Source: Pseudoclavibacter caeni (GTDB lineage Bacteria > Actinomycetota > Actinomycetes > Actinomycetales > Microbacteriaceae). From it: a stretch of DNA of 64,000 bases. The notes under the pieces were generated by a model. That model did no database searches, was not told the DNA's origin, and saw only the letters and a list, made by a program, of their open reading frames with translations. The position numbers and the translations under genes were made by a program. Where the stretch lies: NCBI RefSeq assembly GCF_008831125.1, contig NZ_WBKA01000002.1, forward strand, positions 186,001 through 250,000, given 5' to 3'. Shown here piece by piece: positions 1-64,000 of the stretch (position 1 is the first letter of the stretch; every line of letters starts with the position of its first letter).

Positions 1-530
1 TCGGGACGCAGCCACGGCAGCTCCCCCGAGTGCCGCAGGCCGGCCAGCCGGCGGGTCAAGCGGTGGGCCATCGCGATCGGGGCGGGCATGTACTCCGGGG
101 TCTCGTTCGTCGCATACCCGAACATGATCCCCTGGTCGCCGGCGCCCTGCTGGTCGAACGGGTCGGTCGACCCCAGCTCACGCGCCTCGTACGAGGTGAG
201 TACACCGTCGCGGATCTCCGCCGACTGCTGCCCGATCGACAGCGACACCCCGCAGCTGCGGCCGTCGAAGCCGACCTCGCTGGAGGTGTATCCGATGCCG
301 GTGATCACGTCACGCACGATCTGCGGGATCTCGACATACCCCTCGGTCTTGATCTCACCGACCACGTGCACCAGCCCACGCGTGGCCACCGTCTCCACGG
401 CGGTCAGCGCGTGCGGGTCGACGGCCAGCAGCGCGTCGAGGATCGCATCCGACACCTGATCGCAGATCTTGTCCGGATGCCCCTCGGTGACGGACTCACT
501 GCTGACGAGTCTCAGCTCGCTGTCGCTCAT
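1..530 (-). CDS. metK: S-adenosylmethionine synthetase (N-terminal part)
   Basis: Makes S-adenosylmethionine from ATP and methionine in the cytoplasm. The visible 176 codons start [20 protein letters not shown] and include the ATP-site stretch [13 protein letters not shown] and the methionine-loop stretch [12 protein letters not shown], both diagnostic of MetK. The C-terminal half lies beyond base 1. The ATG at 530 follows a GGGAAG-type ribosome binding site. About 200 bp separate it from coaBC upstream; I looked there for a SAM riboswitch or a terminator and could not recognise either. It is the last visible gene of the gmk-rpoZ-coaBC-metK series. Confidence 0.97.
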
Positions 531-730
531 TGCCCTGCTTCCCTCGATCTCTGTGCGTGCCCGGCGCCCGACCAGCGCCCGTTCTGCCGTCGACGCCTGC
601 CGCGCCGACACGGCCGCCCGGACGTCACACCACCGTCCAGTAGTCTCTCAGCTCATCCCTGGCGACGGGCGCACGTGTCGGCGCGTGTCCGCGAGCCCAC
701 GATGCCACACCCCGCCGACATGCCGGCCGG

Positions 731-1915
731 TCACAGCGTCCGCACGATCTGGTCGATGATCGCTTCGGCGACATCGCGCTTCGTGCCCGAGACGGCCGCG
801 AGCACCTCGCCGGACGCGTCGAGCACGGACACGGTGTTCTCATCGCGGCCGAAACCCTTCTCCTCGCCGACCTCGTTGACGGCCAGCAGATCGCAGCCCT
901 TGCGGCGGATCTTCGCCCGCCCGAGCTCGAGCAGCGCGGCACCCGAGGCGGTCTCGGCGGCGAAACCGACGACCACGTTGCCGCGATCAGGCCGGTGCGA
1001 GATCTCCGAGAGGATGTCCGGGTTCGACACGAGCCGCAGCGTCGTCTCGTCGCCCTCGTCGATCTTTTTGATCTTCGTCGTCGTCTGGTTCGCGGGCCGG
1101 TAGTCGGCGATCGCGGCGGCCATGATCACCACGTCGGCCTCGTCGGCGAGCGAGGTGATCGCCTGCCGCATCGACTCGGTGTAGCGGGCGCTGATCACCT
1201 CGGCGCCGCGCGGGGCCGGCACGTCGAGGTGCCCGGCCACGACGACGACCTCGGCACCGCGGGCGAGCGCCTCCTCGGCGAGGGCCATGCCCTGCTTGCC
1301 GGACGAGTCGTTGCCCAGGTACCGCACGGGGTCGATGCGCTCGCGCGTGCCGCCGGCGCTGATGACGACGAGCCGGCCGGCGAGATCCTTCGGATGCTGG
1401 GCGCGGTCGACCTCGACGGCGATGTCCTCTGGCTCGACCATGCGCCCGACGCCCTCGTCGGGGCCGGTGAGCGCGCCGATGCCGGGGCCGAGCACCTGCA
1501 CCCCGCGGTCGTGCAGGGTCGCGACGTTCGCCTGGGTCGCCGGATGCCGCCACATCTGCGAGTGCATCGCCGGGGCGATCAGCACCGGGCACTCGGCGAC
1601 GAGCAGGGATGCGGTGAGCAGGTCATCCGCCCGCCCCTGCGCCATGCGGGCGATGAGATCGGCGGTGGCGGGGGCGATCACGACCAGGTCGGCGGCCGCG
1701 CCCATCCGCACGTGCCGCACGCCGGCGACGTCGGTGAACAGGTCGCGGTCGACGGGGTTGCGGGAGATCGCCTCCCACGTGGGCGCACCCACGAAGCGCA
1801 GTGCGTTCTCGGTGGGCACGACGTGCACGTCATGGCCGGCCCTCACGAGCAGCCGGACGGCCTGTACCGCCTTGTAGGCGGCGATGCCCCCGCCCACCCC
1901 GAACAGCACGCGCAT
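731..1915 (-). CDS. coaBC: Bifunctional phosphopantothenoylcysteine decarboxylase / phosphopantothenate-cysteine ligase
   Basis: Carries out two coenzyme A steps: ligation of cysteine to 4'-phosphopantothenate, then FMN-dependent decarboxylation. The 394 aa are the usual length. The N-terminal flavoprotein (CoaC) half starts MRVLFGVGGGIAAYK and holds the PAMHSQMW substrate motif. The C-terminal CoaB half has the nucleotide-binding stretch ISAGGTRERIDPVRYLGN followed by SSGKQG, and AAAIADYRP. The flap that reads ACGxxGxGRM in E. coli Dfp reads ALTGPDEGVGRM here, so the catalytic-loop Cys is absent, as I recall for actinobacterial members. The gene starts 10 nt after rpoZ and is probably co-transcribed with it. 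Confidence 0.96.
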   Translation of the reverse strand: MRVLFGVGGGIAAYKAVQAVRLLVRAGHDVHVVPTENALRFVGAPTWEAISRNPVDRDLFTDVAGVRHVRMGAAADLVVIAPATADLIARMAQGRADDLLTASLLVAECPVLIAPAMHSQMWRHPATQANVATLHDRGVQVLGPGIGALTGPDEGVGRMVEPEDIAVEVDRAQHPKDLAGRLVVISAGGTRERIDPVRYLGNDSSGKQGMALAEEALARGAEVVVVAGHLDVPAPRGAEVISARYTESMRQAITSLADEADVVIMAAAIADYRPANQTTTKIKKIDEGDETTLRLVSNPDILSEISHRPDRGNVVVGFAAETASGAALLELGRAKIRRKGCDLLAVNEVGEEKGFGRDENTVSVLDASGEVLAAVSGTKRDVAEAIIDQIVRTL

Positions 1916-1924
1916 CGGCGGATG

Positions 1925-2383
1925 CTATTCCGCGTCGGAGGCGGCGGCGTCGCCCTGGTCGTCGGCGGGCTTCGCCGCGTCGGAGGCGTCCTGGGCCGCG
2001 GCATCGGCATCAGCCTCGGTGACCGCGCCGTCCACCGGACCGAACGCGTCCACCTCGGCGGCGTCGACGCCGAACTGCACGTCGGCGGCGGCCTCGGCCG
2101 CGGCACGGGCCTTCTCGGCCTCCTCCGCGGGATCGATCGGGGTCATCACGAGCTTGTCCTCGGCGATCTCGCGCAGCGCGATCGAGAGGGGCTCCTCCTC
2201 CACCGCGGCGTCGACGAGCGGGCCGACGTTGTTGAACAGGCTGCCCTCGTGCAGATCGGTGTAGTAGTTGTTGATCTGGCGAGCCCGCTTCGAGGCGAAG
2301 ATGACCAACCCGAACTTCGAGTCGACGCGCTTGAGCAGCTCGTCGATGGGCGGGTTGATGATGCCTTCGGTGCTTTCGGCCAT
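1925..2383 (-). CDS. rpoZ: RNA polymerase omega subunit
   Basis: Small core subunit that assists assembly of RNA polymerase around beta'. The first ~85 residues are the omega fold ([19 protein letters not shown], then [12 protein letters not shown]). After that comes an acidic Ala/Asp-rich tail of about 65 residues, giving 152 aa against roughly 90-110 for most homologues. The ATG lies 2 nt after the gmk stop, with GAGGAGA in the end of gmk as ribosome binding site, so translation is probably coupled. The rpoZ position between gmk and coaBC is the standard actinobacterial order. Confidence 0.96.
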
Positions 2384-2385
2384 GT

Positions 2386-3177
2386 TCAGCGGGTCTCCTC
2401 AGATGTCGGTAGTCCCATCAAGTGTACGACTTCCCGCGCCGCGCGTGCGACCCGGTCGTTGACGACCTCCTCGTCGAACTCGTCGCGGGAGGCGAGCTCG
2501 ACCTTCGCGGTCTCCAGTCGTCGGTGCTGCTCCTCCGGCGTCTCGGTGCCCCGGCCGATCAGCCGGTGCACGAGCTCCTCCCAGCTCGGCGGCGACAGGA
2601 ACACGAGTCTCGCGTCGGGCGCGTTGCGGCGCACCTGGCGGGCGCCCTGCAGGTCGATCTCGAGCAGCACGGGGCGCCCCTCGCGCAGGGCACGCTCGAC
2701 CGGGCCGCGCGGGGTGCCGTAGCGGTGCGAGTTGTGGACGGTGGCGAACTCCAGCAACTCGCCGTCGGCGATCATCCGGTCGAACGTCTCGTCGTCGACG
2801 AAGTAGTAGTGCACGCCGTCGATCTCGCCGGGCCGGGGGCGGCGCGTGGTCGCCGAGACCGACAGGCACACCTGAGGCCAGTGCTCGCGGATGTACGCGG
2901 CGACGGTACCCTTGCCGACGGCGGTGGGGCCGGCGAGCACGGTCAGGCGAGCGGGTGCGGTGCGACCCGCGGTGTCGGGCGTGGTGGACGTGGTGCCGTC
3001 AGCGGCGGGGGCGGTGGCTGTGGCATCCGGCGCCGGGCCGGTCACAGGTGTGGTCACGGGGGCTGCGGCGTCGTCCTGCGGGGCCGCGGGCGCGGTCATC
3101 TCGGCCACGGGGGTCTCCGCTGCCACGGGGGTCGCCACGCCGGCCGAGCGGGACTCGGATGCATCAGAGGGGGTCAT
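2386..3177 (-). CDS. gmk: Guanylate kinase with disordered N-terminal extension
   Basis: Phosphorylates GMP/dGMP to GDP/dGDP. The catalytic domain begins near residue 77 with [14 protein letters not shown] (P-loop, residues 83-90) and contains the GMP-site stretch [19 protein letters not shown]. Residues 1-76 are an Ala/Thr/Pro-rich, probably disordered leader not found in most homologues. I chose the ATG at 3177 because GGGAGA lies 9 nt upstream; an in-frame ATG at 3186 has no properly spaced site. A 58-bp gap separates it from pyrF. In Mycobacterium and Streptomyces the nucleoid protein mIHF/sIHF gene lies just upstream of gmk; it is not here. Confidence 0.94.
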
Positions 3178-3235
3178 GCACTCCATTCTCCCACAGCGTC
3201 GAACGGGGCCATGCCTGCGCAGGATGGCGCGACCC

Positions 3236-4389
3236 TCACCACGCCGAGGCGAGCGCCTCGACGGCCTGGTCGATGCGTCCGCCCAGACCGTTCGGCGCAC
3301 CGCGCAGCACCGACCGCGACACGTTCGCGAGCACACGGTCGCGACCGCCGGGGAACAGCGTCGCCGCGTCCTCGAGCCGGGCCCCCTGCGCGCCGAACCC
3401 CGGAGCGAGCACCGGCAGGTCATCGGGCGTGCGGCGGATGTCGAGCCCGCGAGCGACCGGCGCATGCGTCGCCCCGAACACGATACCGAACGATCCGAGT
3501 GCGCCGTCGTTCGCGCGCTGGCCGACGGTGTCATCCGCGGACGCGACTCGCTGGTCCACGACAGTGTGCGGCTCCGTCCGCCCCGGCCTCGCTCCACCGG
3601 CAGACACGACACCCGTGCCCGTGAAGTCACTCGTCGCCGCCCCGCCCGCGCTGCCCCCGGTCGAGTCGGCCGAGGGTGTCGCCACCCCGGCCGCCGCGTT
3701 CCAGCGGGCCACCTCGGCGGCGACGTGGGCGGCGACGCTCACGCCCCGGGCGGCGGATGCGGAGGATGCCGGGTCGCCCTCCTCTCCCGCGACCGCCGCC
3801 GACTGGACCGCGTCGGCCTCCGGGTTGCTCGTCGCGGCGAGCAGGAACAGCCCCGCGCCATGCCGGAGCGCGGCATCGGCGAACGGCCGCAGCGCGCCGA
3901 CGCCCAGGTAGGGCGAGATGGTGAGCGCGTCGCTGGCGAGGGGGCCGGCGGGGTCGAGCCACGCGTCGGCATAGCCAGCGTTCGTCGAGCCGATGTCGCC
4001 GCGCTTCGCGTCGGCGATGACGAGCAGCCCCGTGTCACGGGCGTCTGCGAGCACGCGCTCGAGCGCCGCGAGACCCCGCGAGCCGAGCCGCTCGAAGAAC
4101 GCGACCTGCGGCTTCACGACCCCGACGCGACCAGCCGCGGCTGCGACGACGGTGCGCCCGAACCGCTCGAGCCCGGCAGGATCGGCGTCGAGCCCCCACT
4201 GATCGAGCAGCGCCGCATGAGGGTCGATGCCCACGCACAGTCCGCCGAAGCGATCGATGGCGCCTGCGAGGCGGACGCCGAACGACGCCCGCCTCGACCG
4301 AGCCGCACCAGCGGTGGCGACGCCGCCATCAGCCTCGGTCGCCACGACGGCATCGCTCCTCCGCACTCCGGCACCGGCCCTCACACCCG

Positions 4390-4393
<4 letters not shown>
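3236..4393 (-). CDS. pyrF: Orotidine-5'-phosphate decarboxylase (type 2) with insertion
   Basis: Last step of UMP synthesis: decarboxylates OMP. The catalytic Asp-Lys-Asp signature is [11 protein letters not shown] (residues 128-138), preceded by [16 protein letters not shown], typical of the mycobacterial-type enzyme. At 385 aa it is about 100 residues longer than usual. The excess is an N-terminal leader of ~35 residues and a Gly/Ala/Ser/Thr-rich insertion at about 233-296 between the ARWN and [10 protein letters not shown] segments. The GTG start overlaps the carB stop (GTGA), so it is translationally coupled to carB. The insertion sits before the phosphate-binding half and is probably a surface loop. 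Confidence 0.95.
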
Positions 4394-7679
<3,286 letters not shown>

Positions 7680-7680
<1 letters not shown>

Positions 7681-8972
7681 TACTTCTGGTCTCCTTCCAG
7701 ACCGGCGCTCGTGGCGGCGGTCTCGGCGGCGGATGCTGCGGTCGCGCCCGCGAGGGTGGTCGCGGCGGGTTCAGGGGCCGCCGCGCTAGATGCGCCTGTG
7801 CCGGTGGCCGGGTCGTTCGCGCTCTCGCCCGACCCGGCGGCGGCGACCTCGCCGCCGCCCAGGATCAGGTCGCGGAACCGGCGGAACAGATAGCGGGAGT
7901 CGTGCGGGCCGGCGGTCGCCTCCGGGTGGTACTGCACGGAGAACGCGGGCAGGTCGAGGCAGCGCAGCCCCTCGACGACCTGGTCGTTGAGGCCGATGTG
8001 GCTGACCTCGACGCGGCCGAGGCCGACGGGCGAGTCGACGACGCCCTCGGTGGTCGCCTGCACGGCGAACCCGTGGTTCTGCGCGGTGATCTCGACACGG
8101 CCGGTGGCCCGGTCGAGCACCGGCTGGTTGATGCCGCGGTGCCCAAACGGCAGCTTGTACGTGTCGAGCCCCAGGGCCCGGCCGAGCAGCTGGTTGCCGA
8201 AGCAGATGCCGAAGAACGGGATGCGCTCGGCGAGCACCTGCCGCAGCACCTCGATCACCCGGTCGCTGGCGGCCGGGTCGCCCGGCCCGTTCGAGAAGAA
8301 CACGCCGACCGGGTCGACGGCGCGGATGTCGTCGAGGGTCGCGGTCGCGGGCAGCACGTGCACGTCGAAGCCCTGCTCGGCGAGCCGGTGCAGGGTCGCG
8401 CGCTTGACGCCGAGGTCAATCACGGCGATCGGCCCGTGGCTCTCGCCGACGGCGGGCACGACGTACGCCTCGGGTGTGGTGACCCGCGCCGAGAGGTTCT
8501 GCCCTGCCATCGAGGGTTGGGCGCGCACGGCGGCGAGCTGGGCGTCGGGGTCGCCCGCGGCGTCCGCACCGGAGAAGATGCCGGCGCGCATGGCGCCCCG
8601 GTCGCGGATGCGTCGGGTGAGCGCGCGGGTGTCGATGTGGGAGATGCCGACGACGCCCTGGCGCACGAGCTCGTCCGCCAGGCTGCCGGTGGCGCGCCAG
8701 TTCGACACGATGCGGCTGGGCTCGCGGACGACGTAGCCGGCGACCCAGATCGCGCGCGACTCGTTGTCCTCCTGGTTGACGCCCGTGTTGCCGATCTGCG
8801 GGGCGGTCTGCACGACGATCTGCCCGGCGTACGAGGGATCGGTGAGGGTCTCCTGGTAGCCGGTCATGCCGGTCGCGAAGACGGCCTCGCCGAAGGTCGT
8901 GCCGCGCTTCCCATACGCGCGGCCCCGGTAGCGGGTGCCGTCTTCAAGCACGAGGATGGCTGGTTCAAACAC
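7680..8972 (-). CDS. carA: Carbamoyl-phosphate synthase small subunit
   Basis: Glutaminase subunit that supplies ammonia to CarB. The N-terminal domain starts [19 protein letters not shown]; the class I amidotransferase triad is visible as [12 protein letters not shown] (nucleophile Cys) and [12 protein letters not shown] (His, Glu). I chose the GTG at 8972 because AAGGAG lies 9 nt upstream and conserved sequence begins there. A Gly/Ala-rich tail of about 45 residues follows the catalytic domain. It comes 89 bp after the small membrane protein gene. Confidence 0.96.
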
Positions 8973-9061
8973 TGGTGGGTGCTCCTTGGTTCGCTTGTGG
9001 TCTACGGGTCTCACCCGGTCGGCGGGCGGCTGGCGCTCGTGGCGCATGTCGGGCTGTGGGG

Positions 9062-9607
9062 TCAGAACATCAGCTCCCCGGCCCGGCGCGCCGCCGACCT
9101 GGGCGGTGCGATGGCGCGGACGGCCTCGACGATGGCGGGGCCGTCCTCGGCTCGTCGCATCCGCCAGAACGTGGTCAGCTCCAGGTCGCCCCAGACCCAG
9201 TCGACGGCGGTCAGCCCGCCGTGCTCCACGCCCTTGTCAATGGTGTAGTCCTCGAGCCCCGCCCCGTCGAGGTTCTCGCGCGGGATGAGCACGGGGTCGC
9301 TGCCATCGCGCTCCATAACGACGCCCTCGGGGTGGACGGCGATGGAGCCCCAGGCGCGGAAGCCGAGGCTCCTGGCGCTCACCCGGTCGAGGTGGTCGGC
9401 GGCCTTCGTCGTCGCGACGTACAGGCCGCGGCCGGTGACGATCGGGTCGCCAAGCTCAGCGGCGGACGGCGGGGTCGCCAGCGCCGGCAGCATCGTCTCC
9501 TGCTCGGCGGCGCGGCGGTGCCAGGCCCGCCACATCGCGATGAACACGACCACGACGATAGCCGCGGTCAGCGCCGTGAGGATCGTCATCTTCACCGTGG
9601 TGCTCAT
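9062..9607 (-). CDS. Membrane-anchored PH-like domain protein of the pyr operon
   Basis: A 181-aa protein with one N-terminal transmembrane helix (about residues 7-29, ending in MWRAWHRR) and a soluble C-terminal domain with alternating beta-strand pattern ([30 protein letters not shown]). A gene of this kind sits between pyrC and carA in many actinobacteria (Rv1382 in M. tuberculosis holds this place). Its function is unknown; the PH-like fold assignment is from memory of the family. The ATG overlaps the pyrC stop (ATGA), so it is co-translated with pyrC. Confidence 0.85.
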
Positions 9608-10914
9608 GCCTGCGCCCGCCCGTCGAGCACGGTGGGCCGGCCGCGCAGGATCGTGGCGACGACCCGGCCGGGCAGCTCCCGCCCGAGCCAGGGGGTGTTC
9701 GCCGACAGGCTCGCGAGATCGGCCGGGGTCAGGGTCGTGGTGGCGTGCGGGTCGATCAGGGTGAGGTTCGCGACCGATCCCGGCACGACCGGGCCGACGG
9801 CGTCCACGTCGCCGGCGATGGAGGCGGGCGCGGTGGACATCACCCGGCCGAGATCCGTCCAGGTCATCAGCCCGGTGTCGACCAGGGTGAGCTGGGCCAG
9901 GTGCACGGCGGTCTGCAGCCCCAGCATCCCCGGCTCGGCGTGCGCCCACTCGCACTCCTTCGCCTCGGCGGGCAGGGGCGCGTGGTCGGTGGCGATCGCG
10001 TCGATCGTGCCGTCGAGCAGCCCCTCGCGCAGTGCCTCGACATCGGCTTGCGAGCGCAGCGGCGGGTTGACCTTGTAGATCGGGTCGTAGTCGAGGCAGG
10101 CGTCCTCGGTGAGGACGAGATGGTGCGGGGTGACGTCGGCGGTCACCCGGATGCCGCGCTGTTTCGCCCACCGCAGCACGTCGACGCTGCCGCGGGCGGA
10201 GACGTGGCGCACGTGCAGGCGGGCGCCGACGTGATCGGCGAGTAGCACGTCGCGGGCGATGACGGCGGCCTCGGCGACGGCCGGCCACCCTTGCAGGCCG
10301 AGGCGGCTGGAGAGCTCGCCCTCGTTCATCTGTGCACCCTCGGTGAGGCGGGGGTCCTGCGCGTGCTGCACGACGACGCCGTCGAACGGCTTGACGTACT
10401 CGAGGGCGCGGCGCAGCAGCAGCGGGTCGGTCACCCCGGTCTCGCTGTCGCTGAACAGCCGCACGCGGGCGGCGGAGGCGGCCATCGCCCCGATCTCGGC
10501 CAGTCGCTCGCCGCGCATCCCGACGGTGACCGCGCCGACCGGGCGCACGTCGGCGAGCCCCGCGTCGACGCCGAGGCGGTGGATGAGCTCGGCGTTGCCG
10601 GCCGTGTCGGCGACCGGGTCAGTGTCGGGCAGGGCGTGCACGGTGGTGTACCCGCCGAGGGCGGCCGCCCGGCTCGCGGTGGCGACCGTCTCGACCTGTT
10701 CCAGGCCCGGCTGGCGCAGGTGTGCGCCGAGGTCCACGAGGCCGGGCAGGGCGATGAAGCCGGTGCCGTCGATGATGAGGTCGGTGTCAGGGGCCTGCTG
10801 CGCGGCGGAGGCGCCCGTGCCGGCCGGGTCGACGGCGGTGAAGCGGTCGCCGGCGATGGCGATGTCGACGTCCTGCAGGCCGAGCAGGCTGACGTTCGTG
10901 ATGCGGGTCGTCAT
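9604..10914 (-). CDS. pyrC: Dihydroorotase (PyrC-type) with altered active site
   Basis: By position and overall similarity this is the class I dihydroorotase, which closes carbamoyl-aspartate to dihydroorotate. At 436 aa it aligns end to end with actinobacterial PyrC ([48 protein letters not shown]-like). Several canonical residues differ. The metal motif HxH in DLHTHLREPG reads [10 protein letters not shown] (G63, H65, Q68). The substrate Asn of NTxP is Asp97 (PDTDP). ATDHAPH ends in Leu314. Asp156, His184, His237 and Asp310 are retained. It could be a structural partner of ATCase or an enzyme of changed mechanism. Start and stop overlap neighbouring genes (ATGA on both sides). Confidence 0.88.
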
Positions 10915-11861
10915 GCGAGACCTCCCTCGGGGCCGAGCAGGCTGTACAGCACGGCCATGCGCACCGACACTCCGTTGGCGACCTGTTCACGCACGGTCGC
11001 CTGCGGGCTGTCTGCGGCGGCGGAGCTGATCTCCAGGCCCCGGTTCATCGGGCCCGGGTGCATGACGAGCGTCCGCTGGCCGAGCCGGCCGAGGCGCTGC
11101 TCGCCGAGCCCCCACAGGCGGGTGTACTCCTCACGGGTCGGGAAGAACGCGTCGTGCATGCGCTCCAGCTGGATGCGCAGCATGATCACCACGTCGAAGC
11201 CGGCGTCGATCGCCTCGTCGAAGTCGTCGTGCACCTCGACCGGCCACAAGGCGATGTCGAACGGCATGAGTGTGGGCGGGCCGGCGAACGCGACGTGCGC
11301 GCCGAGGGTCGTCAGCAGCCACAGGTCGCTGCGCGCGACCCGGGAGTGGTCGATGTCACCGACGATGAGCACGCGCACCCCGTCGAGCGGGCGGCCGCGG
11401 GAGGCGTCGCCGTGCAGCCGGCGGCGGATGGTGAACGCGTCGAGCAGTGCCTGGGTCGGGTGTTCGTGGGTGCCATCGCCTGCGTTGACCACGGCCGCGT
11501 CGATCCAGTCGGTCTGCGCGAGCTGTTGAGCGGCACCGGATGCGGAGTGCCGCACGACCACGCCGTCGGCGCCGATCGCGGTGAGTGTCTGGGCGGTGTC
11601 TTTGAGCGACTCGCCTTTGGCGACGCTCGACCCTTTGGCGGTGAAGTTGATCACGTCGGCCGAGAGGCGCTTGGCGGCGACTTCGAACGAGGTGCGAGTG
11701 CGTGTGGAGTTCTCGTAGAAGAGGTTCACCACGGTGCGGCCACGCAGCGTCGGCAGCTTCTTGATCTCGCGGGCGTTGACCTCGGCCATGTCCTCGGCGA
11801 CGTCGAGCAGGCCGATCGCGGTGTCACGGTCCAGATCGCGAGTGGAGAGCAGATGCTTCAT
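10911..11861 (-). CDS. pyrB: Aspartate carbamoyltransferase catalytic chain
   Basis: Condenses carbamoyl phosphate with aspartate, the committed pyrimidine step. The 316 aa have the carbamoyl-phosphate motif [18 protein letters not shown], then KGESLKDT and the aspartate-loop region [15 protein letters not shown]-like, ending in MAVLYSLLG. The ATG at 11861 follows GAGGTGG by 7 nt and overlaps the stop of a 20-codon ORF (TCATGA). No regulatory-subunit gene is present. Its first ~13 codons and ribosome binding site are the second copy of a 59-nt tandem duplication. Confidence 0.97.
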
Positions 11862-11940
11862 GAGTGCACCACCTCGTCGGTGCCACGGGCCCGGTCGCAG
11901 GTGGAGAGCAGACAGATCATGAGAGCACCACCTCGTCGGT
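11823..11940 (-). repeat. 59-nt imperfect tandem duplication at the pyrR/pyrB junction
   Basis: On the minus strand unit 1 runs 11940-11882 and unit 2 11881-11823; by direct comparison 48 of 59 positions match. Each unit carries ACCGACGAGGTGGTG (end of PyrR and ribosome binding site), a TCATGA stop/start overlap and TCTGCTCTCCAC from the pyrB 5' coding region. The simplest reading is duplication of the pyrR-tail/pyrB-head segment followed by divergence of the first copy. Confidence 0.9.
11858..11920 (-). CDS. 20-codon ORF between pyrR and pyrB
   Basis: The ORF begins with ATG overlapping the pyrR stop (ATGA) and ends with TGA overlapping the pyrB ATG in the same way. It encodes [20 protein letters not shown]. 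It is the diverged first copy of the pyrB start ([14 protein letters not shown]), followed by the PyrR C-terminal codons read through (TDEVV). It has the same GAGGTGG ribosome binding site as pyrB. It may only relay ribosomes from pyrR to pyrB, or act as a leader peptide. Expression is inferred, not shown. Confidence 0.5.
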
Positions 11941-12450
11941 GTCGTCAAGCGGTGTGAGATGCACGCTGACCTGCTCGGAGCGCGACGTGGGCAGGTTCTT
12001 GCCCACGAAGTCCGCCCGAATCGGCAGCTCGCGGTGCCCCCGATCGACGAGCACGGCGAGCTTGACCATGCGGGGCCGCCCGAGCTCCCCGATCGCGTCG
12101 AGCGCGGCGCGCACGGAACGCCCGGAGAACAGCACGTCGTCGACGAGCACGACGACCTTGCCGTCGATGCCGCTGAGCGGGATGCGCGTCGGGTGTGTGT
12201 GCTTCAGCGGCTTGCCATGCAGGTCATCGCGGTACATCGTGATGTCAACCGCACCGGTGATCGTTTTGGGATCGACCCCCGTCTCGGTCTTCGCGATCTT
12301 CGCAGCGAGACGCTCGGCGAGAGGCACCCCGCGCGTGGGAATGCCGAGGAGAACGAGATCATCGGGGCCCTTGTTCGCCTCGAGAATCTCGAAGGAGATG
12401 CGAGTCAGGGCGCGATCGATGTCGCCCGCCTGCATGACGATGTTCGTCAC
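11917..12450 (-). CDS. pyrR: Bifunctional pyr operon RNA-binding regulator / uracil phosphoribosyltransferase
   Basis: Binds pyr mRNA in response to UMP and also has uracil phosphoribosyltransferase activity. The PRPP-binding loop is [19 protein letters not shown], and MYRDDL and [10 protein letters not shown] are typical of PyrR. The GTG at 12450 ([15 protein letters not shown]) is preceded by AAAGGA about 8 nt upstream; an in-frame ATG at 12471 would lie inside the leader hairpin. The encoded protein is 177 aa. As the first gene of the operon it is positioned to regulate its own translation and that of the coupled genes. Confidence 0.95.
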
Positions 12451-12457
12451 AGTGCTT

Positions 12458-12490
12458 CCTTTCCGTCTCACGGGACGGTCGTTAAAGGAT
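12458..12490 (-). promoter_or_regulatory. PyrR-binding RNA hairpin overlapping the pyrR ribosome binding site
   Basis: On the minus strand CCTTT (12488-12484) can pair with AAAGG (12462-12458) as a lower stem. Between them CCGTC (12478-12474) pairs with GACGG (12467-12463) around the loop CCGTGA. The CCUUUAA...GUCC.GUGAGAC...AAGG pattern resembles the PyrR-binding element of Bacillus and actinobacterial pyr leaders. The right arm is the pyrR Shine-Dalgarno sequence, so bound PyrR would block initiation. This fits translational repression reported for Mycobacterium smegmatis rather than transcription attenuation. Confidence 0.8.
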
Positions 12491-12498
12491 TTCTGCAG

Positions 12499-12504
12499 AG
12501 TCTA
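12499..12504 (-). promoter_or_regulatory. -10 element of the pyr operon promoter
   Basis: TAGACT on the minus strand, preceded by TGC (extended -10). Transcription would start near 12491, just before the PyrR-binding hairpin, giving a leader of about 40 nt. No convincing -35 hexamer is seen at 17 nt. Confidence 0.55.
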
Positions 12505-12793
12505 GCACCCGGGGTGCGGGGCAACGTTCAGCCTGCCACCGCCCGGACGGCCCCAGCGCTCTGGTGGCTGCAGGGTCGGGCGATGACGCGATCATGGTCG
12601 GCCCTTCCGCGACTTCGACGTGGGGACACGCTCCCTGCGACCGAGATCGCGAAAACCACGGGGAAGACGCCTGCAGAGGGGCATTCCAGCGATCTGGACG
12701 AGGCAGACGCGCCCCCGCGCGACACCGACACTCGTTCAGGCGCATTCGTGTACACATGCACGCGTCGCCGAGGGGAGGCGCATTCCGCCCCCG
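12505..12793. other. Divergent intergenic region between pyrR and the GT2 gene
   Basis: Apart from the two promoters at its ends, I see no gene, terminator or repeat here. Open frames on both strands lack ribosome binding sites and recognisable domains. Confidence 0.5.
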
Positions 12794-12799
12794 TACGAT
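12794..12799 (+). promoter_or_regulatory. -10 element of a leaderless promoter
   Basis: TACGAT ends 7 nt before the ATG at 12807 and there is no Shine-Dalgarno sequence, so transcription probably starts at the A of the start codon. Confidence 0.55.
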
Positions 12800-12806
12800 T
12801 GACCAC

Positions 12807-13934
12807 ATGCGTCGCATCGTGGTCATCGTGCCCTGCTTCAACGAGCAGGAGAGCCTCGCCCGTCTGCATGATCGGGTGCAGGCGGTGGCCGCGACGCTCC
12901 CCGATTACCGCGTCGACCTGCTGCTCGTCGACGACGGCAGCACGGACGACACGCCGCGGCTGATGCGTGAGCTCGCCGCCGCCGACCCCCATGTGGGCTA
13001 CCTCGTGCTCAGCCGCAACTTCGGCAAGGAGCACGCGATGGCCGCCGGCCTCGATCAAACGGATGCGGATGCGGTGGTGCTGATGGACGCGGACCTGCAG
13101 GATCCCCCGGAGCTCCTGCCCGAGATGGTGATGCTGTGGGAACAGGGGTATGAGGACGTGTCCGCGCGACGACGGCAGCGTCAGGGCGAGTCGTGGTTCA
13201 AGCGGTCGTCAGCGCACCTGTTCTACCGGCTGCTGCACCGCGTGGCCCGGGTGGAGATCCAGGTCGACACCGGGGATTTCCGGCTGCTCGACCGCCGCTG
13301 TGTGGAGGCGCTGCGCGCGTACCGCGAGACGGACCGGTACACGAAGGGCCTGTTCTCGCTCGTCGGCTTCCGCAAGGCGCAGGTGCTCTATGACCGGCCG
13401 GGACGCTTCGCGGGCCACTCGAAGTGGGGGTACCGTGCCCTGTTCGATCTGGCGTCCGAGGGCCTGACCTCGTTCACCACAGCCCCGTTGAGGCTCGCGA
13501 CGGTGCTGGGGATGCTCATCTCGACGGCCGCGTTCGTGTATCTGATCGTGATCGTGGTGCGCACGCTCATCCACGGCCCCGACGAGGCAGGCTACCCCTC
13601 GATGATGGCCGTGCTGCTGTTCCTGGGCGGCGTGCAGCTGCTGGCGCTCGGCATCATCGGCGAGTATCTGGGGCGGGTGTTCAACGAGACGAAGCGGCGG
13701 CCCCTGTACATCGTCAGCGATGCCCGGTTGTGGGGCACGCCGGTGCGCGCGGCCGAGGGCGTGCCGGTGATCTCGCCGCGCGAGCCGTCGGCCGTCAATG
13801 CGTCATCAGATCGACCGGCAGGCCCCACCACGGCGGGCGACGTCACAGACGCTGGCGAGGAGTCCTCCACCCCGGACGACATCACGGCAGGCGACTCCAT
13901 CACTCCTGTCAATGAGCCCCCAGCCAGTCGATGA
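12807..13934 (+). CDS. GtrB/DPM1-type membrane glycosyltransferase (GT2)
   Basis: Probably transfers a sugar from a nucleotide donor to polyprenyl phosphate at the inner face of the membrane. The GT2 core starts RRIVVIVPCFNEQESLARLH with LLVDDGSTDDTP and the catalytic DADLQDPPELLPEM. Two C-terminal transmembrane helices (ATVLGMLISTAAFVYLIVIV and MMAVLLFLGGVQLLALGIIG) and the IGEYLGRVFNETKRRPLY ending are typical of GtrB/ArnC-like proteins. A Ser/Thr/Asp-rich tail of ~65 residues follows. It may supply lipid-linked sugar to the adjacent GT-C enzyme or another envelope glycan. The 3' end overlaps the oppositely oriented GGDEF-EAL gene by 26 bp. Confidence 0.88.
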   Translation: MRRIVVIVPCFNEQESLARLHDRVQAVAATLPDYRVDLLLVDDGSTDDTPRLMRELAAADPHVGYLVLSRNFGKEHAMAAGLDQTDADAVVLMDADLQDPPELLPEMVMLWEQGYEDVSARRRQRQGESWFKRSSAHLFYRLLHRVARVEIQVDTGDFRLLDRRCVEALRAYRETDRYTKGLFSLVGFRKAQVLYDRPGRFAGHSKWGYRALFDLASEGLTSFTTAPLRLATVLGMLISTAAFVYLIVIVVRTLIHGPDEAGYPSMMAVLLFLGGVQLLALGIIGEYLGRVFNETKRRPLYIVSDARLWGTPVRAAEGVPVISPREPSAVNASSDRPAGPTTAGDVTDAGEESSTPDDITAGDSITPVNEPPASR

Positions 13935-16521
13935 GTCGGTCGGCCGATTTGGGCCTGCTGAACAGGAAACCCTGCCCGTAACGCACACCGACCCGCTGCA
14001 GTCGACCGCGCTGGCCGGGCGTCTCGATGCCCTCGGCGCTGATGGTGAACGACATCGTCCTGGCGAGGTGGGTGAGTCCGGTGATGAGCTGCCCGGCGCG
14101 CTCCGGCTGGGTGGCGAGGTAGTCGGTGAGCGACTTGTCGAGCTTGAGCAGATTCGCGGGGAAGCGCACGAGGCTGTTGACCGATGAGAACGCCTTGCCG
14201 AAGTCGTCGAGAGCGAGCATCATGCCATGGTCACGGGTGAAGGCGACGAGCCGTTCGAGCACGTCGTCGGTCGCCTGGTCGAGTGAGCGCTCCGAGAGCT
14301 CGAAGACGAACGAGACGTCGGGGTGTGCCTCCACGTGCTCGGCCAGGACGTCCATGAGCGCCTGGTCGAGCACCTGCCCGGCCTCGAAGTTCACGTTGAG
14401 GCTCGCCACCTCCGGGTCAGCCCGGCGGATGCGCTCGATGCCCGCGAACGCCCCGCGCACGACCTGCTCGGTGAGGCGTGACAGGAGACCGGTGCGGTTG
14501 GCCACGTCCACGATCAGCTGCGGCGGCACGTCGCCGATGTGGTCGTCGCGGTAGCGCACGAGCGCCTCGACTCCGATCACCTTCGCATCGGCCAGACGCA
14601 CCGTCGGCTGGAACCAGACGGACAGCTGCCCGGCCTCGATGCCGTGACGCACCTGCGACTCAAGATCCGAGGGCGTGATGACGCCGCGTGCGGATGTGGC
14701 GTTCGACCAGTCCGATGGGCGTGCAGGCGTGCCCGCCGTGCTCCCCCCGGTCGTCGCGCCCCGTGCGTCGGTGCCCTGGGCCGTGCTGCGGTCGCCGGAT
14801 GCCACCCACGAGTCCGCATCGCGTGTCTCCTCCGGTTCCTCCGGTGTGGTTCGGCCGGCCGTCGCCCTGTCCTGTGCGGTCGACGCCTCGTCACCGGGCG
14901 CGGTGCCCATCCCGGCTACCGGGTGGGCCGCGCGCATGAGCAGCTGTTCGATCCCCATGCCGAGCCGCCGCTTCTTGCCCTCGTACATGCGTTCGTCGGC
15001 CTCCTCGAGCAGGTCGGTGACGCTCGTGCGGCCGGGAACCGCGCCGGCGACGCCGACGCTGACGGTGAGGGTGATGACCTGCCCGTCGATGTGCATGGGC
15101 CGGTTTATGCCTTGCTGCACGCGTCGGGCGACCGCGCGTGCAGCGTCCTCGTCAGTGGTGCCGGGCAGCATCACCACGAACTCGTCGCCGCCGATGCGGC
15201 CGATCACGTCGTTGGGGCGCAGGGCGCCGCGCAGGCGCCGGGCGACCTCTTCCAGCACGAGGTTGCCGGCGTGGTGGCCGTGCACGTCGTTGACCGCCTT
15301 GAAGTCATCGAGATCGAGGTAGAGCACCGGCGGCACGATGCCCGTCTCGTCGATCACCCGCTGTGCGGTGAGTCGGAACCCCCGGTAGTTGAGCACGCCG
15401 GTGAGGTCGTCGGTGTTCGCCCGCTGGGCAAGGTCGTCGATGCGGCGGCGGGAGGCGAGGGTCACCGACGCCATGTGGGCGAGGCCCTCGACGATGTGCT
15501 GCTCGGTGCGGCTGAACGGGGTCATGTTGTCTCGGCTGGTGACGACGAGCCAGCTGCCGCCGCCGTCCGGTGCGTGTACCTGCTCGCCGATCTCGGCGGC
15601 CCTGGGCGGTCGGTCGCGCAGAGTGACGGTGCCGTTGGGGATCGCCCGGCGGGCGAACTCCTCGAGCCGCACGAGCACGGGGGTGTCGGAATCGTCCCAG
15701 GGGAGGGCGAGCGCCGCCCGCACCATCGCGTCGAGCTGGCGACGCAGCATCCGCCGCCGATACCGCTCGTACCAGGTGACGACGATGATCGTCACGACGA
15801 GCAGCACCACCGCGCGCACGTCGAGCAGATCCTGGAACCGCCCCCCGCCGTCGATGGCGTCACCCAGGTGGTCGGCGCCGATGGCCGCCCAGCAGGCAAG
15901 GGTCTCGCCGACCATGATCTGCACGAGGCGCCGCCAGTGCATCCGCACCGGTTCGACTCCCTCCATCGTGAGCATGCGGCGGAAGACGAGGGGCAACGAG
16001 CAGACCGAGACGACGGTGCCGACGAGCACGGCGACCGGGCTCGGCAGCCCGACGAGCGTGGCCACCCCGGTCGTCAGGGAGAACACCAGCCCGATGAACG
16101 CCGTCGTGAGCGCCTGCAGCAGCCCCGACCGGCGGTCGTAACCGGCGAACTGCAACACGACGAACGTGGTCACCGCCCAGATCGGATAGGCCGAGGTATA
16201 GGCGCCGCCGATGTACAGGTACACGACCAGCGGCGCCAGCAACGTCATCCGCAGGGCATGGGAGCCGCGGGTGACTTGGACGCCCACGCCGCGCAGCAGC
16301 ACCATCGAGAATACGACGAGTGCGGTATACGCCCAGTTGGGCATCGGTGCGCCGGCGAGGATACGGGTGATGGTGAAGGAGACGGATCCGACCACCCCGG
16401 CGAGCACCAGCAACGCGACCGGCAGTGCGACCCCGAGCCGCACCCGGTACGGGTAGCGGGAGACCTCGTCGACGACGGTCTGCGTCGGGGTCACGGTGAG
16501 GTGCGGGGTGAGGTGGGCCAT
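13909..16521 (-). CDS. Membrane-bound diguanylate cyclase/phosphodiesterase (GGDEF-EAL)
   Basis: An 870-aa protein predicted to make and/or degrade cyclic di-GMP. Residues ~26-250 hold about seven hydrophobic segments (membrane sensor). A linker leads to a GGDEF domain with intact GGDEF at 444-448 and an inhibitory-site RxxD (RPND, 435-438). A Gly/Thr-rich linker of ~90 residues precedes an EAL domain. There EAL is at 652-654, with NVNFE, FELSER, LDDFGKAFSS, LKLDKS and SAEGIET all present, so the residues expected for metal binding and catalysis are retained. Net activity cannot be predicted. It lies 27 bp downstream of the MshEN-GT2 gene and has its own leaderless-type promoter. Confidence 0.95.
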   Translation of the reverse strand: MAHLTPHLTVTPTQTVVDEVSRYPYRVRLGVALPVALLVLAGVVGSVSFTITRILAGAPMPNWAYTALVVFSMVLLRGVGVQVTRGSHALRMTLLAPLVVYLYIGGAYTSAYPIWAVTTFVVLQFAGYDRRSGLLQALTTAFIGLVFSLTTGVATLVGLPSPVAVLVGTVVSVCSLPLVFRRMLTMEGVEPVRMHWRRLVQIMVGETLACWAAIGADHLGDAIDGGGRFQDLLDVRAVVLLVVTIIVVTWYERYRRRMLRRQLDAMVRAALALPWDDSDTPVLVRLEEFARRAIPNGTVTLRDRPPRAAEIGEQVHAPDGGGSWLVVTSRDNMTPFSRTEQHIVEGLAHMASVTLASRRRIDDLAQRANTDDLTGVLNYRGFRLTAQRVIDETGIVPPVLYLDLDDFKAVNDVHGHHAGNLVLEEVARRLRGALRPNDVIGRIGGDEFVVMLPGTTDEDAARAVARRVQQGINRPMHIDGQVITLTVSVGVAGAVPGRTSVTDLLEEADERMYEGKKRRLGMGIEQLLMRAAHPVAGMGTAPGDEASTAQDRATAGRTTPEEPEETRDADSWVASGDRSTAQGTDARGATTGGSTAGTPARPSDWSNATSARGVITPSDLESQVRHGIEAGQLSVWFQPTVRLADAKVIGVEALVRYRDDHIGDVPPQLIVDVANRTGLLSRLTEQVVRGAFAGIERIRRADPEVASLNVNFEAGQVLDQALMDVLAEHVEAHPDVSFVFELSERSLDQATDDVLERLVAFTRDHGMMLALDDFGKAFSSVNSLVRFPANLLKLDKSLTDYLATQPERAGQLITGLTHLARTMSFTISAEGIETPGQRGRLQRVGVRYGQGFLFSRPKSADRLIDWLGAH

Positions 16522-16528
16522 CGCTGCG

Positions 16529-16534
16529 AGTCTA
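16529..16534 (-). promoter_or_regulatory. -10 element of the GGDEF-EAL gene (leaderless)
   Basis: TAGACT on the minus strand ends 7 nt before the ATG at 16521, with no ribosome binding site between. The gene can probably be transcribed independently of the upstream polysaccharide genes. Confidence 0.5.
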
Positions 16535-16548
16535 CCGGCAGCCTCCGC

Positions 16549-18618
16549 CTACCCGTCGTCGCCGGACTCGTAGTCGGCGGTGAGTCCGTGCGGGGTCTTC
16601 TCCCACCGGTGCGGGTCGAAGAGCACCTGCCAGGCCGCCCGCCACGCGGCCATCGAGTGCATGAGCCAGTAGATCGGGTTCAGCACCGCGTACACGCCGA
16701 TGCGCCAGCTGTACCGGCGCCAGGCGGCGATGCCCGACTCGACGATCATGAGTCCGTTGCCGAGGACCATCAGCACGAGGCCCAGCATGAGCCAGCCTTC
16801 GGGGATGGCGAGCTCGCCGACCCGCACCCCGACATAGGTGATTGCAGTGAACAGCAGCGCGAGCGGGTAGCTCAGGAACGCCAGTGGTGTGCCCATCACG
16901 AGGCCAACCATGCTGATCAGCCCGCCCAGGCCGTTCGCCCGGAACCACTCGACCGGGTGTCGGGTGTGCACGGCCGCGGTGACCATGTACCCCTTGATCC
17001 ACCGGGTGCGCTGGCGGATCCATGCGACGAACCGCGAGCACGCCTCCTCCTCGGTGGCCGAGTCGATCGTGTCGACGACGTACCCGTGATTGGCGATGCG
17101 CAGGCCGAGGTCGGCGTCCTCGGTGACGTTGTAGGGGTCCCATCCGCCGAGCTCGCGCAACAGCCGGGTGTCGAAGTGATTGCTCGTGCCACCGAGCGGG
17201 ATGGGGATGCCCAGGTCGCCCATGCCCGGCAGCATCGCGTCGAACCAGTGGGCGTACTCGATGGCGAACATGCGGGTGAGCAGGTTGTAGTCGGCGTTGA
17301 AGTACATCAGCGACGCCTGCACGCACGCGAGGCGGGGCAGACCGGGGTCGACACGGCTGCGCAGCATCTCGTTGCGCTTGAACGCGGCGAGGGCGCGGCG
17401 CAGCTGGTCGGCGTGCGGGCGGTCCTCCGCGTCGAAGATCACCACGTAGTCGCCGCGGGCGAACTCGAGCCCGTAGTTACAGGCGCGCGGCTTCGTCTGC
17501 GGCTGGCCGCGGGGCACCACGAGGATGCGCACGTACTCCGGCGGGTGCATCGCCTTGGCCGCGGCGATGGTGCGCTCGTCGTCCTCCTCCAGCAGGATGA
17601 GCACGTCGAGGCGCGACTTCGGCCAGTCGAGGCGGTCGAGGTTCGCGATGACCTTCTGCACCACCTCGACCTCGTCGTAGACGGGCACGAGGATCGTGTA
17701 AACGGGCAGGTCGTCATCTGACACGTTCGGTGTCCACTCTCGGGGCAGACCCCGTCGCAGACGCTCCCGCTCGACCGCACGCCCCGCAACCGTCTGCCGC
17801 ACCCGCCGCACCGGCAGGCGCAGCGCGGCGAGCACCTTGAACGCCACCATGTTCAGGAACAGCAGGTTCATCAGGATGAAAAGGGCGACCGCCGTCGTCC
17901 TGGGCCACAGCACCAGGACGACCAGGATGATCACGGCCAGACCGATCGGGATGGCCTTCTGCCACCACAGCAGACTGATGCGGGCCGAGGCGTCGGGTGA
18001 TTCGTCGGCCAGCTCGTCGGTGATGCGGTACAGCAGGCGACGCTGGAACACGCTCTGCACGGCATGCATGATGTCCCAGTCCGTGGTGACGACGAAGCGC
18101 ACCCGGTCGACGCCGGCGATGCTCCGGGCCGCCGTCGCGAGCTCGTCGTCCGGTTCCCGTGCGGTGGCGACGACGACCGTGTCGCCGTCGACGCGCCAGG
18201 GCACCCAGCCGCCGTCGATGAATCGGCGGGGGTTCTGCCCCGCGAACAGCTCGGGATGCTGTGGCGGGGCGGCGATGAGATCGACTAGCGGCAGCCCCCA
18301 CTGGTCGGCCAGCGCCCGGTACATGCGCTGTCGGGTGATGGCGCCGGTGAGCACGAGGTGTCGACCGAGCAGGCCGCCCTCCTGGTGTTGAGCGACGAGG
18401 GCCCGGTGCAGCTGCTGCTCGGTGATGAGGCCACGCTGCATGAGGATCTCGCCGATGCGCAGGTGCTGTGCGCCGGCCACCCGAGGGCGTGCGGCCGAGT
18501 CGCCCGGGCGGCCGCCAGTGTGACCGGTGGGGCGGGGGGAGGCGGGGCCGTGATCGGCTCCGGTGCCGTGGCCGGCGAGTCCCCGGTCAGGTGTGTCGGG
18601 GGTCTCTGTGGTGGGCAT
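16549..18618 (-). CDS. MshEN-domain glycosyltransferase (processive GT2 polysaccharide synthase)
   Basis: A 689-aa fusion. Residues ~53-114 are an MshEN (GspE N-terminal-like) domain with the two repeated motifs RIGEILMQRGLI (54-65) and LLGRHLVLTGAI (83-94); MshEN domains are known c-di-GMP receptors. Transmembrane helices around 220-265 precede a GT2 domain with VYTILVPVYDE, DAEDRP (396-400), TEDADLG (499-505) and the processive-synthase motif QRTRW (536-540). Three to four further transmembrane helices follow. The layout is that of a BcsA-like synthase, but with MshEN instead of a C-terminal PilZ domain. A GTG at 18627 overlapping the upstream stop (GTGA) is an alternative start. The polymer is unknown. 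Confidence 0.9.
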   Translation of the reverse strand: MPTTETPDTPDRGLAGHGTGADHGPASPRPTGHTGGRPGDSAARPRVAGAQHLRIGEILMQRGLITEQQLHRALVAQHQEGGLLGRHLVLTGAITRQRMYRALADQWGLPLVDLIAAPPQHPELFAGQNPRRFIDGGWVPWRVDGDTVVVATAREPDDELATAARSIAGVDRVRFVVTTDWDIMHAVQSVFQRRLLYRITDELADESPDASARISLLWWQKAIPIGLAVIILVVLVLWPRTTAVALFILMNLLFLNMVAFKVLAALRLPVRRVRQTVAGRAVERERLRRGLPREWTPNVSDDDLPVYTILVPVYDEVEVVQKVIANLDRLDWPKSRLDVLILLEEDDERTIAAAKAMHPPEYVRILVVPRGQPQTKPRACNYGLEFARGDYVVIFDAEDRPHADQLRRALAAFKRNEMLRSRVDPGLPRLACVQASLMYFNADYNLLTRMFAIEYAHWFDAMLPGMGDLGIPIPLGGTSNHFDTRLLRELGGWDPYNVTEDADLGLRIANHGYVVDTIDSATEEEACSRFVAWIRQRTRWIKGYMVTAAVHTRHPVEWFRANGLGGLISMVGLVMGTPLAFLSYPLALLFTAITYVGVRVGELAIPEGWLMLGLVLMVLGNGLMIVESGIAAWRRYSWRIGVYAVLNPIYWLMHSMAAWRAAWQVLFDPHRWEKTPHGLTADYESGDDG

Positions 18619-18623
18619 GGCGG

Positions 18624-20279
18624 TCACCAGGCCAGATGGTAGACGGCATGGGTGTCCGTGGCGAACACGCGAACGTAGCCAGCGTAGTCCTGGGGATGGT
18701 CCAGCATCCGCTGGTAGACCGCATCCCGGCCGTCGAGGTTGACGCCGCCGGTGTCCTGCGTGTTGACGAAGATCCATTCGGCGTGGGTGCGCGGGCTGTC
18801 CATGGCCTCCTCGAACAGGTCGCCGGTCGAGCGGTTCCAGTACTCGCGGATGGGCTGCTGCACCAGCGGGATGATGCCGCTGCTCGATGCGGACTCGTCC
18901 ATCAGGATGCCTCCTCCCTGGTAGTGATCGCGCAAGTACACGGCGGCTGCGTCCGGGCGCTTGGACTGGTTGTAGGCGCCCTCGCCGATCATCGGGTTGC
19001 GGTCGACGGGATCCTGGGCCCACCAGCCGAGCTGGGCGATGAGTGCGACGGCCACCGCGGGGGCGGCGAGTGCGCCGAGCGGGTGGCGCACACGGGTCAG
19101 CGCCCGGCGCAGCGCCTCGGCGGCGAAGCCTGCTCCGAGCGCGAAGAACAGCAGCCCGGCGACGCCGTAGCGGACGTTGAACAGCCCGGTGGGCAGAGAG
19201 TGGTCGTTGTTCATGACCGACTGCCCCAGGCTCAGGCTGAGCACCTCGAACACGAAGGTGGACAGGGAGACTCCGACGATCAGGGTGGCGGTGCTCATCC
19301 CCTGCCGCCAGACGAGCCAGGCGAAGCCGAGCAGTCCGACGACGAAGGTGACGCCGCCGATGACCTCCCATGCCGACCAGGTGTACACGTAGAGGCTCAG
19401 CCCGGGATGGCCCTTCGTCGTCAGGGATCCGTATTCGCTGATGGCCTGCTGCTGGGCGAACGCGGAGTACTGGCCGAACATGAACTCGAGCGGGTTGCCA
19501 TAGAGGGCGTAGTTGTAGGCCAGCCACCAGACGACGCCCACGGCGGGCGCGCTGAGCGCGGGCAGCACCCGGCGCAGCAGGGTGAAGCGCAGCGGGTGCG
19601 GTGTGGTGCCGCGTCGCCGGGGCCAGTCGACGATCACGATGAACAGTGCGGCGCTGAGCGCCATCACCCAGCCCTCATAGCGGGAGAGCACCCCGACGGC
19701 TGCGGGCACGCCGATGTACACAGCGATCTCCCCGCCGCTCATGTCTCGCTCCGAGACCGCCCAGTGCGTGAGCCCGGCGAGAATGCCGGCCATGGAGGCG
19801 ATGAGCACCGGCTCGGTCAGCGCGGTGGTGTGCGCGTACAGGAAGCCGGCGCTCGTCCACAGCACGAGGACCGGGATCATCCGCGTCCCCAGGCCGAGGC
19901 CGAGTCGGGCCGCGGTGCGCCAGATCGCAGCCGAGGTGGCGGCGAAGCAGAGCATCCCGAGCAGTGCGGCGCCCCAGCCCTTGTACCACAGCCACAGGTT
20001 CTGCACGAACACGAGCAGCAGAAGGTGCGGCATCGGCAGCCACACGGTGCCCAGCTGCTGGAACCCGGGTGCCTTGCTGTCGACGATGCGGCGGGCGATG
20101 GTCAGGTGTGACAGGGCATCCGAGTACCACATGTTCGCCCCATGGCCGATCACGTACAGCGACAGCCCGTACATGAGCAGCAGACTGACGATGGCGACGA
20201 CGGCGGTGCCCGGAACGCGCCGCCCGGTGGGCGTGGGGTGGAGGGTCGCCCACCAGCGGCGCAGCCGGTCAGCGGTCAT
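18624..20279 (-). CDS. GT-C fold membrane glycosyltransferase (ArnT/PMT-like)
   Basis: A 551-aa polytopic protein with roughly ten hydrophobic segments. The first external loop carries MWYSDALSHLTIARR and GFQQLGTVWLPMPHLL, the layout of lipid-linked-sugar-dependent transferases of the PMT/ArnT superfamily, with Asp54 a candidate catalytic acid. The C-terminal ~120 residues are a soluble, probably extracytoplasmic domain. The ATG overlaps the stop of the BcsB-like gene (ATGA) and its stop overlaps a possible start of the MshEN-GT2 gene. It probably decorates the polymer or an envelope glycan; the GtrB-like enzyme could provide its lipid-linked donor. Confidence 0.8.
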   Translation of the reverse strand: MTADRLRRWWATLHPTPTGRRVPGTAVVAIVSLLLMYGLSLYVIGHGANMWYSDALSHLTIARRIVDSKAPGFQQLGTVWLPMPHLLLLVFVQNLWLWYKGWGAALLGMLCFAATSAAIWRTAARLGLGLGTRMIPVLVLWTSAGFLYAHTTALTEPVLIASMAGILAGLTHWAVSERDMSGGEIAVYIGVPAAVGVLSRYEGWVMALSAALFIVIVDWPRRRGTTPHPLRFTLLRRVLPALSAPAVGVVWWLAYNYALYGNPLEFMFGQYSAFAQQQAISEYGSLTTKGHPGLSLYVYTWSAWEVIGGVTFVVGLLGFAWLVWRQGMSTATLIVGVSLSTFVFEVLSLSLGQSVMNNDHSLPTGLFNVRYGVAGLLFFALGAGFAAEALRRALTRVRHPLGALAAPAVAVALIAQLGWWAQDPVDRNPMIGEGAYNQSKRPDAAAVYLRDHYQGGGILMDESASSSGIIPLVQQPIREYWNRSTGDLFEEAMDSPRTHAEWIFVNTQDTGGVNLDGRDAVYQRMLDHPQDYAGYVRVFATDTHAVYHLAW

Positions 20280-22570
20280 GCGAGGCCATCCGGCCGTTCC
20301 CCCGGCGAGGGCGGCTCGTCGTCCTCCCCGGGAGTGACGGGCCCGGACTGTTCCGTCGCGTCAGCCGGCTTCGCGCGTGCGTCGGGGGTGGCACGGCGGG
20401 CGAGCCGACGGGTCATGCCGGCCGAGGCTGGCTCCTCCGCGCGATCCTCAGCTTCCTCCGCCTCCTCAGCTTCCTCTGCCTCCTCCGCGTCGACGACGCG
20501 GCGCGCGCGCACGAGCATCCGGTGTCGGGTCAAGCCGCCGGCGAGCAGCAGGAGCAGCAGGGCGCCGACCACGGCCACGCCCCACCAGATGTACCCGGCA
20601 TAGGAGTTGACGCGGCTGTCCTGTGGAACGATGGCGTTGCTGTCGACGAGCACGGGGTCGTCGGTGAGCGACTGCGCGACGACCAGGTCGTCGTAGAGGG
20701 CAGACCATCCGCTCGGGTCTGCGGCGAGTGAATCGGTCAGATGGTGTTGGAGCGCCGCAGCGGTCGGCTCCCCGGCACCGGTGCCGTCCGGTTGCCAGGC
20801 GGCGAGTGCGATGACGTCCCGTCCGTCGGCATGGAAGGCCTGCAGTGCGGCGAAGGCCTGTGCCACGCCGGCCTTGAACGGGCCGTTCGCCTGGTCGATC
20901 GAGCGGAACTGTCCCATGCGCAGTGGGGCGTCCAGTTCGTTGATCTGTGCACTGGTGGCGCCGACCAGCAGGCCCGAGGCCCCCGATGAGATGAAGGTCT
21001 CAGCGTTCTCCTGCTGCACGGTCAGGCGCTGAGAGCTGGCCCCCTGCAGCGCGATGAGCAGCTGTGCGGCGTCGGTGAGCGTGTCTGCGTCGACGGTGTC
21101 AGGCATGGCGACCGGCACCACGCCGGCGAGCACCTGTGGGAAGCGTTCGAATCCGGCGTCAAGCTGCTGGCCGGGCTGGGCGGTCACGGTCGATGCGTTG
21201 CCGTCGAGGGTCACCCGGACCGGCATGATCGTGCTGGCCGACCCGCAGCCGGCGCTCTGCGTCTGTGCGACGGTCTGGCCGTTGACCTCGGCGTCGAGCT
21301 CGATGCGCAGCGTGTTGCGGGCCTTCATGAGTGATTCGGGGATGTCGATGGTTCGGTCGATCGTCACGTCGTCGGCTGTCAGGAGGGTGGAGTCGACGAT
21401 CTGGTCGTTCCAGGTGACGGTGAGCGCGGCGCTGATGTTGGCAGGCAGCGCGGTGTGTGCGCCGGTGAGGTGGACGGTGGCTGACTGGACGGCCTGGGCG
21501 AAATCGGCCTGGGCAACGCTGATCGAGGTCGTCGACTGGCCGATCCCCTGCAGCACGGGCTGGCTGTCGCCGAGCTGGGTGAGGGTGAGCTCCGTCTTCG
21601 ACTCGGCCGCGTCGTCGGATGCGGCGAGGCTGCCGACCTGTGTGGCGCCGGCGAGCGGGAGGCGTCCGTCGCCCAGGGCGCTGGCCGCGGCATCGAGTCC
21701 GTCGCCGGTACCGGTGATGCTGAGGGCGCTGACCCCGTCAAGGGAGCCGACGGTGGTCGTGGTGTCCCCCTCGCCGGAGAGGATGCGGATGATCCGCCCG
21801 CCGATCACGGGGGTGGTGACGGCTCGACTGGTGTCCTCGTCACTGGTGACGCTGATCGCGGCGGAGCTGCCGTATTTGTGCTTCAGCCCGACGGCGGCGG
21901 TCAGCGCGGCCTGGCGCTGGTCGGCATCGGTCGGGTCGGCCACGCGAATGCTGATCGCGGTCACCGAGGAGTCGAGAAAATCGCCGACCGCGGTCGGCTG
22001 GTCGGGGGTGCCGGCTGTCGTGAGGTTCACGTCGGTCAATCGGATGCTGCCGAGGTTGGAGAGCAGGCAGACACTGTCCGGGTCGTTCACATTGTCAGCG
22101 AGGTAGCGGATGGAGAGAACGGCGGACTGGTCCTCCACCGCGCCGGCGCTGAGCGGGGCGTCGATATGCACGGCCTGTCGACTGCCGTTGATGGCAACGG
22201 TCTGCACCACCTGCCCGCCGGAGAGCACCTCGACGCGTCCGGTAAGGTCGCTGTCGGGAGTGGCCGTGGCCTGGAACCGGGCTGGGGTGAGACCTTGAGC
22301 CATCGGGATGCGGATCTCCTGTGCGCTCGCATTGGCCGTCACCGAGTATGTGGAGGTGACCGGCATCGAGAGGTCTGCCGCCCGGGTCGTGGTGGCAGTC
22401 GCTGTCGAGACGGTGGCGTTCTGGGCGGCTGTGGCCGGTGCGGTCGACGCGGTTGCCGCTGTGAGGGCGACCACAACCGCGGAGACCGCCCACCATCTCC
22501 GTGGATGCCGTGGACGCCACCTGCCCGTCGGCCCGTCGAGACGAGCAGGTCGTGCGTGTTCGCGGATCAT
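20276..22570 (-). CDS. BcsB-like secreted, membrane-anchored polysaccharide synthase partner
   Basis: A 764-aa protein with an Arg-rich start and signal peptide (WWAVSAVVVALTAATAS then TAPATAAQ), a large beta-rich extracellular part, one C-terminal transmembrane helix (IWWGVAVVGALLLLLLAGGL) and an acidic Glu-Glu-Ala repeat tail. This topology, two repeated carbohydrate-binding-like/flavodoxin-like halves and position beside a processive GT2 synthase suggest the BcsB family of cellulose-synthase partners; the similarity is by architecture, not clear motifs. I chose the ATG at 22570 because GGAG lies 6 nt upstream; an ATG at 22627 is possible. It heads the polysaccharide operon. Confidence 0.72.
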   Translation of the reverse strand: MIREHARPARLDGPTGRWRPRHPRRWWAVSAVVVALTAATASTAPATAAQNATVSTATATTTRAADLSMPVTSTYSVTANASAQEIRIPMAQGLTPARFQATATPDSDLTGRVEVLSGGQVVQTVAINGSRQAVHIDAPLSAGAVEDQSAVLSIRYLADNVNDPDSVCLLSNLGSIRLTDVNLTTAGTPDQPTAVGDFLDSSVTAISIRVADPTDADQRQAALTAAVGLKHKYGSSAAISVTSDEDTSRAVTTPVIGGRIIRILSGEGDTTTTVGSLDGVSALSITGTGDGLDAAASALGDGRLPLAGATQVGSLAASDDAAESKTELTLTQLGDSQPVLQGIGQSTTSISVAQADFAQAVQSATVHLTGAHTALPANISAALTVTWNDQIVDSTLLTADDVTIDRTIDIPESLMKARNTLRIELDAEVNGQTVAQTQSAGCGSASTIMPVRVTLDGNASTVTAQPGQQLDAGFERFPQVLAGVVPVAMPDTVDADTLTDAAQLLIALQGASSQRLTVQQENAETFISSGASGLLVGATSAQINELDAPLRMGQFRSIDQANGPFKAGVAQAFAALQAFHADGRDVIALAAWQPDGTGAGEPTAAALQHHLTDSLAADPSGWSALYDDLVVAQSLTDDPVLVDSNAIVPQDSRVNSYAGYIWWGVAVVGALLLLLLAGGLTRHRMLVRARRVVDAEEAEEAEEAEEAEDRAEEPASAGMTRRLARRATPDARAKPADATEQSGPVTPGEDDEPPSPGERPDGLA

Positions 22571-22891
22571 CCGCAGCTCCAAGTCTCCGGTTGGGGATCC
22601 GCCCGCCTGTGCGCATCCCGCCAACATCCCTTTGACATCATACTAGGGAGTCTGCACAGCGGACGGGTCTCCCGCCGCCTCGGATCGCCTGGCGTGGAGA
22701 GACCTCGTCCTCGTGGACCATGCGAAGAGAGCCCAGTCGCCAGCCCGCTGACCGTCGCTCGCCGGATCGCTCACGTCGAACGACCACGGCTGGGTGATCT
22801 GCAGCAGCTGCCCGTCTCGGGCGCTGCCGGCAGCCGGGTGCGGCGAGAATGCTGACGCTGTGATCCCCCCCCGCTGGGCATCGTTGGTGCC
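22571..22891 (-). other. Region between the J-protein gene and the BcsB-like gene
   Basis: Directly after the J-protein stop a small hairpin (GGGCA/TGCCC) is followed by a run of eight G (22865-22872 on plus as C). The J-protein frame stays open for about 80 codons past its TAG, but with no start of its own. A -10-like TATGAT lies near the right-to-left end. I see no convincing gene. Confidence 0.45.
22637..22642 (-). promoter_or_regulatory. -10 element upstream of the polysaccharide operon
   Basis: TATGAT on the minus strand, 67 bp before the chosen start of the BcsB-like gene. The -35 position is poor (CGTCCG), so an activator may be needed. Confidence 0.45.
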
Positions 22892-24193
22892 CTACCGCGT
22901 CGGCGGCACGACCTCCGCCTGTTCGTCGGCGCCCCGGTGCTCGCCCATCCACTCGAGCATCCGCCGCTCGGGGTCTGTCAGTCGCTTCGGGGTGAGCACG
23001 CGGGCCACAAGCCGCAGATCGCCGGCGCCGCCGTCAGTCTTCGGCAGGCCTGCACCGGGCACGGTGAGCACGTCGTCCGTGCCTGTGCCGGCGGGCACGC
23101 GCAGCCGACGGGTTCCGCCGGGAGCGGGCACGTCGACCTCGGTGCCGAGCACGGCGTCGACGAGAGGCAGGTCGATCTGTCCGACGAGGTCATCGCCGTC
23201 CGGAGTGAACAGCGTGTCGTCGAATGAGCGTGTGGGCGTGGCAGGAGTGGCCGCACCGTCCACCACGGGCGCCGGACCAGTGGCGTTCGTCCGTCCGTAG
23301 AGCGCAGCGGTGTTGACCCGCACCCGACTGACCGCGACGTCGGCGTCATCCGGCGCCCCTGCTGCGGCCGAGGCATCGGTCTTGTCATCGATGTCTCGGG
23401 CGGTCTTCGGCTCGTTCTCCCACCCGTGCCAGTCGGTCGCGACACGGATGCGTGCCCCGGCCGCCGCATCGCGCGGTGGCTCGGATGCGGCAGTCGCCCG
23501 CCGGGCCTCCTCGCGCGCACGCGCGGCACGGCGCTCATCGGCCTCCCGCTGTGCTCTGGCCTCCTGCTCGGCGGCCTGTCGGGCCTCCTCCGCGAGTCTG
23601 CGCAGTTCGGCGAGATCGGCCTCCTCGCGCTGTCGTGCCGCGGCGGCCTCGGCGGTGCGCCGGGCGAGCTCCTCGTCGGGGTCTGGGTCGGCGTGCCGAG
23701 CCCCGCGATGGCGGGCGGCGCGGCGCGTGTCAGGAACGGCGTCGGCATCTTCCAGATCCGCCCGCCCCTCGACCGGGGACTCTGCCTCGCGAGCCGCACG
23801 CTCAGCGGCAGCTCGCTTCGCCTCCTGGGCAGCCCCGTTCGCGGCAGCGGCCTGCGCATCTGAACCGGTGCTCGGCTCGCCCTGTGACCTGGACGGTTCA
23901 TCCGCTGCAGCCCGCTCGGCATTCCGTCGGGCACGCTGCGCCTGCGCGGCCCCGGCCGTGGCCCCGGTGGCCTGCGGTGCCTCCGGCTGTGTGCCGTAGG
24001 TCGCGCGGAAGCGGCGTTCCTCCTGGATCACGTCGTAGGCGGCCGTGACCGTTTTGAAGTCCTCGACTGCGCTGGGGTCGGAGTTCATATCAGGATGCAG
24101 GCTGCGAGCGAGCTGCAGAAAGGCCCGACGCACCTGCTTGTCACTGGCGAACGGGCTCACTCCCAGCAGGGCATACGCGTTCTCGGCGAGCAT
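22892..24193 (-). CDS. J-domain protein with charged linker and DnaJ-like C-terminal domain, no zinc finger
   Basis: A 433-aa co-chaperone-like protein. Residues 1-~66 are a J domain (NAYALLGVSPFASDKQVRRA) with HPD at 33-35, the Hsp70-stimulating motif. About 240 residues of Ala/Glu/Arg-rich helical or disordered linker follow. The last ~110 residues resemble a DnaJ C-terminal substrate-binding domain (DLVGQIDLPLVDAVLGTEV, LRVPAGTGTDDVLTVPGAGL). No Cys-rich zinc domain is present, so this is not canonical DnaJ. The ATG overlaps the stop of the TM-coiled-coil gene by one base (TGATG), so the two are co-translated. The client may be a pilus or synthase component; that is inference. Confidence 0.82.
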   Translation of the reverse strand: MLAENAYALLGVSPFASDKQVRRAFLQLARSLHPDMNSDPSAVEDFKTVTAAYDVIQEERRFRATYGTQPEAPQATGATAGAAQAQRARRNAERAAADEPSRSQGEPSTGSDAQAAAANGAAQEAKRAAAERAAREAESPVEGRADLEDADAVPDTRRAARHRGARHADPDPDEELARRTAEAAAARQREEADLAELRRLAEEARQAAEQEARAQREADERRAARAREEARRATAASEPPRDAAAGARIRVATDWHGWENEPKTARDIDDKTDASAAAGAPDDADVAVSRVRVNTAALYGRTNATGPAPVVDGAATPATPTRSFDDTLFTPDGDDLVGQIDLPLVDAVLGTEVDVPAPGGTRRLRVPAGTGTDDVLTVPGAGLPKTDGGAGDLRLVARVLTPKRLTDPERRMLEWMGEHRGADEQAEVVPPTR

Positions 24194-25482
24194 CAGCGGC
24201 CAGCCTCACTGTCCCTCGGCCCGTTCGAGGCCTCACCAGCCCCGTCGGTCGGTCGAGCCTGCTGCTGTGCGAGCTTCTCACGCAAGCTCTCCACGGTCTT
24301 CTGCGCGTCCTCCAGCGAGCCCTCGAGCTCGCGGCGCTTCCGGCTCTCCTCGGCGAGCTTCGAAGTGAGCTGGCCGATGTGCTCCTCGGAGGAGTTGATC
24401 GCATCCTCCAGCGCGCGCAGGGCGCCGGACTCCAGCTCGCCGTACTGGGCGGCGTACGCACGCTCGATGTCCTCGATGCGCTTGCGGTACTCTTCCGGCA
24501 TCTGCTCCTCGCCGGGCTGGTCGACGGCGGGAATGAACGTGTCGCCGACCTGGATGCCTGCGCGCTGCTCCGGCTCCGGCTTTGCCGCTGCCTGCTCTGC
24601 GGCGGTGTCCTGTGCGGCAGCGGCCTCCTGCAGCTTCGCGGCCTGGTCGACGAGATCTGCGGGGATGCCGCGGGTGTCGGTCGGCACCGGTGACGCATGG
24701 CGGGGACGGTAGCCCTCCTCGTTCACTCCCGGCCGGTCGGTCTGTTCAGGCTGCGCCGCGGCCGCCTCCGGTGTGATCGAGGCGGAGGGGTGCTGCGCCT
24801 CGACCGGCTCATGCCCATCGTTGGAGACACCGGATGGCGACCAGACCTGCCCGGCCGGGGCAGCGGCCTGCGCCGACGCGGTTCCTGCCTCGCCGCTCAT
24901 ATCGGGCCACAGTGAGGGATCCGTCACCTTCACCGAGCCGGCGGCGGGTTCAGCCGACACGGCAGGTTCCGGCTCGGTCGTGTCGTGGACGCCGCTGGTG
25001 AACATCGCATCGGTCCAGCTGGTGATGCCGTCGTCCTCGAACGCGTCGTCGACACCCCCCTGTGCCGCGCCGAACGAGCCGCCCGTACCAGCAGCCGAGA
25101 CGCCAGCAGTCTGAGTCTGTGCAGGATGCTGCTGCGGCGTCTGCCCCTGAGGATGCGCCGCTGCGGGTGTCTCCGCCCCTGCTGCTCGGGCCGTCGCCGC
25201 TGCCGCGGCAGTGGTGTCCTCCGTCGCTGGGGGCAGCTCGCCGACGACGTTCACCGGCTCGGGCACCACCGGACGCCGAAGCGGGACACGACCGGGACGC
25301 ATGCCAGACCCTCCCTGTGGAAACAGGGGCGACCCGCCCGCGGTCGCGGCGCGTTTCGCCTCGAGCTCTGCCCGGGCCTGCCGCTCCCGTCTCCACTTGC
25401 GCAGGAGCAGCACCGCCAACACGATGAGGCTCGCGACGGCCACTGCCACGATCACGAGTTCAACGATCATCATGATGCTCAC
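24193..25482 (-). CDS. Membrane-anchored disordered/coiled-coil protein, unknown function
   Basis: A 429-aa protein not recognised as a known family. An N-terminal transmembrane helix (IVELVIVAVAVASLIVLAVL) is followed by a basic stretch. Then come some 260 low-complexity residues rich in Ala/Pro/Gln/Thr and a C-terminal coiled coil (roughly residues 325-410, with heptad pattern in IGQLTSKLAEESRKRRELEG). The GTG at 25482 has GGGGAG 8 nt upstream. It resembles a scaffold or polar-localisation protein in layout. Its partners are suggested by linkage: the J-protein downstream by overlap, the protoglobin upstream. Confidence 0.75.
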   Translation of the reverse strand: MSIMMIVELVIVAVAVASLIVLAVLLLRKWRRERQARAELEAKRAATAGGSPLFPQGGSGMRPGRVPLRRPVVPEPVNVVGELPPATEDTTAAAAATARAAGAETPAAAHPQGQTPQQHPAQTQTAGVSAAGTGGSFGAAQGGVDDAFEDDGITSWTDAMFTSGVHDTTEPEPAVSAEPAAGSVKVTDPSLWPDMSGEAGTASAQAAAPAGQVWSPSGVSNDGHEPVEAQHPSASITPEAAAAQPEQTDRPGVNEEGYRPRHASPVPTDTRGIPADLVDQAAKLQEAAAAQDTAAEQAAAKPEPEQRAGIQVGDTFIPAVDQPGEEQMPEEYRKRIEDIERAYAAQYGELESGALRALEDAINSSEEHIGQLTSKLAEESRKRRELEGSLEDAQKTVESLREKLAQQQARPTDGAGEASNGPRDSEAGR

Positions 25483-25531
25483 CTGCTCAACTCCCCGGCG
25501 GTCCGAGGGTTCGTTCTGCTCCAGTGCGTCC

Positions 25532-25552
25532 GGTGCAGGAGTTCACTGCACC
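25532..25552 (-). terminator. Hairpin between the protoglobin and coiled-coil genes
   Basis: GGTGCAG (25532-25538) is complementary to CTGCACC (25546-25552) with a 7-nt loop. There is no U tract on the minus strand, so it may be a weak terminator or an mRNA stabiliser. Confidence 0.35.
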
Positions 25553-25582
25553 CGTGCACAAGCGTACTGCCAGCGCCTGTAG

Positions 25583-26206
25583 CTACTGCTGGATCTGGTG
25601 GTCGATCTGGGCACGCACTCGCACCAGCGCCTGGGAGATCTCCTGGTCACGCAGGCGGTGCAGCAGTGCCATCGGCATCCCGGCCACATCGAACAATGCG
25701 GCCTCCGTCGCGACGTCATACCCATGGGCGATCACGGCCGAGACCGTCGCCATGAGCCGGTTGAACGAGTGGGTCAGCCGGTCGGCGTCCTCGGCCGTCA
25801 GCTGCTCGTCAGCCTGCCCGGCGACGACCTCTGCGACGTGGTCGCCCATCGAGAGCATCATCGGGTTGGTCACGCCACGCAACACATGCACGAGGCCGAC
25901 CATCGCCATCCAGTTGAAGTAGCTGTCGCCCAGCGGCCCCTGGACGGTGCGCTCCCACCAGCCGGCGAGGGTGCGCTCGCGGGCAGCGCGCTCGCCGGGC
26001 TTGAAGATCGCCGCGGTGGGCGGGTACGCGTAGAGCGTGTCGTAGAACTCGTGCAGCAGCAGGGGGCCAAGAGACATGAGGAAGTCCTTGTACTCTTGCA
26101 GGATCATCGCGTCACGCTCGGTAAACGCGGTCTCCGGGGGCATCTGCTCGCGCGCAACGCGTGCCACGAGCTCGACATCGAAGCTGTCGTGGGGCTGGTT
26201 CGTCAT
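25583..26206 (-). CDS. Stand-alone protoglobin (heme sensor globin)
   Basis: A 207-aa protein composed almost entirely of a protoglobin/sensor-globin fold: TERDAMILQEYKDFL, then LLHEFYDTLYAYPPTAAIF, then the F-helix region YFNWMAMVGLVHVLRG, where His107 is the likely proximal heme ligand. There is no attached output domain, so it probably signals through a partner, or handles O2/NO itself. The ATG overlaps the Roadblock gene stop (ATGA), pointing to that protein as partner. The assignment is from helix pattern and key residues. Confidence 0.8.
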   Translation of the reverse strand: MTNQPHDSFDVELVARVAREQMPPETAFTERDAMILQEYKDFLMSLGPLLLHEFYDTLYAYPPTAAIFKPGERAARERTLAGWWERTVQGPLGDSYFNWMAMVGLVHVLRGVTNPMMLSMGDHVAEVVAGQADEQLTAEDADRLTHSFNRLMATVSAVIAHGYDVATEAALFDVAGMPMALLHRLRDQEISQALVRVRAQIDHQIQQ

Positions 26207-26568
26207 CGCATGGCCTCCGTGATCTTCGCCGCGGCTGAACGGGCCTCGATGCGCATCAGGCCCAGATTGCTGTTGGCCGGCCCGTTGAGCACGAGCACCA
26301 TCTGGTCGCCGCAAGGGTACACGACCAGGTAACCGTCTCGACCGCGGAAGACGCCCTCTGCGAAGTCACCCAGCTGAGTGCGCTCGACGACACGTTCGCC
26401 GAGACCGAGCGCGGTGGCGGCCATCGCCGCCAGCCGATCGGCGGCATCCTCACTGAAGTCGTGCGCGATCGGCAGACCATCGGCCGTGGCGACCATGACA
26501 CCCGTGAGTGTCGGGATCGACCGACGAATGTCGCCGATGATGTGGACAAGTTCATCCTGTCGACTCAT
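26203..26568 (-). CDS. Roadblock/LC7 domain protein
   Basis: A 121-aa single-domain protein: ELVHIIGDIRRSIPTLTGVM, VATADGLPIAHDF, and GYLVVYPCGDQMVLVLNG match the Roadblock/LC7 fold, whose members (for example MglB) regulate small GTPases or scaffold complexes. No Ras-like GTPase gene is visible in the window. The ATG at 26568 has AGGA 6 nt upstream. It overlaps the protoglobin gene. In Myxococcus MglB sets type IV pilus polarity, so its place directly after the pilus genes may be meaningful (inference). Confidence 0.88.
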   Translation of the reverse strand: MSRQDELVHIIGDIRRSIPTLTGVMVATADGLPIAHDFSEDAADRLAAMAATALGLGERVVERTQLGDFAEGVFRGRDGYLVVYPCGDQMVLVLNGPANSNLGLMRIEARSAAAKITEAMR

Positions 26569-26637
26569 CTTCATTCCTCTCTGGAAGTCCATGCGGAGGG
26601 CATGTCATTCTGTTGTCTATGACTCCGCTGTGTCACA

Positions 26638-26643
26638 ATATTA
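26638..26643 (-). promoter_or_regulatory. -10 element upstream of the Roadblock gene
   Basis: TAATAT on the minus strand within the 158-bp gap after pilO. It is an AT-rich island in GC-rich sequence and would give a leader of about 60 nt. The -35 is not clear. Confidence 0.45.
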
Positions 26644-26726
26644 CCCTGCCCCGCCGACAACCCGGCCACTGAGGCAAGCCTTCCTCTGCCATCACACGTT
26701 CGCCCCGTGCTCCCTCCCCGATGCGG

Positions 26727-27452
26727 TCAAGACTCCGGCCGGATGAACGTGTACCCGCTGAGCACGGCGGTGTAGCTGTTCGCGTCATCACCACTCTCGC
26801 GGTTGATGTTGACCCCGTTGACCCAGTAGATGCGGTCGAGGTGCTGCGCCGCGGAGATGAACCCGGCCATGTTCTCGTAGCCGCCCTTGACCGTGATGCT
26901 CACGGGCACGGCCTGCAGCCGCGAGTCGTTCGCGGCCGCAGCGAGGGCGGCGTTGACCTGCTCGTAGACCCGCTCCTGATCGGCGGTGACCGACGAGGGC
27001 TGGATCGGATAGTCGTCGACGACCTTCTTAAAGTCGGCGAAGGTGATCGGATCCTTCCAGTTGATCGAGCTCAGCTGCACACCGTTGGCGCCGACGATGC
27101 CGTTGATGCTGCGCAGGAAACCCTCCTGATCGATCGCACCGGGCAGTTCCCCCTGGAGTTGCGTGAGCTGAGCCTGCAGTGTGCTCATCTGGCTGGCCTG
27201 GGACTTCGCGTCGGTGATCTGCTGCTGAAGCTGGGTCTGTCTCGCCTGCTCCTCGCTGACCTTCTGGTTCGTCTCAGCCCCGGTGCGAAACACCGGCACG
27301 AGCACCAGCACGACGACAAGCACCTGCACGAGGGCGATGCCCACGATCGCGAAGATCATCAGCGTTCGGGGTGTGATGCTGGATGACAGGCCTTGCCCCT
27401 TCTTCTGCCTCGCTCCACCGGCCGCGGCCTGTGTCTGCTGCTGCTCGGGCAT
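26727..27452 (-). CDS. pilO: Type IV pilus inner-membrane alignment protein PilO
   Basis: A 241-aa bitopic protein: short cytoplasmic N-terminus, transmembrane helix (about 31-54, IFAIVGIALVQVLVVVLVLV), coiled coil (KVSEEQARQTQLQQQITDAK onward), then a ferredoxin-like domain. With PilN and PilM it forms the platform of the pilus motor. Identification rests on topology and position after pilN, whose stop overlaps its ATG (TGATG). It ends the pilus operon. Confidence 0.85.
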   Translation of the reverse strand: MPEQQQTQAAAGGARQKKGQGLSSSITPRTLMIFAIVGIALVQVLVVVLVLVPVFRTGAETNQKVSEEQARQTQLQQQITDAKSQASQMSTLQAQLTQLQGELPGAIDQEGFLRSINGIVGANGVQLSSINWKDPITFADFKKVVDDYPIQPSSVTADQERVYEQVNAALAAAANDSRLQAVPVSITVKGGYENMAGFISAAQHLDRIYWVNGVNINRESGDDANSYTAVLSGYTFIRPES

Positions 27453-28207
27453 CAGTTGCCTCCCTGCTGCACGGCGGTCGTGTCACCGCTCATCGTCAAG
27501 CTGTCGTCGGTGACGAAGCGATTGGTGAACCTGCTGGCGTTCAAGGTGATGGTCAGCTGCGACTGGTATTTCCTTGAGGTGTCTTTGTTCGTTCCGGACG
27601 AGCTCTGCTGCTTGTTGTCGATCTGTTGGGCCGTGACGTCGGCAACCCCGTTGATGACGCGCACATTGTCGATCCACTGGCTGATGTTGGGTAGATCATC
27701 GCTCTCAGCGGTGACCTTGACGGTGCCGATGTTGTCGGCGCTCGGCTTGCTGGTGGAGGATGACGACCCGCTCGACGTCGACCCCACCGTCTGCACGTTG
27801 AACGTGGTGATCGCCATGCCCTGCGGCGTGGCGTTGGTGACGGTGTTGAGCAGATCCTGCCAGTCGCCCTCACGGGCGGTGACGGCGATGCGATCCTGCT
27901 CAAGCTGGGTGATCTGGTCGTCGATGGTGAGCACCTGGGAGTTCTGCCGCAGGGTGGTCTGCAGCTGCGAGGTCGTTGCCTGCTCGGCGGCGAGCGTGCG
28001 CGAGGCGGTGGTGGACGAGCCGCTCGCGTAGGCGAACAGCGCGCCGTTGACGATCACGAAGCCGATGCCGAGCGCCGCGATGACGCGCACCGCTCGCTGC
28101 ATCTCCAGCACTTTCGTCTGCGAAGGCGGCAGCAGGTTGACGCTGGGCGACGAGGGCAGGGTGACCGCCCCGGTGTCGGTCTTGACACGTTTGAAGGTGA
28201 TGGCCAT
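27452..28207 (-). CDS. pilN: Type IV pilus inner-membrane assembly protein PilN
   Basis: A 251-aa bitopic protein with the N-terminal SVNLLPPSQTKV segment, the signature by which PilN docks in a groove of PilM. A transmembrane helix (about 43-62) and a coiled coil with a Ser/Gly-rich loop in the periplasm-equivalent domain follow. It starts 2 nt after pilM and overlaps pilO, the conserved pilMNO order. Confidence 0.88.
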   Translation of the reverse strand: MAITFKRVKTDTGAVTLPSSPSVNLLPPSQTKVLEMQRAVRVIAALGIGFVIVNGALFAYASGSSTTASRTLAAEQATTSQLQTTLRQNSQVLTIDDQITQLEQDRIAVTAREGDWQDLLNTVTNATPQGMAITTFNVQTVGSTSSGSSSSTSKPSADNIGTVKVTAESDDLPNISQWIDNVRVINGVADVTAQQIDNKQQSSSGTNKDTSRKYQSQLTITLNASRFTNRFVTDDSLTMSGDTTAVQQGGN

Positions 28208-28209
28208 GA

Positions 28210-29283
28210 TCAGTTCTCCATCGTTCCGAGCGCGACCGCGCAGGTGCTCAGATGATCGTAGGCGTACGACTCGGCCTCTGCGCTCGCGAAACGCAGCCCC
28301 TGCAACGGCTGGCCGAGGTAGACGGGCAGACCGAGCAAGTCGACGAGGTGCTGTTGCAGACCGGGCATGCGGCTGCCGCCGCCGGTGATGATGACCCGGT
28401 CGATGTGTTCCAGGTCGGGTGTCGTGTTGTGGAAGAACGTGATCGTGTCGCTGATCGCACTCACCAGACGGTCGACCCCTGCGGCGATGGCCTGCTCGGC
28501 GGGGGTCTGTGCGAGACCGCCGAGATAGCCGGTGCTCGCCTTGGCGGCCTCGGCCTCGCCGAACGCCGCGTCATCGACGCTCTGCAGCACCTCGGTGATG
28601 TCGTCGCCGCCACTGGGCAGCATGCGCACGGCGAGGGGGCGGATGCCGTGTACGGCGACGATCTGCGTGGTGCCGGCCCCGAAATCGATGATGAGGTCGG
28701 TGAGCACACGATCGAGCGCATTGCCGCTCCCCTGCCCGTCCGCACCGGCGGTGGGCCGTGTCGGGTCGAGCGCGCGCAGCAGAGCGAAGGCGGAGAGGTC
28801 GACGCCGGTGAGGCGGAGCTTCGCTTTGTGAATGGCCTGAGCCAGCGCCTCCAGTGGCTCTGTCTCTGCGGCGACGAGCAGGCCGGTGTAGGTGGGCTGA
28901 CCGCCGGTGACGCTGAGCGAGGCGGGAAAGTAGTCGAGCACGGCCTTGTCCGGGTCGAGGGGCAGCACGTCGTCGATCTGGTAGCGCAGGCTCGACTTGA
29001 GCATCGTCAGCGGTACGCGCTTCACGGAGTGCTCGCGCACATAGACGTGGCGGTTGCCGATTGAAAGGCGTGCCTGCCGGGTGGTGAAGTCACCCTCGTC
29101 GTAGAGCTGCTGCAGCGCCGCGACGAGCGTGGGCGCATCGAGCACGTCCCCCTGGCTGACCACGCCATGCGGCAGGGACACCTCGTGGTAGCGGGTGACG
29201 GTGATGCCGCCCCGGGTGATGCGCAGCTGGGCGCCGCGGACGGCGGTCTGGCCGATGTCGAGGCCGATCATCTGCCTGGGCAT
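28210..29283 (-). CDS. pilM: Type IV pilus actin-like assembly ATPase PilM
   Basis: A 357-aa cytoplasmic actin-fold protein that links PilN to the assembly ATPase. Nucleotide-site motifs MIGLDIGQTAVRG (phosphate 1), LIIDFGAGTTQIVAV (phosphate 2) and VIITGGGSRMPGLQQHL (adenosine) are intact. GAGGAG lies just upstream of the ATG. A 49-bp gap follows pilD. Confidence 0.95.
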   Translation of the reverse strand: MPRQMIGLDIGQTAVRGAQLRITRGGITVTRYHEVSLPHGVVSQGDVLDAPTLVAALQQLYDEGDFTTRQARLSIGNRHVYVREHSVKRVPLTMLKSSLRYQIDDVLPLDPDKAVLDYFPASLSVTGGQPTYTGLLVAAETEPLEALAQAIHKAKLRLTGVDLSAFALLRALDPTRPTAGADGQGSGNALDRVLTDLIIDFGAGTTQIVAVHGIRPLAVRMLPSGGDDITEVLQSVDDAAFGEAEAAKASTGYLGGLAQTPAEQAIAAGVDRLVSAISDTITFFHNTTPDLEHIDRVIITGGGSRMPGLQQHLVDLLGLPVYLGQPLQGLRFASAEAESYAYDHLSTCAVALGTMEN

Positions 29284-29332
29284 GTGTGCTCCTCGTCTGC
29301 TGGTTGGTCTGTCAGTGTGCGCGCCGTGGGGG

Positions 29333-30160
29333 TCATGCGAGTCCCCACAGCGAGAGATACCAGGTCATCAGTGGCTCGCCCCACAGCATCGTGACGATCG
29401 CTCCGAGGCCCATCGACGGGCCGAAGGGAATGCCCGTCTTCCGGTTCGCTCGGCGGGCGAGGAGCAGGACAAGGGCGAACACGGCGCCGATGAGAAACGG
29501 CAGCACGAGGCCCAGCACGGTGTAGGCCCATCCGTGCCAGCCGAGTACGAGACCGATGAGGGCGGCGTACTTGACATCGCCCAGCCCCATGCCCTTCGGC
29601 GAGATGAACGCCACCAGCAGGTACAGGCCGCCGAGTGTCACGAGCCCGAGCACTGCGGTGAGCAGGCTGTGCCAGGCGCCAGCGGCGATCGCGGCGACGA
29701 GCTCCAGCACGAGCACCACGATCACCGACGGGTAGACGACCCGGTTTGGCAGCAGATGGGTGTGCAGATCGATGACGGTCAGTGCGACAGCCACCGCGAT
29801 GAACCACAGGGTGGCCAGCAGGATGCAGACGTCAGCGACCACCTGTCCGGCGCCGGATGCCAGGCCGATCGGCGGCACGAACACGAGCCCGGCGATCAGG
29901 AACAGCACCGCGGTGAGCGCCTCGATGGCCGGATACTGGACGGAGATGCGGGCCTTACAGGAGCGGCATCGGCCGCGGAGGGCCAGCCAGCTGAACACCG
30001 GTATGTTCTCCCACCAGGCGAGCTGGTGCCCGCAGTTCATGCAGTGGCTGCGCGGGCTCGACAGCGACTCGTGCTCGGGCAGCCGGTAGATCACCACGTT
30101 GAGGAATGAGCCGATCACGAGGCCGAGGACGGTGACGACCGTGATGAGAACGGGTGCCAT
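29333..30160 (-). CDS. pilD: Prepilin peptidase / N-methyltransferase
   Basis: Aspartic protease in the membrane that cleaves prepilin leaders and methylates the new N-terminus. The cytoplasmic loop has the zinc-binding cysteines C40xxC43 and C65xxC68. The catalytic aspartates are D131 (ALTVIDLHTH) and D195 (GMGLGDVKYA). It has about eight membrane helices and 275 aa, the full bifunctional form. Its ATG overlaps the stop of the large pilus-tip gene (TGATG). Substrates are the four prepilin-like proteins encoded upstream. Confidence 0.96.
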   Translation of the reverse strand: MAPVLITVVTVLGLVIGSFLNVVIYRLPEHESLSSPRSHCMNCGHQLAWWENIPVFSWLALRGRCRSCKARISVQYPAIEALTAVLFLIAGLVFVPPIGLASGAGQVVADVCILLATLWFIAVAVALTVIDLHTHLLPNRVVYPSVIVVLVLELVAAIAAGAWHSLLTAVLGLVTLGGLYLLVAFISPKGMGLGDVKYAALIGLVLGWHGWAYTVLGLVLPFLIGAVFALVLLLARRANRKTGIPFGPSMGLGAIVTMLWGEPLMTWYLSLWGLA

Positions 30161-33100
30161 CAGTCATCCTCCCCCGCCCCGTTGAGGCGGTTGACCACCT
30201 GCACGCGGGAAGAGTACGTCGTGTCGCCGTCCGTGGGCAGGCCGGTGCCACTGCCGTTGATGATCTTGGCCGGCATCGCCATGCTGGGCACGAACCACAC
30301 GTCGCGGTTGTCGACCTTGTCCCAGATGTAGGTCATCCCGGCGACGATACTGCCGCGGAACTCCACCGTGTCGTTCAAGTCCACCGTGCAGGGGGTGAAT
30401 GTGTACACATTCACCTGGTTCGAGAAGGTGAAGTTGTTCTGCCCGCCGAACTTGATGACCCCGTTCGGCCCAGCCGGATCGTTCATCTGCTCGTTCGTGA
30501 AGACCGCGTGATCCCCCGGGTTCTTTGCGGGGTCATACTGCACGCGGGTGAGCTGGTTGCCGTCCGCGTCGAGCACGGGATTGCCCGACGCATCGGTGCG
30601 AGGCTTCACACAGTAGTTGGCCTGCTCGGCATAGTCTGTCGTGCCCGGGGCATTGTAGTCGGTGGGAACGAGCAGATACAGGTTCAGGTTGGGGCCGACA
30701 TCGGTCGCATCCGTCCCGCTCTTCAAGAACCGGAAACCGCGATCCGAGACGATCGCGAGGTCCTGGGTCTGGTGGATGCGATCGGTGCTGTCGGAGATGA
30801 CCGCGGTGTCGATCGTGAGCGGTTGATCGCAGTCGGCGATGAGCATGACCTTCTGAGCCGAATCCCATCCCTGCTCGCCAGCGTTCTTCAGCAGGGCATG
30901 CTGCAGGTCTGTCCCGCCATCGCCGGAGCTCTCGAGATCCGAGCAGGTGCCGCCGTAGACCGCACCGCGGTACAGCCGGTTCGTGGTGTCTTTGCGGTCG
31001 GCGTCGGCGAAATAGTACTTCTTCCACGTCGCGAGGGTCGACTGCTGCACGATGTACTGCTTCGTCATCACCGGCTGCTTCTTCTGCTGCTCGATGACGG
31101 TCGCGGTGTCCCACCCATCCGGCAGATGCAGGGTTGTGAGATCAAGCTGTGGCATGGCCGGAGCCACCCCGCAAGCGCTGAGGGTGTCCCTGTTCGAGAT
31201 CCTGGTCGGGTTCGGCGAGGTGGCTGCGCAGGACCGACTCTTGGACAGCGTCGTGTAAGCACCCCCGTTGAACCCTGTGTCGATGACGTCGGCGATCTGC
31301 CCGAATCGGTAGCGCGACGTGTAGTCGTAGGGCAGGGCCTGCGCATTGGCATAGACCTTGAATCCGTCCCTGGCAACGAGAATGACGGAGTCCCACTGGC
31401 CCTTGAGCGAGCTGAGCCCGGTCTGCCCGGAGAACGTGGAGCCGTCCGGGATGCCGAAGCTCTGATGCGACGCGTCGTTCTCGCACACGCTCGGGTTGTC
31501 GGGGGTGTCGCAGTAGATGAACGGGTATGGGTCGGCGTACTGCACCTCACCACTCAGGACGTGAATCGTGCCGTAGACGGTGGGGTTCATTCTTGCACCG
31601 TACGAGGACGAGTGCGCGTAATAGACGCCGTTACCGGCCCATACGTCTCCATATACCTGGTCGTAGGTCCAGGAGCCGCTGACACCGCCGTCATCTGTCA
31701 CCTCGCGGCCATCCTTGAGATTCTGGAAGCTCACCCAGCCGGTCTCTGCCACGACATCGCCGCCGTAGACGGTCACACGGCGCAGCATCACGTTCTTCCT
31801 CGCACGGATGGATCCGCCATCCGCCACGAGGAATCGTGTGGCGTACACGGAGCCATCGAGAGAGACGACATTGCGCTTGACGTTGTAGCCGCAGCTGTCA
31901 CCGGTGCAGGCGGTACGGCTCCAGACGACGGTCACGTCCTTCTTGGCGACCAGATCCTCACCCACGGTGAACTTGCCCGCCATCTTGATGCTGCCGCCGG
32001 CGTACACACTCGCGGAGTAGTTGACCTCGGTGTCGGCATCGGAGATGGAGATGATGTCGCCGTCGACCTTGACATCACCCTCGATGTTGAAGTTGCCGTC
32101 GAGATAGAGGTTGCCGCCAACGTGCACGGTCGAGCCGTAGGTGGTGACCAGGCCGGAGGGCGAGTTCACCCGCATGTCGCCTTTGACCGTGATGCTCTTG
32201 GCCACATTGCACTTCATCTTGTCTGTGTCTGGAACCTGCTGATCGCTGCCGGGAACCCACCATCCCCACCAGGTGTAATACCCGTCCGTGTGCACGGTCT
32301 TGTAAACGGTCTCCTTCGTGCCCATGGTCGCGTCACCGTCGACGGTGAGGGTGCCGGCGATGTCAGTGCCCATGCAGCCGTTCAGGTTGCCCTCGACGTA
32401 GACGTTCACATCGGGGTTCGAAGGATCGGCGTCGTCACTGTTCGGGGCGCGGGTGCCGAAGCTCGTGTTGATCAGGTTCGTGTCACCGCGACTGATGTAG
32501 GTGTCCTCGCCGGTGGAGCAGCCGTACAGTTCGGGGTTCGTCTTGCAGTCCGGGGAGTAGGCCTCCTCTTTCTTCGGCTGTACCACGACGTCTGCGCTCA
32601 TCTGCTTGGTCACCGGTTCGCGGGTGCGCATGGAGACCGCGTCACTGGTGACGGTCGCCTCGGCCACGAGCGAGAGCGTGAACGTGTCCAGTGACGCGGC
32701 TGCGTCCGCCCCATCGTCCGCATGATCGTCCTGCCAGCTGTTCTTGGCGACGTACACGTGGACGTCCGCGTCCTGGAGGGCGGCAGGAGCGCTGTCTCTG
32801 AGCGGGACCCCATCGCTGCTCAGGGCGTTCTCGAGGAGGTCGGCGCTGGATCGATAGGGGTGATCCGGGTCCTCGGCCTCCGCCGCCGTCGCGGCGGTCT
32901 GTGCCCGAAGTGTCTGTGTGCTCACCTGTCCGGCGACGATGGCACTGCGCACATAGTCGAACGCGGCGTTGGCCTCGGATTCGGCCTCGGAGGCTGTCCT
33001 CGATGCCTCGGCCACGCCGTTCGCCGCGAGAGCGGAGGAGCTGACCGAGCCGACCACCAAGGAGGCGATGGCCAGAAGTACGATGACGGTGGGCAGTGCG

Positions 33101-33198
33101 ATGCCCGACTGGGCGTTCAGATGCTCGGGAGCGAAGCGCTGCATCCATGGGGTGTGCCGTGCCCGGAGTGCTGGACGTGGCTGGTCCGTGTGATTCAT
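30160..33198 (-). CDS. PilX-like prepilin protein with large solenoid-like ectodomain (candidate pilus tip adhesin)
   Basis: A 1,012-aa protein with a prepilin-type N-terminus (QSG|IALPTVIVLLAIASLVVG, cleavage after Gly32). It lacks the Glu5 of major pilins, as PilX/GspK-type proteins often do. After ~190 residues a run of short beta repeats rich in Gly/Asp appears (TLTVDGDATMG, VHVGGNLYLDGNFNIEGDVK, SVYAGGSIKMAGKF), like bactofilin or beta-solenoid proteins. The second half is a Cys-containing domain (e.g. YPFIYCDTPDNPSVC) without a family I recognise. The chosen ATG at 33198 has GGAG 6 nt upstream. It probably sits at the pilus tip and binds surfaces. Confidence 0.78.
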   Translation of the reverse strand: MNHTDQPRPALRARHTPWMQRFAPEHLNAQSGIALPTVIVLLAIASLVVGSVSSSALAANGVAEASRTASEAESEANAAFDYVRSAIVAGQVSTQTLRAQTAATAAEAEDPDHPYRSSADLLENALSSDGVPLRDSAPAALQDADVHVYVAKNSWQDDHADDGADAAASLDTFTLSLVAEATVTSDAVSMRTREPVTKQMSADVVVQPKKEEAYSPDCKTNPELYGCSTGEDTYISRGDTNLINTSFGTRAPNSDDADPSNPDVNVYVEGNLNGCMGTDIAGTLTVDGDATMGTKETVYKTVHTDGYYTWWGWWVPGSDQQVPDTDKMKCNVAKSITVKGDMRVNSPSGLVTTYGSTVHVGGNLYLDGNFNIEGDVKVDGDIISISDADTEVNYSASVYAGGSIKMAGKFTVGEDLVAKKDVTVVWSRTACTGDSCGYNVKRNVVSLDGSVYATRFLVADGGSIRARKNVMLRRVTVYGGDVVAETGWVSFQNLKDGREVTDDGGVSGSWTYDQVYGDVWAGNGVYYAHSSSYGARMNPTVYGTIHVLSGEVQYADPYPFIYCDTPDNPSVCENDASHQSFGIPDGSTFSGQTGLSSLKGQWDSVILVARDGFKVYANAQALPYDYTSRYRFGQIADVIDTGFNGGAYTTLSKSRSCAATSPNPTRISNRDTLSACGVAPAMPQLDLTTLHLPDGWDTATVIEQQKKQPVMTKQYIVQQSTLATWKKYYFADADRKDTTNRLYRGAVYGGTCSDLESSGDGGTDLQHALLKNAGEQGWDSAQKVMLIADCDQPLTIDTAVISDSTDRIHQTQDLAIVSDRGFRFLKSGTDATDVGPNLNLYLLVPTDYNAPGTTDYAEQANYCVKPRTDASGNPVLDADGNQLTRVQYDPAKNPGDHAVFTNEQMNDPAGPNGVIKFGGQNNFTFSNQVNVYTFTPCTVDLNDTVEFRGSIVAGMTYIWDKVDNRDVWFVPSMAMPAKIINGSGTGLPTDGDTTYSSRVQVVNRLNGAGEDD

Positions 33199-33211
33199 GT
33201 GCATCTCCATC

Positions 33212-34045
33212 TCAGTCCGCCAGACAGCTTGTGTCGCCCCACTGCACGGTCGCCCCGGGGCCGGCGAGCGCCGTGCTGGTGGAAAATCGCGAGTTGATGG
33301 TCACGGGGTCGGTGTCTTTCGCCTCGATCAGGAAGTCGAGCCGGATCGCGCGCAGATTTGACTGCGTTGTGGTGCCGCTCTGCTGTTGTTCGGCGAAGAT
33401 CGGGGTCTCGGCATCGACCAGCTGGATCGAGGCCACGTCGGGGTTGTCCGTGCCGTTGATGGTGCCGCCTGCGATCCGGCGCCAGCCGGTGAGGTCGCCA
33501 TCGACGATGCGCGGCACGGGGTGTGCGATCGTCACACCGGTGAAGCTCTCGATCTGCTGAGAGTCGGCTGCCTCGCGCACGAACACCGCCTGCTGGTCGG
33601 GCACATATGCCCACGCCTTGCAGGTGCCGGTGACCTTGGTCGTGGTCACCTCATCGTTGTACTCGGCATTCGGTTCGCTGCGATCGGCGGCGCTCACCAC
33701 GAAGGCCGAGAGGTACAGGATGTCATCCGGGCCGAATGTGTAGCCGCCGGCATCTTTCTTGGGGTCGGTCTGCACGAGCACCGCATCTGAGAGGTCATCG
33801 CTCAGGTCGCGGGTGAGGTTGCCGGCCTGGGCGCTCATGTTGCTGGAGCGGGTGACCGAGTTCTCGGCGCGCAATGTGGTGACCATGATGCCGCCTGCGA
33901 TGGCCAGCACGACCACGGTGAATGCCCCGGCGAGCAGCACCTCGACGAGTGTGACACCTCGCTCGCCGAGCAGACGCACCCGGGGGTGACGGCGCTGGAG
34001 GAGGACGAGGAGGCGATGGGCAATCGCTCTGGTGCGGTCGGTCAT
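33212..34045 (-). CDS. Minor pilin (PilW-like)
   Basis: A 277-aa prepilin with leader ending ERG, then VTLVEVLLAGAFTVVVLAIA; cleavage after Gly30 and Glu at mature position 5 (E35). The C-terminal domain is beta-rich. The ATG overlaps the previous minor pilin stop (ATGA) and the large tip protein follows 13 nt on. PilW-type minor pilins prime assembly together with PilV- and PilX-type proteins. Confidence 0.87.
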   Translation of the reverse strand: MTDRTRAIAHRLLVLLQRRHPRVRLLGERGVTLVEVLLAGAFTVVVLAIAGGIMVTTLRAENSVTRSSNMSAQAGNLTRDLSDDLSDAVLVQTDPKKDAGGYTFGPDDILYLSAFVVSAADRSEPNAEYNDEVTTTKVTGTCKAWAYVPDQQAVFVREAADSQQIESFTGVTIAHPVPRIVDGDLTGWRRIAGGTINGTDNPDVASIQLVDAETPIFAEQQQSGTTTQSNLRAIRLDFLIEAKDTDPVTINSRFSTSTALAGPGATVQWGDTSCLAD

Positions 34046-34785
34046 TCGACGCCCCCGGTGCGCATGGGGAGCACGGCCTGCTGTGAGGTCAGCTCCTGTC
34101 CGGCCTCGTTGTCGAGTCTGACGGTCACAGTGTAGGTGAGCCACCCGATCTGGCAGGTCGCATCACTCGCGCATGTCGAAGAGGTGATGCTCGGCGAGCA
34201 CATGGTGTCGACCGGCTGCGACCGCTCCGCATCGGCGGTGAACGAGACCGGGGTGTCGGCCCTCGGGAAGTTCAGCTCGACGCTCTGCGTCACCCAGAGG
34301 GTGCCGGCTCGTCCGCCGAAGTCTCGTGAGCCGGTGAAGGCGTCGGGGCCCAGTCTGAAGGCCGTCTGCTCGGCCGTATACAGTTTCTTGAGCCGTTCTG
34401 CATCGGGCAGGTCGTCCGCCTGCACATAGGCGCTGTCGGGGAACGCCTGGTTGGCGACGATCGCGATGTTCTGCAGCACCGTTCCGCAGGTGTACAGCCC
34501 GGCAGGCGTGGCCGATCCGTCGCTGTTGGTGTCGGCGGTGACGTCATTAGAGTCTCCCGCCGCCATGACCCCGGAGACCTGCCCCTGGGCGAAGGAGGTC
34601 GCTGCCGACGTGGCCGCGCTGATGCGGGTGAGCCGCAGCGTCGAGAGGATGGCGGGGACGATGATGATCGCGACCAGCATGAGGATCGCGAGCGAGACGA
34701 TGACCTCGACGAAGGTGATGCCCCCCTGTGACCTGTGTGCGTGCCCACACCCTCCGGGCGCCGCTCCTGCGGTTCCTCTGGTCAT
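34042..34785 (-). CDS. Minor pilin (PilV-like)
   Basis: A 247-aa prepilin with leader ending SQGG and mature start ITFVEVIVSLAILMLVAIII; cleavage after Gly22, Glu at mature position 5 (E27). The C-terminal domain contains four to five Cys (YTCGTV, MCSPSI, STCASDATCQIG) that could form disulfides. The ribosome binding site is weak (GGGG 11 nt upstream). It begins 280 bp after the major pilin gene, beyond a strong hairpin. Confidence 0.86.
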   Translation of the reverse strand: MTRGTAGAAPGGCGHAHRSQGGITFVEVIVSLAILMLVAIIIVPAILSTLRLTRISAATSAATSFAQGQVSGVMAAGDSNDVTADTNSDGSATPAGLYTCGTVLQNIAIVANQAFPDSAYVQADDLPDAERLKKLYTAEQTAFRLGPDAFTGSRDFGGRAGTLWVTQSVELNFPRADTPVSFTADAERSQPVDTMCSPSITSSTCASDATCQIGWLTYTVTVRLDNEAGQELTSQQAVLPMRTGGVE

Positions 34786-34984
34786 CCTGATTCGATCCCC
34801 AAAGTCTGTCGTCGTCCTCGCCCTGCTGGGCGTTCCTGCCGGCCCGTCATCCCCGCCTGCCCTGGACAGGCTGTGCCCGTCTGGTCCGGAGGTGATGCGA
34901 CGCCGCCCGTCGGGTGAGGAGTGTCTGCTGCATGATGGCGATGCTGGCTGGGCCAGGCGTTCCAGCCCGACCTGCGGCAGGAGA

Positions 34985-35016
34985 GGCCGAGCTGCAATCT
35001 CTAGCACAGCTCGGCC
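34985..35016 (-). terminator. Strong hairpin downstream of the major pilin gene
   Basis: Perfect 10-bp inverted repeat GGCCGAGCTG / CAGCTCGGCC (34985-34994 and 35007-35016) with a 12-nt loop, 49 bp after the pilin stop. It is followed on the minus strand by TCTCCTGCC, not a clean U tract. It probably ends most pilin transcripts while allowing low read-through into the minor pilin genes. Confidence 0.65.
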
Positions 35017-35064
35017 CACCTACCTAGGTACTCTGGCTCAACGGCTCAGAATCCCCTGATCGGT

Positions 35065-35508
35065 CTACTCGGTGAACGATACGCCGTTCGCCGAATCCAC
35101 AGTCATGGTAACGTCGGTTCCATTTTGAGAACCCGTGAGGGAGTAAGTGCCAGTGAGGTCCTTAATAGCAGTATCGGCCGATGTACCTTCGGCGGGTTTG
35201 ATAGTGATCTGATTACCCGTTCCTTCTGTGCTGTAACCAGCTTTCTTGATTGCATCGCCGAGCTTCTCGCTTGGATTGTCCACTGAATCGGCAGCAATAG
35301 TATTCTGCACACTCTGCAGTGCACTCTTCACTGCAGAAATGCGAGCCTGATTCTGCGAGTTCATATAAAGCGGGATGGCGACTGCGGCCAAGATCGCAAT
35401 GATCGCGACCACGACGAGCAGTTCGACCAGGGTGAAGCCCTTCTGCTCCTCGTCCCGTTCGCGCAGTGCCTTGGCCCGATCGGCCAGTACCTTCGAAATC
35501 GTCTTCAT
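35065..35508 (-). CDS. pilA: Major type IV pilin
   Basis: A 147-aa type IVa prepilin. The leader is Lys/Arg-rich (MKTISKVLADRAKALRERDE) and ends EQKG. The mature start FTLVELLVVVAIIAILAAVA carries Glu5 (E29). The short globular part is Ser/Thr/Gly-rich. GGAG lies 8 nt before the ATG. Base composition is unusual: 35101-35220 is 50% G+C by direct count (60 of 120), far below the roughly two-thirds or more of neighbouring genes. This suggests recent acquisition or diversifying exchange of the pilin body. Confidence 0.96.
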   Translation of the reverse strand: MKTISKVLADRAKALRERDEEQKGFTLVELLVVVAIIAILAAVAIPLYMNSQNQARISAVKSALQSVQNTIAADSVDNPSEKLGDAIKKAGYSTEGTGNQITIKPAEGTSADTAIKDLTGTYSLTGSQNGTDVTMTVDSANGVSFTE

Positions 35509-35599
35509 TGCTGAATCTCCTAGATTCGACGAAAGGAGTTCGACGGTGCCAATCACTTGGCCTCGCCTGCACGGCCCCTTGCCGTACAGCTGTGATGGT

Positions 35600-35628
35600 A
35601 TGAAACGAACCTGAAAGAAACCTGAAAG
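35600..35628 (-). promoter_or_regulatory. Three 11-bp-phased direct repeats upstream of pilA (PHO-box-like)
   Basis: On the minus strand CTTTCAG (35628-35622), CTTTCAG (35617-35611) and GTTTCAT (35606-35600) are spaced by 4 nt, so units repeat every 11 bp. This is the geometry of binding sites for OmpR/PhoB-family response regulators. The array lies about 90 bp before the pilA start, in the gap after pilC, with no good -35 nearby, as expected for an activator-dependent promoter. The regulator is not in the window. Confidence 0.5.
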
Positions 35629-35642
35629 CCCTGTGCAACCGA

Positions 35643-36887
35643 TCAGGAGTTGCCGACCATCGTGTTCAACTGGAACATCGGCATGTACAGCGCGATGACC
35701 ATCCCACCGATGATCACGCCGATCACCACGATCATGATCGGCTCCATCACCGCGGTCAACCGATCGGTCGCCGACTGCACCTCCTCGTCGTAGTACGCGG
35801 CGACCTTCGTGAGCATGCTGTCCAGCTCGCCCGAGGCCTCGCCCGCAGCGACCATCTGCACCGCGGTGTTCGGGAACACCGGCTCGCGCCGCATCGCCGA
35901 GGCGAGAGACTCACCGTTGCTCACCGCCTCGCTGATCCGCAGCACCGCATCCTCAACCACAGCGTTCCCGGCGGTGCCCGCGACCGTCGCGAGCGCCTGC
36001 GTCAGCGACACGCCGGCGCGCGAGAGCACGGCGAGGTTACTCATGAAACGCCCCACAGCCACCTTCTGGTTGAGTTTGCCGAGCACCGGCATCCTCAGCA
36101 GCATCGGGTCGAGCACATGCCGCACCCGAGGGTTGTCTTTGTTCGCCCGATAGGCCACCACCACAGCGATCGAGAGCACGATGACGAGCGGGCCGAGCCA
36201 GGGCATCACATGACTGAGACTGACCAGAACCTGTGTCGGCAGCGGCAGCTCGCCACCCAGCTGTTCGAACATGTCCTGGAAGATCGGCACGATGAACCAG
36301 GTGATGCCGATCACAGCGAGCACCGCGATGACGAGCACCACGACCGGGTACGTCATCGCACTCTTGACCTCGTCATGCAGCTTCACCTGCCGCTCGTACG
36401 CGTCGGCGATGCCCTGCAGCGCAAGGTCAAGGTTGCCAGAGACCTCGCCCGCCTCGACGAGCTGCACAAACAGCTTGGGGAACACATCCGAGTACTGCGC
36501 GAACCCCTGCGAGAGCGAGATGCCCTGCTCCACCTGCGTGCGCACGCCGTCGAGCGCCTCGGCGACGACTTTGCTGTCCACCTGCTGCCTCGTCACACTC
36601 AGCACGGTCACCAGAGGCAGGCCAGCGCTGATCAGCGTCGACATCTGCCGGCTGATGATCGCCAGCTCACGCAGCTTCACCCCCTTGCCGAACCCGGGGA
36701 TCGTGATCTCACGGTTCAGCCCTGACCTATCCACGGCGGTGATCGCGGTGGGCAGTATGCCAAGGCTCTGGATCTTGTTCGCCGCAGCGTCCTCGGTCGT
36801 CGCCACGACCGACCCACGCACGCGCTTGTTGTGCCGATCAAGACCCTCATAACGGTAGTCGGTCTCGGACGACGTACTCGTGGACAT
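35643..36887 (-). CDS. pilC: Type IV pilus inner-membrane platform protein PilC
   Basis: A 414-aa platform protein on which the PilB/PilT motors act. Two repeated GspF domains are visible (ELAIISRQMSTLISAGLPLV and AVGRFMSNLAVLSRAGVSLT), each followed by FVQLVEAGEVSGNLD / AVQMVAAGEASGELD and transmembrane segments. GGAGG lies 7 nt before the ATG at 36887. A 117-bp gap follows pilT. Confidence 0.97.
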   Translation of the reverse strand: MSTSTSSETDYRYEGLDRHNKRVRGSVVATTEDAAANKIQSLGILPTAITAVDRSGLNREITIPGFGKGVKLRELAIISRQMSTLISAGLPLVTVLSVTRQQVDSKVVAEALDGVRTQVEQGISLSQGFAQYSDVFPKLFVQLVEAGEVSGNLDLALQGIADAYERQVKLHDEVKSAMTYPVVVLVIAVLAVIGITWFIVPIFQDMFEQLGGELPLPTQVLVSLSHVMPWLGPLVIVLSIAVVVAYRANKDNPRVRHVLDPMLLRMPVLGKLNQKVAVGRFMSNLAVLSRAGVSLTQALATVAGTAGNAVVEDAVLRISEAVSNGESLASAMRREPVFPNTAVQMVAAGEASGELDSMLTKVAAYYDEEVQSATDRLTAVMEPIMIVVIGVIIGGMVIALYMPMFQLNTMVGNS

Positions 36888-37004
36888 CCCTGTTCCTCCC
36901 ATCCGGGGCATCTCTCCTCGCCCCCCGCCCGGGGTGCCGGGCGCTTGTCAGTCTGCAGTCCGTGTCGGCCGCGCACCGTCCGACGGTGCGCGGCTCGGTC
37001 AGCA

Positions 37005-38654
37005 TCAGTAGGTGGAGATCCGGTTGCGCAACGACCGGAACGCCTGTGGATCCTTCACATACACCTCAGCCTCGCTGCGATCGACCTGCCCGGTGCCGAC
37101 CAGCTCTGCCAGGTTCTGGTCGAGCGTGCGCATGCCATACTGCGACCCCGACTGCAACGCCGAGTACAGCAGGTGGGTCTTGCCCTCGCGGATCATGTTC
37201 GAAACGGCGCTCGTACCCAGCAGGATCTCACTGGCCGCGACCCGCCCACCGCCCACGCGCTTCAGCAGCGTCTGCGACACCACCCCGCGCAGCGTGCCGG
37301 CCAGCTGGGTGCGAATCTGCCCCTGCTGGGCGGCCGGGAACACATCGATGATGCGATCCACCGTCTGCACGCTGTCCTGCGTGTGCAGGGTGGAGAGCAC
37401 GAGGTGGCCAGTCTCCGCAGCGGTCAGCGCCACCTGGATCGTCTCGTGATCACGGAGCTCGCCGACCAGGATCACATCGGGATCCTGACGCAGCGCCCGG
37501 CGCAAGGCCTCGTTGAACGACTTGGTGTCGCGGCCCACCTCGCGCTGGTTGACCACCGCCTGCTTCGGCTTGTGCACATACTCGATCGGATCCTCGATGG
37601 TGAGGATGTGGCAGGGCCTGGTCTCGTTGACCCGGTCGATCATCGCCGCCAGGGTCGTCGACTTGCCGGAGCCGGTCGGCCCGGTCACGAGCACGAGCCC
37701 GCGAGGCATGTCGGCCAGCTTGTACAGCGACTCGGGCATGTTCAGCTGCTTGAGGCTCAACACCTCATTGGGAATGAGCCGGAACACCCCAGCCACGCCC
37801 AACCGGTCGAACGAGAGGTTCACACGGAAGCGGTAGTCCTCGTCGTAATCGATGCCGAGATCAAGCTCGAACTCGTCGACGAGCTGCTCGAACTCCTCAG
37901 GTGTGAGGATCGACTTGACGATCGCGTGCATCTGCTCGTGCCCCCACGGGGTGGAGAACTGCGGCAGATGCTGCAGGTCGCCGTCGATGCGGAAGCTCGG
38001 CGCCACATCCACGCCGATGTGCAGATCGGAGGCCCCGCGCTCGATGACGAGCCGCAAGCACTCCCGCAGATCCGGATGCATCGTCTCCTGCAGACCGGCC
38101 CGCGTGCGCTGCTGGTCACGCTCCTGCACCAGCCGCTCGACCGCCGGATCACGCACCTGCGAAGCGAAGCCGGGCTGCTCGGCGCCCCGATCGGCGGGCA
38201 CGGTGGCCTGGGCGGCGGGCGCGGTGGGCGTCGCCCGGGCAGAGACCGACACCTCGCCAGCACCCGACACGGTCGGCAGCACCCGGGTCTGCGGGGTCTC
38301 GACCGCGTCGGCAACCGTCGGAGTCGGGCCGGTGCTGGCGACGGGCCACCACGAGGAGCCGGCGGCGCCGGCATCCGACGTGCCAGACGCGGACGACGAG
38401 CCCGGCCCTACGGGCCCGGCCGTGGCATCCGCCGCGCCGGTGTCGGCAGGACCGGCCGCCTCCGGGTGGCCCGCCGCATCCGCAGCCCGCCACTCGGCGG
38501 CCTTGCGGCGCGCCCGCCGCGTCAGCTCCTCCAGCGACGACAGCCCATCGCCGCCATCCAGTGAGAACACCCGGTCACCGCCGGCCGAGGCGTCATCGCC
38601 CCGATCCGACCCACCGGTCGCGCCCCCATGCAACAGATCATCAAGAGACGACAC
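37005..38654 (-). CDS. pilT: Type IV pilus retraction ATPase PilT with long N-terminal extension
   Basis: Hexameric ATPase that depolymerises pili. The core (from about residue 192) has Walker A GPTGSGKS (325-332), the Asp box ILTIEDPIEY, Walker B DVILVGELRD and the PilT-specific AVSNMIREGK (483-492; AIRNLIRE in proteobacteria). About 190 N-terminal residues are Ala/Gly/Pro/Ser-rich and absent from ordinary ~345-aa PilT. I chose the GTG at 38654 because GAGGAGG lies 8 nt upstream; the start therefore overlaps the end of pilB by 14 nt. With PilB it implies dynamic, retractile pili. Confidence 0.95.
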   Translation of the reverse strand: MSSLDDLLHGGATGGSDRGDDASAGGDRVFSLDGGDGLSSLEELTRRARRKAAEWRAADAAGHPEAAGPADTGAADATAGPVGPGSSSASGTSDAGAAGSSWWPVASTGPTPTVADAVETPQTRVLPTVSGAGEVSVSARATPTAPAAQATVPADRGAEQPGFASQVRDPAVERLVQERDQQRTRAGLQETMHPDLRECLRLVIERGASDLHIGVDVAPSFRIDGDLQHLPQFSTPWGHEQMHAIVKSILTPEEFEQLVDEFELDLGIDYDEDYRFRVNLSFDRLGVAGVFRLIPNEVLSLKQLNMPESLYKLADMPRGLVLVTGPTGSGKSTTLAAMIDRVNETRPCHILTIEDPIEYVHKPKQAVVNQREVGRDTKSFNEALRRALRQDPDVILVGELRDHETIQVALTAAETGHLVLSTLHTQDSVQTVDRIIDVFPAAQQGQIRTQLAGTLRGVVSQTLLKRVGGGRVAASEILLGTSAVSNMIREGKTHLLYSALQSGSQYGMRTLDQNLAELVGTGQVDRSEAEVYVKDPQAFRSLRNRISTY

Positions 38655-40311
38655 GCAGAACCTCCTCGATCGTGGTGATGCCCTCGCGGACCTTCGTCCA
38701 GCCGTCACCGCGCATCGGCACGGTGCCCTCGGCCTGAGCCTGTGCGGCGAGGTCGCCCGCGCCGGCACCATCGAGTGTCATCCGCGCCAGCGTCGGCGAC
38801 ATCTCGATGATCTCGTGCACGCCCAGCCGCGAACGGTACCCGCTGTGCTGGCAGTGCGAGCAGCCGACCGCCTCGTACACCTGCACGTCTGCGATCTCCT
38901 CCAGCCCGGCGAGCCCCATCTGCTGTGCCTGCGCGATCGGCACGCTCGTGGGCCGACGACAGTACGCGCACAGCCGGCGGGCCAGGCGCTGACCGACCAC
39001 CGCCGTCAACGCCGACGAGACGAGGTACGGCTCGACGCCCATCTCGGAAAGCCGGGTCACCGCACTGGCCGCGTCGTTCGTGTGCAGCGTCGCGAGCACA
39101 AGGTGGCCGGTCAACGACGCCTCGATCGCGATCTTCGCCGTCTCGGCATCACGGATCTCGCCGATCAACACGATGTCGGGATCGGCGCGCAGGATCGACC
39201 GCAGCGCCGCCGCGAACGTCAGCCCCGCCTTCGGGTTCACCTGCACCTGGTTGATGCCCGGGAACCGGAACTCGACCGGATCCTCCACGGTGATCACGTT
39301 CACCTCGGGCGTGGCCACCTCGCGCAGCGCCGCGTACAGGGTGGTCGACTTGCCCGACCCGGTCGGGCCCGTCACGAGCACGAGCCCGTGCGACTTGTGG
39401 ATCGACCGCTGGAACGCCTCCAGCTGCGCGGGCTCGAAGCCCAGGTCACTCAGATGCGACGGCGCCGACCGGGCGTCCAGCAGTCGCATGACCACCGTCT
39501 CACCCCAGACTGTCGGCAGCGTCGCCACACGCAGATCCACACGACGGTCGCCGGTCGACACGGAGAACCGGCCGTCCTGCGGCGCCCGCTTCTCGGCGAT
39601 GTTCATACCCGCCATGATCTTCAGCCGCGACACGATGCCGGCATGGATGTCACTGTCAGACCGCTGCACCTCGTGCAGGATGCCGTCGATACGGTAGCGG
39701 ACCACCGACTCGTGCTCCCCCGGGTCGATGTGAATGTCACTCGCCCCGTCGTGGATCGCCTGGTTGATGAGCAGGTTGACCACCCGCACGATCGGCGCGG
39801 TGTCGTCATCGGCGGCGGTCTGCAGCGTCGCCGCCTGCCGCTGCTGCACCTCCTCACTGATCGCGTTCGTCAGCGCGCTGAGCTCCTTGTCAGAGCGGTG
39901 GTACTTGTTGATCGCCGCCTGGATCTCCTTGGCGCCGGCGACGACCGGGGTGATGGCGCGTCCTGACGACATCTGCGCGTCGTCAATGGCGAGAACGTTG
40001 CCGGGATCCTGCATCGCGAGCACGAGCCCGCCTTTGCCGGTCAATGCGATCGGGATCACCCCGTCGCGGCGGCACACACTCACCGGCACCGTCGACACGG
40101 CAGCCGGATCGATGCGCACCTGGTCGAGCGCCACATACTCGAAGCCGTCGCGCTGCGCGATGCTCTGCGCCAGATCGGCCGAGCTGACCTTCGTGTTGTC
40201 AATGAGCCACTGCACCTCGCGCGACGACCCGCGGACGGTGAGCGGGATGCTCTTCGCCTCGTCCTCGGTCAGCGCGCCACGGACCAGCAGATCTGGCACC
40301 AGTGAGAGCAT
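38641..40311 (-). CDS. pilB: Type IV pilus assembly ATPase PilB
   Basis: A 556-aa extension motor. The N-terminal ~140 residues are a GspE/MshEN-type region, with motifs less regular than those in the GT2 fusion at 16.5-18.6 kb. Walker A GPTGSGKS is at 315-322, Walker B DIVLIGEIRD at 379-388, and a zinc tetracysteine C448xxC451...C484xxC487 separates it from PilT. AAGGAG lies 6 nt before the ATG. It is the first gene of the pilus operon. c-di-GMP binding is possible but not supported by clear motifs. Confidence 0.97.
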   Translation of the reverse strand: MLSLVPDLLVRGALTEDEAKSIPLTVRGSSREVQWLIDNTKVSSADLAQSIAQRDGFEYVALDQVRIDPAAVSTVPVSVCRRDGVIPIALTGKGGLVLAMQDPGNVLAIDDAQMSSGRAITPVVAGAKEIQAAINKYHRSDKELSALTNAISEEVQQRQAATLQTAADDDTAPIVRVVNLLINQAIHDGASDIHIDPGEHESVVRYRIDGILHEVQRSDSDIHAGIVSRLKIMAGMNIAEKRAPQDGRFSVSTGDRRVDLRVATLPTVWGETVVMRLLDARSAPSHLSDLGFEPAQLEAFQRSIHKSHGLVLVTGPTGSGKSTTLYAALREVATPEVNVITVEDPVEFRFPGINQVQVNPKAGLTFAAALRSILRADPDIVLIGEIRDAETAKIAIEASLTGHLVLATLHTNDAASAVTRLSEMGVEPYLVSSALTAVVGQRLARRLCAYCRRPTSVPIAQAQQMGLAGLEEIADVQVYEAVGCSHCQHSGYRSRLGVHEIIEMSPTLARMTLDGAGAGDLAAQAQAEGTVPMRGDGWTKVREGITTIEEVLRVVS

Positions 40312-40566
40312 CGGCAACTCCTTAGTCTTCCTGCGCTTCACACCCGACGAGCACCCGCGTGAACGACGAACCGCCCGCGAGCATCCGAGCCTTCCCCATC
40401 GTGTTCGACAGGCACCCGCCGGACGATCGTCGCGGTGCAGATCGGGCGTGTGAACGCCCGGACGACGAATCCTGACGCAACTGCACGCTTCACCGCAACG
40501 CGATGCCACCGAAGGCAGAGACGCTGTCAACCATCGCCCGCGCACGTCGCGAACGCGGTCGAACTC

Positions 40567-40594
40567 AGTGTACCTGTGTCACTGCATTCTCCAA
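40567..40594 (-). promoter_or_regulatory. Promoter of the pilus operon
   Basis: On the minus strand TTGGAG (40594-40589) and TACACT (40572-40567) are separated by 16 nt, the best sigma-A-type pair seen in this gap. The start site would be near 40560. Confidence 0.55.
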
Positions 40595-40832
40595 CATCTG
40601 TCTCGTGGCGCAGGGCGGGTTGCGGTACTCTACGGCGACTTGCAGAAGATCGGGGCTGCCGGCATCCGGCATGCGGCAGACGAGATGGCGACCAGCCTGT
40701 GGCGGGCGGCCGACGAAGGAGACGGTGGCAGCTGGAGAACCCACGACCTCACCCCGCAGTCCAGTGAACCGGGCGCACGCAACATGCGCTCAAGCTGGGC
40801 GAGGGCATGGCGCACGCGTGTCCGAGCCACTC

Positions 40833-40860
40833 GAGCGTCACGGGACAACGTCCCGCGCTC
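40833..40860 (-). terminator. Hairpin downstream of rlmN
   Basis: GAGCG...CGCTC encloses CGGGAC-AAC-GTCCCG, with a 3-nt bulge on one side. It begins 27 bp beyond the rlmN stop and separates the housekeeping block from the pilus promoter. No U tract. Confidence 0.5.
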
Positions 40861-40886
40861 AGATGCCCCGCGGCACCCCTGACCCC

Positions 40887-42230
40887 CTACTCCTCCGCCG
40901 CGAGCTGCCCGCACGCGCCGTCGATCTCGCGGCCTCGGGTGTCGCGCAGGGTCGCAGCGACCCCGGCGTTCTCAAGCCGGCGGATGAACTCCCGCTGGGC
41001 GGCCGGCGTCGAGGCGGTCCACACCGAGCCGGGCGTCGGGTTCAGCGGGATCGGGTTGACGTGCGCCCACCCGTGACCGCGCTCGTTGAGCTTGGCGGCG
41101 AGCAGGTCAGCCCGCCACGGGTGGTCGTTCATGTCGCGGATCAGTGCGTACTCGATCGACACACGCCGCCCCGTCTTCTCGTAGTACTCATGTGCGGCAT
41201 CGAGTGCCTCGTCGACCTTCCACCGGCTGTTGACCGGGATCATCTCGTCGCGCAGCTCGTCGTCGGGGGCGTGCAGCGAGAGCGCGAACGTGACGGGAAC
41301 GCCCTCGTCGGCCAGCCGGCGGATCGCCGGCACGAGCCCCACCGACGACACCGTGATCTGCCGGGCGGACATGTCCATGCCCTCCGGCTGCGGGTCGACC
41401 ATGCGGTGCACGGCGGCGATCACCCGCTTGTAGTTCGCGAGCGGCTCTCCCATGCCCATGAACACCACATTCGTCACGCGCTCATCGTCACGACGGCCGC
41501 CCTTCAGCTGCCCGTCGGCGATCACCTGGTTGGCGGCGACGACCTGGGCGACGATCTCGGCGGTCGACAGGTTGCGGGTGAGTCCCGCCTGCCCGGTCGC
41601 GCAGAACGGGCAGTTCATGCCGCACCCGGCCTCACTCGACACGCACAGGGTGATGCGGTTCGGGTACCGCATCAGCACCGACTCCACGAGCGCCCCGTCA
41701 AACAGCTTCCAGAGGAACTTGATCGTGTCGCCCCGGTCGGTGACGAGCCGGCGCACCTCGGTCAGCAGCGACGGCAGCACCATCGCGACAAGCTGTTCGC
41801 GGCCGGCCTTCGGCAGGTCGCTCATCGCCGCGGGGTCGGAGGTGTGGTGCACGAACCAGTGCTTCGACAGCTGTGTCGCACGGAAGGCCGGCTGCCCGAG
41901 CTCCTTCAGCCACGCCTTCCGCCCGGCCAGGTCGAGGTCGGCCAGATGCTGGGGCGGACGCCGCACCCGCCGCCGCTCGGCGAACTGCAACAGCGGCCGT
42001 CCGGCGCGGTCACGCTGCTGGGTCCAGCCCTCGGCGCGCGGCCGCACCTGCCGGTCGCCACGAGGATGCCGCCCCGCGCCCGCCCCGTCACGCTCATCGG
42101 CCCCGCCCCGGCCCCGCTCCTGAACCTCCGTGCGCTGCCGCGCGACCTCTGCCGCGGCGAGCCGCCCCGCGGTGCCGCAGGCGTCGCCGGTGCAGGAGGT
42201 CTCGGTCTGCGGTGCACGCTGCTCGGTCAT
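40887..42230 (-). CDS. rlmN: 23S rRNA/tRNA (adenine-C2)-methyltransferase
   Basis: Radical SAM enzyme that methylates C2 of A2503 in 23S rRNA and A37 in tRNAs. The 4Fe-4S motif is C203GMNC207PFC210, GMGEPLANY is the SAM-site motif, and the resolving Cys440 (DGACGQL) is present. About 90 N-terminal residues are an Arg/Gly/Gln-rich, probably disordered extension. The ATG at 42230 was preferred because AGGAG lies 7 nt upstream; the adjacent ATG at 42233 is equally in frame. A 130-bp gap follows nusB. Confidence 0.96.
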
Positions 42231-42360
42231 CATTCGGCTCCTGCTCTGAAATGTTCTCGACGATGCGGCTGCTGCCGCGTGTGAACGTCGATCCATGTCT
42301 GGAACGCCTGCGACTGCGACGGTGTTCCGCCCACGCAGAGGCCCCAGAGGATCCCCGCTG

Positions 42361-42885
42361 TCAGGCGTTCTCGGCGATGCCGTGCAGCACGCCGCTGACG
42401 AAGCGAGGCGAGCTGTCGGTGCTGAGCACCTGGGCAAGCTTGCCGGCCTCCGCGATCGCGACCGCAGTGGGCACCTCGTCGTTGTAGAGCAACTCCCACG
42501 TGGCCACACGCAGGATGGCGAGATCCACCTTCGGCATGCGTGCGAGCGTCCAGTCGCGGGCGTACGCGTCGATCAGCTCATCGATCGAGGCCTGATGCTC
42601 GGCGACGCCCAGGGCGATCGTGCGGGCGTACTGGAAGCTGTCGAGGCTGTCGAGCTCCGCCTGGGCGCGAGCCTGGCGGGCGAGCTCGGGCTCGCTCTGC
42701 GGGAGATTGCCCTCGAGGTTGTGCCGGGCGTTCTCCAGCCACGCATCGACGGCATCGGGGATGCGCTGGCCGCGCAGGTCGGCCGCGTACAGCACGTCCA
42801 CCGCCCGCTGTCGGGCGAGCGTGCGCCCGGAGAAGGGACGCGAGTCATCCTTCGGGGCGCGGGGGGTGGGCTCGACGATCGGCAT
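42361..42885 (-). CDS. nusB: Transcription antitermination factor NusB
   Basis: RNA-binding factor that with NusE/S10 supports antitermination of rRNA operons. The 174 aa contain [20 protein letters not shown] and the conserved C-terminal [20 protein letters not shown] and [11 protein letters not shown] short charged N-terminal leader is present. Its ATG overlaps the efp stop by one base (TGATG). Confidence 0.96.
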
Positions 42886-43448
42886 CAGTCGGTCACGCGG
42901 CCCAGGTACTCGCTGGTGCGGGTGTCGACCTTGACCCTGGTGCCCGTCTCGAGGAACAGCGGCACCTGGATCTCGTAGCCGGTCTCAAGCGTGGCGGGCT
43001 TCGTGCCGGCGCTGGAGCGGTCACCCTGCAGACCGGGCTCGGTGTAGGTGACCTCGAGCACAACGGAGGCCGGCAGCTCGACGTACAGCGGGGTGCCTTC
43101 GTGGAAGGCCACGGTGGCCTCCTGATTCTCGAGCAGGAAGTGTGCGGCATCGCCCACGACGGCGGCCGGCAGGGTCACCATGTCGTAGTTGTCGGTGTCC
43201 ATGAACACGAAGTCCTCGCCGTCCTTGTACGAGTACTGCATGCTGCGCTTGTCAACAGTGGCGGTCTCGACCTTCGTGCCCGCGTTGAACGTGCGGTCGA
43301 CCACCTTGCCCGAAAGCACGTTCTTGAGCTTGGTGCGCACGAACGCGCCGCCCTTGCCCGGCTTGACATGCTGGAACTCGATGACGGTCCAGAGCTGTCC
43401 GTCGATGTTGAGGACGAGTCCGTTCTTCAGGTCGTTGGTGGTTGCCAC
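42885..43448 (-). CDS. efp: Translation elongation factor P
   Basis: Relieves ribosome stalling at polyproline. All three beta-barrel domains are present in 187 aa. The tip loop reads KPGKGGAFV with Lys32 where modification occurs in some bacteria; no modification enzyme gene is adjacent. The C-terminal [20 protein letters not shown] is the family signature. It is translationally coupled to nusB. Confidence 0.97.
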
Positions 43449-43787
43449 AGTCTTCCGTTTCGTTCAGTCGTCATCGGTCGCACGACGGCAGGGCGGCGAT
43501 CCCTCGCACGCGTCTCACACCCGTCGCGGTGCCAGCCCCGGTTGCGCGGGGCACAGGCACACGCAACCAGAGTACTCCTGTGGGATGACCGAGATGTGCG
43601 GCGTCCGGCGAGTTGGTGTGGTTCTCCGCAGCAGAAAGGGCCATCACCGATGCCAGACGATTACGTCAGAGCTCCAGCGAGGCCAGGCCTCGCCTGAGGC
43701 GCTGACCTACTCCAAACTCGTCACGCTCGCGCTGATCACGTCCGGCGGCCCGAAGCCGCGATGAACGGCACACCGCGCTGAGCGCCC
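43449..43787. other. Intergenic region between aroQ and efp
   Basis: On the minus strand an inverted repeat GGTTGCG/CGCAACC (43540-43568, 15-nt loop) follows immediately after a -10-like TACTCT (43569-43574). It could be the 5' leader hairpin of efp or a terminator. A plus-strand frame ending LVTLALITSGGPKPR has no ribosome binding site and no family I recognise, so I do not call it a gene. Confidence 0.45.
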
Positions 43788-44261
43788 CTACTCCCCCCGC
43801 GACCGGATACGCGCGATCGCCGCGAGCGCGAGGGCGTACGAATCGAACCCGAACCCCGCGATCGTGCCCGTGGCGACGGCCGAGATCACACTGCGGTGGC
43901 GGAACCGCTCCCGGGCCGCCGGGTTCGAGATGTGCACCTCAACCAGAGGCAGACCCGCCTCAGGCACCTGCACGGCCGCATCGGCGAGCGCATACGAGTA
44001 GTGCGTGAACGCGGCGGGGTTGAGCACGACGGGGCGGCGGGTCTCGATCGCCTCGAACAGCCAGCCGATCAGCTCGCCCTCGTCATCGGTCTGCCGCACC
44101 TCGGCGGTCAGCCCGAGCCGGACGGCCTCATCGGCGAGCGCGCCGCGCAGGTCGTCGAGGGTCGCAGTGCCGTACACCTCGGGGGTGCGGGCGCCGAGCC
44201 GGCCGAGGTTCGGCCCGTTCAGCACCAGCACGTCGCCGCCGATGGTCTTCGTCTGGCTCAT
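43788..44261 (-). CDS. aroQ: 3-dehydroquinate dehydratase, type II
   Basis: Third shikimate-pathway step. The 157 aa carry [10 protein letters not shown], the active-site lid ARTPEVYG (catalytic Arg and Tyr), [10 protein letters not shown] and the catalytic His of [11 protein letters not shown]. It follows aroK-aroB by 70 bp in the aro operon. Confidence 0.96.
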
Positions 44262-44331
44262 TCCGTCTCCTCCTGCTCAGTGGTGCCTGCCCGCCCCGAT
44301 ACCAGCCTGTCGGCCGCGCTGTGGATGCCGC

Positions 44332-46269
44332 TCATTCCGCGATCTCCTGGTAGGCGGTGAACAGCAGGTCGGGCTCCGGCCCGGTGAGCACGATCGGGTG
44401 CCCGATGCCATCGAGGATGATGAACCGCAGCACGTCGCCGCGGGTCTTCTTGTCACGGTGCATGACGGCCAGCAGCTGGTCCCACGCTCCGCGCCGGTAC
44501 GTGGTGGGCAGCCCGAGCGACTGCAGCACCCGGTAGTGGCGGTCGAGGCCCGCGTCGTCGAGATGCCCGGTGAGATTCGCCAGGTGGGCGGCGAACGCCA
44601 TGCCCACCGAGACGGCCGCACCGTGGCGCCACTGGTACCGCTCTGCGTACTCGATCGCGTGCCCGAGCGTGTGCCCGTAGTTGAGGATCTCGCGGCGGCC
44701 GGACTCACGCAGGTCGGCCGAGACGACCTCGGCCTTCAGCGCGACGGCCTGGCTGAGCGCGTCGAGGAACACCGGCGAGTGCGGGTCGACGGCCGCGTCA
44801 TGGTGCTGCTCGATCAGGTCGAGGATCGTGTTGTCGCCGATGAACCCGCATTTGATCACCTCGGCGTACCCGGTGAGCAGTTCGTTGCGGGGCAGCGTCG
44901 CGAGCACGCGCGGGTCGGCGAACACGGCGACCGGCGGGTGGAACGCACCGACCAGGTTCTTGCCCTCGGCGGTGTTCACCCCGGTCTTGCCGCCGACGGC
45001 CGCGTCGGCCATGCCGAGCACGGTGGTCGGGATCTGCAGCACCTTCACCCCGCGCAGCCAGGTGGCCGCGACGAAACCGGCGAGGTCGGTGACCGCCCCA
45101 CCGCCCAGGCCGATGATCAGGTCGGTACGGGTGAAGTCCGCCTGGCCGAGCAGCTGCCACAGGAACGAAGCGACCTCGATACGCTTGGCGGCCTCGGCAT
45201 CCGGCACCTCAGCGGTCATCGCGGTGACGACGCCGGTGCTCAGCCCCTCCCGCAGCTCCTCGGCCAGCTTCGTGCACGAAGGCTGGTGGACGATGAGGAT
45301 GCGGCGCACACGGTCGTCGATCGCCTCACCGATCAGGTCAAACGCCCCGGGGCCAACGAACACGTCGTAGGGTCGGTCACCGGCGACGTGGACGACGCGC
45401 ACGTCCCCCTCGTCGGTGCGGCGGATGCTGACGTCGCCCCCGGCCCGCTGGTCGCCGCCCGGAGCGGTCGGGTCCGCCGCGGGGCTCCCCTTCTGCAGGT
45501 CCGGCTGGCTCGTCGGCGCGCCGCCCTGCCCGGTCACGTTCTGGTTCTGATCGGCGGTCGTCATGGCCTGCTCCTCGCTGTCTGTCGGGTCGGAACCATC
45601 AGTCCGGCCGCCATCCCCGGCACGGTCGCCGCCCACCCGACCACCGAACGCAGATGCGCCCGACGCCCCGGCAGACACGACACCGGATACCACACGTTCG
45701 CCGGCGGCGGTCTCTCCAGCCGCAGTGCCCTCATCGCCCGCCCCGAGAGCGTCGACCACCCGGTCGACGACCTCGTCGACGGTGAGGGCGCTCGTGTCGA
45801 CGGCCACATCGGCGAGACGACGGTAGGTGTCGATGCGCTCGTCGTGCAGCCGGCACCACGTGTCGAGACCCCCGGCGAGCAGGGGCCGCTCGACGGCGTC
45901 GGCCGCCCGGTCGGCGGCGAGCCGGCGGGCGACGGTGTCGTCGGCCACGTCGAGCAGCACGATGCGGTGCCCGGCGAGCACGGCCTGCACGGCCGACTGC
46001 AGCGGGGCGCCCCCGCCGAGCGACACGACGTCGCCCCCTGGCGCTTCAGTCTCGTCCGCGCCAACGCCCGCGAGCACGTCTGCGACCGCCTGTGCCTCAA
46101 GCCTGCGGAACGCGTCCTCACCGTCGCGGGCGAAGATCTCGGGGATCGCACCATGGCGGGCGGTGATCACCTCGTCGGTGTCAACGAACGCCCTGCCGAG
46201 GCGGGCGGCCAGTGCCCGACCGACGCTCGACTTGCCGGCCCCGGGCGGGCCGATGAGCACGATGCTCAT
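44332..46269 (-). CDS. aroKB: Fused shikimate kinase - 3-dehydroquinate synthase
   Basis: One 645-aa reading frame joins two shikimate-pathway enzymes. Residues 1-~185 are shikimate kinase with Walker A GPPGAGKS (7-14), SLGGGAP and the ERPLLAGG lid. Residues ~290-645 are dehydroquinate synthase with NAD site [31 protein letters not shown] and the metal-binding EVIKCG and [12 protein letters not shown] ~100-residue Gly/Ala/Ser/Gln-rich linker joins them. Within it an ATG at 45564 (residue 236) is preceded by GAGGAG 6 nt upstream, so a separate AroB chain may also be made. The start overlaps the aroC stop (ATGA). Confidence 0.95.
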
Positions 46270-47534
46270 GCCCGCTCCGAGCTCTGCTCGCTGACCTGCT
46301 CGGCGAGGTCGGCGACCGCGTCGGGGTCGACATCCCCGGCGCTGCGCAGGCTGGCGGGGATCGCGTCCACGTACCCCTGCAGGTTGCGGCGGGTCTCGGC
46401 GACCGAGTCGCCGCCGAACTTCTCAAGCACCGCCTGGGCGAGCACGAGCGCGACCATCGCCTCGGCGACGACGCCCGCGGCGGGCACCGCACACACATCC
46501 GACCGCTGGTGGTTCGCGCGGGCGGGCTCGCCGGTGGCGACGTCCACGGTGCGCAGGGCACGGGGGACGGTCGCGATCGGCTTCATCGCGGCCCGCACCC
46601 ACACGGGCAGGCCGTTGGTCATGCCGCCCTCGAGGCCGCCGGCACGGTTCGACGCCCGGGTGATCTCCGCAGCGCCGTCGATCGTCTCCAGCCCGATCTC
46701 GTCGTGAGCCCGGGAGCCCGGGATCTCGGCGAGAGCGAACCCGCGGCCGACCTCGACGCCCTTGATTGCCTGGATGCCCATGAGCGCTTGGGCGAGCCGG
46801 CCGTCGAGGCGACGATCCCACTGGATGTGCGAGCCGAGCCCCGCGGGAACCCCGTAGGCGACGACCTCGACGACGCCGCCGAGCGTGTCGCCATCCTTGT
46901 GCGCCTGATCGATGCGCTCGACGATGCGGCGGCTGGTCTCCTGGTCGAAGCAGCGCACCGGGTCGGCGTCGAGCCGGTCGACGTCCGCGGGCGTCGGGTG
47001 CGGGGCGTCGTCGGGGGCGTGCACCCCGCCGATCGCGACGGTGTGGCTGACCAGGTCGATGCCGAGCTCGTGCAGGAACGACCGGGCGATCGCGCCGAGC
47101 GCGACCCGGGCGGCGGTCTCGCGGGCGCTGGCCCGCTCGAGGATCGGCCGTGCCTCGTCGAAACCGTACTTCTGCATGCCGACGAGGTCGGCATGGCCGG
47201 GACGCGGCCGGGTCAGCGGCGCGGCGCGTCCCCCAGCGAGCGTGGCCCGGCCGATCGGGTCGGGGGTCATCACCCGCTCCCACTTGGGCCACTCGGTGTT
47301 ACCGATGCGGATGGCCACCGGTGAGCCGATCGTGCGCCCGTGCAGGATGCCGCACGAGAGCGACAGGGCATCCTGCTCGAACTTCATCCGGGCGCCGCGA
47401 CCGTAGCCGAGACGGCGGCGGGCAAGCTCCCGGCCGATCGCCTCACGGGTCACGGGCACGCCCGCGGGCAGCCCCTCGATCATCGCGATCAGCTCGGGGC
47501 CGTGCGACTCCCCCGCGGTCAGCCAGCGCAGCAT
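46266..47534 (-). CDS. aroC: Chorismate synthase
   Basis: FMN-dependent conversion of EPSP to chorismate. The N-terminus [21 protein letters not shown], the [14 protein letters not shown] segment and [12 protein letters not shown] are family signatures; [18 protein letters not shown] is near the FMN site. At 422 aa it is slightly longer than usual because of an acidic/Ser-rich C-terminal tail. It is coupled to aroK-aroB by overlap. Confidence 0.97.
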
Positions 47535-47588
47535 GTCAGTACCTCTTCCTCCTCGCGGCCGACGCCCTCGGGCGCCCGCCGGCTCTGT

Positions 47589-48863
47589 TCAGCTCTGGGC
47601 CCCGGCCGCACCGGGGCGGCCATGTCGGCGGGCGGATGCGCCCCGGGCATCCTCGCCCCGCCCCGCCCCGCCGTGCGGTGCAACGTGCGGTGCGGTGTCA
47701 CCGGCTGGCGCTGCGGTCGCGTCGGCAAGCGCGGCGCGCATCGCGACGACCATCGCGTCCTCGTCGGGCAGGACGAGTTGGTCGTCACCGGTCACGAAGA
47801 ACCGCACCTGGGCGACGGCCTGCCACAGCAGCATGGCGAGCCCGGAGACAGCCGCGCCGCCCGCGGCGGTCCACCGCTCGGCCAGCCGGCTCGGCCACGG
47901 CGCATACGCCACGTCGAGCAGCACCGGGCCGCGATCGGGGTCGGTCGCGCCGGGCACACCCGATCCGGGGATGACGGGGTCGAGCCCGTCGGCTGCGTGC
48001 GGCGGCAGCGTGCTCACCACGAGATCCGACCGCAGCTCGATCGGGCGGGCGGCGACCGGCCGGGGGCCGGCGGCCGTATCGTTGGCGGCGGCGACCGCCC
48101 CGCCGTGTGGCGTGGCCGGCCGACCCGCGGCGCTCCGCCCCGCCACGTCCGGTGCCTCGGTCTCGGGCAGTGTGACGACGTCGACGGCGATGTCATGCGC
48201 GGCGCCGAGGGCGACGAGCGGGGCGGCGTGCTCGGGCGTGCGCGCGTGCACGGTCACCCGGCCGACCTCGAGGTCGGCCAGGGCGCGCAGGGCGCTCACC
48301 GCGGTGGCGCCAGAGCCGAGGATGTCGGCCCGGCCGGCCCGGCCGACACCAGCCTCGCGCAGGGCGGCGACGATGCCCCACACGTCGGTGTTCGCCCCGG
48401 AGACAGTGAACGGCACCCGGGTGCGATCGAGTCGCACGGTGTTGGCGACGCCGAGCTCGTCGACCAGTGCGGTGGATCGGGCGAGCAGCGGCGGCACCTC
48501 CCGCTTGAGCGGCATGGTGAGGCTCAGGCCGAGCCAGGTGGGGCCGAGCCCGGCGAGGAACCGGCGCAGCTCACCGGAGGCGACATCGACCCGCGTGTAC
48601 GTCCACGGCAGGCCGAGGGCGTCATACGCGGCGGCGTGCAGCACAGGCGACAGCGAGTGGGCGACCGGGTGGCCGAGCACCGCGAGCCGGCGGCGGCCGG
48701 CGACCCGCGCGGCCTGCAGGGCGGCCATCGCCTCCACAGCCACCGACGGCGCCGAAGCCCCCGCCGCGGTCGCAGCGGATGGCCCCGCGACGGCCCCGGC
48801 GAGCCCGGCCGCCATCGCCGTGCGGCCGCCCGCCTCAGCATCCGGCACGGTCTCCGGGGTCAC
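47589..48863 (-). CDS. aroE: Shikimate dehydrogenase with low-complexity insertions
   Basis: NADPH-dependent reduction of 3-dehydroshikimate. Substrate residues are seen in HPVAHSLSPVLHAAAY (Ser70, Ser72), the catalytic Lys120 in SLTMPLKREV and Asp160 in GANTDVWG; the Gln of LLWQAVAQVRFF is present. The nucleotide loop reads LGSGATAVSAL. At 424 aa it is about 150 residues longer than typical AroE: an Ala-rich leader of ~55, an insertion at about 236-278, and an Ala/Gly/His tail of ~50. The GTG start overlaps the mltG stop (GTGA). Confidence 0.93.
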   Translation of the reverse strand: MTPETVPDAEAGGRTAMAAGLAGAVAGPSAATAAGASAPSVAVEAMAALQAARVAGRRRLAVLGHPVAHSLSPVLHAAAYDALGLPWTYTRVDVASGELRRFLAGLGPTWLGLSLTMPLKREVPPLLARSTALVDELGVANTVRLDRTRVPFTVSGANTDVWGIVAALREAGVGRAGRADILGSGATAVSALRALADLEVGRVTVHARTPEHAAPLVALGAAHDIAVDVVTLPETEAPDVAGRSAAGRPATPHGGAVAAANDTAAGPRPVAARPIELRSDLVVSTLPPHAADGLDPVIPGSGVPGATDPDRGPVLLDVAYAPWPSRLAERWTAAGGAAVSGLAMLLWQAVAQVRFFVTGDDQLVLPDEDAMVVAMRAALADATAAPAGDTAPHVAPHGGAGRGEDARGASARRHGRPGAAGAQS

Positions 48864-49948
48864 TGCTCGCCTCCCTGCTGCGCCTTCCACGCGTTGTACT
48901 GCTGCACCGCCTGGTCGTGCTCCGCCTGCGTGGTGGAGAACACGGTCTCGCCGGTGTCGAGGTTCACGGTGACGAAGTACAGCCAGTCGCCGGGCGTGGG
49001 GTTCAGCACGGCCTTGATCGCGTCCTCGCCGGGGTTGGCGATCGGGCCGATCGGCAGGCCCGCGTTCGCGTACGTGTTGTACCTGTTCGAGGTGTCCTGC
49101 AGCTCCTGCGTGGTCGGCTCGACCTGGTCGGTGCGACCGGTGCCGTAGGTGACCGTCGAGTCCATCTGCAGATGCATGCCCTGGGCCAGCCGGTTGTCGA
49201 TGACCCGGGCGACCTTGCCCATGTCGGCGACGTTCGCCGACTCCCGCTGCACGATCGACGCCTTCGTCATCACCTCGTAGCGCAGGTCGTCGCCCTCGAC
49301 ACCCAGATCGTCGAGCACCTGGTTCGTCTTGGCGACCATCTGCTCGATGATCTCCTTCGGCTCGGCCTCCGGGGCGATCGTGTACGTGGCCGGGAACAGG
49401 AAGCCCTCCAGCGAGTTCAGATCCTTCGCCTTCTGCGGCACGTCATACGACTTCACGTCCGCGACGGCGGCCTGCACCTTGCCCTGCTCGAGATCGGCGG
49501 CCTCAGCGATCCGCGCGACGATCTGAGTGACCCGGTACCCCTCGGGGATCGTCACCCGGATGTCGACCCGGTTGTCCGGGTCGGCGAGGATGTCGAGCAC
49601 ATCCGCGGCCGGCGACTGCTTCTGCACCTTGTAGGCGCCCGGCTGGAACGTCGGCTCGGGAGTGCGGGTGTTGTACGCGTCGAGGAACGCCCGGTACGTC
49701 TTGATCACATCCTCGTCGACCAGACGCTCGGCGATGTCAGTGCCGGTCTCCCCGTCGCGGATGACGAAGGTGACCTCATCACCGCCGGGGCCCGGGTAGT
49801 CGTTGACCACGCCGATGCCGAGCGACTTGAGGATCGCCCTCCCGGCGAAGACGCCCGCGACGACGAACGCGACCACCACGAAGACGGAGAGCACCCAGGT
49901 GATCACCTTCTTGCGCGGGCTCGTACGCTTGAGCGCGTGCCGGTTCAT
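48860..49948 (-). CDS. mltG: Endolytic murein transglycosylase MltG
   Basis: Membrane-anchored lytic transglycosylase that cleaves nascent peptidoglycan and limits glycan length. A transmembrane helix (about 17-36, VLSVFVVVAFVVAGVFAG) is followed by a LysM-like region and the catalytic YceG domain with ASIVQRESANVADMGKVA, containing the catalytic Glu, and DSTVTYGTGR and NTYANAGLPIGPIANPG. The 362 aa are normal. It sits between ruvX and aroE, overlapping both. Confidence 0.95.
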   Translation of the reverse strand: MNRHALKRTSPRKKVITWVLSVFVVVAFVVAGVFAGRAILKSLGIGVVNDYPGPGGDEVTFVIRDGETGTDIAERLVDEDVIKTYRAFLDAYNTRTPEPTFQPGAYKVQKQSPAADVLDILADPDNRVDIRVTIPEGYRVTQIVARIAEAADLEQGKVQAAVADVKSYDVPQKAKDLNSLEGFLFPATYTIAPEAEPKEIIEQMVAKTNQVLDDLGVEGDDLRYEVMTKASIVQRESANVADMGKVARVIDNRLAQGMHLQMDSTVTYGTGRTDQVEPTTQELQDTSNRYNTYANAGLPIGPIANPGEDAIKAVLNPTPGDWLYFVTVNLDTGETVFSTTQAEHDQAVQQYNAWKAQQGGEQ

Positions 49949-50451
49949 GCCTGTTCCTCCTGGGAATGGGGTGCTGTGGCCATGCCACCCTCGACTGCCG
50001 GGGCGACGGGCTCGCCGGGCAGCTCGCCGGTGCGCCCGGCGATCTCCAGCGCCTGCTGCAGGATGGCGACAGCCGCCTGCTGGTCGATGACCTGCCGCTG
50101 CCGTCCCCGCCGTCGCCCGCTCGGCCGCAGCTGGCGGGCGGCGACGTTCGTGGTCAGGCGCTCGTCGAGCATCCGCACGGGCAGCCCCGTGCGGGCGGCG
50201 ATGATCTGCCCGACAGCGATCGCGTCATCGGTGGACGGGGTGTGCTCGCCGCGCAGATTGATCGGCAGCCCGCACACGACGGCGACCGCCCGGTACTCCT
50301 CGGCGAGCTGCACGATCCGGCCGCGCCAGCCGTCGCCGGCGTCTCGGTGCACCGTCTCGATCGGGAACGCGAGCAGCCGGCCGGCGTCACAGCCGGCCAC
50401 ACCGATGCGGGCCCGGCCGACGTCGATGCCGAGCAGCACCCCGCCCGTCAC
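49945..50451 (-). CDS. ruvX: Putative pre-16S rRNA nuclease / Holliday junction resolvase
   Basis: RNase H-like nuclease (YqgF). Acidic active-site residues are visible in LLGIDVGRARIGVA, MLDERLTT and QVIDQQAAVAIL. A ~30-residue tail follows the domain. The GTG overlaps the alaS stop (GTGA) and its own stop overlaps mltG (ATGA), so alaS-ruvX-mltG-aroE are chained. Confidence 0.94.
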   Translation of the reverse strand: MTGGVLLGIDVGRARIGVAGCDAGRLLAFPIETVHRDAGDGWRGRIVQLAEEYRAVAVVCGLPINLRGEHTPSTDDAIAVGQIIAARTGLPVRMLDERLTTNVAARQLRPSGRRRGRQRQVIDQQAAVAILQQALEIAGRTGELPGEPVAPAVEGGMATAPHSQEEQA

Positions 50452-53111
50452 CGCGAGCGCACCTGATCCCGCACGGCGTCGAGCGCGGCCGGAACCCCGG
50501 CCGGATCCGTCCCGCCGCCCTGAGCGAAGTCGGGGCGACCGCCACCACCGCCGCCGAGCCGAGGCGCGGCGGCCTTGACCAGGTCGCCGGCGCGCACACC
50601 CGCATCCCGCGCCGCCGGGGTCGTGGCGACCACGATCGAGGCGCGGTCCCCGATCGCGGCGGCCAAGGCCACCACGGCCGGCCGGTCGCCGAGCGCCTGT
50701 CGCACCGCCTGAGCAAGCTCACGCAGCGCGTCGGCGTCGGATGCGGTCACGGCCTCCACGACCGCGGTCACCCCGGCGAGATCCTGCGCCTTCGCGGCGA
50801 GGGCCGGAGCCTGGGCGCCGAGCTGGGTGCGGGTGAGCTCGCGCACCTGCCGCTGGGCCTCATGCAGCTCCTCGACGAGCTGACCGACCCGCTGGTCGAG
50901 CAGCTCGGGCTTCGTCTTCAGCCGACCGGCGAGGCCGGCGATCAGCCGCTGCTGCTCGAGGCCGCGCTGCACGGCGTTCATGCCGACAAGCGCCTCGAGC
51001 CGGCGGGCGCCCGAACCCACCGACGACTCGCCGACGATGTTGACGAGCCCCACCTGTGACGAGTGGGTCACATGCGTGCCCGCGCACAGCTCGCGCGACC
51101 AGGGGCCGCCGATCTGCACGACGCGCACCTCGCGGCCGTACTTCTCGCCGAACAGGGCCATCGCCCCGGTCTGCTTCGCGTCCTCCAGCGGCATCACCCG
51201 GGCGGTGACCGCCAGGTCGTTGCGCACCGCCTGGTTGCAGATGTCGTTGATCTCGCTGACGGTCTCGGGGCTCAGCCGGTCGTTCCACGCGAAGTCGAGA
51301 CGCATGTAGCCGGGCCGGTTGAGCGACCCGGACTGCACTGCCGTCGGCCCGAGCGTCTGGCGCAGGGCCGCGTGGACGATATGGGTCGCCGAATGCGCCT
51401 GACTGGCCTCCAGCCGGTGCAGCGCGTCGGCATGCACCTGAACGCGATCCTGCACGGCCACGCTCCCCTGCCGCACCGTCACATGGTGCGAAGTGAGCCC
51501 CTTGACCGGCGCCTGCGCGTCGACGATCTCGCCGGAGAACGACCCGTTGGACATGGTGCCGTGGTCGGCGGTCTGACCGCCGCCCTCGGCGTAGATCGGA
51601 GTCTCGGCGAGGAACACCTCGACGGTCTCCCCGGCCTGTGCGACCGGCACCGACACGCCGTCGCGCACGATGCCGATCACCGTCGACTCGGCGGCGAGCG
51701 CATCGTAGCCGAGGAAGGCCGTCTGCCCCTTCGCGCGGAACTCGCGGTAGACGTCCAGATCGACGCTGCCGGTCTTCTTCGCCTTCGCGTCCGCCTTCGC
51801 CCGGGCCCGCTGCTCGGCCATCAGCCGGCCGAACGCATCGCGGTCGACGGCGAGGCCGGCCTCCTCGGCGATCTCGACGGTCAGGTCGATCGGGAACCCG
51901 TAGGTGTCGTGCAGCTGGAACGCCGTCTCACCGGAGAGCGTGTCGCGGTGGGCCTGCCTCGTCTGGTCGATCGCCAGGTCAAGGATCGTGGTGCCGGAGC
52001 CCAACGTGCGCAGGAACGCGTTCTCCTCGTTGTACGCGATCTTCGAGATGCGGTCGAAGTCGGTCTCGAGCTCCGGGTACGAGGCCTTCATCGCCTCCTT
52101 CGACGCGGGCAGCAGGTGCGGCAACACCGGCTCCTCCACGCCGAGCAGGCGCATCGCGCGCACAGCCCGCCGGATCAGCCGGCGCAGCACGTAGCCACGG
52201 CCATCGTTCGAGGGGCTCACCCCGTCACCGATGAGCATCAGCGCGCTGCGCACATGGTCGGCCACGATGCGCAGCCGTACGTCGTCGACATGCCCGTCGC
52301 GGGCACCATAGCGCACGCCGGACATCTCACTGGCCAGGTCGAGCACCGGGCGCACCTGGTCGATCTCGTACATGTTCTCGACGCCCTGCTTGACGAACGC
52401 GACGCGCTCGAGGCCCATGCCGGTGTCGATGTTCTTGTGCGGCAACTCGCCGACGATGTCGAACTCGGTCTTCGAGCGCACGTTGTCGATCTGGTACTGC
52501 ATGAACACGAGATTCCAGATCTCCATGAACCGGGAGTCGTCGACCGCGGGGCCGCCCTCCGGGCCGTACTTCGGGCCCCGGTCGTAGTAGATCTCGGAAC
52601 ACGGGCCGGCCGGGCCGGGCTGGCCGGTCGACCAGTAGTTGTCCTCCTTGTCGAACCGCTGGATGCGCTCCTCCGGCAGACCGGCGATGCTGCGCCACAG
52701 GTCGTGTGCCTCGTCATCGTCCTCGTAGACGGTGACCCACAGGTCCTTCTCGTCGAACCCGAACCCACCCTCATGCTCGGGGGTCGTCAGTAGCTCCCAA
52801 GCGTAGCGGATCGCACCCTCTTTGAAGTAGTCGCCGAACGACCAGTTGCCGAGCATCTGGAAGAACGTGCCGTGCCGGGCGGTCTTGCCGACCTCCTCGA
52901 TGTCGTTCGTGCGGATGCACTTCTGGCAGTCCGCGGCCCGCGGGTACGGAGCGGGCACCGCCCCGGTGAGATACGGGATGAACGGGACCATGCCGGCGAC
53001 GGTGAACAGCAGCGACGGGTCGTCGGAGATCAGCGACGCCGAGGGCACGATGGTGTGGTTCTTGCTGGCGAAGAAGTCGAGCCAGCGCTGACGGATTTCC
53101 GCGGTGTACAT
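50448..53111 (-). CDS. alaS: Alanyl-tRNA synthetase
   Basis: Charges tRNA-Ala and edits mischarged Ser/Gly. The 887 aa contain the class II catalytic core (FTVAGMVPFIPYLTG, HGTFFQMLGNWSFGDYFKEG, GRGYVLRRLIRRAVR), the editing-domain zinc motifs HSATH and CAGTH, and the C-terminal coiled coil and DHHA1 domain. It starts 122 bp after the small membrane protein gene. Confidence 0.98.
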   Translation of the reverse strand: MYTAEIRQRWLDFFASKNHTIVPSASLISDDPSLLFTVAGMVPFIPYLTGAVPAPYPRAADCQKCIRTNDIEEVGKTARHGTFFQMLGNWSFGDYFKEGAIRYAWELLTTPEHEGGFGFDEKDLWVTVYEDDDEAHDLWRSIAGLPEERIQRFDKEDNYWSTGQPGPAGPCSEIYYDRGPKYGPEGGPAVDDSRFMEIWNLVFMQYQIDNVRSKTEFDIVGELPHKNIDTGMGLERVAFVKQGVENMYEIDQVRPVLDLASEMSGVRYGARDGHVDDVRLRIVADHVRSALMLIGDGVSPSNDGRGYVLRRLIRRAVRAMRLLGVEEPVLPHLLPASKEAMKASYPELETDFDRISKIAYNEENAFLRTLGSGTTILDLAIDQTRQAHRDTLSGETAFQLHDTYGFPIDLTVEIAEEAGLAVDRDAFGRLMAEQRARAKADAKAKKTGSVDLDVYREFRAKGQTAFLGYDALAAESTVIGIVRDGVSVPVAQAGETVEVFLAETPIYAEGGGQTADHGTMSNGSFSGEIVDAQAPVKGLTSHHVTVRQGSVAVQDRVQVHADALHRLEASQAHSATHIVHAALRQTLGPTAVQSGSLNRPGYMRLDFAWNDRLSPETVSEINDICNQAVRNDLAVTARVMPLEDAKQTGAMALFGEKYGREVRVVQIGGPWSRELCAGTHVTHSSQVGLVNIVGESSVGSGARRLEALVGMNAVQRGLEQQRLIAGLAGRLKTKPELLDQRVGQLVEELHEAQRQVRELTRTQLGAQAPALAAKAQDLAGVTAVVEAVTASDADALRELAQAVRQALGDRPAVVALAAAIGDRASIVVATTPAARDAGVRAGDLVKAAAPRLGGGGGGRPDFAQGGGTDPAGVPAALDAVRDQVRSR

Positions 53112-53233
53112 GTGGTGAGGCGTTTTCCTGTCGATCGGAGAGACGGGCGCCGCAGCGCGTCACGCGACGACACCCGCCATGGTGCGGGCCGGCCGCAGCA
53201 TCCGCACCCGCGGACACTGCGGCCGGCCCGGGA

Positions 53234-53446
53234 TCAGGCCCGGGCCTGATCGCGAAGCTCGTCCTGCAGATCGTCGATCGCCTCGCGCACCTCGGCGGTC
53301 CGCTCACGGAACGAGGTCGAGACGTTCGAGACGAAGTCGTTGACCTCGTCGAAGAAGGCGCGCCCGCCCTCGGTGCGGGCGATCTGGTGCGCGGCGACGA
53401 ACCCCGCACCCACGCCGGCGATGAACCAGAACAGTCTGCTTCCCAT
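53234..53446 (-). CDS. Small membrane protein upstream of alaS
   Basis: A 70-aa protein with one N-terminal hydrophobic segment (LFWFIAGVGAGFVAAH) followed by an amphipathic, acidic helix (FFDEVNDFVSNVSTSFRERT). A small protein of this type commonly sits between rpsD and alaS in actinobacteria; function unknown. The ATG has AGGAG upstream. Confidence 0.75.
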   Translation of the reverse strand: MGSRLFWFIAGVGAGFVAAHQIARTEGGRAFFDEVNDFVSNVSTSFRERTAEVREAIDDLQDELRDQARA

Positions 53447-53542
53447 GAGTGCCTTCTCTCCTCCTCGCCGCGCCTGCTGCGCGGACGACTGCGCCGGACG
53501 CCGCCCGTGCCGACTGCGATGTCGACCCGGGCCGTGACCGGC

Positions 53543-53905
53543 CTACTTCCTGCCGAGCCCGCGCCGGCGACGCCGGCCGCGGCCGAACGCCCCGAGCACC
53601 CCGGCAACGCGGGCGATGGGCGAGTCGATCACCGAGGTCACATTCTCCACGACCCCGCTGACCCGGTCGGTGACCTTCGAGACGCTCGTGGTGATGTCGT
53701 CGACCTTGTCGAGCTGACGGTTCGCCTCGGTCACGGCCTCGGTGCTCTCCGTGAGCAGCGGGAGCACCCCCTGCGTGACCTCGCGCACACTCTGCCGAGT
53801 CTCGTCGAGCAGGCGCCCGAGCTTCACGATCGGCACGATGAGCGCCACCACGAGTGCGACGAACGCGACCGCCGCGATCAGCGCGGCGATGTCTCCTCCG
53901 GTCAT
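53543..53905 (-). CDS. DUF948-type membrane protein
   Basis: A 120-aa protein: N-terminal transmembrane helix (about 5-27), then a long amphipathic helical region (LDETRQSVREVTQGVLPLLT, KVTDRVSGVVENVTSVIDS) and an Arg-rich end. This fits the DUF948/YtxG group of unknown, possibly stress-related function. The ATG at 53905 has AGGAG 8 nt upstream. It pairs with the small membrane protein gene 96 bp downstream. Confidence 0.8.
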   Translation of the reverse strand: MTGGDIAALIAAVAFVALVVALIVPIVKLGRLLDETRQSVREVTQGVLPLLTESTEAVTEANRQLDKVDDITTSVSKVTDRVSGVVENVTSVIDSPIARVAGVLGAFGRGRRRRRGLGRK

Positions 53906-54058
53906 GCCCGGGACTCCTCTCCACGGCCGGCCCCACCGGCCGTCCTGCTGCAGACTGCCACCAAGCGGCCAGCCGCCCCGGCCGCCCGACCCATCCTGAC
54001 CGACCGGAGAGCCGACCGATGAGGGCACGGGCGACCGGAGCATCCGGCCGCGACTGCG

Positions 54059-54688
54059 TCAGTGCGCGGCGTAGTACTCGACGACGAGCTGCACGTCACA
54101 GGTGACGGGCACCTCCTCGCGCTTCGGACGACGCACGAGCACGGCCTCGAGCCTGTCGAGGCTGACCTCCAGATAGCCGGGGACCTCAGGCAGCACCTCG
54201 GCGTGCCCGCCCTCGGCGGCGACCTGGAACGGCTCCAGCTTCTCGCTGCGCTGGTGCACGTGGATCAGCTGCCCGGGCTTCACCCGGAACGACGGGCGGT
54301 CGACCCGCTCACCGTCGACCATGATGTGACGGTGCACGACCATCTGACGGGCCTGCGCGATGCTGCGGGCGAACCCGGCACGCAGCACGAGCGCGTCGAG
54401 GCGCATCTCGAGCAGCTCGACCAGATTTTCACCGGTCAGGCCGTCCTGCTTGCGGGCCTCGTCGAACACGCGACGCAGCTGAGCCTCGCGGATGCCGTAC
54501 TGGGCGCGCAGACGCTGCTTCTCGCGCAGACGCACCGCGTAGTCGGAGTCGGTGCGACGCTTGGTGCGGCCGTGCTGGCCCGGGGGGAAGGGACGCTTCT
54601 CCATCAGTCGGGCCGCCTTGGGCGTCAGTGCCACGCCCAGGGCGCGGGACAGACGGGTCTTGCTGTGAGTACGCGACTTCGTCGCCAT
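54059..54688 (-). CDS. rpsD: Small ribosomal subunit protein uS4
   Basis: 16S rRNA-binding primary assembly protein. The 209 aa have the S4 RNA-binding domain (MRLDALVLRAGFARSIAQAR, HRHIMVDGERVDRPSFRVKP). The N-terminal zinc cysteines of some S4 proteins are absent, so this is the zinc-free form. It is encoded outside the ribosomal operons, as usual in many actinobacteria. Confidence 0.98.
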   Translation of the reverse strand: MATKSRTHSKTRLSRALGVALTPKAARLMEKRPFPPGQHGRTKRRTDSDYAVRLREKQRLRAQYGIREAQLRRVFDEARKQDGLTGENLVELLEMRLDALVLRAGFARSIAQARQMVVHRHIMVDGERVDRPSFRVKPGQLIHVHQRSEKLEPFQVAAEGGHAEVLPEVPGYLEVSLDRLEAVLVRRPKREEVPVTCDVQLVVEYYAAH

Positions 54689-54801
54689 TGTTTCCTCTCG
54701 ATGACGCTGTTTCGATCACGCCATGACGGCGCCCGGCTACAAGGCGCACGCCTCTCGCTCCACGGACGCAGCCGCTCGTCATGCAGAGCACAGGCCCGTC
54801 G

Positions 54802-54807
54802 ATACTA
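54802..54807 (-). promoter_or_regulatory. -10 element of rpsD
   Basis: TAGTAT on the minus strand, about 115 bp before the rpsD ATG. The -35 position (CCTGCC) is weak. The leader would be long enough for autoregulation by S4, but I saw no clear mimic of its binding site. Confidence 0.4.
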
Positions 54808-54888
54808 CCACGCACCGCCTGCACGGCAGGATGTGTGCACGAGCGCACCCCGACATCCTTGAGGCCGAAGACGTGCACACGCACGAGC

Positions 54889-54920
54889 GTTCCGGCCGCG
54901 CTCCTGTTCCGGCCGCGCTC
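54889..54920. repeat. Two direct copies of a 15-bp sequence
   Basis: GTTCCGGCCGCGCTC at 54889-54903 and again at 54906-54920, period 17. No role can be inferred. Confidence 0.7.
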
Positions 54921-55100
54921 TGCCCCCGCCGCCCGAGAGCAGCCGACACGTCCGGACCCGACACATCACCCGCGTCCTCCGCACGGAGGCCCGAGCACGC
55001 CAGCATCACCCGAGCCCGCCAGCACCGCTCAGAGACAGCCCCCGGCACGAGCACCACAGGAGAGCAGCCGCTACATCCCGAGCGCCACCCGGTCACGGCC

Positions 55101-56666
55101 TCACAGATCGCCCCCGGGTGTGCGCCCGGCAAGCAGCTCACGCACGATCGCGAGCCGCCGTGCGATCGTCGCATCGAACCCGTGCCCGGTCGGCTCGTAG
55201 TACCGGCGCCCCCGCAGTGGATCCGGCAGGTACTGCTGCGCGCTCACCGCAGTCGGCTCATCATGCGGATACCGGTATCCGACCCCGTGCCCGAGCGCAC
55301 GGGCGCCCTTGTAATGGGCGTCGCGCAGGTGGGGTGGGACCTCCCCGACCCCACCGCGGCGAACGTCCGCGATGGCACGGTCGATCGCGAGGTACGCCGC
55401 GTTCGACTTCGGTGCCGACGCCAGATAGACCGTCGCCTCAGCCAGCGGGATGCGCCCCTCGGGCATGCCGACCATGGCCACCGCCTGCGCGGCCGCGACC
55501 GCGATCTGCAGAGCCTGGGGATCAGCCGTGCCGACGTCCTCGGCCGCGGAGATCATCAGCCGCCGCGCGATGAACCGGGGATCCTCCCCGCCCTCGATCA
55601 TGCGGGCCAGATAGTGCACGGCGGCGTCGACATCAGACCCCCGGATCGACTTGATGAACGCGCTGACCACGTCATAGTGCTGATCGCCACCCTGGCCGTA
55701 GCGCACGAGCGCCCGGTCGGCGACGGCGGCCACATCGGCCGCGGAGATCACCGGGACGCCGGCGGACTCGGCCTGTCCGGGGTGCCCGTGCGCCTCCCCC
55801 GTCGACGCCTCGTGGGGTGCGCCTCCGGGCTGCCTCCCACCAGAGGATGCGCTCCCAGCCGTGCGCTCCCCGGCCTCCGCACCGTCAACCGGCCGCTCAT
55901 CCGATGAGATGGACCCGGCAGACTGCTCCCCCGCAGACGCGCCATCTGCCAGTCGTCTGCCCGAAGACGTGGAGTCGGCCTGCTCCGCCGCAGCCTCCTG
56001 CGCCTGACCGGCCGCGGCCTCCAGCAGGGTGAGGCCACGTCGGGCGTCGCCGCCGGCGAGATCGACGATCGCGTCACGCGCCTCGGCTGACAGGGCGACC
56101 GCACCGCCGAGCCCGCGCGGGTCGACCACCGCGCGATCGAGCAGCCGGGCGATGTCGTCCCGCGACAGCGAGCGCAGCCGCAGCACGAGCGAGCGGCTGA
56201 GCAGCGGCGAGATCACGGCGAACGAGGGGTTCTCGGTCGTCGCCGCGACGAGGATGACCACGCCGTCCTCGACCCCGGGCAGCAGGCTGTCCTGCTGCGC
56301 CTTGGTGAACCGGTGGATCTCGTCGAGAAACAGCACAGTCTGCGTGCCATACAGGTCACGGTCGCTCGCCGCGGCGTCCATCACCCGGCGCACGTCCTTG
56401 ACCCCCGCGCTGATCGCCGACAGCTCGACAAAGCGGCGCCGGCCCTCCTGCGCGATCACATGGGCGAGGGTCGTCTTGCCCGTGCCCGGCGGGCCGTACA
56501 GGATGACCGAGGCAGGGGTGAGTCCGCCGTCCGCCGGATGGCACAGCCGCCACAGCGGCGTGCCCGGACGCCGCAGGTCGTCCTGCCCCACCACCTCGTC
56601 GAGCGTGCGCGGACGCATCCGCGCGGCGAGCGGTCGCGCGGCACCGGCCGAACCCAGAGACGTCAT
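55101..56666 (-). CDS. rarA: Replication-associated recombination AAA+ protein RarA (MgsA-like)
   Basis: Clamp-loader-like AAA+ ATPase acting at stalled replication forks. Start [20 protein letters not shown], Walker [10 protein letters not shown] (58-66), Walker [11 protein letters not shown] (111-120), sensor [10 protein letters not shown], and the C-terminal tetramerisation region ([40 protein letters not shown]) are present. At 521 aa it is ~75 longer than usual: an insertion at about 222-303 between the AAA+ lid and C-terminal part contains three degenerate 20-residue repeats. The ATG has no ribosome binding site but a -10 six bases upstream. Confidence 0.94.
55788..55967 (-). repeat. 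Three degenerate 60-nt tandem repeats inside rarA
   Basis: They encode residues 234-253, 254-273 and 274-293 ([40 protein letters not shown], then [15 protein letters not shown]...). Units 1 and 2 share the frame and the pattern SS..R..DGA.AGE..AGS. Third unit is more diverged. Confidence 0.75.
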
Positions 56667-56672
56667 GCCGAC

Positions 56673-56678
56673 AGCGTA
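56673..56678 (-). promoter_or_regulatory. -10 element of rarA (leaderless)
   Basis: TACGCT on the minus strand ends 6 nt before the rarA ATG, with no Shine-Dalgarno sequence, so the mRNA probably starts at the ATG. Confidence 0.5.
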
Positions 56679-56723
56679 GCCGCCGGCACCCACATCCAGG
56701 CATGCCCGCATGCCACCGGCGGC

Positions 56724-56729
56724 TAGACT
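56724..56729 (+). promoter_or_regulatory. -10 element of the DUF349 gene
   Basis: TAGACT, 67 bp before the GTG at 56797, divergent from the rarA promoter. The -35 is unclear. Confidence 0.45.
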
Positions 56730-56796
56730 GGAACCGCACGTCGCACGCCCCGCGCGTCGCGTGCCGCACTTCCATGCACGGATTCCGAGGAGAGTC

Positions 56797-58032
56797 GTGA
56801 GCGAGACACACCAGCACCAGTTCGGGCGCGCCGATGACGAGGGCAACGTCTACCTGACCACCGCCGACGGCGAGCGGTGGGTGGGCCAGTACCCGGGCAC
56901 CCCCGAGGAGGCCCTCGGATTCTACGAGCGCAAGTATCAGGACCTCGCCGGACAGGTCAGCCTCGCCGAGCAGCGCGCCCGCGGCGGCGCGAAGGCCAAG
57001 GACATGCGCAAGAGCGTGCAGACCCTGCGCGAGGCACTCACCGAGCCCGCCGTCGTCGGCGACGTGGCCGCCCTCACCGCCCGGGTCGACGCCCTCGCCG
57101 CGAAAGTGGACGATCTGGACGCCGCGCAGCGTCAGCAGTCGGCCGAGGCCGTCATCCGCGCCGGCGAGGAGCGCGAGGCGATCGTCGCCGAGATCGAGCG
57201 ACTCGCCGCCACGCCCGCCGAGCAGATCCGTTGGAAGGACGTGCACGCGAAGGTCGAGGAGATCTTCGGCCGCTGGAAGGAGCACCAGCGCACCACCGCC
57301 CGCCTGCCGAAGGCGCAGGCCGATGCACTGTGGAACCGCTTCAAGCACGCCCGCCGCACGCTCGAGGACGGCCGCCGCGCGTTCTTCGCCCAGCTCGACG
57401 AGCACCACAAAGAGGCCAAGCGCATCAAGCAGGAGCTCATCGCCGAGGCCCAGCGCCTCGCCGAGCAGGCCGAGCCGCGCGTCAACGACTACCGCGCGCT
57501 GCTCGACCGGTGGAAGGCCGCCGGCCGCGCCGGCGCGAAGGTCGACGACCGGCTGTGGGAGCAGTTCAAGGCCGCCGGCGACGCCGTGTTCGCCAAGAAG
57601 CACGAGCAGGACGCCCTCACCGACGCCGAGTACCGCGAGAACCTCACTCAGAAGGAGGCGCTGCTCGTCAAGGCCGAGGCCCTGCTGCCCGTGACCGACT
57701 GGCGCAGCGCCCGGGCGAGCCTGCGTCACATCCAGGACGAGTGGGATGCGATCGGCCGTGTGCCGCGCGAGAGCGTGCGCACCGTCGAGGGCCGGCTGCG
57801 CGCGGTGGAGGACGCCGTGCGCGAGGCCGAGGAACGCAGCTGGAAGAAGTCGGACACCAGCCGCACGGAGCGTGCGACCGGACTCGCCCAGCAGTTGCAG
57901 GAGAGCATCGCCGATCTGCAGCGCCAGCTCGACGAGGCGAAGGCCTCCGGCAACGACCTGAAGGCAGCCGACCTGCAGGGGAAGATCGACACCCAGCGCG
58001 GATGGCTGCGCGCCACCGGCGTCGAGGGGTGA
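56797..58032 (+). CDS. DUF349 domain protein
   Basis: A 411-aa, highly charged helical protein made of repeated DUF349 units of about 70 residues (for example [57 protein letters not shown]) followed by a C-terminal coiled coil ([20 protein letters not shown]). The GTG start follows GAGGAG closely. Such a gene lies between rarA and relA in many actinobacteria; no biochemical function is established that I know of. Confidence 0.88.
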
Positions 58033-58364
58033 CCATCACCTCCCAAGAGCGCTGACCGTCGGCTGAGGGCCTGAGGCCATTCACGGTCTGCGGTCGCGGG
58101 GCGGCAGGCTCAGGGGCAGCCGCGGGAAGGCGGGCGCAGGAGAGGGAACCGGCGCACGGGTGGTGGGCCGGCTCTCGACGTACGCGATTGCACACCACGT
58201 CGACGTCAGCAGGCCCGCGCCTGAACCCCGCGCTCCCCGAGTCGCAGCAGTCGTTCAGGCCCGAGCCCGCACCGTCTGTTCCACACGGGTCGGCGCCGGT
58301 CTGCCTCCTCCACAGCGGAGCCGCCCGGGCTGCGCGTGTCGAGGCCCCACCGCAGCATCGAGAC
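58033..58364. other. Region between the DUF349 and AbiEi-like genes
   Basis: GC-rich sequence with no terminator or promoter I can support. The downstream frame stays open back to 58188, but conserved-looking sequence begins only after 58365. Confidence 0.4.
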
Positions 58365-59108
58365 ATGCACCGAGACGACCCCGCCCACGACCCCACGAAC
58401 CCCATCGACACGATGGCCGCCCTGGCCACGGCGTTCACTCCGCTCGAGCGGGCGGCGCTGCAGGAGCACGGTCTGCTGCACCCCGTCGGCGAGCGCCATC
58501 TGCCGGTCGGCTGGGCAGTGACTCCTGAGGTGCGGGCGGCGACGCTCCCCCTGCTGGCGCCGACGCTGGTCTGGTCCGGACGCACCGCCGCCTGGATCTG
58601 GACCGGCATCGGTCCGCTCCCTCCCCCGGAGGTCACCCGCATCGACGAGCCACGTGCCAGAGCGCACACAGCTTCCGCAGCGGCACCGCGCACCGGAACG
58701 CACTCCGGGACAGGAACACGACCGCAGGATCACGCACCCCGGCCGGGAACGCCACGCTCTCCTCGCACCGCGGAGACGCACCCGCAGCTGTCCGAGCGCG
58801 CGATGCTCGTGCGTCGACGTCGGATGGCCACCGCAGACGTCGCCCGGCTCGGGAATGTCGTGGTCACCACGCCCGGTCGCACCGTCCGGGATCTCGCCGT
58901 CGACTTCCGCGACGCCCGGGACGCGGTGCGTCTGGACGCGCTTGCCGGGCGACATCGGGACGCGGTGACCCGCACCGCCCGGGTGCTGCGGTTCGTGGGG
59001 CTGTCAGCCGCCGCGACGCGCCTGCAGCAGGCGCTGCTCACCGCGCAGCGGACCACGGCCTCCGTGCGACGGGGACGGGCGCCGTTGACGGCACGCCATC
59101 CGACCTGA
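58365..59108 (+). CDS. AbiEi-like hypothetical protein
   Basis: A 247-aa protein. Segments FTPLERAALQEHGLLHPVGE, LVWSGRTAAWIWTG, RMATADVARLGNVVVTTPGR and TVRDLAVDFRDARDAVRLDA resemble the AbiEi antitoxin-like / DUF559-associated proteins common in actinobacteria. These have a SxxTAAxLWG-like motif and the TPxRTVxDLA motif. A ~55-residue low-complexity insertion (about 95-145) interrupts it. The start is uncertain: ATG 58365 or 58413. No partner toxin gene is adjacent; relA converges 45 bp away. Confidence 0.5.
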   Translation: MHRDDPAHDPTNPIDTMAALATAFTPLERAALQEHGLLHPVGERHLPVGWAVTPEVRAATLPLLAPTLVWSGRTAAWIWTGIGPLPPPEVTRIDEPRARAHTASAAAPRTGTHSGTGTRPQDHAPRPGTPRSPRTAETHPQLSERAMLVRRRRMATADVARLGNVVVTTPGRTVRDLAVDFRDARDAVRLDALAGRHRDAVTRTARVLRFVGLSAAATRLQQALLTAQRTTASVRRGRAPLTARHPT

Positions 59109-59153
59109 CGGACGCCAACCCCGGCCTGACGACCCCGCCCCGCTGCAGGCCCG

Positions 59154-61415
59154 TCAGGCGTGCACGCGGTAGACGTCGTAGACGGCGTCGATGCGGCGCA
59201 CGGCGTTGAGGATGCGGTCGAGGTGCACGGTGTCGCCCATCTCGAACACGAACCGCGACAGCGCGAGCCGGTCGTCGGAGGTCTTCACCGACGCGGAGAG
59301 GATGTTCACATGATGCTCGGAGAGCACCCGCGTCACGTCACTGAGCAGCCCGGCGCGATCGAGCGCCTCGACCTGGATGTTCACGAGGAACACACTGCCG
59401 TGCGTCGGCGCCCACGACACCTCGACCATCCGGTCAGGCTGGTGCGCGAGCTCCTTGACGTTGCTGCAGTCCGACCGGTGCACCGACACGCCCGCGCCCC
59501 GGGTGATGAAGCCCACGATGTCGTCCCCGGGCACCGGGGTGCAGCACTTGGCGAGTTTGACGAGCACGCCCGACTGCCCGCGCACGAGCACGCCCGTGTC
59601 GCTGGTGGCCGTGTGCTGCTGCACCATCGAGTGCGGATGCGCCATGATGGGCAGCTCGCTGCCGCGGTCCCCGGTCTCCGCCGTGGCCTCGATGCGCTCC
59701 AGCACCGTCTGCGTCGACACATGCCCCTCGCCGAGCGCCGCGTACAGCGCGTCGATCGTCGGGTAGCCGAGCCCGGCGGTGATGCGCAGGAACGCCTCCT
59801 GGTCGCCGATCGCGTGCAGGGGGACGTGGTGCTTGCGCAGCGCGCGCTGCAGCGCCTCCTTGCCAGCCTCGATCGACTCGTCGCGGCGCTCCTTCGAGAA
59901 CCACTGGCGGATCTTCGCCTTCGCCCGCGGACTGGTCACGAACGTCAGCCAGTCCTTGCTCGGCCCGGCGTCCGCCGACCGAGAGGTGAGGATCTCGACG
60001 ACCTCGCCGCTGGAGAGCGGCGTGTCGAGGGGCACGAGCCGCCCGTTGACCTTCGCGCCCATCGCCCGGTGACCCACCTCGGTGTGGACGGCGTAGGCGA
60101 AGTCGATCGGGGTGGCCCCGGCGGGCAGCCCGATCACCTTGCCCTGCGGGGTGAAGACATAGACCTCCTTGGCGCCGATCTCGAATCGCAGAGAGTCGAG
60201 GAACTCCTGGGGATCCTTCGTGTCCGACTGCCAGTCGGAGAGATGCTGCAGCCAGACGAGCTCCTGGTTGATGCCCTTGCGGGCTCCCTCGTTGATGACG
60301 GGCTTGCCGCCCGCCGCCTTGTACAGCCAGTGGGCGGCCACACCGTACTCGGCCCGCTGGTGCATCTCGTAGGTGCGGATCTGGATCTCCACCGGCCGCC
60401 CGTCCGGCCCGATCACCGTGGTGTGCAGCGACTGGTAGAGGTTGAACTTCGGGATCGCGATGTAGTCCTTGAACCGCCCCGGGATCGGGCTCCACCTGGC
60501 GTGGATCGCACCGAGCGCGGCATAGCAGTCGCGGATCGAGTTGACGAGGATGCGGATGCCGACCAGATCGTAGATCTCGTCGAACTCGCGCCCCCGCACG
60601 ACCATCTTCTGGTAGACGGAGTAGTAGTCCTTCGAGCGGCCCATCACCTCGGCCTTGATCCGCTGCCGGCGCAGGTCCTCTTCGACCAGGCCGATCATCC
60701 GCTTCACATAGCTCTGCCGGGCAGGGGTGCGCTCTTTGACGAGCCGCACGATCTCGTCGTAGACCTTGGGGTGCACGGCCTTGAACGAGCGGTCCTCCAG
60801 CTCGTGCTGCAGGGCGCTGAGCCCCAGCCGTCGGGCGAGCGGCGCGTAGATCTCGAGCGTCTCACGGCCCTTGCGGGCGGCCTTCTCCGGGGGCACGTAC
60901 TTCCACGTGCGCGCGTTGTGCAGCCGGTCGGCGAGCTTGATGACGATCACGCGCACATCCCGCGCCATCGCGACGACCATCTTGCGCACGGTCTCGGCCT
61001 GAGCGCTGTCGCCGTACTTGACCTTGTCGAGCTTCGTGACCCCGTCGACGAGCATCGCGATCTCGGGTCCGAAGTCGCCGGTGAGCTGCTCGAGCGTGTA
61101 GTCGGTGTCCTCGACGGTGTCGTGCAGCAGCGCGGCGGCGATCACCACGCTGTTCGCCCCGAGGTCGGCGAGGATCTGCGCGACGGCGATCGGATGGATG
61201 ATGTACGGCTCGCCGCTCTGCCGCAGCTGCCCCTCATGCGCGCGGCGCGCGACGTCGTAGGCCCGCCGCACGACGGACACATCCTCGCGCGGATGATGCT
61301 TCCGCACGCTGGTGAGGAGCTGATCGAAGCTCTCGTCGATCGTCGAGGCGGGGCGCTTCAGCAGTCGGGGCAGCCCCATGCGTCGCGTCGTGGTCGGAGT
61401 CTGCGGGTCTGCCAT
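59154..61415 (-). CDS. relA: Bifunctional (p)ppGpp synthetase/hydrolase
   Basis: Long RSH enzyme of the stringent response. The 753 aa hold the HD hydrolase domain (His60, LLHDTVEDTDYTLEQL with H98-D99, KLADRLHNARTWKY), the synthetase domain (GRFKDYIAIPKFNLYQSLHT, RTYEMHQRAEYGVAAHW), TGS (YVFTPQGKVIGLPAGATPID) and ACT domains. All catalytic motifs of both activities appear intact. GGGAGG lies 8 nt before the ATG. It is downstream of secD-secF, the usual actinobacterial order, here without apt between. Confidence 0.97.
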   Translation of the reverse strand: MADPQTPTTTRRMGLPRLLKRPASTIDESFDQLLTSVRKHHPREDVSVVRRAYDVARRAHEGQLRQSGEPYIIHPIAVAQILADLGANSVVIAAALLHDTVEDTDYTLEQLTGDFGPEIAMLVDGVTKLDKVKYGDSAQAETVRKMVVAMARDVRVIVIKLADRLHNARTWKYVPPEKAARKGRETLEIYAPLARRLGLSALQHELEDRSFKAVHPKVYDEIVRLVKERTPARQSYVKRMIGLVEEDLRRQRIKAEVMGRSKDYYSVYQKMVVRGREFDEIYDLVGIRILVNSIRDCYAALGAIHARWSPIPGRFKDYIAIPKFNLYQSLHTTVIGPDGRPVEIQIRTYEMHQRAEYGVAAHWLYKAAGGKPVINEGARKGINQELVWLQHLSDWQSDTKDPQEFLDSLRFEIGAKEVYVFTPQGKVIGLPAGATPIDFAYAVHTEVGHRAMGAKVNGRLVPLDTPLSSGEVVEILTSRSADAGPSKDWLTFVTSPRAKAKIRQWFSKERRDESIEAGKEALQRALRKHHVPLHAIGDQEAFLRITAGLGYPTIDALYAALGEGHVSTQTVLERIEATAETGDRGSELPIMAHPHSMVQQHTATSDTGVLVRGQSGVLVKLAKCCTPVPGDDIVGFITRGAGVSVHRSDCSNVKELAHQPDRMVEVSWAPTHGSVFLVNIQVEALDRAGLLSDVTRVLSEHHVNILSASVKTSDDRLALSRFVFEMGDTVHLDRILNAVRRIDAVYDVYRVHA

Positions 61416-61450
61416 GCCGATCGCCTCCCGGATCAGGTGCCTGATGTCTC

Positions 61451-61456
61451 AGGATA
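61451..61456 (-). promoter_or_regulatory. -10 element of relA
   Basis: TATCCT on the minus strand, 36 bp before the ATG. The upstream copy of an 18-bp repeat (61478-61495) lies where a -35 or activator site would be. Confidence 0.4.
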
Positions 61457-61477
61457 CCGCGTCCGAGAGCCCGCCCC

Positions 61478-61557
61478 GACCGCACCGGCCGGGACAGGAT
61501 GTCACTGTGCCCGGAGTGCAGCAGAGAGATCCGGCCCCTGACCGCACCGGCCGGGAC
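61478..61557. repeat. Two 18-bp direct repeats between secF and relA
   Basis: GACCGCACCGGCCGGGAC occurs at 61478-61495 and identically at 61540-61557 (62 bp apart). Each contains the palindrome CCGGCCGG. They flank the space between the secF stop and the relA promoter. Confidence 0.8.
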
Positions 61558-61564
61558 GAGACGG

Positions 61565-62749
61565 TCACCGCCCCCGGGCGATCTCCCCCGCCTCGGGCCC
61601 GTTGCCGCCGTCCGCGGCCGACCCCTGGGCCCCGGCACCGGCATCCGCGTCGCCAGCATCCGTCTGGACGTTGCCGCCAACACCGGCATCCGCTCTGGCC
61701 GTCTCGGCAGCCTCGCTGACGGAGCCCGCAACGGCGCCGTCGGAGTCAGCGGCGCCCGCCTCATCCGTCACGGGACGGGCGGCGAGCACCTCGCCATCAT
61801 GCGCACGGATGTGCGACTCGCCCCGACGCAGCAGGGCGTACGTCGGTGCGGCGATGAAGATCGTCGAGTAGGCGCCGACGAGGATGCCGATGAACAGTGC
61901 CAGCGAGATGTCGCGCAGCGTGCCCGCACCGAGCAGGTACGCGCCGATGAACAGGATCGACCCGACCGGCAGCAGTGCCACCACGGTCGTGTTGATCGAG
62001 CGGATGAGGGTCTGGTTGACCGCGAGGTTCACCAGCTCACCGAACGTGCGCCGCCGCTGTTCGGTGTACCCGGCCGTGTTCTCGCGGATCTTGTCGAAGA
62101 CCACCACGGTGTCATACAGCGAGTAGCCGAGGATCGTGAGGAACCCGATCATGGCGGCGGGGGTGACCTCGAGACCGGTGGCCCCATAGACGCCCGCGGT
62201 CACGATCAGGTCATGCACGAGGCTCAGGATCGCCGCGAGCGACATCTTCCACGTGCGGAAGTAGATCGCCATCAGCACGCCAGCGAGCAGCAGGAAGATC
62301 ACGAGGCCGCGGACGGCCTGGGCGCTGACGTCCGACCCCCAGCTGGGATCGATGTACGACGCCGAGACATGATCGGCGGTCACCCCGTATGCGTCGGCGA
62401 GCTGTGCGGAGATCTGCTTGGACTCGTCCTCGCTGACCTGGTAGGTCTGCACGCGCACGGTGTCGCCGCCGATGATCGCGACCCTGGGCTCGCTCTCCGG
62501 ATCCTGCAGCACCGACTCGACCGCGTCACGACCGGTCTGCTCGTCGGGGCCGCTCACCTGGGTGACGCGGAACTCGCTGCCACCGGTGAACTCGATGCCC
62601 AGGTTGAAGCCGCCGCGCAGGATCGGCAGCACGATCGCGAGCAGCATCACCGCCCCGGCGAGGGCGTACCAGATCCGCCACCGGCCGATGAAGTCGATGG
62701 AGCGCCTGCCCGTGTGCAGGTCATAGCCAAGCTGTGAGAAGGCGGCCAT
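61565..62749 (-). CDS. secF: Protein translocase subunit SecF
   Basis: RND-type membrane partner of SecD that uses the proton gradient to aid Sec export. The 394 aa contain the first helix and GFNLGIEFTGGSEFRV, then five C-terminal helices with SLVHDLIVTAGVYGATGLEV and GYSLYDTVVVFDKIRENT. An Ala/Gly/Asp-rich cytoplasmic tail of about 75 residues follows. The ATG overlaps the secD stop by one base. Confidence 0.97.
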   Translation of the reverse strand: MAAFSQLGYDLHTGRRSIDFIGRWRIWYALAGAVMLLAIVLPILRGGFNLGIEFTGGSEFRVTQVSGPDEQTGRDAVESVLQDPESEPRVAIIGGDTVRVQTYQVSEDESKQISAQLADAYGVTADHVSASYIDPSWGSDVSAQAVRGLVIFLLLAGVLMAIYFRTWKMSLAAILSLVHDLIVTAGVYGATGLEVTPAAMIGFLTILGYSLYDTVVVFDKIRENTAGYTEQRRRTFGELVNLAVNQTLIRSINTTVVALLPVGSILFIGAYLLGAGTLRDISLALFIGILVGAYSTIFIAAPTYALLRRGESHIRAHDGEVLAARPVTDEAGAADSDGAVAGSVSEAAETARADAGVGGNVQTDAGDADAGAGAQGSAADGGNGPEAGEIARGR

Positions 62750-64000
62750 CAGTCCTGCTCCTTCCCGTCGTGATCCGCGGCTTCGGTGGCGGCATCCTCA
62801 CCCGCGGCGGCCGCGTCGTCGGCCTGCCCCGCCGCGGCGTCCGCCGCCGCAGGCGACTCACCATGCCGATGGTGCCGCCGCCGCTTCCGGCCCTCCTTCT
62901 CGGCCTTCGCGCGCCCCTCGGCCTCCCGCTTCGCGGCGGCCGCGCGCTCGGCCTCCCGCTCAGCGTACGCATCCACGTCGAAACCGGCCTCGCGGGCCTT
63001 GCGCTCGGCGATCGTCATCCGCCGCTCGGCCTCGCCGCGCGAGCGGCGGGCCCGCTTCGCCTTGCGGCCGGCCCGCTCGCCCTCGGGGTTCTCGACACGG
63101 CGGAACTGGCCGCGGCCGCGGTAGGCGGCGCCGAGGATGGCAGGGTTCAGCCCGGAGAACCGGTGCCCCTCGCCGAAGAAGCGGGTCGTCGCGAGCAGCT
63201 GCATCACGGGGTGGGTGAACAGCATGACCACGAGCAAGTCGACGAGCGTGGTGAGCCCCAGCGTGAACGCGAAGCCCTGGACGCTGCCGACGGCGAGCAC
63301 GTACAGCACGATCGCGGCCAGGAAGTTCACCGCGTCGGAAGCGAGGATCGTGCGCAGTGCGCGCTTCCAGCCGGTCTCGACGGCGGGGATGAGCGTGTGC
63401 CCGTCACGCAGCTCGTCTCTGATGCGCTCGAAGTACACGATGAACGAGTCGGCCGTGATGCCGATCGAGACGATCAGGCCGGTCACCCCGGCCAGCGACA
63501 GCCGGTAGCCCTCCTGCCACGACAGCAGGGTGACGAGCAGATAGGTCACGCCCGCGCCGATGACGAGGGACGCGATGGTCACGAATCCGAGCGCCCGGTA
63601 CTGGAACAGCGAGTAGACGACCACGAGCAGCAGGCCGATCGCGCCGGCGATGAGCCCGTAGACGAGCTGCTGGGTGCCGAGGGTCGGGGTGATCGTGTTC
63701 TGGCTCTGCACCGTGAAACTGATCGGCAGGGCGCCGTACTTCAGCTGGTCGGCCAGGGTCTGGGCGCTCTCCTGGGTGAACGACCCGGAGATCTGCGCCT
63801 TGCCGTCGGTGATGATCGCGTTCGAGGTCGGGGCGACGATGACCTGCCCGTCGAGTACGACCGCGAACCGGTTGGCGGGGCTCGACTGGCTGGTGAGATC
63901 CGAGGTGACGGTGTGGAACATCTCGGTGCCCACATCGTTAAACGCGATGTTGATCACCCAGTTGTTCGTCACCGTGCCGTTGGTGCCCTGCTCCTGACCG
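62749..64000 (-). CDS. secD: Protein translocase subunit SecD (C-terminal part)
   Basis: The start lies beyond base 64000; about 416 codons are visible. The frame at the edge reads GQEQGTNGTVTNNWVINIAF, typical of the periplasmic P1 domain. It is followed by NRFAVVLDGQVIVAPTSNA, DQLKYGALPISFTVQSQNTI and the membrane domain with GVTGLIVSIGITADSFIVYF. The C-terminal ~110 residues are a highly charged, Arg/Lys/Glu/Ala-rich cytoplasmic tail. It is coupled to secF. Confidence 0.97.
   Translation of the reverse strand, partial: GQEQGTNGTVTNNWVINIAFNDVGTEMFHTVTSDLTSQSSPANRFAVVLDGQVIVAPTSNAIITDGKAQISGSFTQESAQTLADQLKYGALPISFTVQSQNTITPTLGTQQLVYGLIAGAIGLLLVVVYSLFQYRALGFVTIASLVIGAGVTYLLVTLLSWQEGYRLSLAGVTGLIVSIGITADSFIVYFERIRDELRDGHTLIPAVETGWKRALRTILASDAVNFLAAIVLYVLAVGSVQGFAFTLGLTTLVDLLVVMLFTHPVMQLLATTRFFGEGHRFSGLNPAILGAAYRGRGQFRRVENPEGERAGRKAKRARRSRGEAERRMTIAERKAREAGFDVDAYAEREAERAAAAKREAEGRAKAEKEGRKRRRHHRHGESPAAADAAAGQADDAAAAGEDAATEAADHDGKEQD

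Follow-up and report, generated by a model that had tools for sequence, protein, structure and literature searches.

Gene layout behind pilO

The window, a stretch of 64,000 nucleotides of Pseudoclavibacter caeni DNA, carries genes for a Roadblock/LC7 protein, a protoglobin, a transmembrane (TM) coiled-coil protein and a J-protein directly behind pilO of a type IV pilus operon. The features considered here are as follows.

38641..40545, minus strand: PilB-type ATPase with MshEN, a candidate c-di-GMP-binding output (context; T2SSE 1.9e-135, MshEN 6.5e-17)
26727..29283, minus strand: pilM, pilN and pilO, immediately upstream of the Roadblock gene (PF11104, PF04350; PilN by position)
26607..26636, minus strand: weak promoter-like site directly 5' of the Roadblock gene (9/12 match)
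26203..26568, minus strand: Roadblock/LC7 protein of 121 aa, the cassette's 'Robl1' (PF03259, 1.3e-17)
25583..26206, minus strand: single-domain protoglobin, 207 aa (PF11563, 1.1e-16; ATG within the overlap with the Roadblock stop)
24193..25482, minus strand: TM coiled-coil protein, 429 aa counted from a presumed GTG start (no family above cut-off)
22892..24193, minus strand: J-protein with a J domain, a long Ala/Glu-rich middle and a DnaJ C-terminal part (DnaJ 1.2e-14, DnaJ_C 2.5e-13)
13909..16521, minus strand: membrane GGDEF-EAL protein, distal end of the downstream gene run, outside the conserved unit (context; EAL 1.1e-46, GGDEF 1.1e-33)

The coordinates and strand of the four genes, as well as both overlaps (ATGA between Roadblock and protoglobin, TGATG between coiled-coil protein and J-protein), agree with a preliminary description of this DNA. 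A longer Roadblock frame starting at 26592, proposed by the ORF finder, was rejected because homologues begin at 26568. The ORF at 16532-17326 (264 aa) and the first part of 16549-19527 were discarded as spurious frames with matches everywhere in GC-rich DNA, and a 'BcsB-like' label for 20276-22627 has no family support and is not claimed. The promoter-like site is the single match in 22500-27000, with 0.1 expected in shuffles, and shows no visible conservation in Pseudoclavibacter soli.

Family matches upstream identify two T2SSE ATPases, PilC, PilD, PilM and PilO. The ATPase with MshEN was taken as PilB and the other as PilT, and PilN, which has no family match, was named by its position and its P. 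soli counterpart. Downstream lie a GT2 protein with an MshEN domain and the GGDEF-EAL protein.

Synteny in relatives, on which the grouping of the four genes had been made to depend, is seen in P. soli, where the four-gene order behind pilMNO is kept and each gene shares 4 bases with the next. Between the two species, pN/pS is 0.17 for Roadblock and 0.23 for protoglobin (strong constraint), 0.43, 0.56 and 0.47 for PilM, PilN and PilO, 0.25 for PilB and 0.20 for part of PilC. Over their full length, the coiled-coil protein (0.56) and the J-protein (0.64) are poorly conserved. The shared order in P. soli and the strong constraint on Roadblock and protoglobin mark the four-gene set as more than a chance arrangement.

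Properties of the four proteins

The Roadblock protein is the sole PF03259 match in this genome and is 84% identical to the P. soli copy and 69% identical to that of a Micrococcales MAG. Its profile reaches the solved chains of CvnB5 (1e-17) and MglB (1.7e-5), which together with PF03259 places it in the MglB superfamily of Roadblock/LC7 proteins.

The protoglobin consists of one globin domain and an extra C-terminal helix, so the earlier view that it has no output domain is borne out. Its model is confident (pLDDT 92.1), and the best solved-structure matches are sensor-type globin domains (Z ~18). A His, which we take to be the proximal F8 residue, and a candidate B10 Tyr are invariant in 22/22 aligned protoglobins. 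Family profile, globin fold and candidate proximal His all identify the protein as a protoglobin, and these residues, together with its recurrent pairing with Roadblock (see below), support the proposed pairing of a heme-ligating globin with a Roadblock protein. The protoglobin may thus be a heme gas sensor for O2, NO or CO. When the two proteins were modeled as one linked chain, both domains were folded (pLDDT 91.3) and pTM was 0.67, and an interface was not shown. The two are not fused in this genome, where they are encoded by separate overlapping genes; an apparent fusion ORF in locus L105, matching both profiles, is a frameshift effect in a duplicated stretch.

The TM coiled-coil protein has an N-terminal TM helix, a low-complexity linker and a C-terminal coiled coil, with its signature lying around GxLESGALxALE. 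It had been described as unlike known families, which is correct in that no Pfam or NCBIfam family scores above its curated cut-off, but relatives do occur in an actinobacterial Roadblock-protoglobin-GTPase cassette. The C-terminal part aligns across the seven proteins compared, which were chosen through an earlier BLAST match, and, as judged from its sequence, the protein is a member of this cassette. It was not matched in the congeners G002 and G003, in a search that also missed the known Gulosibacter copy. The J-protein is of class B type (J domain plus DnaJ C-terminal domain, with DnaJ and DnaJ_C alone above cut-off), and the domain scan lists no zinc-finger family, as had been noted from the translation. 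Its gene has a syntenic copy in P. soli, and the other actinobacterial loci compared gave no match to it beside the pair; the J-domain match at locus L055 is on the opposite strand, ~2 kb away from the globin.

Recurrence of the pair, the GTPase and the pilus

A Roadblock gene on the same strand within 300 bp accompanies 30 of 58 distinct protoglobins examined, a count from which matches shorter than 110 residues and identical copies were removed and in which some rows are near-copies. Within the protoglobin group holding the present protein (Actinomycetota and Deinococcota, SH-aLRT 95), the fraction is 23/25, and 13 of these 25 sequences also have an MglA-type GTPase within 1.5 kb. Deinococcota are represented by the 30 best loci (L072-L101) of many matches, which biases the sample toward close relatives; loci L102-L107 lie outside the 58-row count, and the canonical protoglobin loci L004 and L005, the intended outgroup, yielded no row. 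On the protoglobin tree, the Roadblock-neighbor label changes 6 times versus 19.6 in shuffles, and chance adjacency is roughly <1% per genome (arithmetic from 1-17 Roadblock genes per genome). Looser relatives in other phyla also have the pair. Roadblock-protoglobin is therefore well supported as a recurrent gene pair across several bacterial phyla. Each partner can nevertheless do without the other, since a 15-row clade of Thermus-type protoglobins has no Roadblock neighbor and two Deinococcus plasmids carry GTPase-Roadblock with no annotated globin alongside.

The surroundings of the pair differ between lineages. Thermus plasmids show the order DUF4388-GTPase-Roadblock-protoglobin, which in Thermus oshimai forms five genes with EAL. 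In T. brockianus, several globins surround one Roadblock and the operon runs on into an EAL-annotated gene and also HD-GYP (domains PAS-GGDEF-EAL, HD_5). Millisia, Gulosibacter and a Micrococcales MAG share Roadblock-protoglobin-(OmpA)-TM-coiled-coil-GTPase-Roadblock-2, and six aligned cassette GTPases retain TPGQ (G3).

The Roadblock protein had been said to have no visible GTPase, and this holds genome-wide, although many relatives have a GTPase next door: a 6-sequence profile detected no MglA-type GTPase in this genome at E<=1e-6, and the best single-query match had an E of 0.1. The profile matched 0/4 Pseudoclavibacter genomes versus 11/12 other genomes, four of which supplied profile sequences and five of which have the GTPase near the pair. 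A same-strand GTPase within 1.5 kb is absent from 12/25 rows of this protoglobin group, including the present locus, and two of those 12 have a GTPase further away (L039, and L075 as read in L106). A second Roadblock was found in 0/4 Pseudoclavibacter genomes searched; its presence in 3/4 outgroup genomes is by construction, as those three supplied the profile sequences. The tree suggests that the GTPase was lost and that the genes moved behind pilO.

The link to pili proposed earlier is not general, and pair and pili do occur independently, which had been named beforehand as counting against it. Gulosibacter sp. 10 has the cassette and no PilM match, and the congeners G002 and G003 have PilM-N-O and neither Roadblock nor protoglobin. 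As either can readily occur in a genome without the other, the link concerns two species of one genus. The polysaccharide genes likewise fall outside the conserved unit, since neither they nor GGDEF-EAL genes were seen within ~9 kb downstream of the P. soli J-protein gene. Among the actinobacterial loci compared, the GGDEF-EAL protein has a BLAST match near the pair in Kineosporia alone.

A candidate heme sensor-Roadblock unit

The preliminary description knew of no system with this gene set, and none was found in the open-licence literature, where one printed precedent was found. HGbRL of Methylacidiphilum infernorum is a globin-Roadblock/LC7 fusion and putative sensor whose globin belongs to the HGbI/flavohaemoglobin-like group; it is described as confined to Methylacidiphilum (PMC4476040). 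It likewise couples a heme globin to a Roadblock domain, but as one fused protein, whereas here there are two genes, a protoglobin lineage, several phyla and often a GTPase. The MglA/MglB systems of M. xanthus and T. thermophilus share the MglB-superfamily Roadblock, and many relatives of the present pair have an adjacent MglA-type TPGQ GTPase; the link to type IV pili is also known in M. xanthus, where MglA/SgmX are described as recruiting PilB to T4aP (PMC11580455). Here, however, the module includes a protoglobin, and the Roadblock protein occurs in a genome in which no cognate GTPase was found. Actinobacterial conservons (CvnABCD) also combine Roadblock and a Ras-like GTPase in an operon, but the present loci have globin, OmpA and TM coiled-coil proteins, and among the scanned neighbors no CvnA-type histidine kinase, CvnC-type gene or small GTPase was seen. 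Group 1 Rup GTPase systems, as outlined in PMC4316618, place coiled-coil, OmpA-domain and GGDEF/EAL or kinase outputs near a small GTPase described there as lacking the catalytic Gln, whereas the cassette GTPases keep TPGQ and have Roadblock and protoglobin as neighbors. Globin-coupled sensors (HemAT, AfGcHK, DosC, BpeGReg) resemble the present protoglobin in fold and in its candidate proximal His and B10 Tyr, but there the globin is covalently joined to an output domain; the partner proposed here, Roadblock, is a protein of its own.

We propose that Roadblock and protoglobin are two halves of one heme-based sensor, recruited as a GTPase-less derivative into the type IV pilus operon and gating the pilus by O2 or NO, a reading to which we give about an even chance. 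The globin would bind O2, NO or CO and, as the conserved pairing suggests, relay its state of ligation to the Roadblock product of the overlapping gene. In about half of the close relatives, the neighboring MglA-type GTPase would be the likely Roadblock target, by analogy with MglB. Pseudoclavibacter would retain the Roadblock, protoglobin and TM coiled-coil protein of the actinobacterial cassette, behind pilO and with a J-protein; membrane anchoring of the sensor is the probable task of the coiled-coil protein. Roadblock, as a dimer, probably serves as adaptor for a pilus NTPase, either PilM or the PilB that carries MshEN, and would in this way make pilus assembly depend on oxygen or NO. Ligand and direct Roadblock-protoglobin binding are inferred, as is pilus control, for which the evidence is gene position.

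Alternatively, the sensor-Roadblock unit could act through c-di-GMP, made by the GGDEF-EAL protein ~10 kb downstream or another enzyme, onto the MshEN domains of PilB and GT2, with the position behind pilO reflecting co-expression only. The MshEN domains and GGDEF-EAL gene of this locus, the operons extending into EAL (and, in T. brockianus, HD-GYP) genes in Thermus, and the GGDEF/EAL or kinase outputs of Group 1 Rup systems are consistent with this, but in P. soli the four genes are present and the ~9 kb behind them showed no polysaccharide or GGDEF-EAL genes, and the match confined to Kineosporia also argues against it; we consider it unlikely. Less likely still, the protoglobin might mainly handle NO or O2 and Roadblock be a separate pilus scaffold, paired by co-regulation and not as a sensor complex. 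The linked model without an interface and the occurrence of each gene without the other would fit, yet the pairing is tight in two phyla with looser cases elsewhere, T. brockianus gathers its globins around one Roadblock, and a separate globin-Roadblock fusion occurs in Methylacidiphilum.

Finally, the genes might be leftovers that drift without a GTPase under pilus-operon expression and do little. GTPase and second Roadblock were not found in the four searched genomes of the genus, and coiled-coil protein and J-protein are poorly conserved; however, two species preserve Roadblock and protoglobin, overlapping junctions included, and both proteins are more constrained than PilM, PilN and PilO. 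This reading is already weakened by pN/pS, and we regard it as highly improbable.

The proposed heme sensor-Roadblock unit points to a so far unrecognised route by which oxygen or nitric oxide could be sensed and relayed to cell-surface machinery. A wider form, somewhat doubtful in our judgment, is a widespread heme sensor-Roadblock principle that normally sets an MglA-type GTPase and in Pseudoclavibacter works GTPase-free, with Roadblock acting directly on PilM or PilB to give an O2- or NO-gated pilus. To our knowledge, the input signal of most MglA/MglB-type systems is not known, and a protoglobin tied to Roadblock would give some of them a defined signal (O2, NO or CO). The pairing would also supply a role for single-domain protoglobins. 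T. oshimai offers a compact version of five genes, one of them for a second-messenger enzyme, while the Pseudoclavibacter locus raises the question of GTPase-independent action by Roadblock proteins.

Gene order and conservation in Pseudoclavibacter

The 2.06-Mb genome containing the window carries genes for a Roadblock protein, a protoglobin, a transmembrane coiled-coil protein and a J-protein behind pilO. The preliminary description had placed them at 22892-26568, with overlaps between the Roadblock and protoglobin genes (ATGA) and between the coiled-coil and J-protein genes (TGATG); gene calls of the window agree with these coordinates and overlaps. The minus-strand order is as follows:

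PilB (T2SSE and MshEN), PilT (second T2SSE), PilC, pilin-like genes
then a 1016-aa protein, PilD, PilM, PilN, PilO
then Roadblock, protoglobin, transmembrane coiled-coil protein, J-protein
then a 783-aa protein, a membrane protein, MshEN-GT2, a GGDEF-EAL protein, pyrimidine genes

No Pfam match above cut-off was found for the 783-aa protein or the membrane protein. The 1016-aa protein (30160-33210, between PilD and the pilin-like genes) has no Pfam match and is 64% identical to its P. soli copy; as a guess, it may sit at the pilus tip or serve as an adhesin. For the MshEN-bearing GT2 glycosyltransferase ORF (16549-19527), the real start is probably further inside, since its first part overlaps the upstream gene.

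The order PilD-PilM-PilN-PilO-Roadblock-protoglobin-coiled-coil-J-protein is identical in the window and P. soli DSM 23366, where the last four genes are positioned as follows:

9624-9989, Roadblock, 4-base overlap with the protoglobin gene
9986-10621, protoglobin, 4-base overlap with the coiled-coil gene
10618-11826, transmembrane coiled-coil protein, 4-base overlap with the J-protein gene
11823-13178, J-protein

Between the two species the Roadblock proteins are 84% and the protoglobins 85-87% identical, and the coiled-coil and J-proteins are ~45% identical over their full length and 54-64% at their ends. With synonymous differences in proportions of 0.49-0.67, which puts dS close to saturation, pN/pS is 0.17 for Roadblock and 0.23 for the protoglobin, as compared with 0.43, 0.56 and 0.47 for PilM, PilN and PilO, 0.25 for PilB and 0.20 for part of PilC. 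The polysaccharide and GGDEF-EAL genes have no match within 9 kb behind the P. soli J-protein gene. P. soli also carries, on contig C5, a second pilus-type locus (order PilB-PilC-PilM-PilN-PilO-PilT), whose proteins are 26-57% identical to those of the window.

PilM, PilN and PilO are present in the congeners G002 and G003, in which neither Roadblock nor the protoglobin has a match. Behind pilO in these genomes, a reading of the sequence suggests large surface proteins of LPXTG-like type and genes resembling sortases where the window has the Roadblock cassette.

The Roadblock-protoglobin pair across bacteria

Scanning a three-sequence protoglobin alignment against genome contigs yielded 25 loci. 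Together with loci from further searches, 58 distinct protoglobins were examined, after duplicates and matches shorter than 110 residues had been removed and with Deinococcota represented by their best 30 loci. A same-strand Roadblock gene was observed within 300 bp in 30 of 58, and an MglA-type GTPase within 1.5 kb in at least 17, a lower bound because many loci span only about 3.5 kb. The globin is scarce in Actinomycetota, occurring in 5 of 396 sampled genomes at 1e-15 and strongly only in that of the window and one other.

A quick maximum-likelihood tree, in which flagged long branches make the deep branching uncertain, places the window's globin in a 25-row group (SH-aLRT 95) with a Roadblock neighbour in 23 rows, all from Actinomycetota and Deinococcota, and a GTPase within 1.5 kb in 13. 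The other two rows are a Myxococcota-MAG copy, with Roadblock 423 bp off, and a second globin gene in a Deinococcota operon. Within a 5-row group (SH-aLRT 90; inner order poorly resolved) are the window, P. soli, Millisia, Gulosibacter and a Micrococcales MAG. Outside the 25 rows, the pair is found at two more Actinomycetota loci (L044, L068), in Methylacidimicrobium (L048) and in two Ardenticatenia MAGs (L057, L058); in a Thiobacillus MAG the GTPase adjoins the globin and Roadblock lies 2 kb off. Roadblock neighbours are absent from all 15 rows of a clade to which several named Thermus species belong.

Complete named examples are plasmid-borne:

Thermus oshimai JL-2 pTHEOS01: DUF4388, ATP/GTP-binding protein, Roadblock, protoglobin, EAL protein, consecutive
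T. thermophilus SNM1-7 plasmid: DUF4388, ATP/GTP-binding protein, Roadblock, protoglobin, then transposases
T. brockianus pTB1 (L110, 3665-10159): DUF4388, GTP-binding protein, protoglobin, "hypothetical", Roadblock, protoglobin, EAL protein, HD-GYP protein

The pTB1 "hypothetical" matches PF11563 marginally (26.3 bits against a cut-off of 25); together with the two protoglobin genes it surrounds a single Roadblock. Of seven Deinococcus records, two plasmids were examined, and both carry GTP-binding protein-Roadblock with no adjoining gene annotated as globin and some neighbours annotated hypothetical. In one Deinococcota genome (G788) the GTPase-Roadblock-protoglobin stretch is duplicated ~10 kb apart, and the Roadblock frame is interrupted. 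Methylacidimicrobium tartarophylax, which we take to be a relative of Methylacidiphilum, the host of the globin-Roadblock fusion HGbRL, has Roadblock followed by two tandem protoglobins (L048, 2-1629).

As to INDEPENDENCE from pili, PilM matches were found in 20 of 26 genomes at E<=1e-3 (18 above cut-off). That search gave no PilM match in Gulosibacter sp. 10, which has the full cassette, or in four further pair-bearing genomes (three MAGs and Methylacidimicrobium).

An orphan Roadblock protein

Millisia brevis, Gulosibacter sp. 10 and the Micrococcales MAG share the order Roadblock-protoglobin-coiled-coil-GTPase-second Roadblock, with an OmpA-domain gene behind the protoglobin in Millisia and the MAG. 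These GTPase-bearing cassettes contain the nearest non-genus relatives of the window's Roadblock, and the P loop and TPGQ are kept in six aligned GTPases. A region with the motif G-x-LE(S/T)xA can be aligned in the coiled-coil proteins of the window, P. soli, Millisia, Gulosibacter, the MAG, Dactylosporangium and Kineosporia, all seven chosen through prior BLAST matches; in the last two the gene lies kilobases from the pair.

A profile of six MglA-type GTPases has at least one match in 11 of 12 non-genus genomes, four of them sources of the profile's own sequences; the exception is a Propionibacteriaceae MAG. The GTPase is near the pair in five (G323, G324, G325, G333, G475) and elsewhere in the genome in four, while G334 and G341 have a globin without the pair. 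The profile has no match in the four Pseudoclavibacter genomes (G000-G003). Nor has that of the second Roadblock, in these or the Propionibacteriaceae MAG; its three positive genomes are its own members. Thus, the window's Roadblock, previously described as having no visible GTPase, is an orphan genome-wide.

Globin fold, precedents and possible output

All 22 aligned sequences share a Phe-Tyr pair (residues 56-57 in the 209-residue reading, 54-55 counted from the ATG) and a histidine (His109, or 107 by the ATG count), which presumably correspond to B9/B10 and the proximal F8 His. The predicted structure (pLDDT 92.1, pTM 0.84) best matches bacterial sensor-type globin domains (8h17, Z 18.4; AfGcHK, 18.2; GsGCS, 17.6), compared with Z 15.3 for M. 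acetivorans protoglobin. The matches, also compared with Foldseek, span residues 11-173; beyond residue ~177 the model has one extra long helix that they barely cover.

The globin-Roadblock link is already known from HGbRL, described as unique to Methylacidiphilum and as having a globin of another group than the window's (PMC4476040). The available text of Wuichet and Sogaard-Andersen reports that PATAN proteins are encoded close to certain MglA genes and that orphan MglB proteins form a small clade in actinobacteria; it does not contain the word "globin" (PMC4316618). Searches of an openly licensed library found no description of a two-gene protoglobin-Roadblock(-GTPase) module.

The analysis establishes gene order, conservation, the lack of the GTPase and the predicted fold; in the proposed mechanism the protoglobin would bind heme and gas, Roadblock and protoglobin would touch each other, and the pair would act on the pilus. 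A linked Roadblock-protoglobin chain model (Millisia) fits both presence and absence of an interface. Alternatively, the pair's output may run via c-di-GMP, a route that both the Thermus operons and the MshEN domains at the window locus speak for. For action on the pilus, M. xanthus offers an analogy: its MglA and SgmX recruit PilB to the T4aP machinery (PMC11580455), which makes it plausible for a pilus operon to encode a Roadblock protein.
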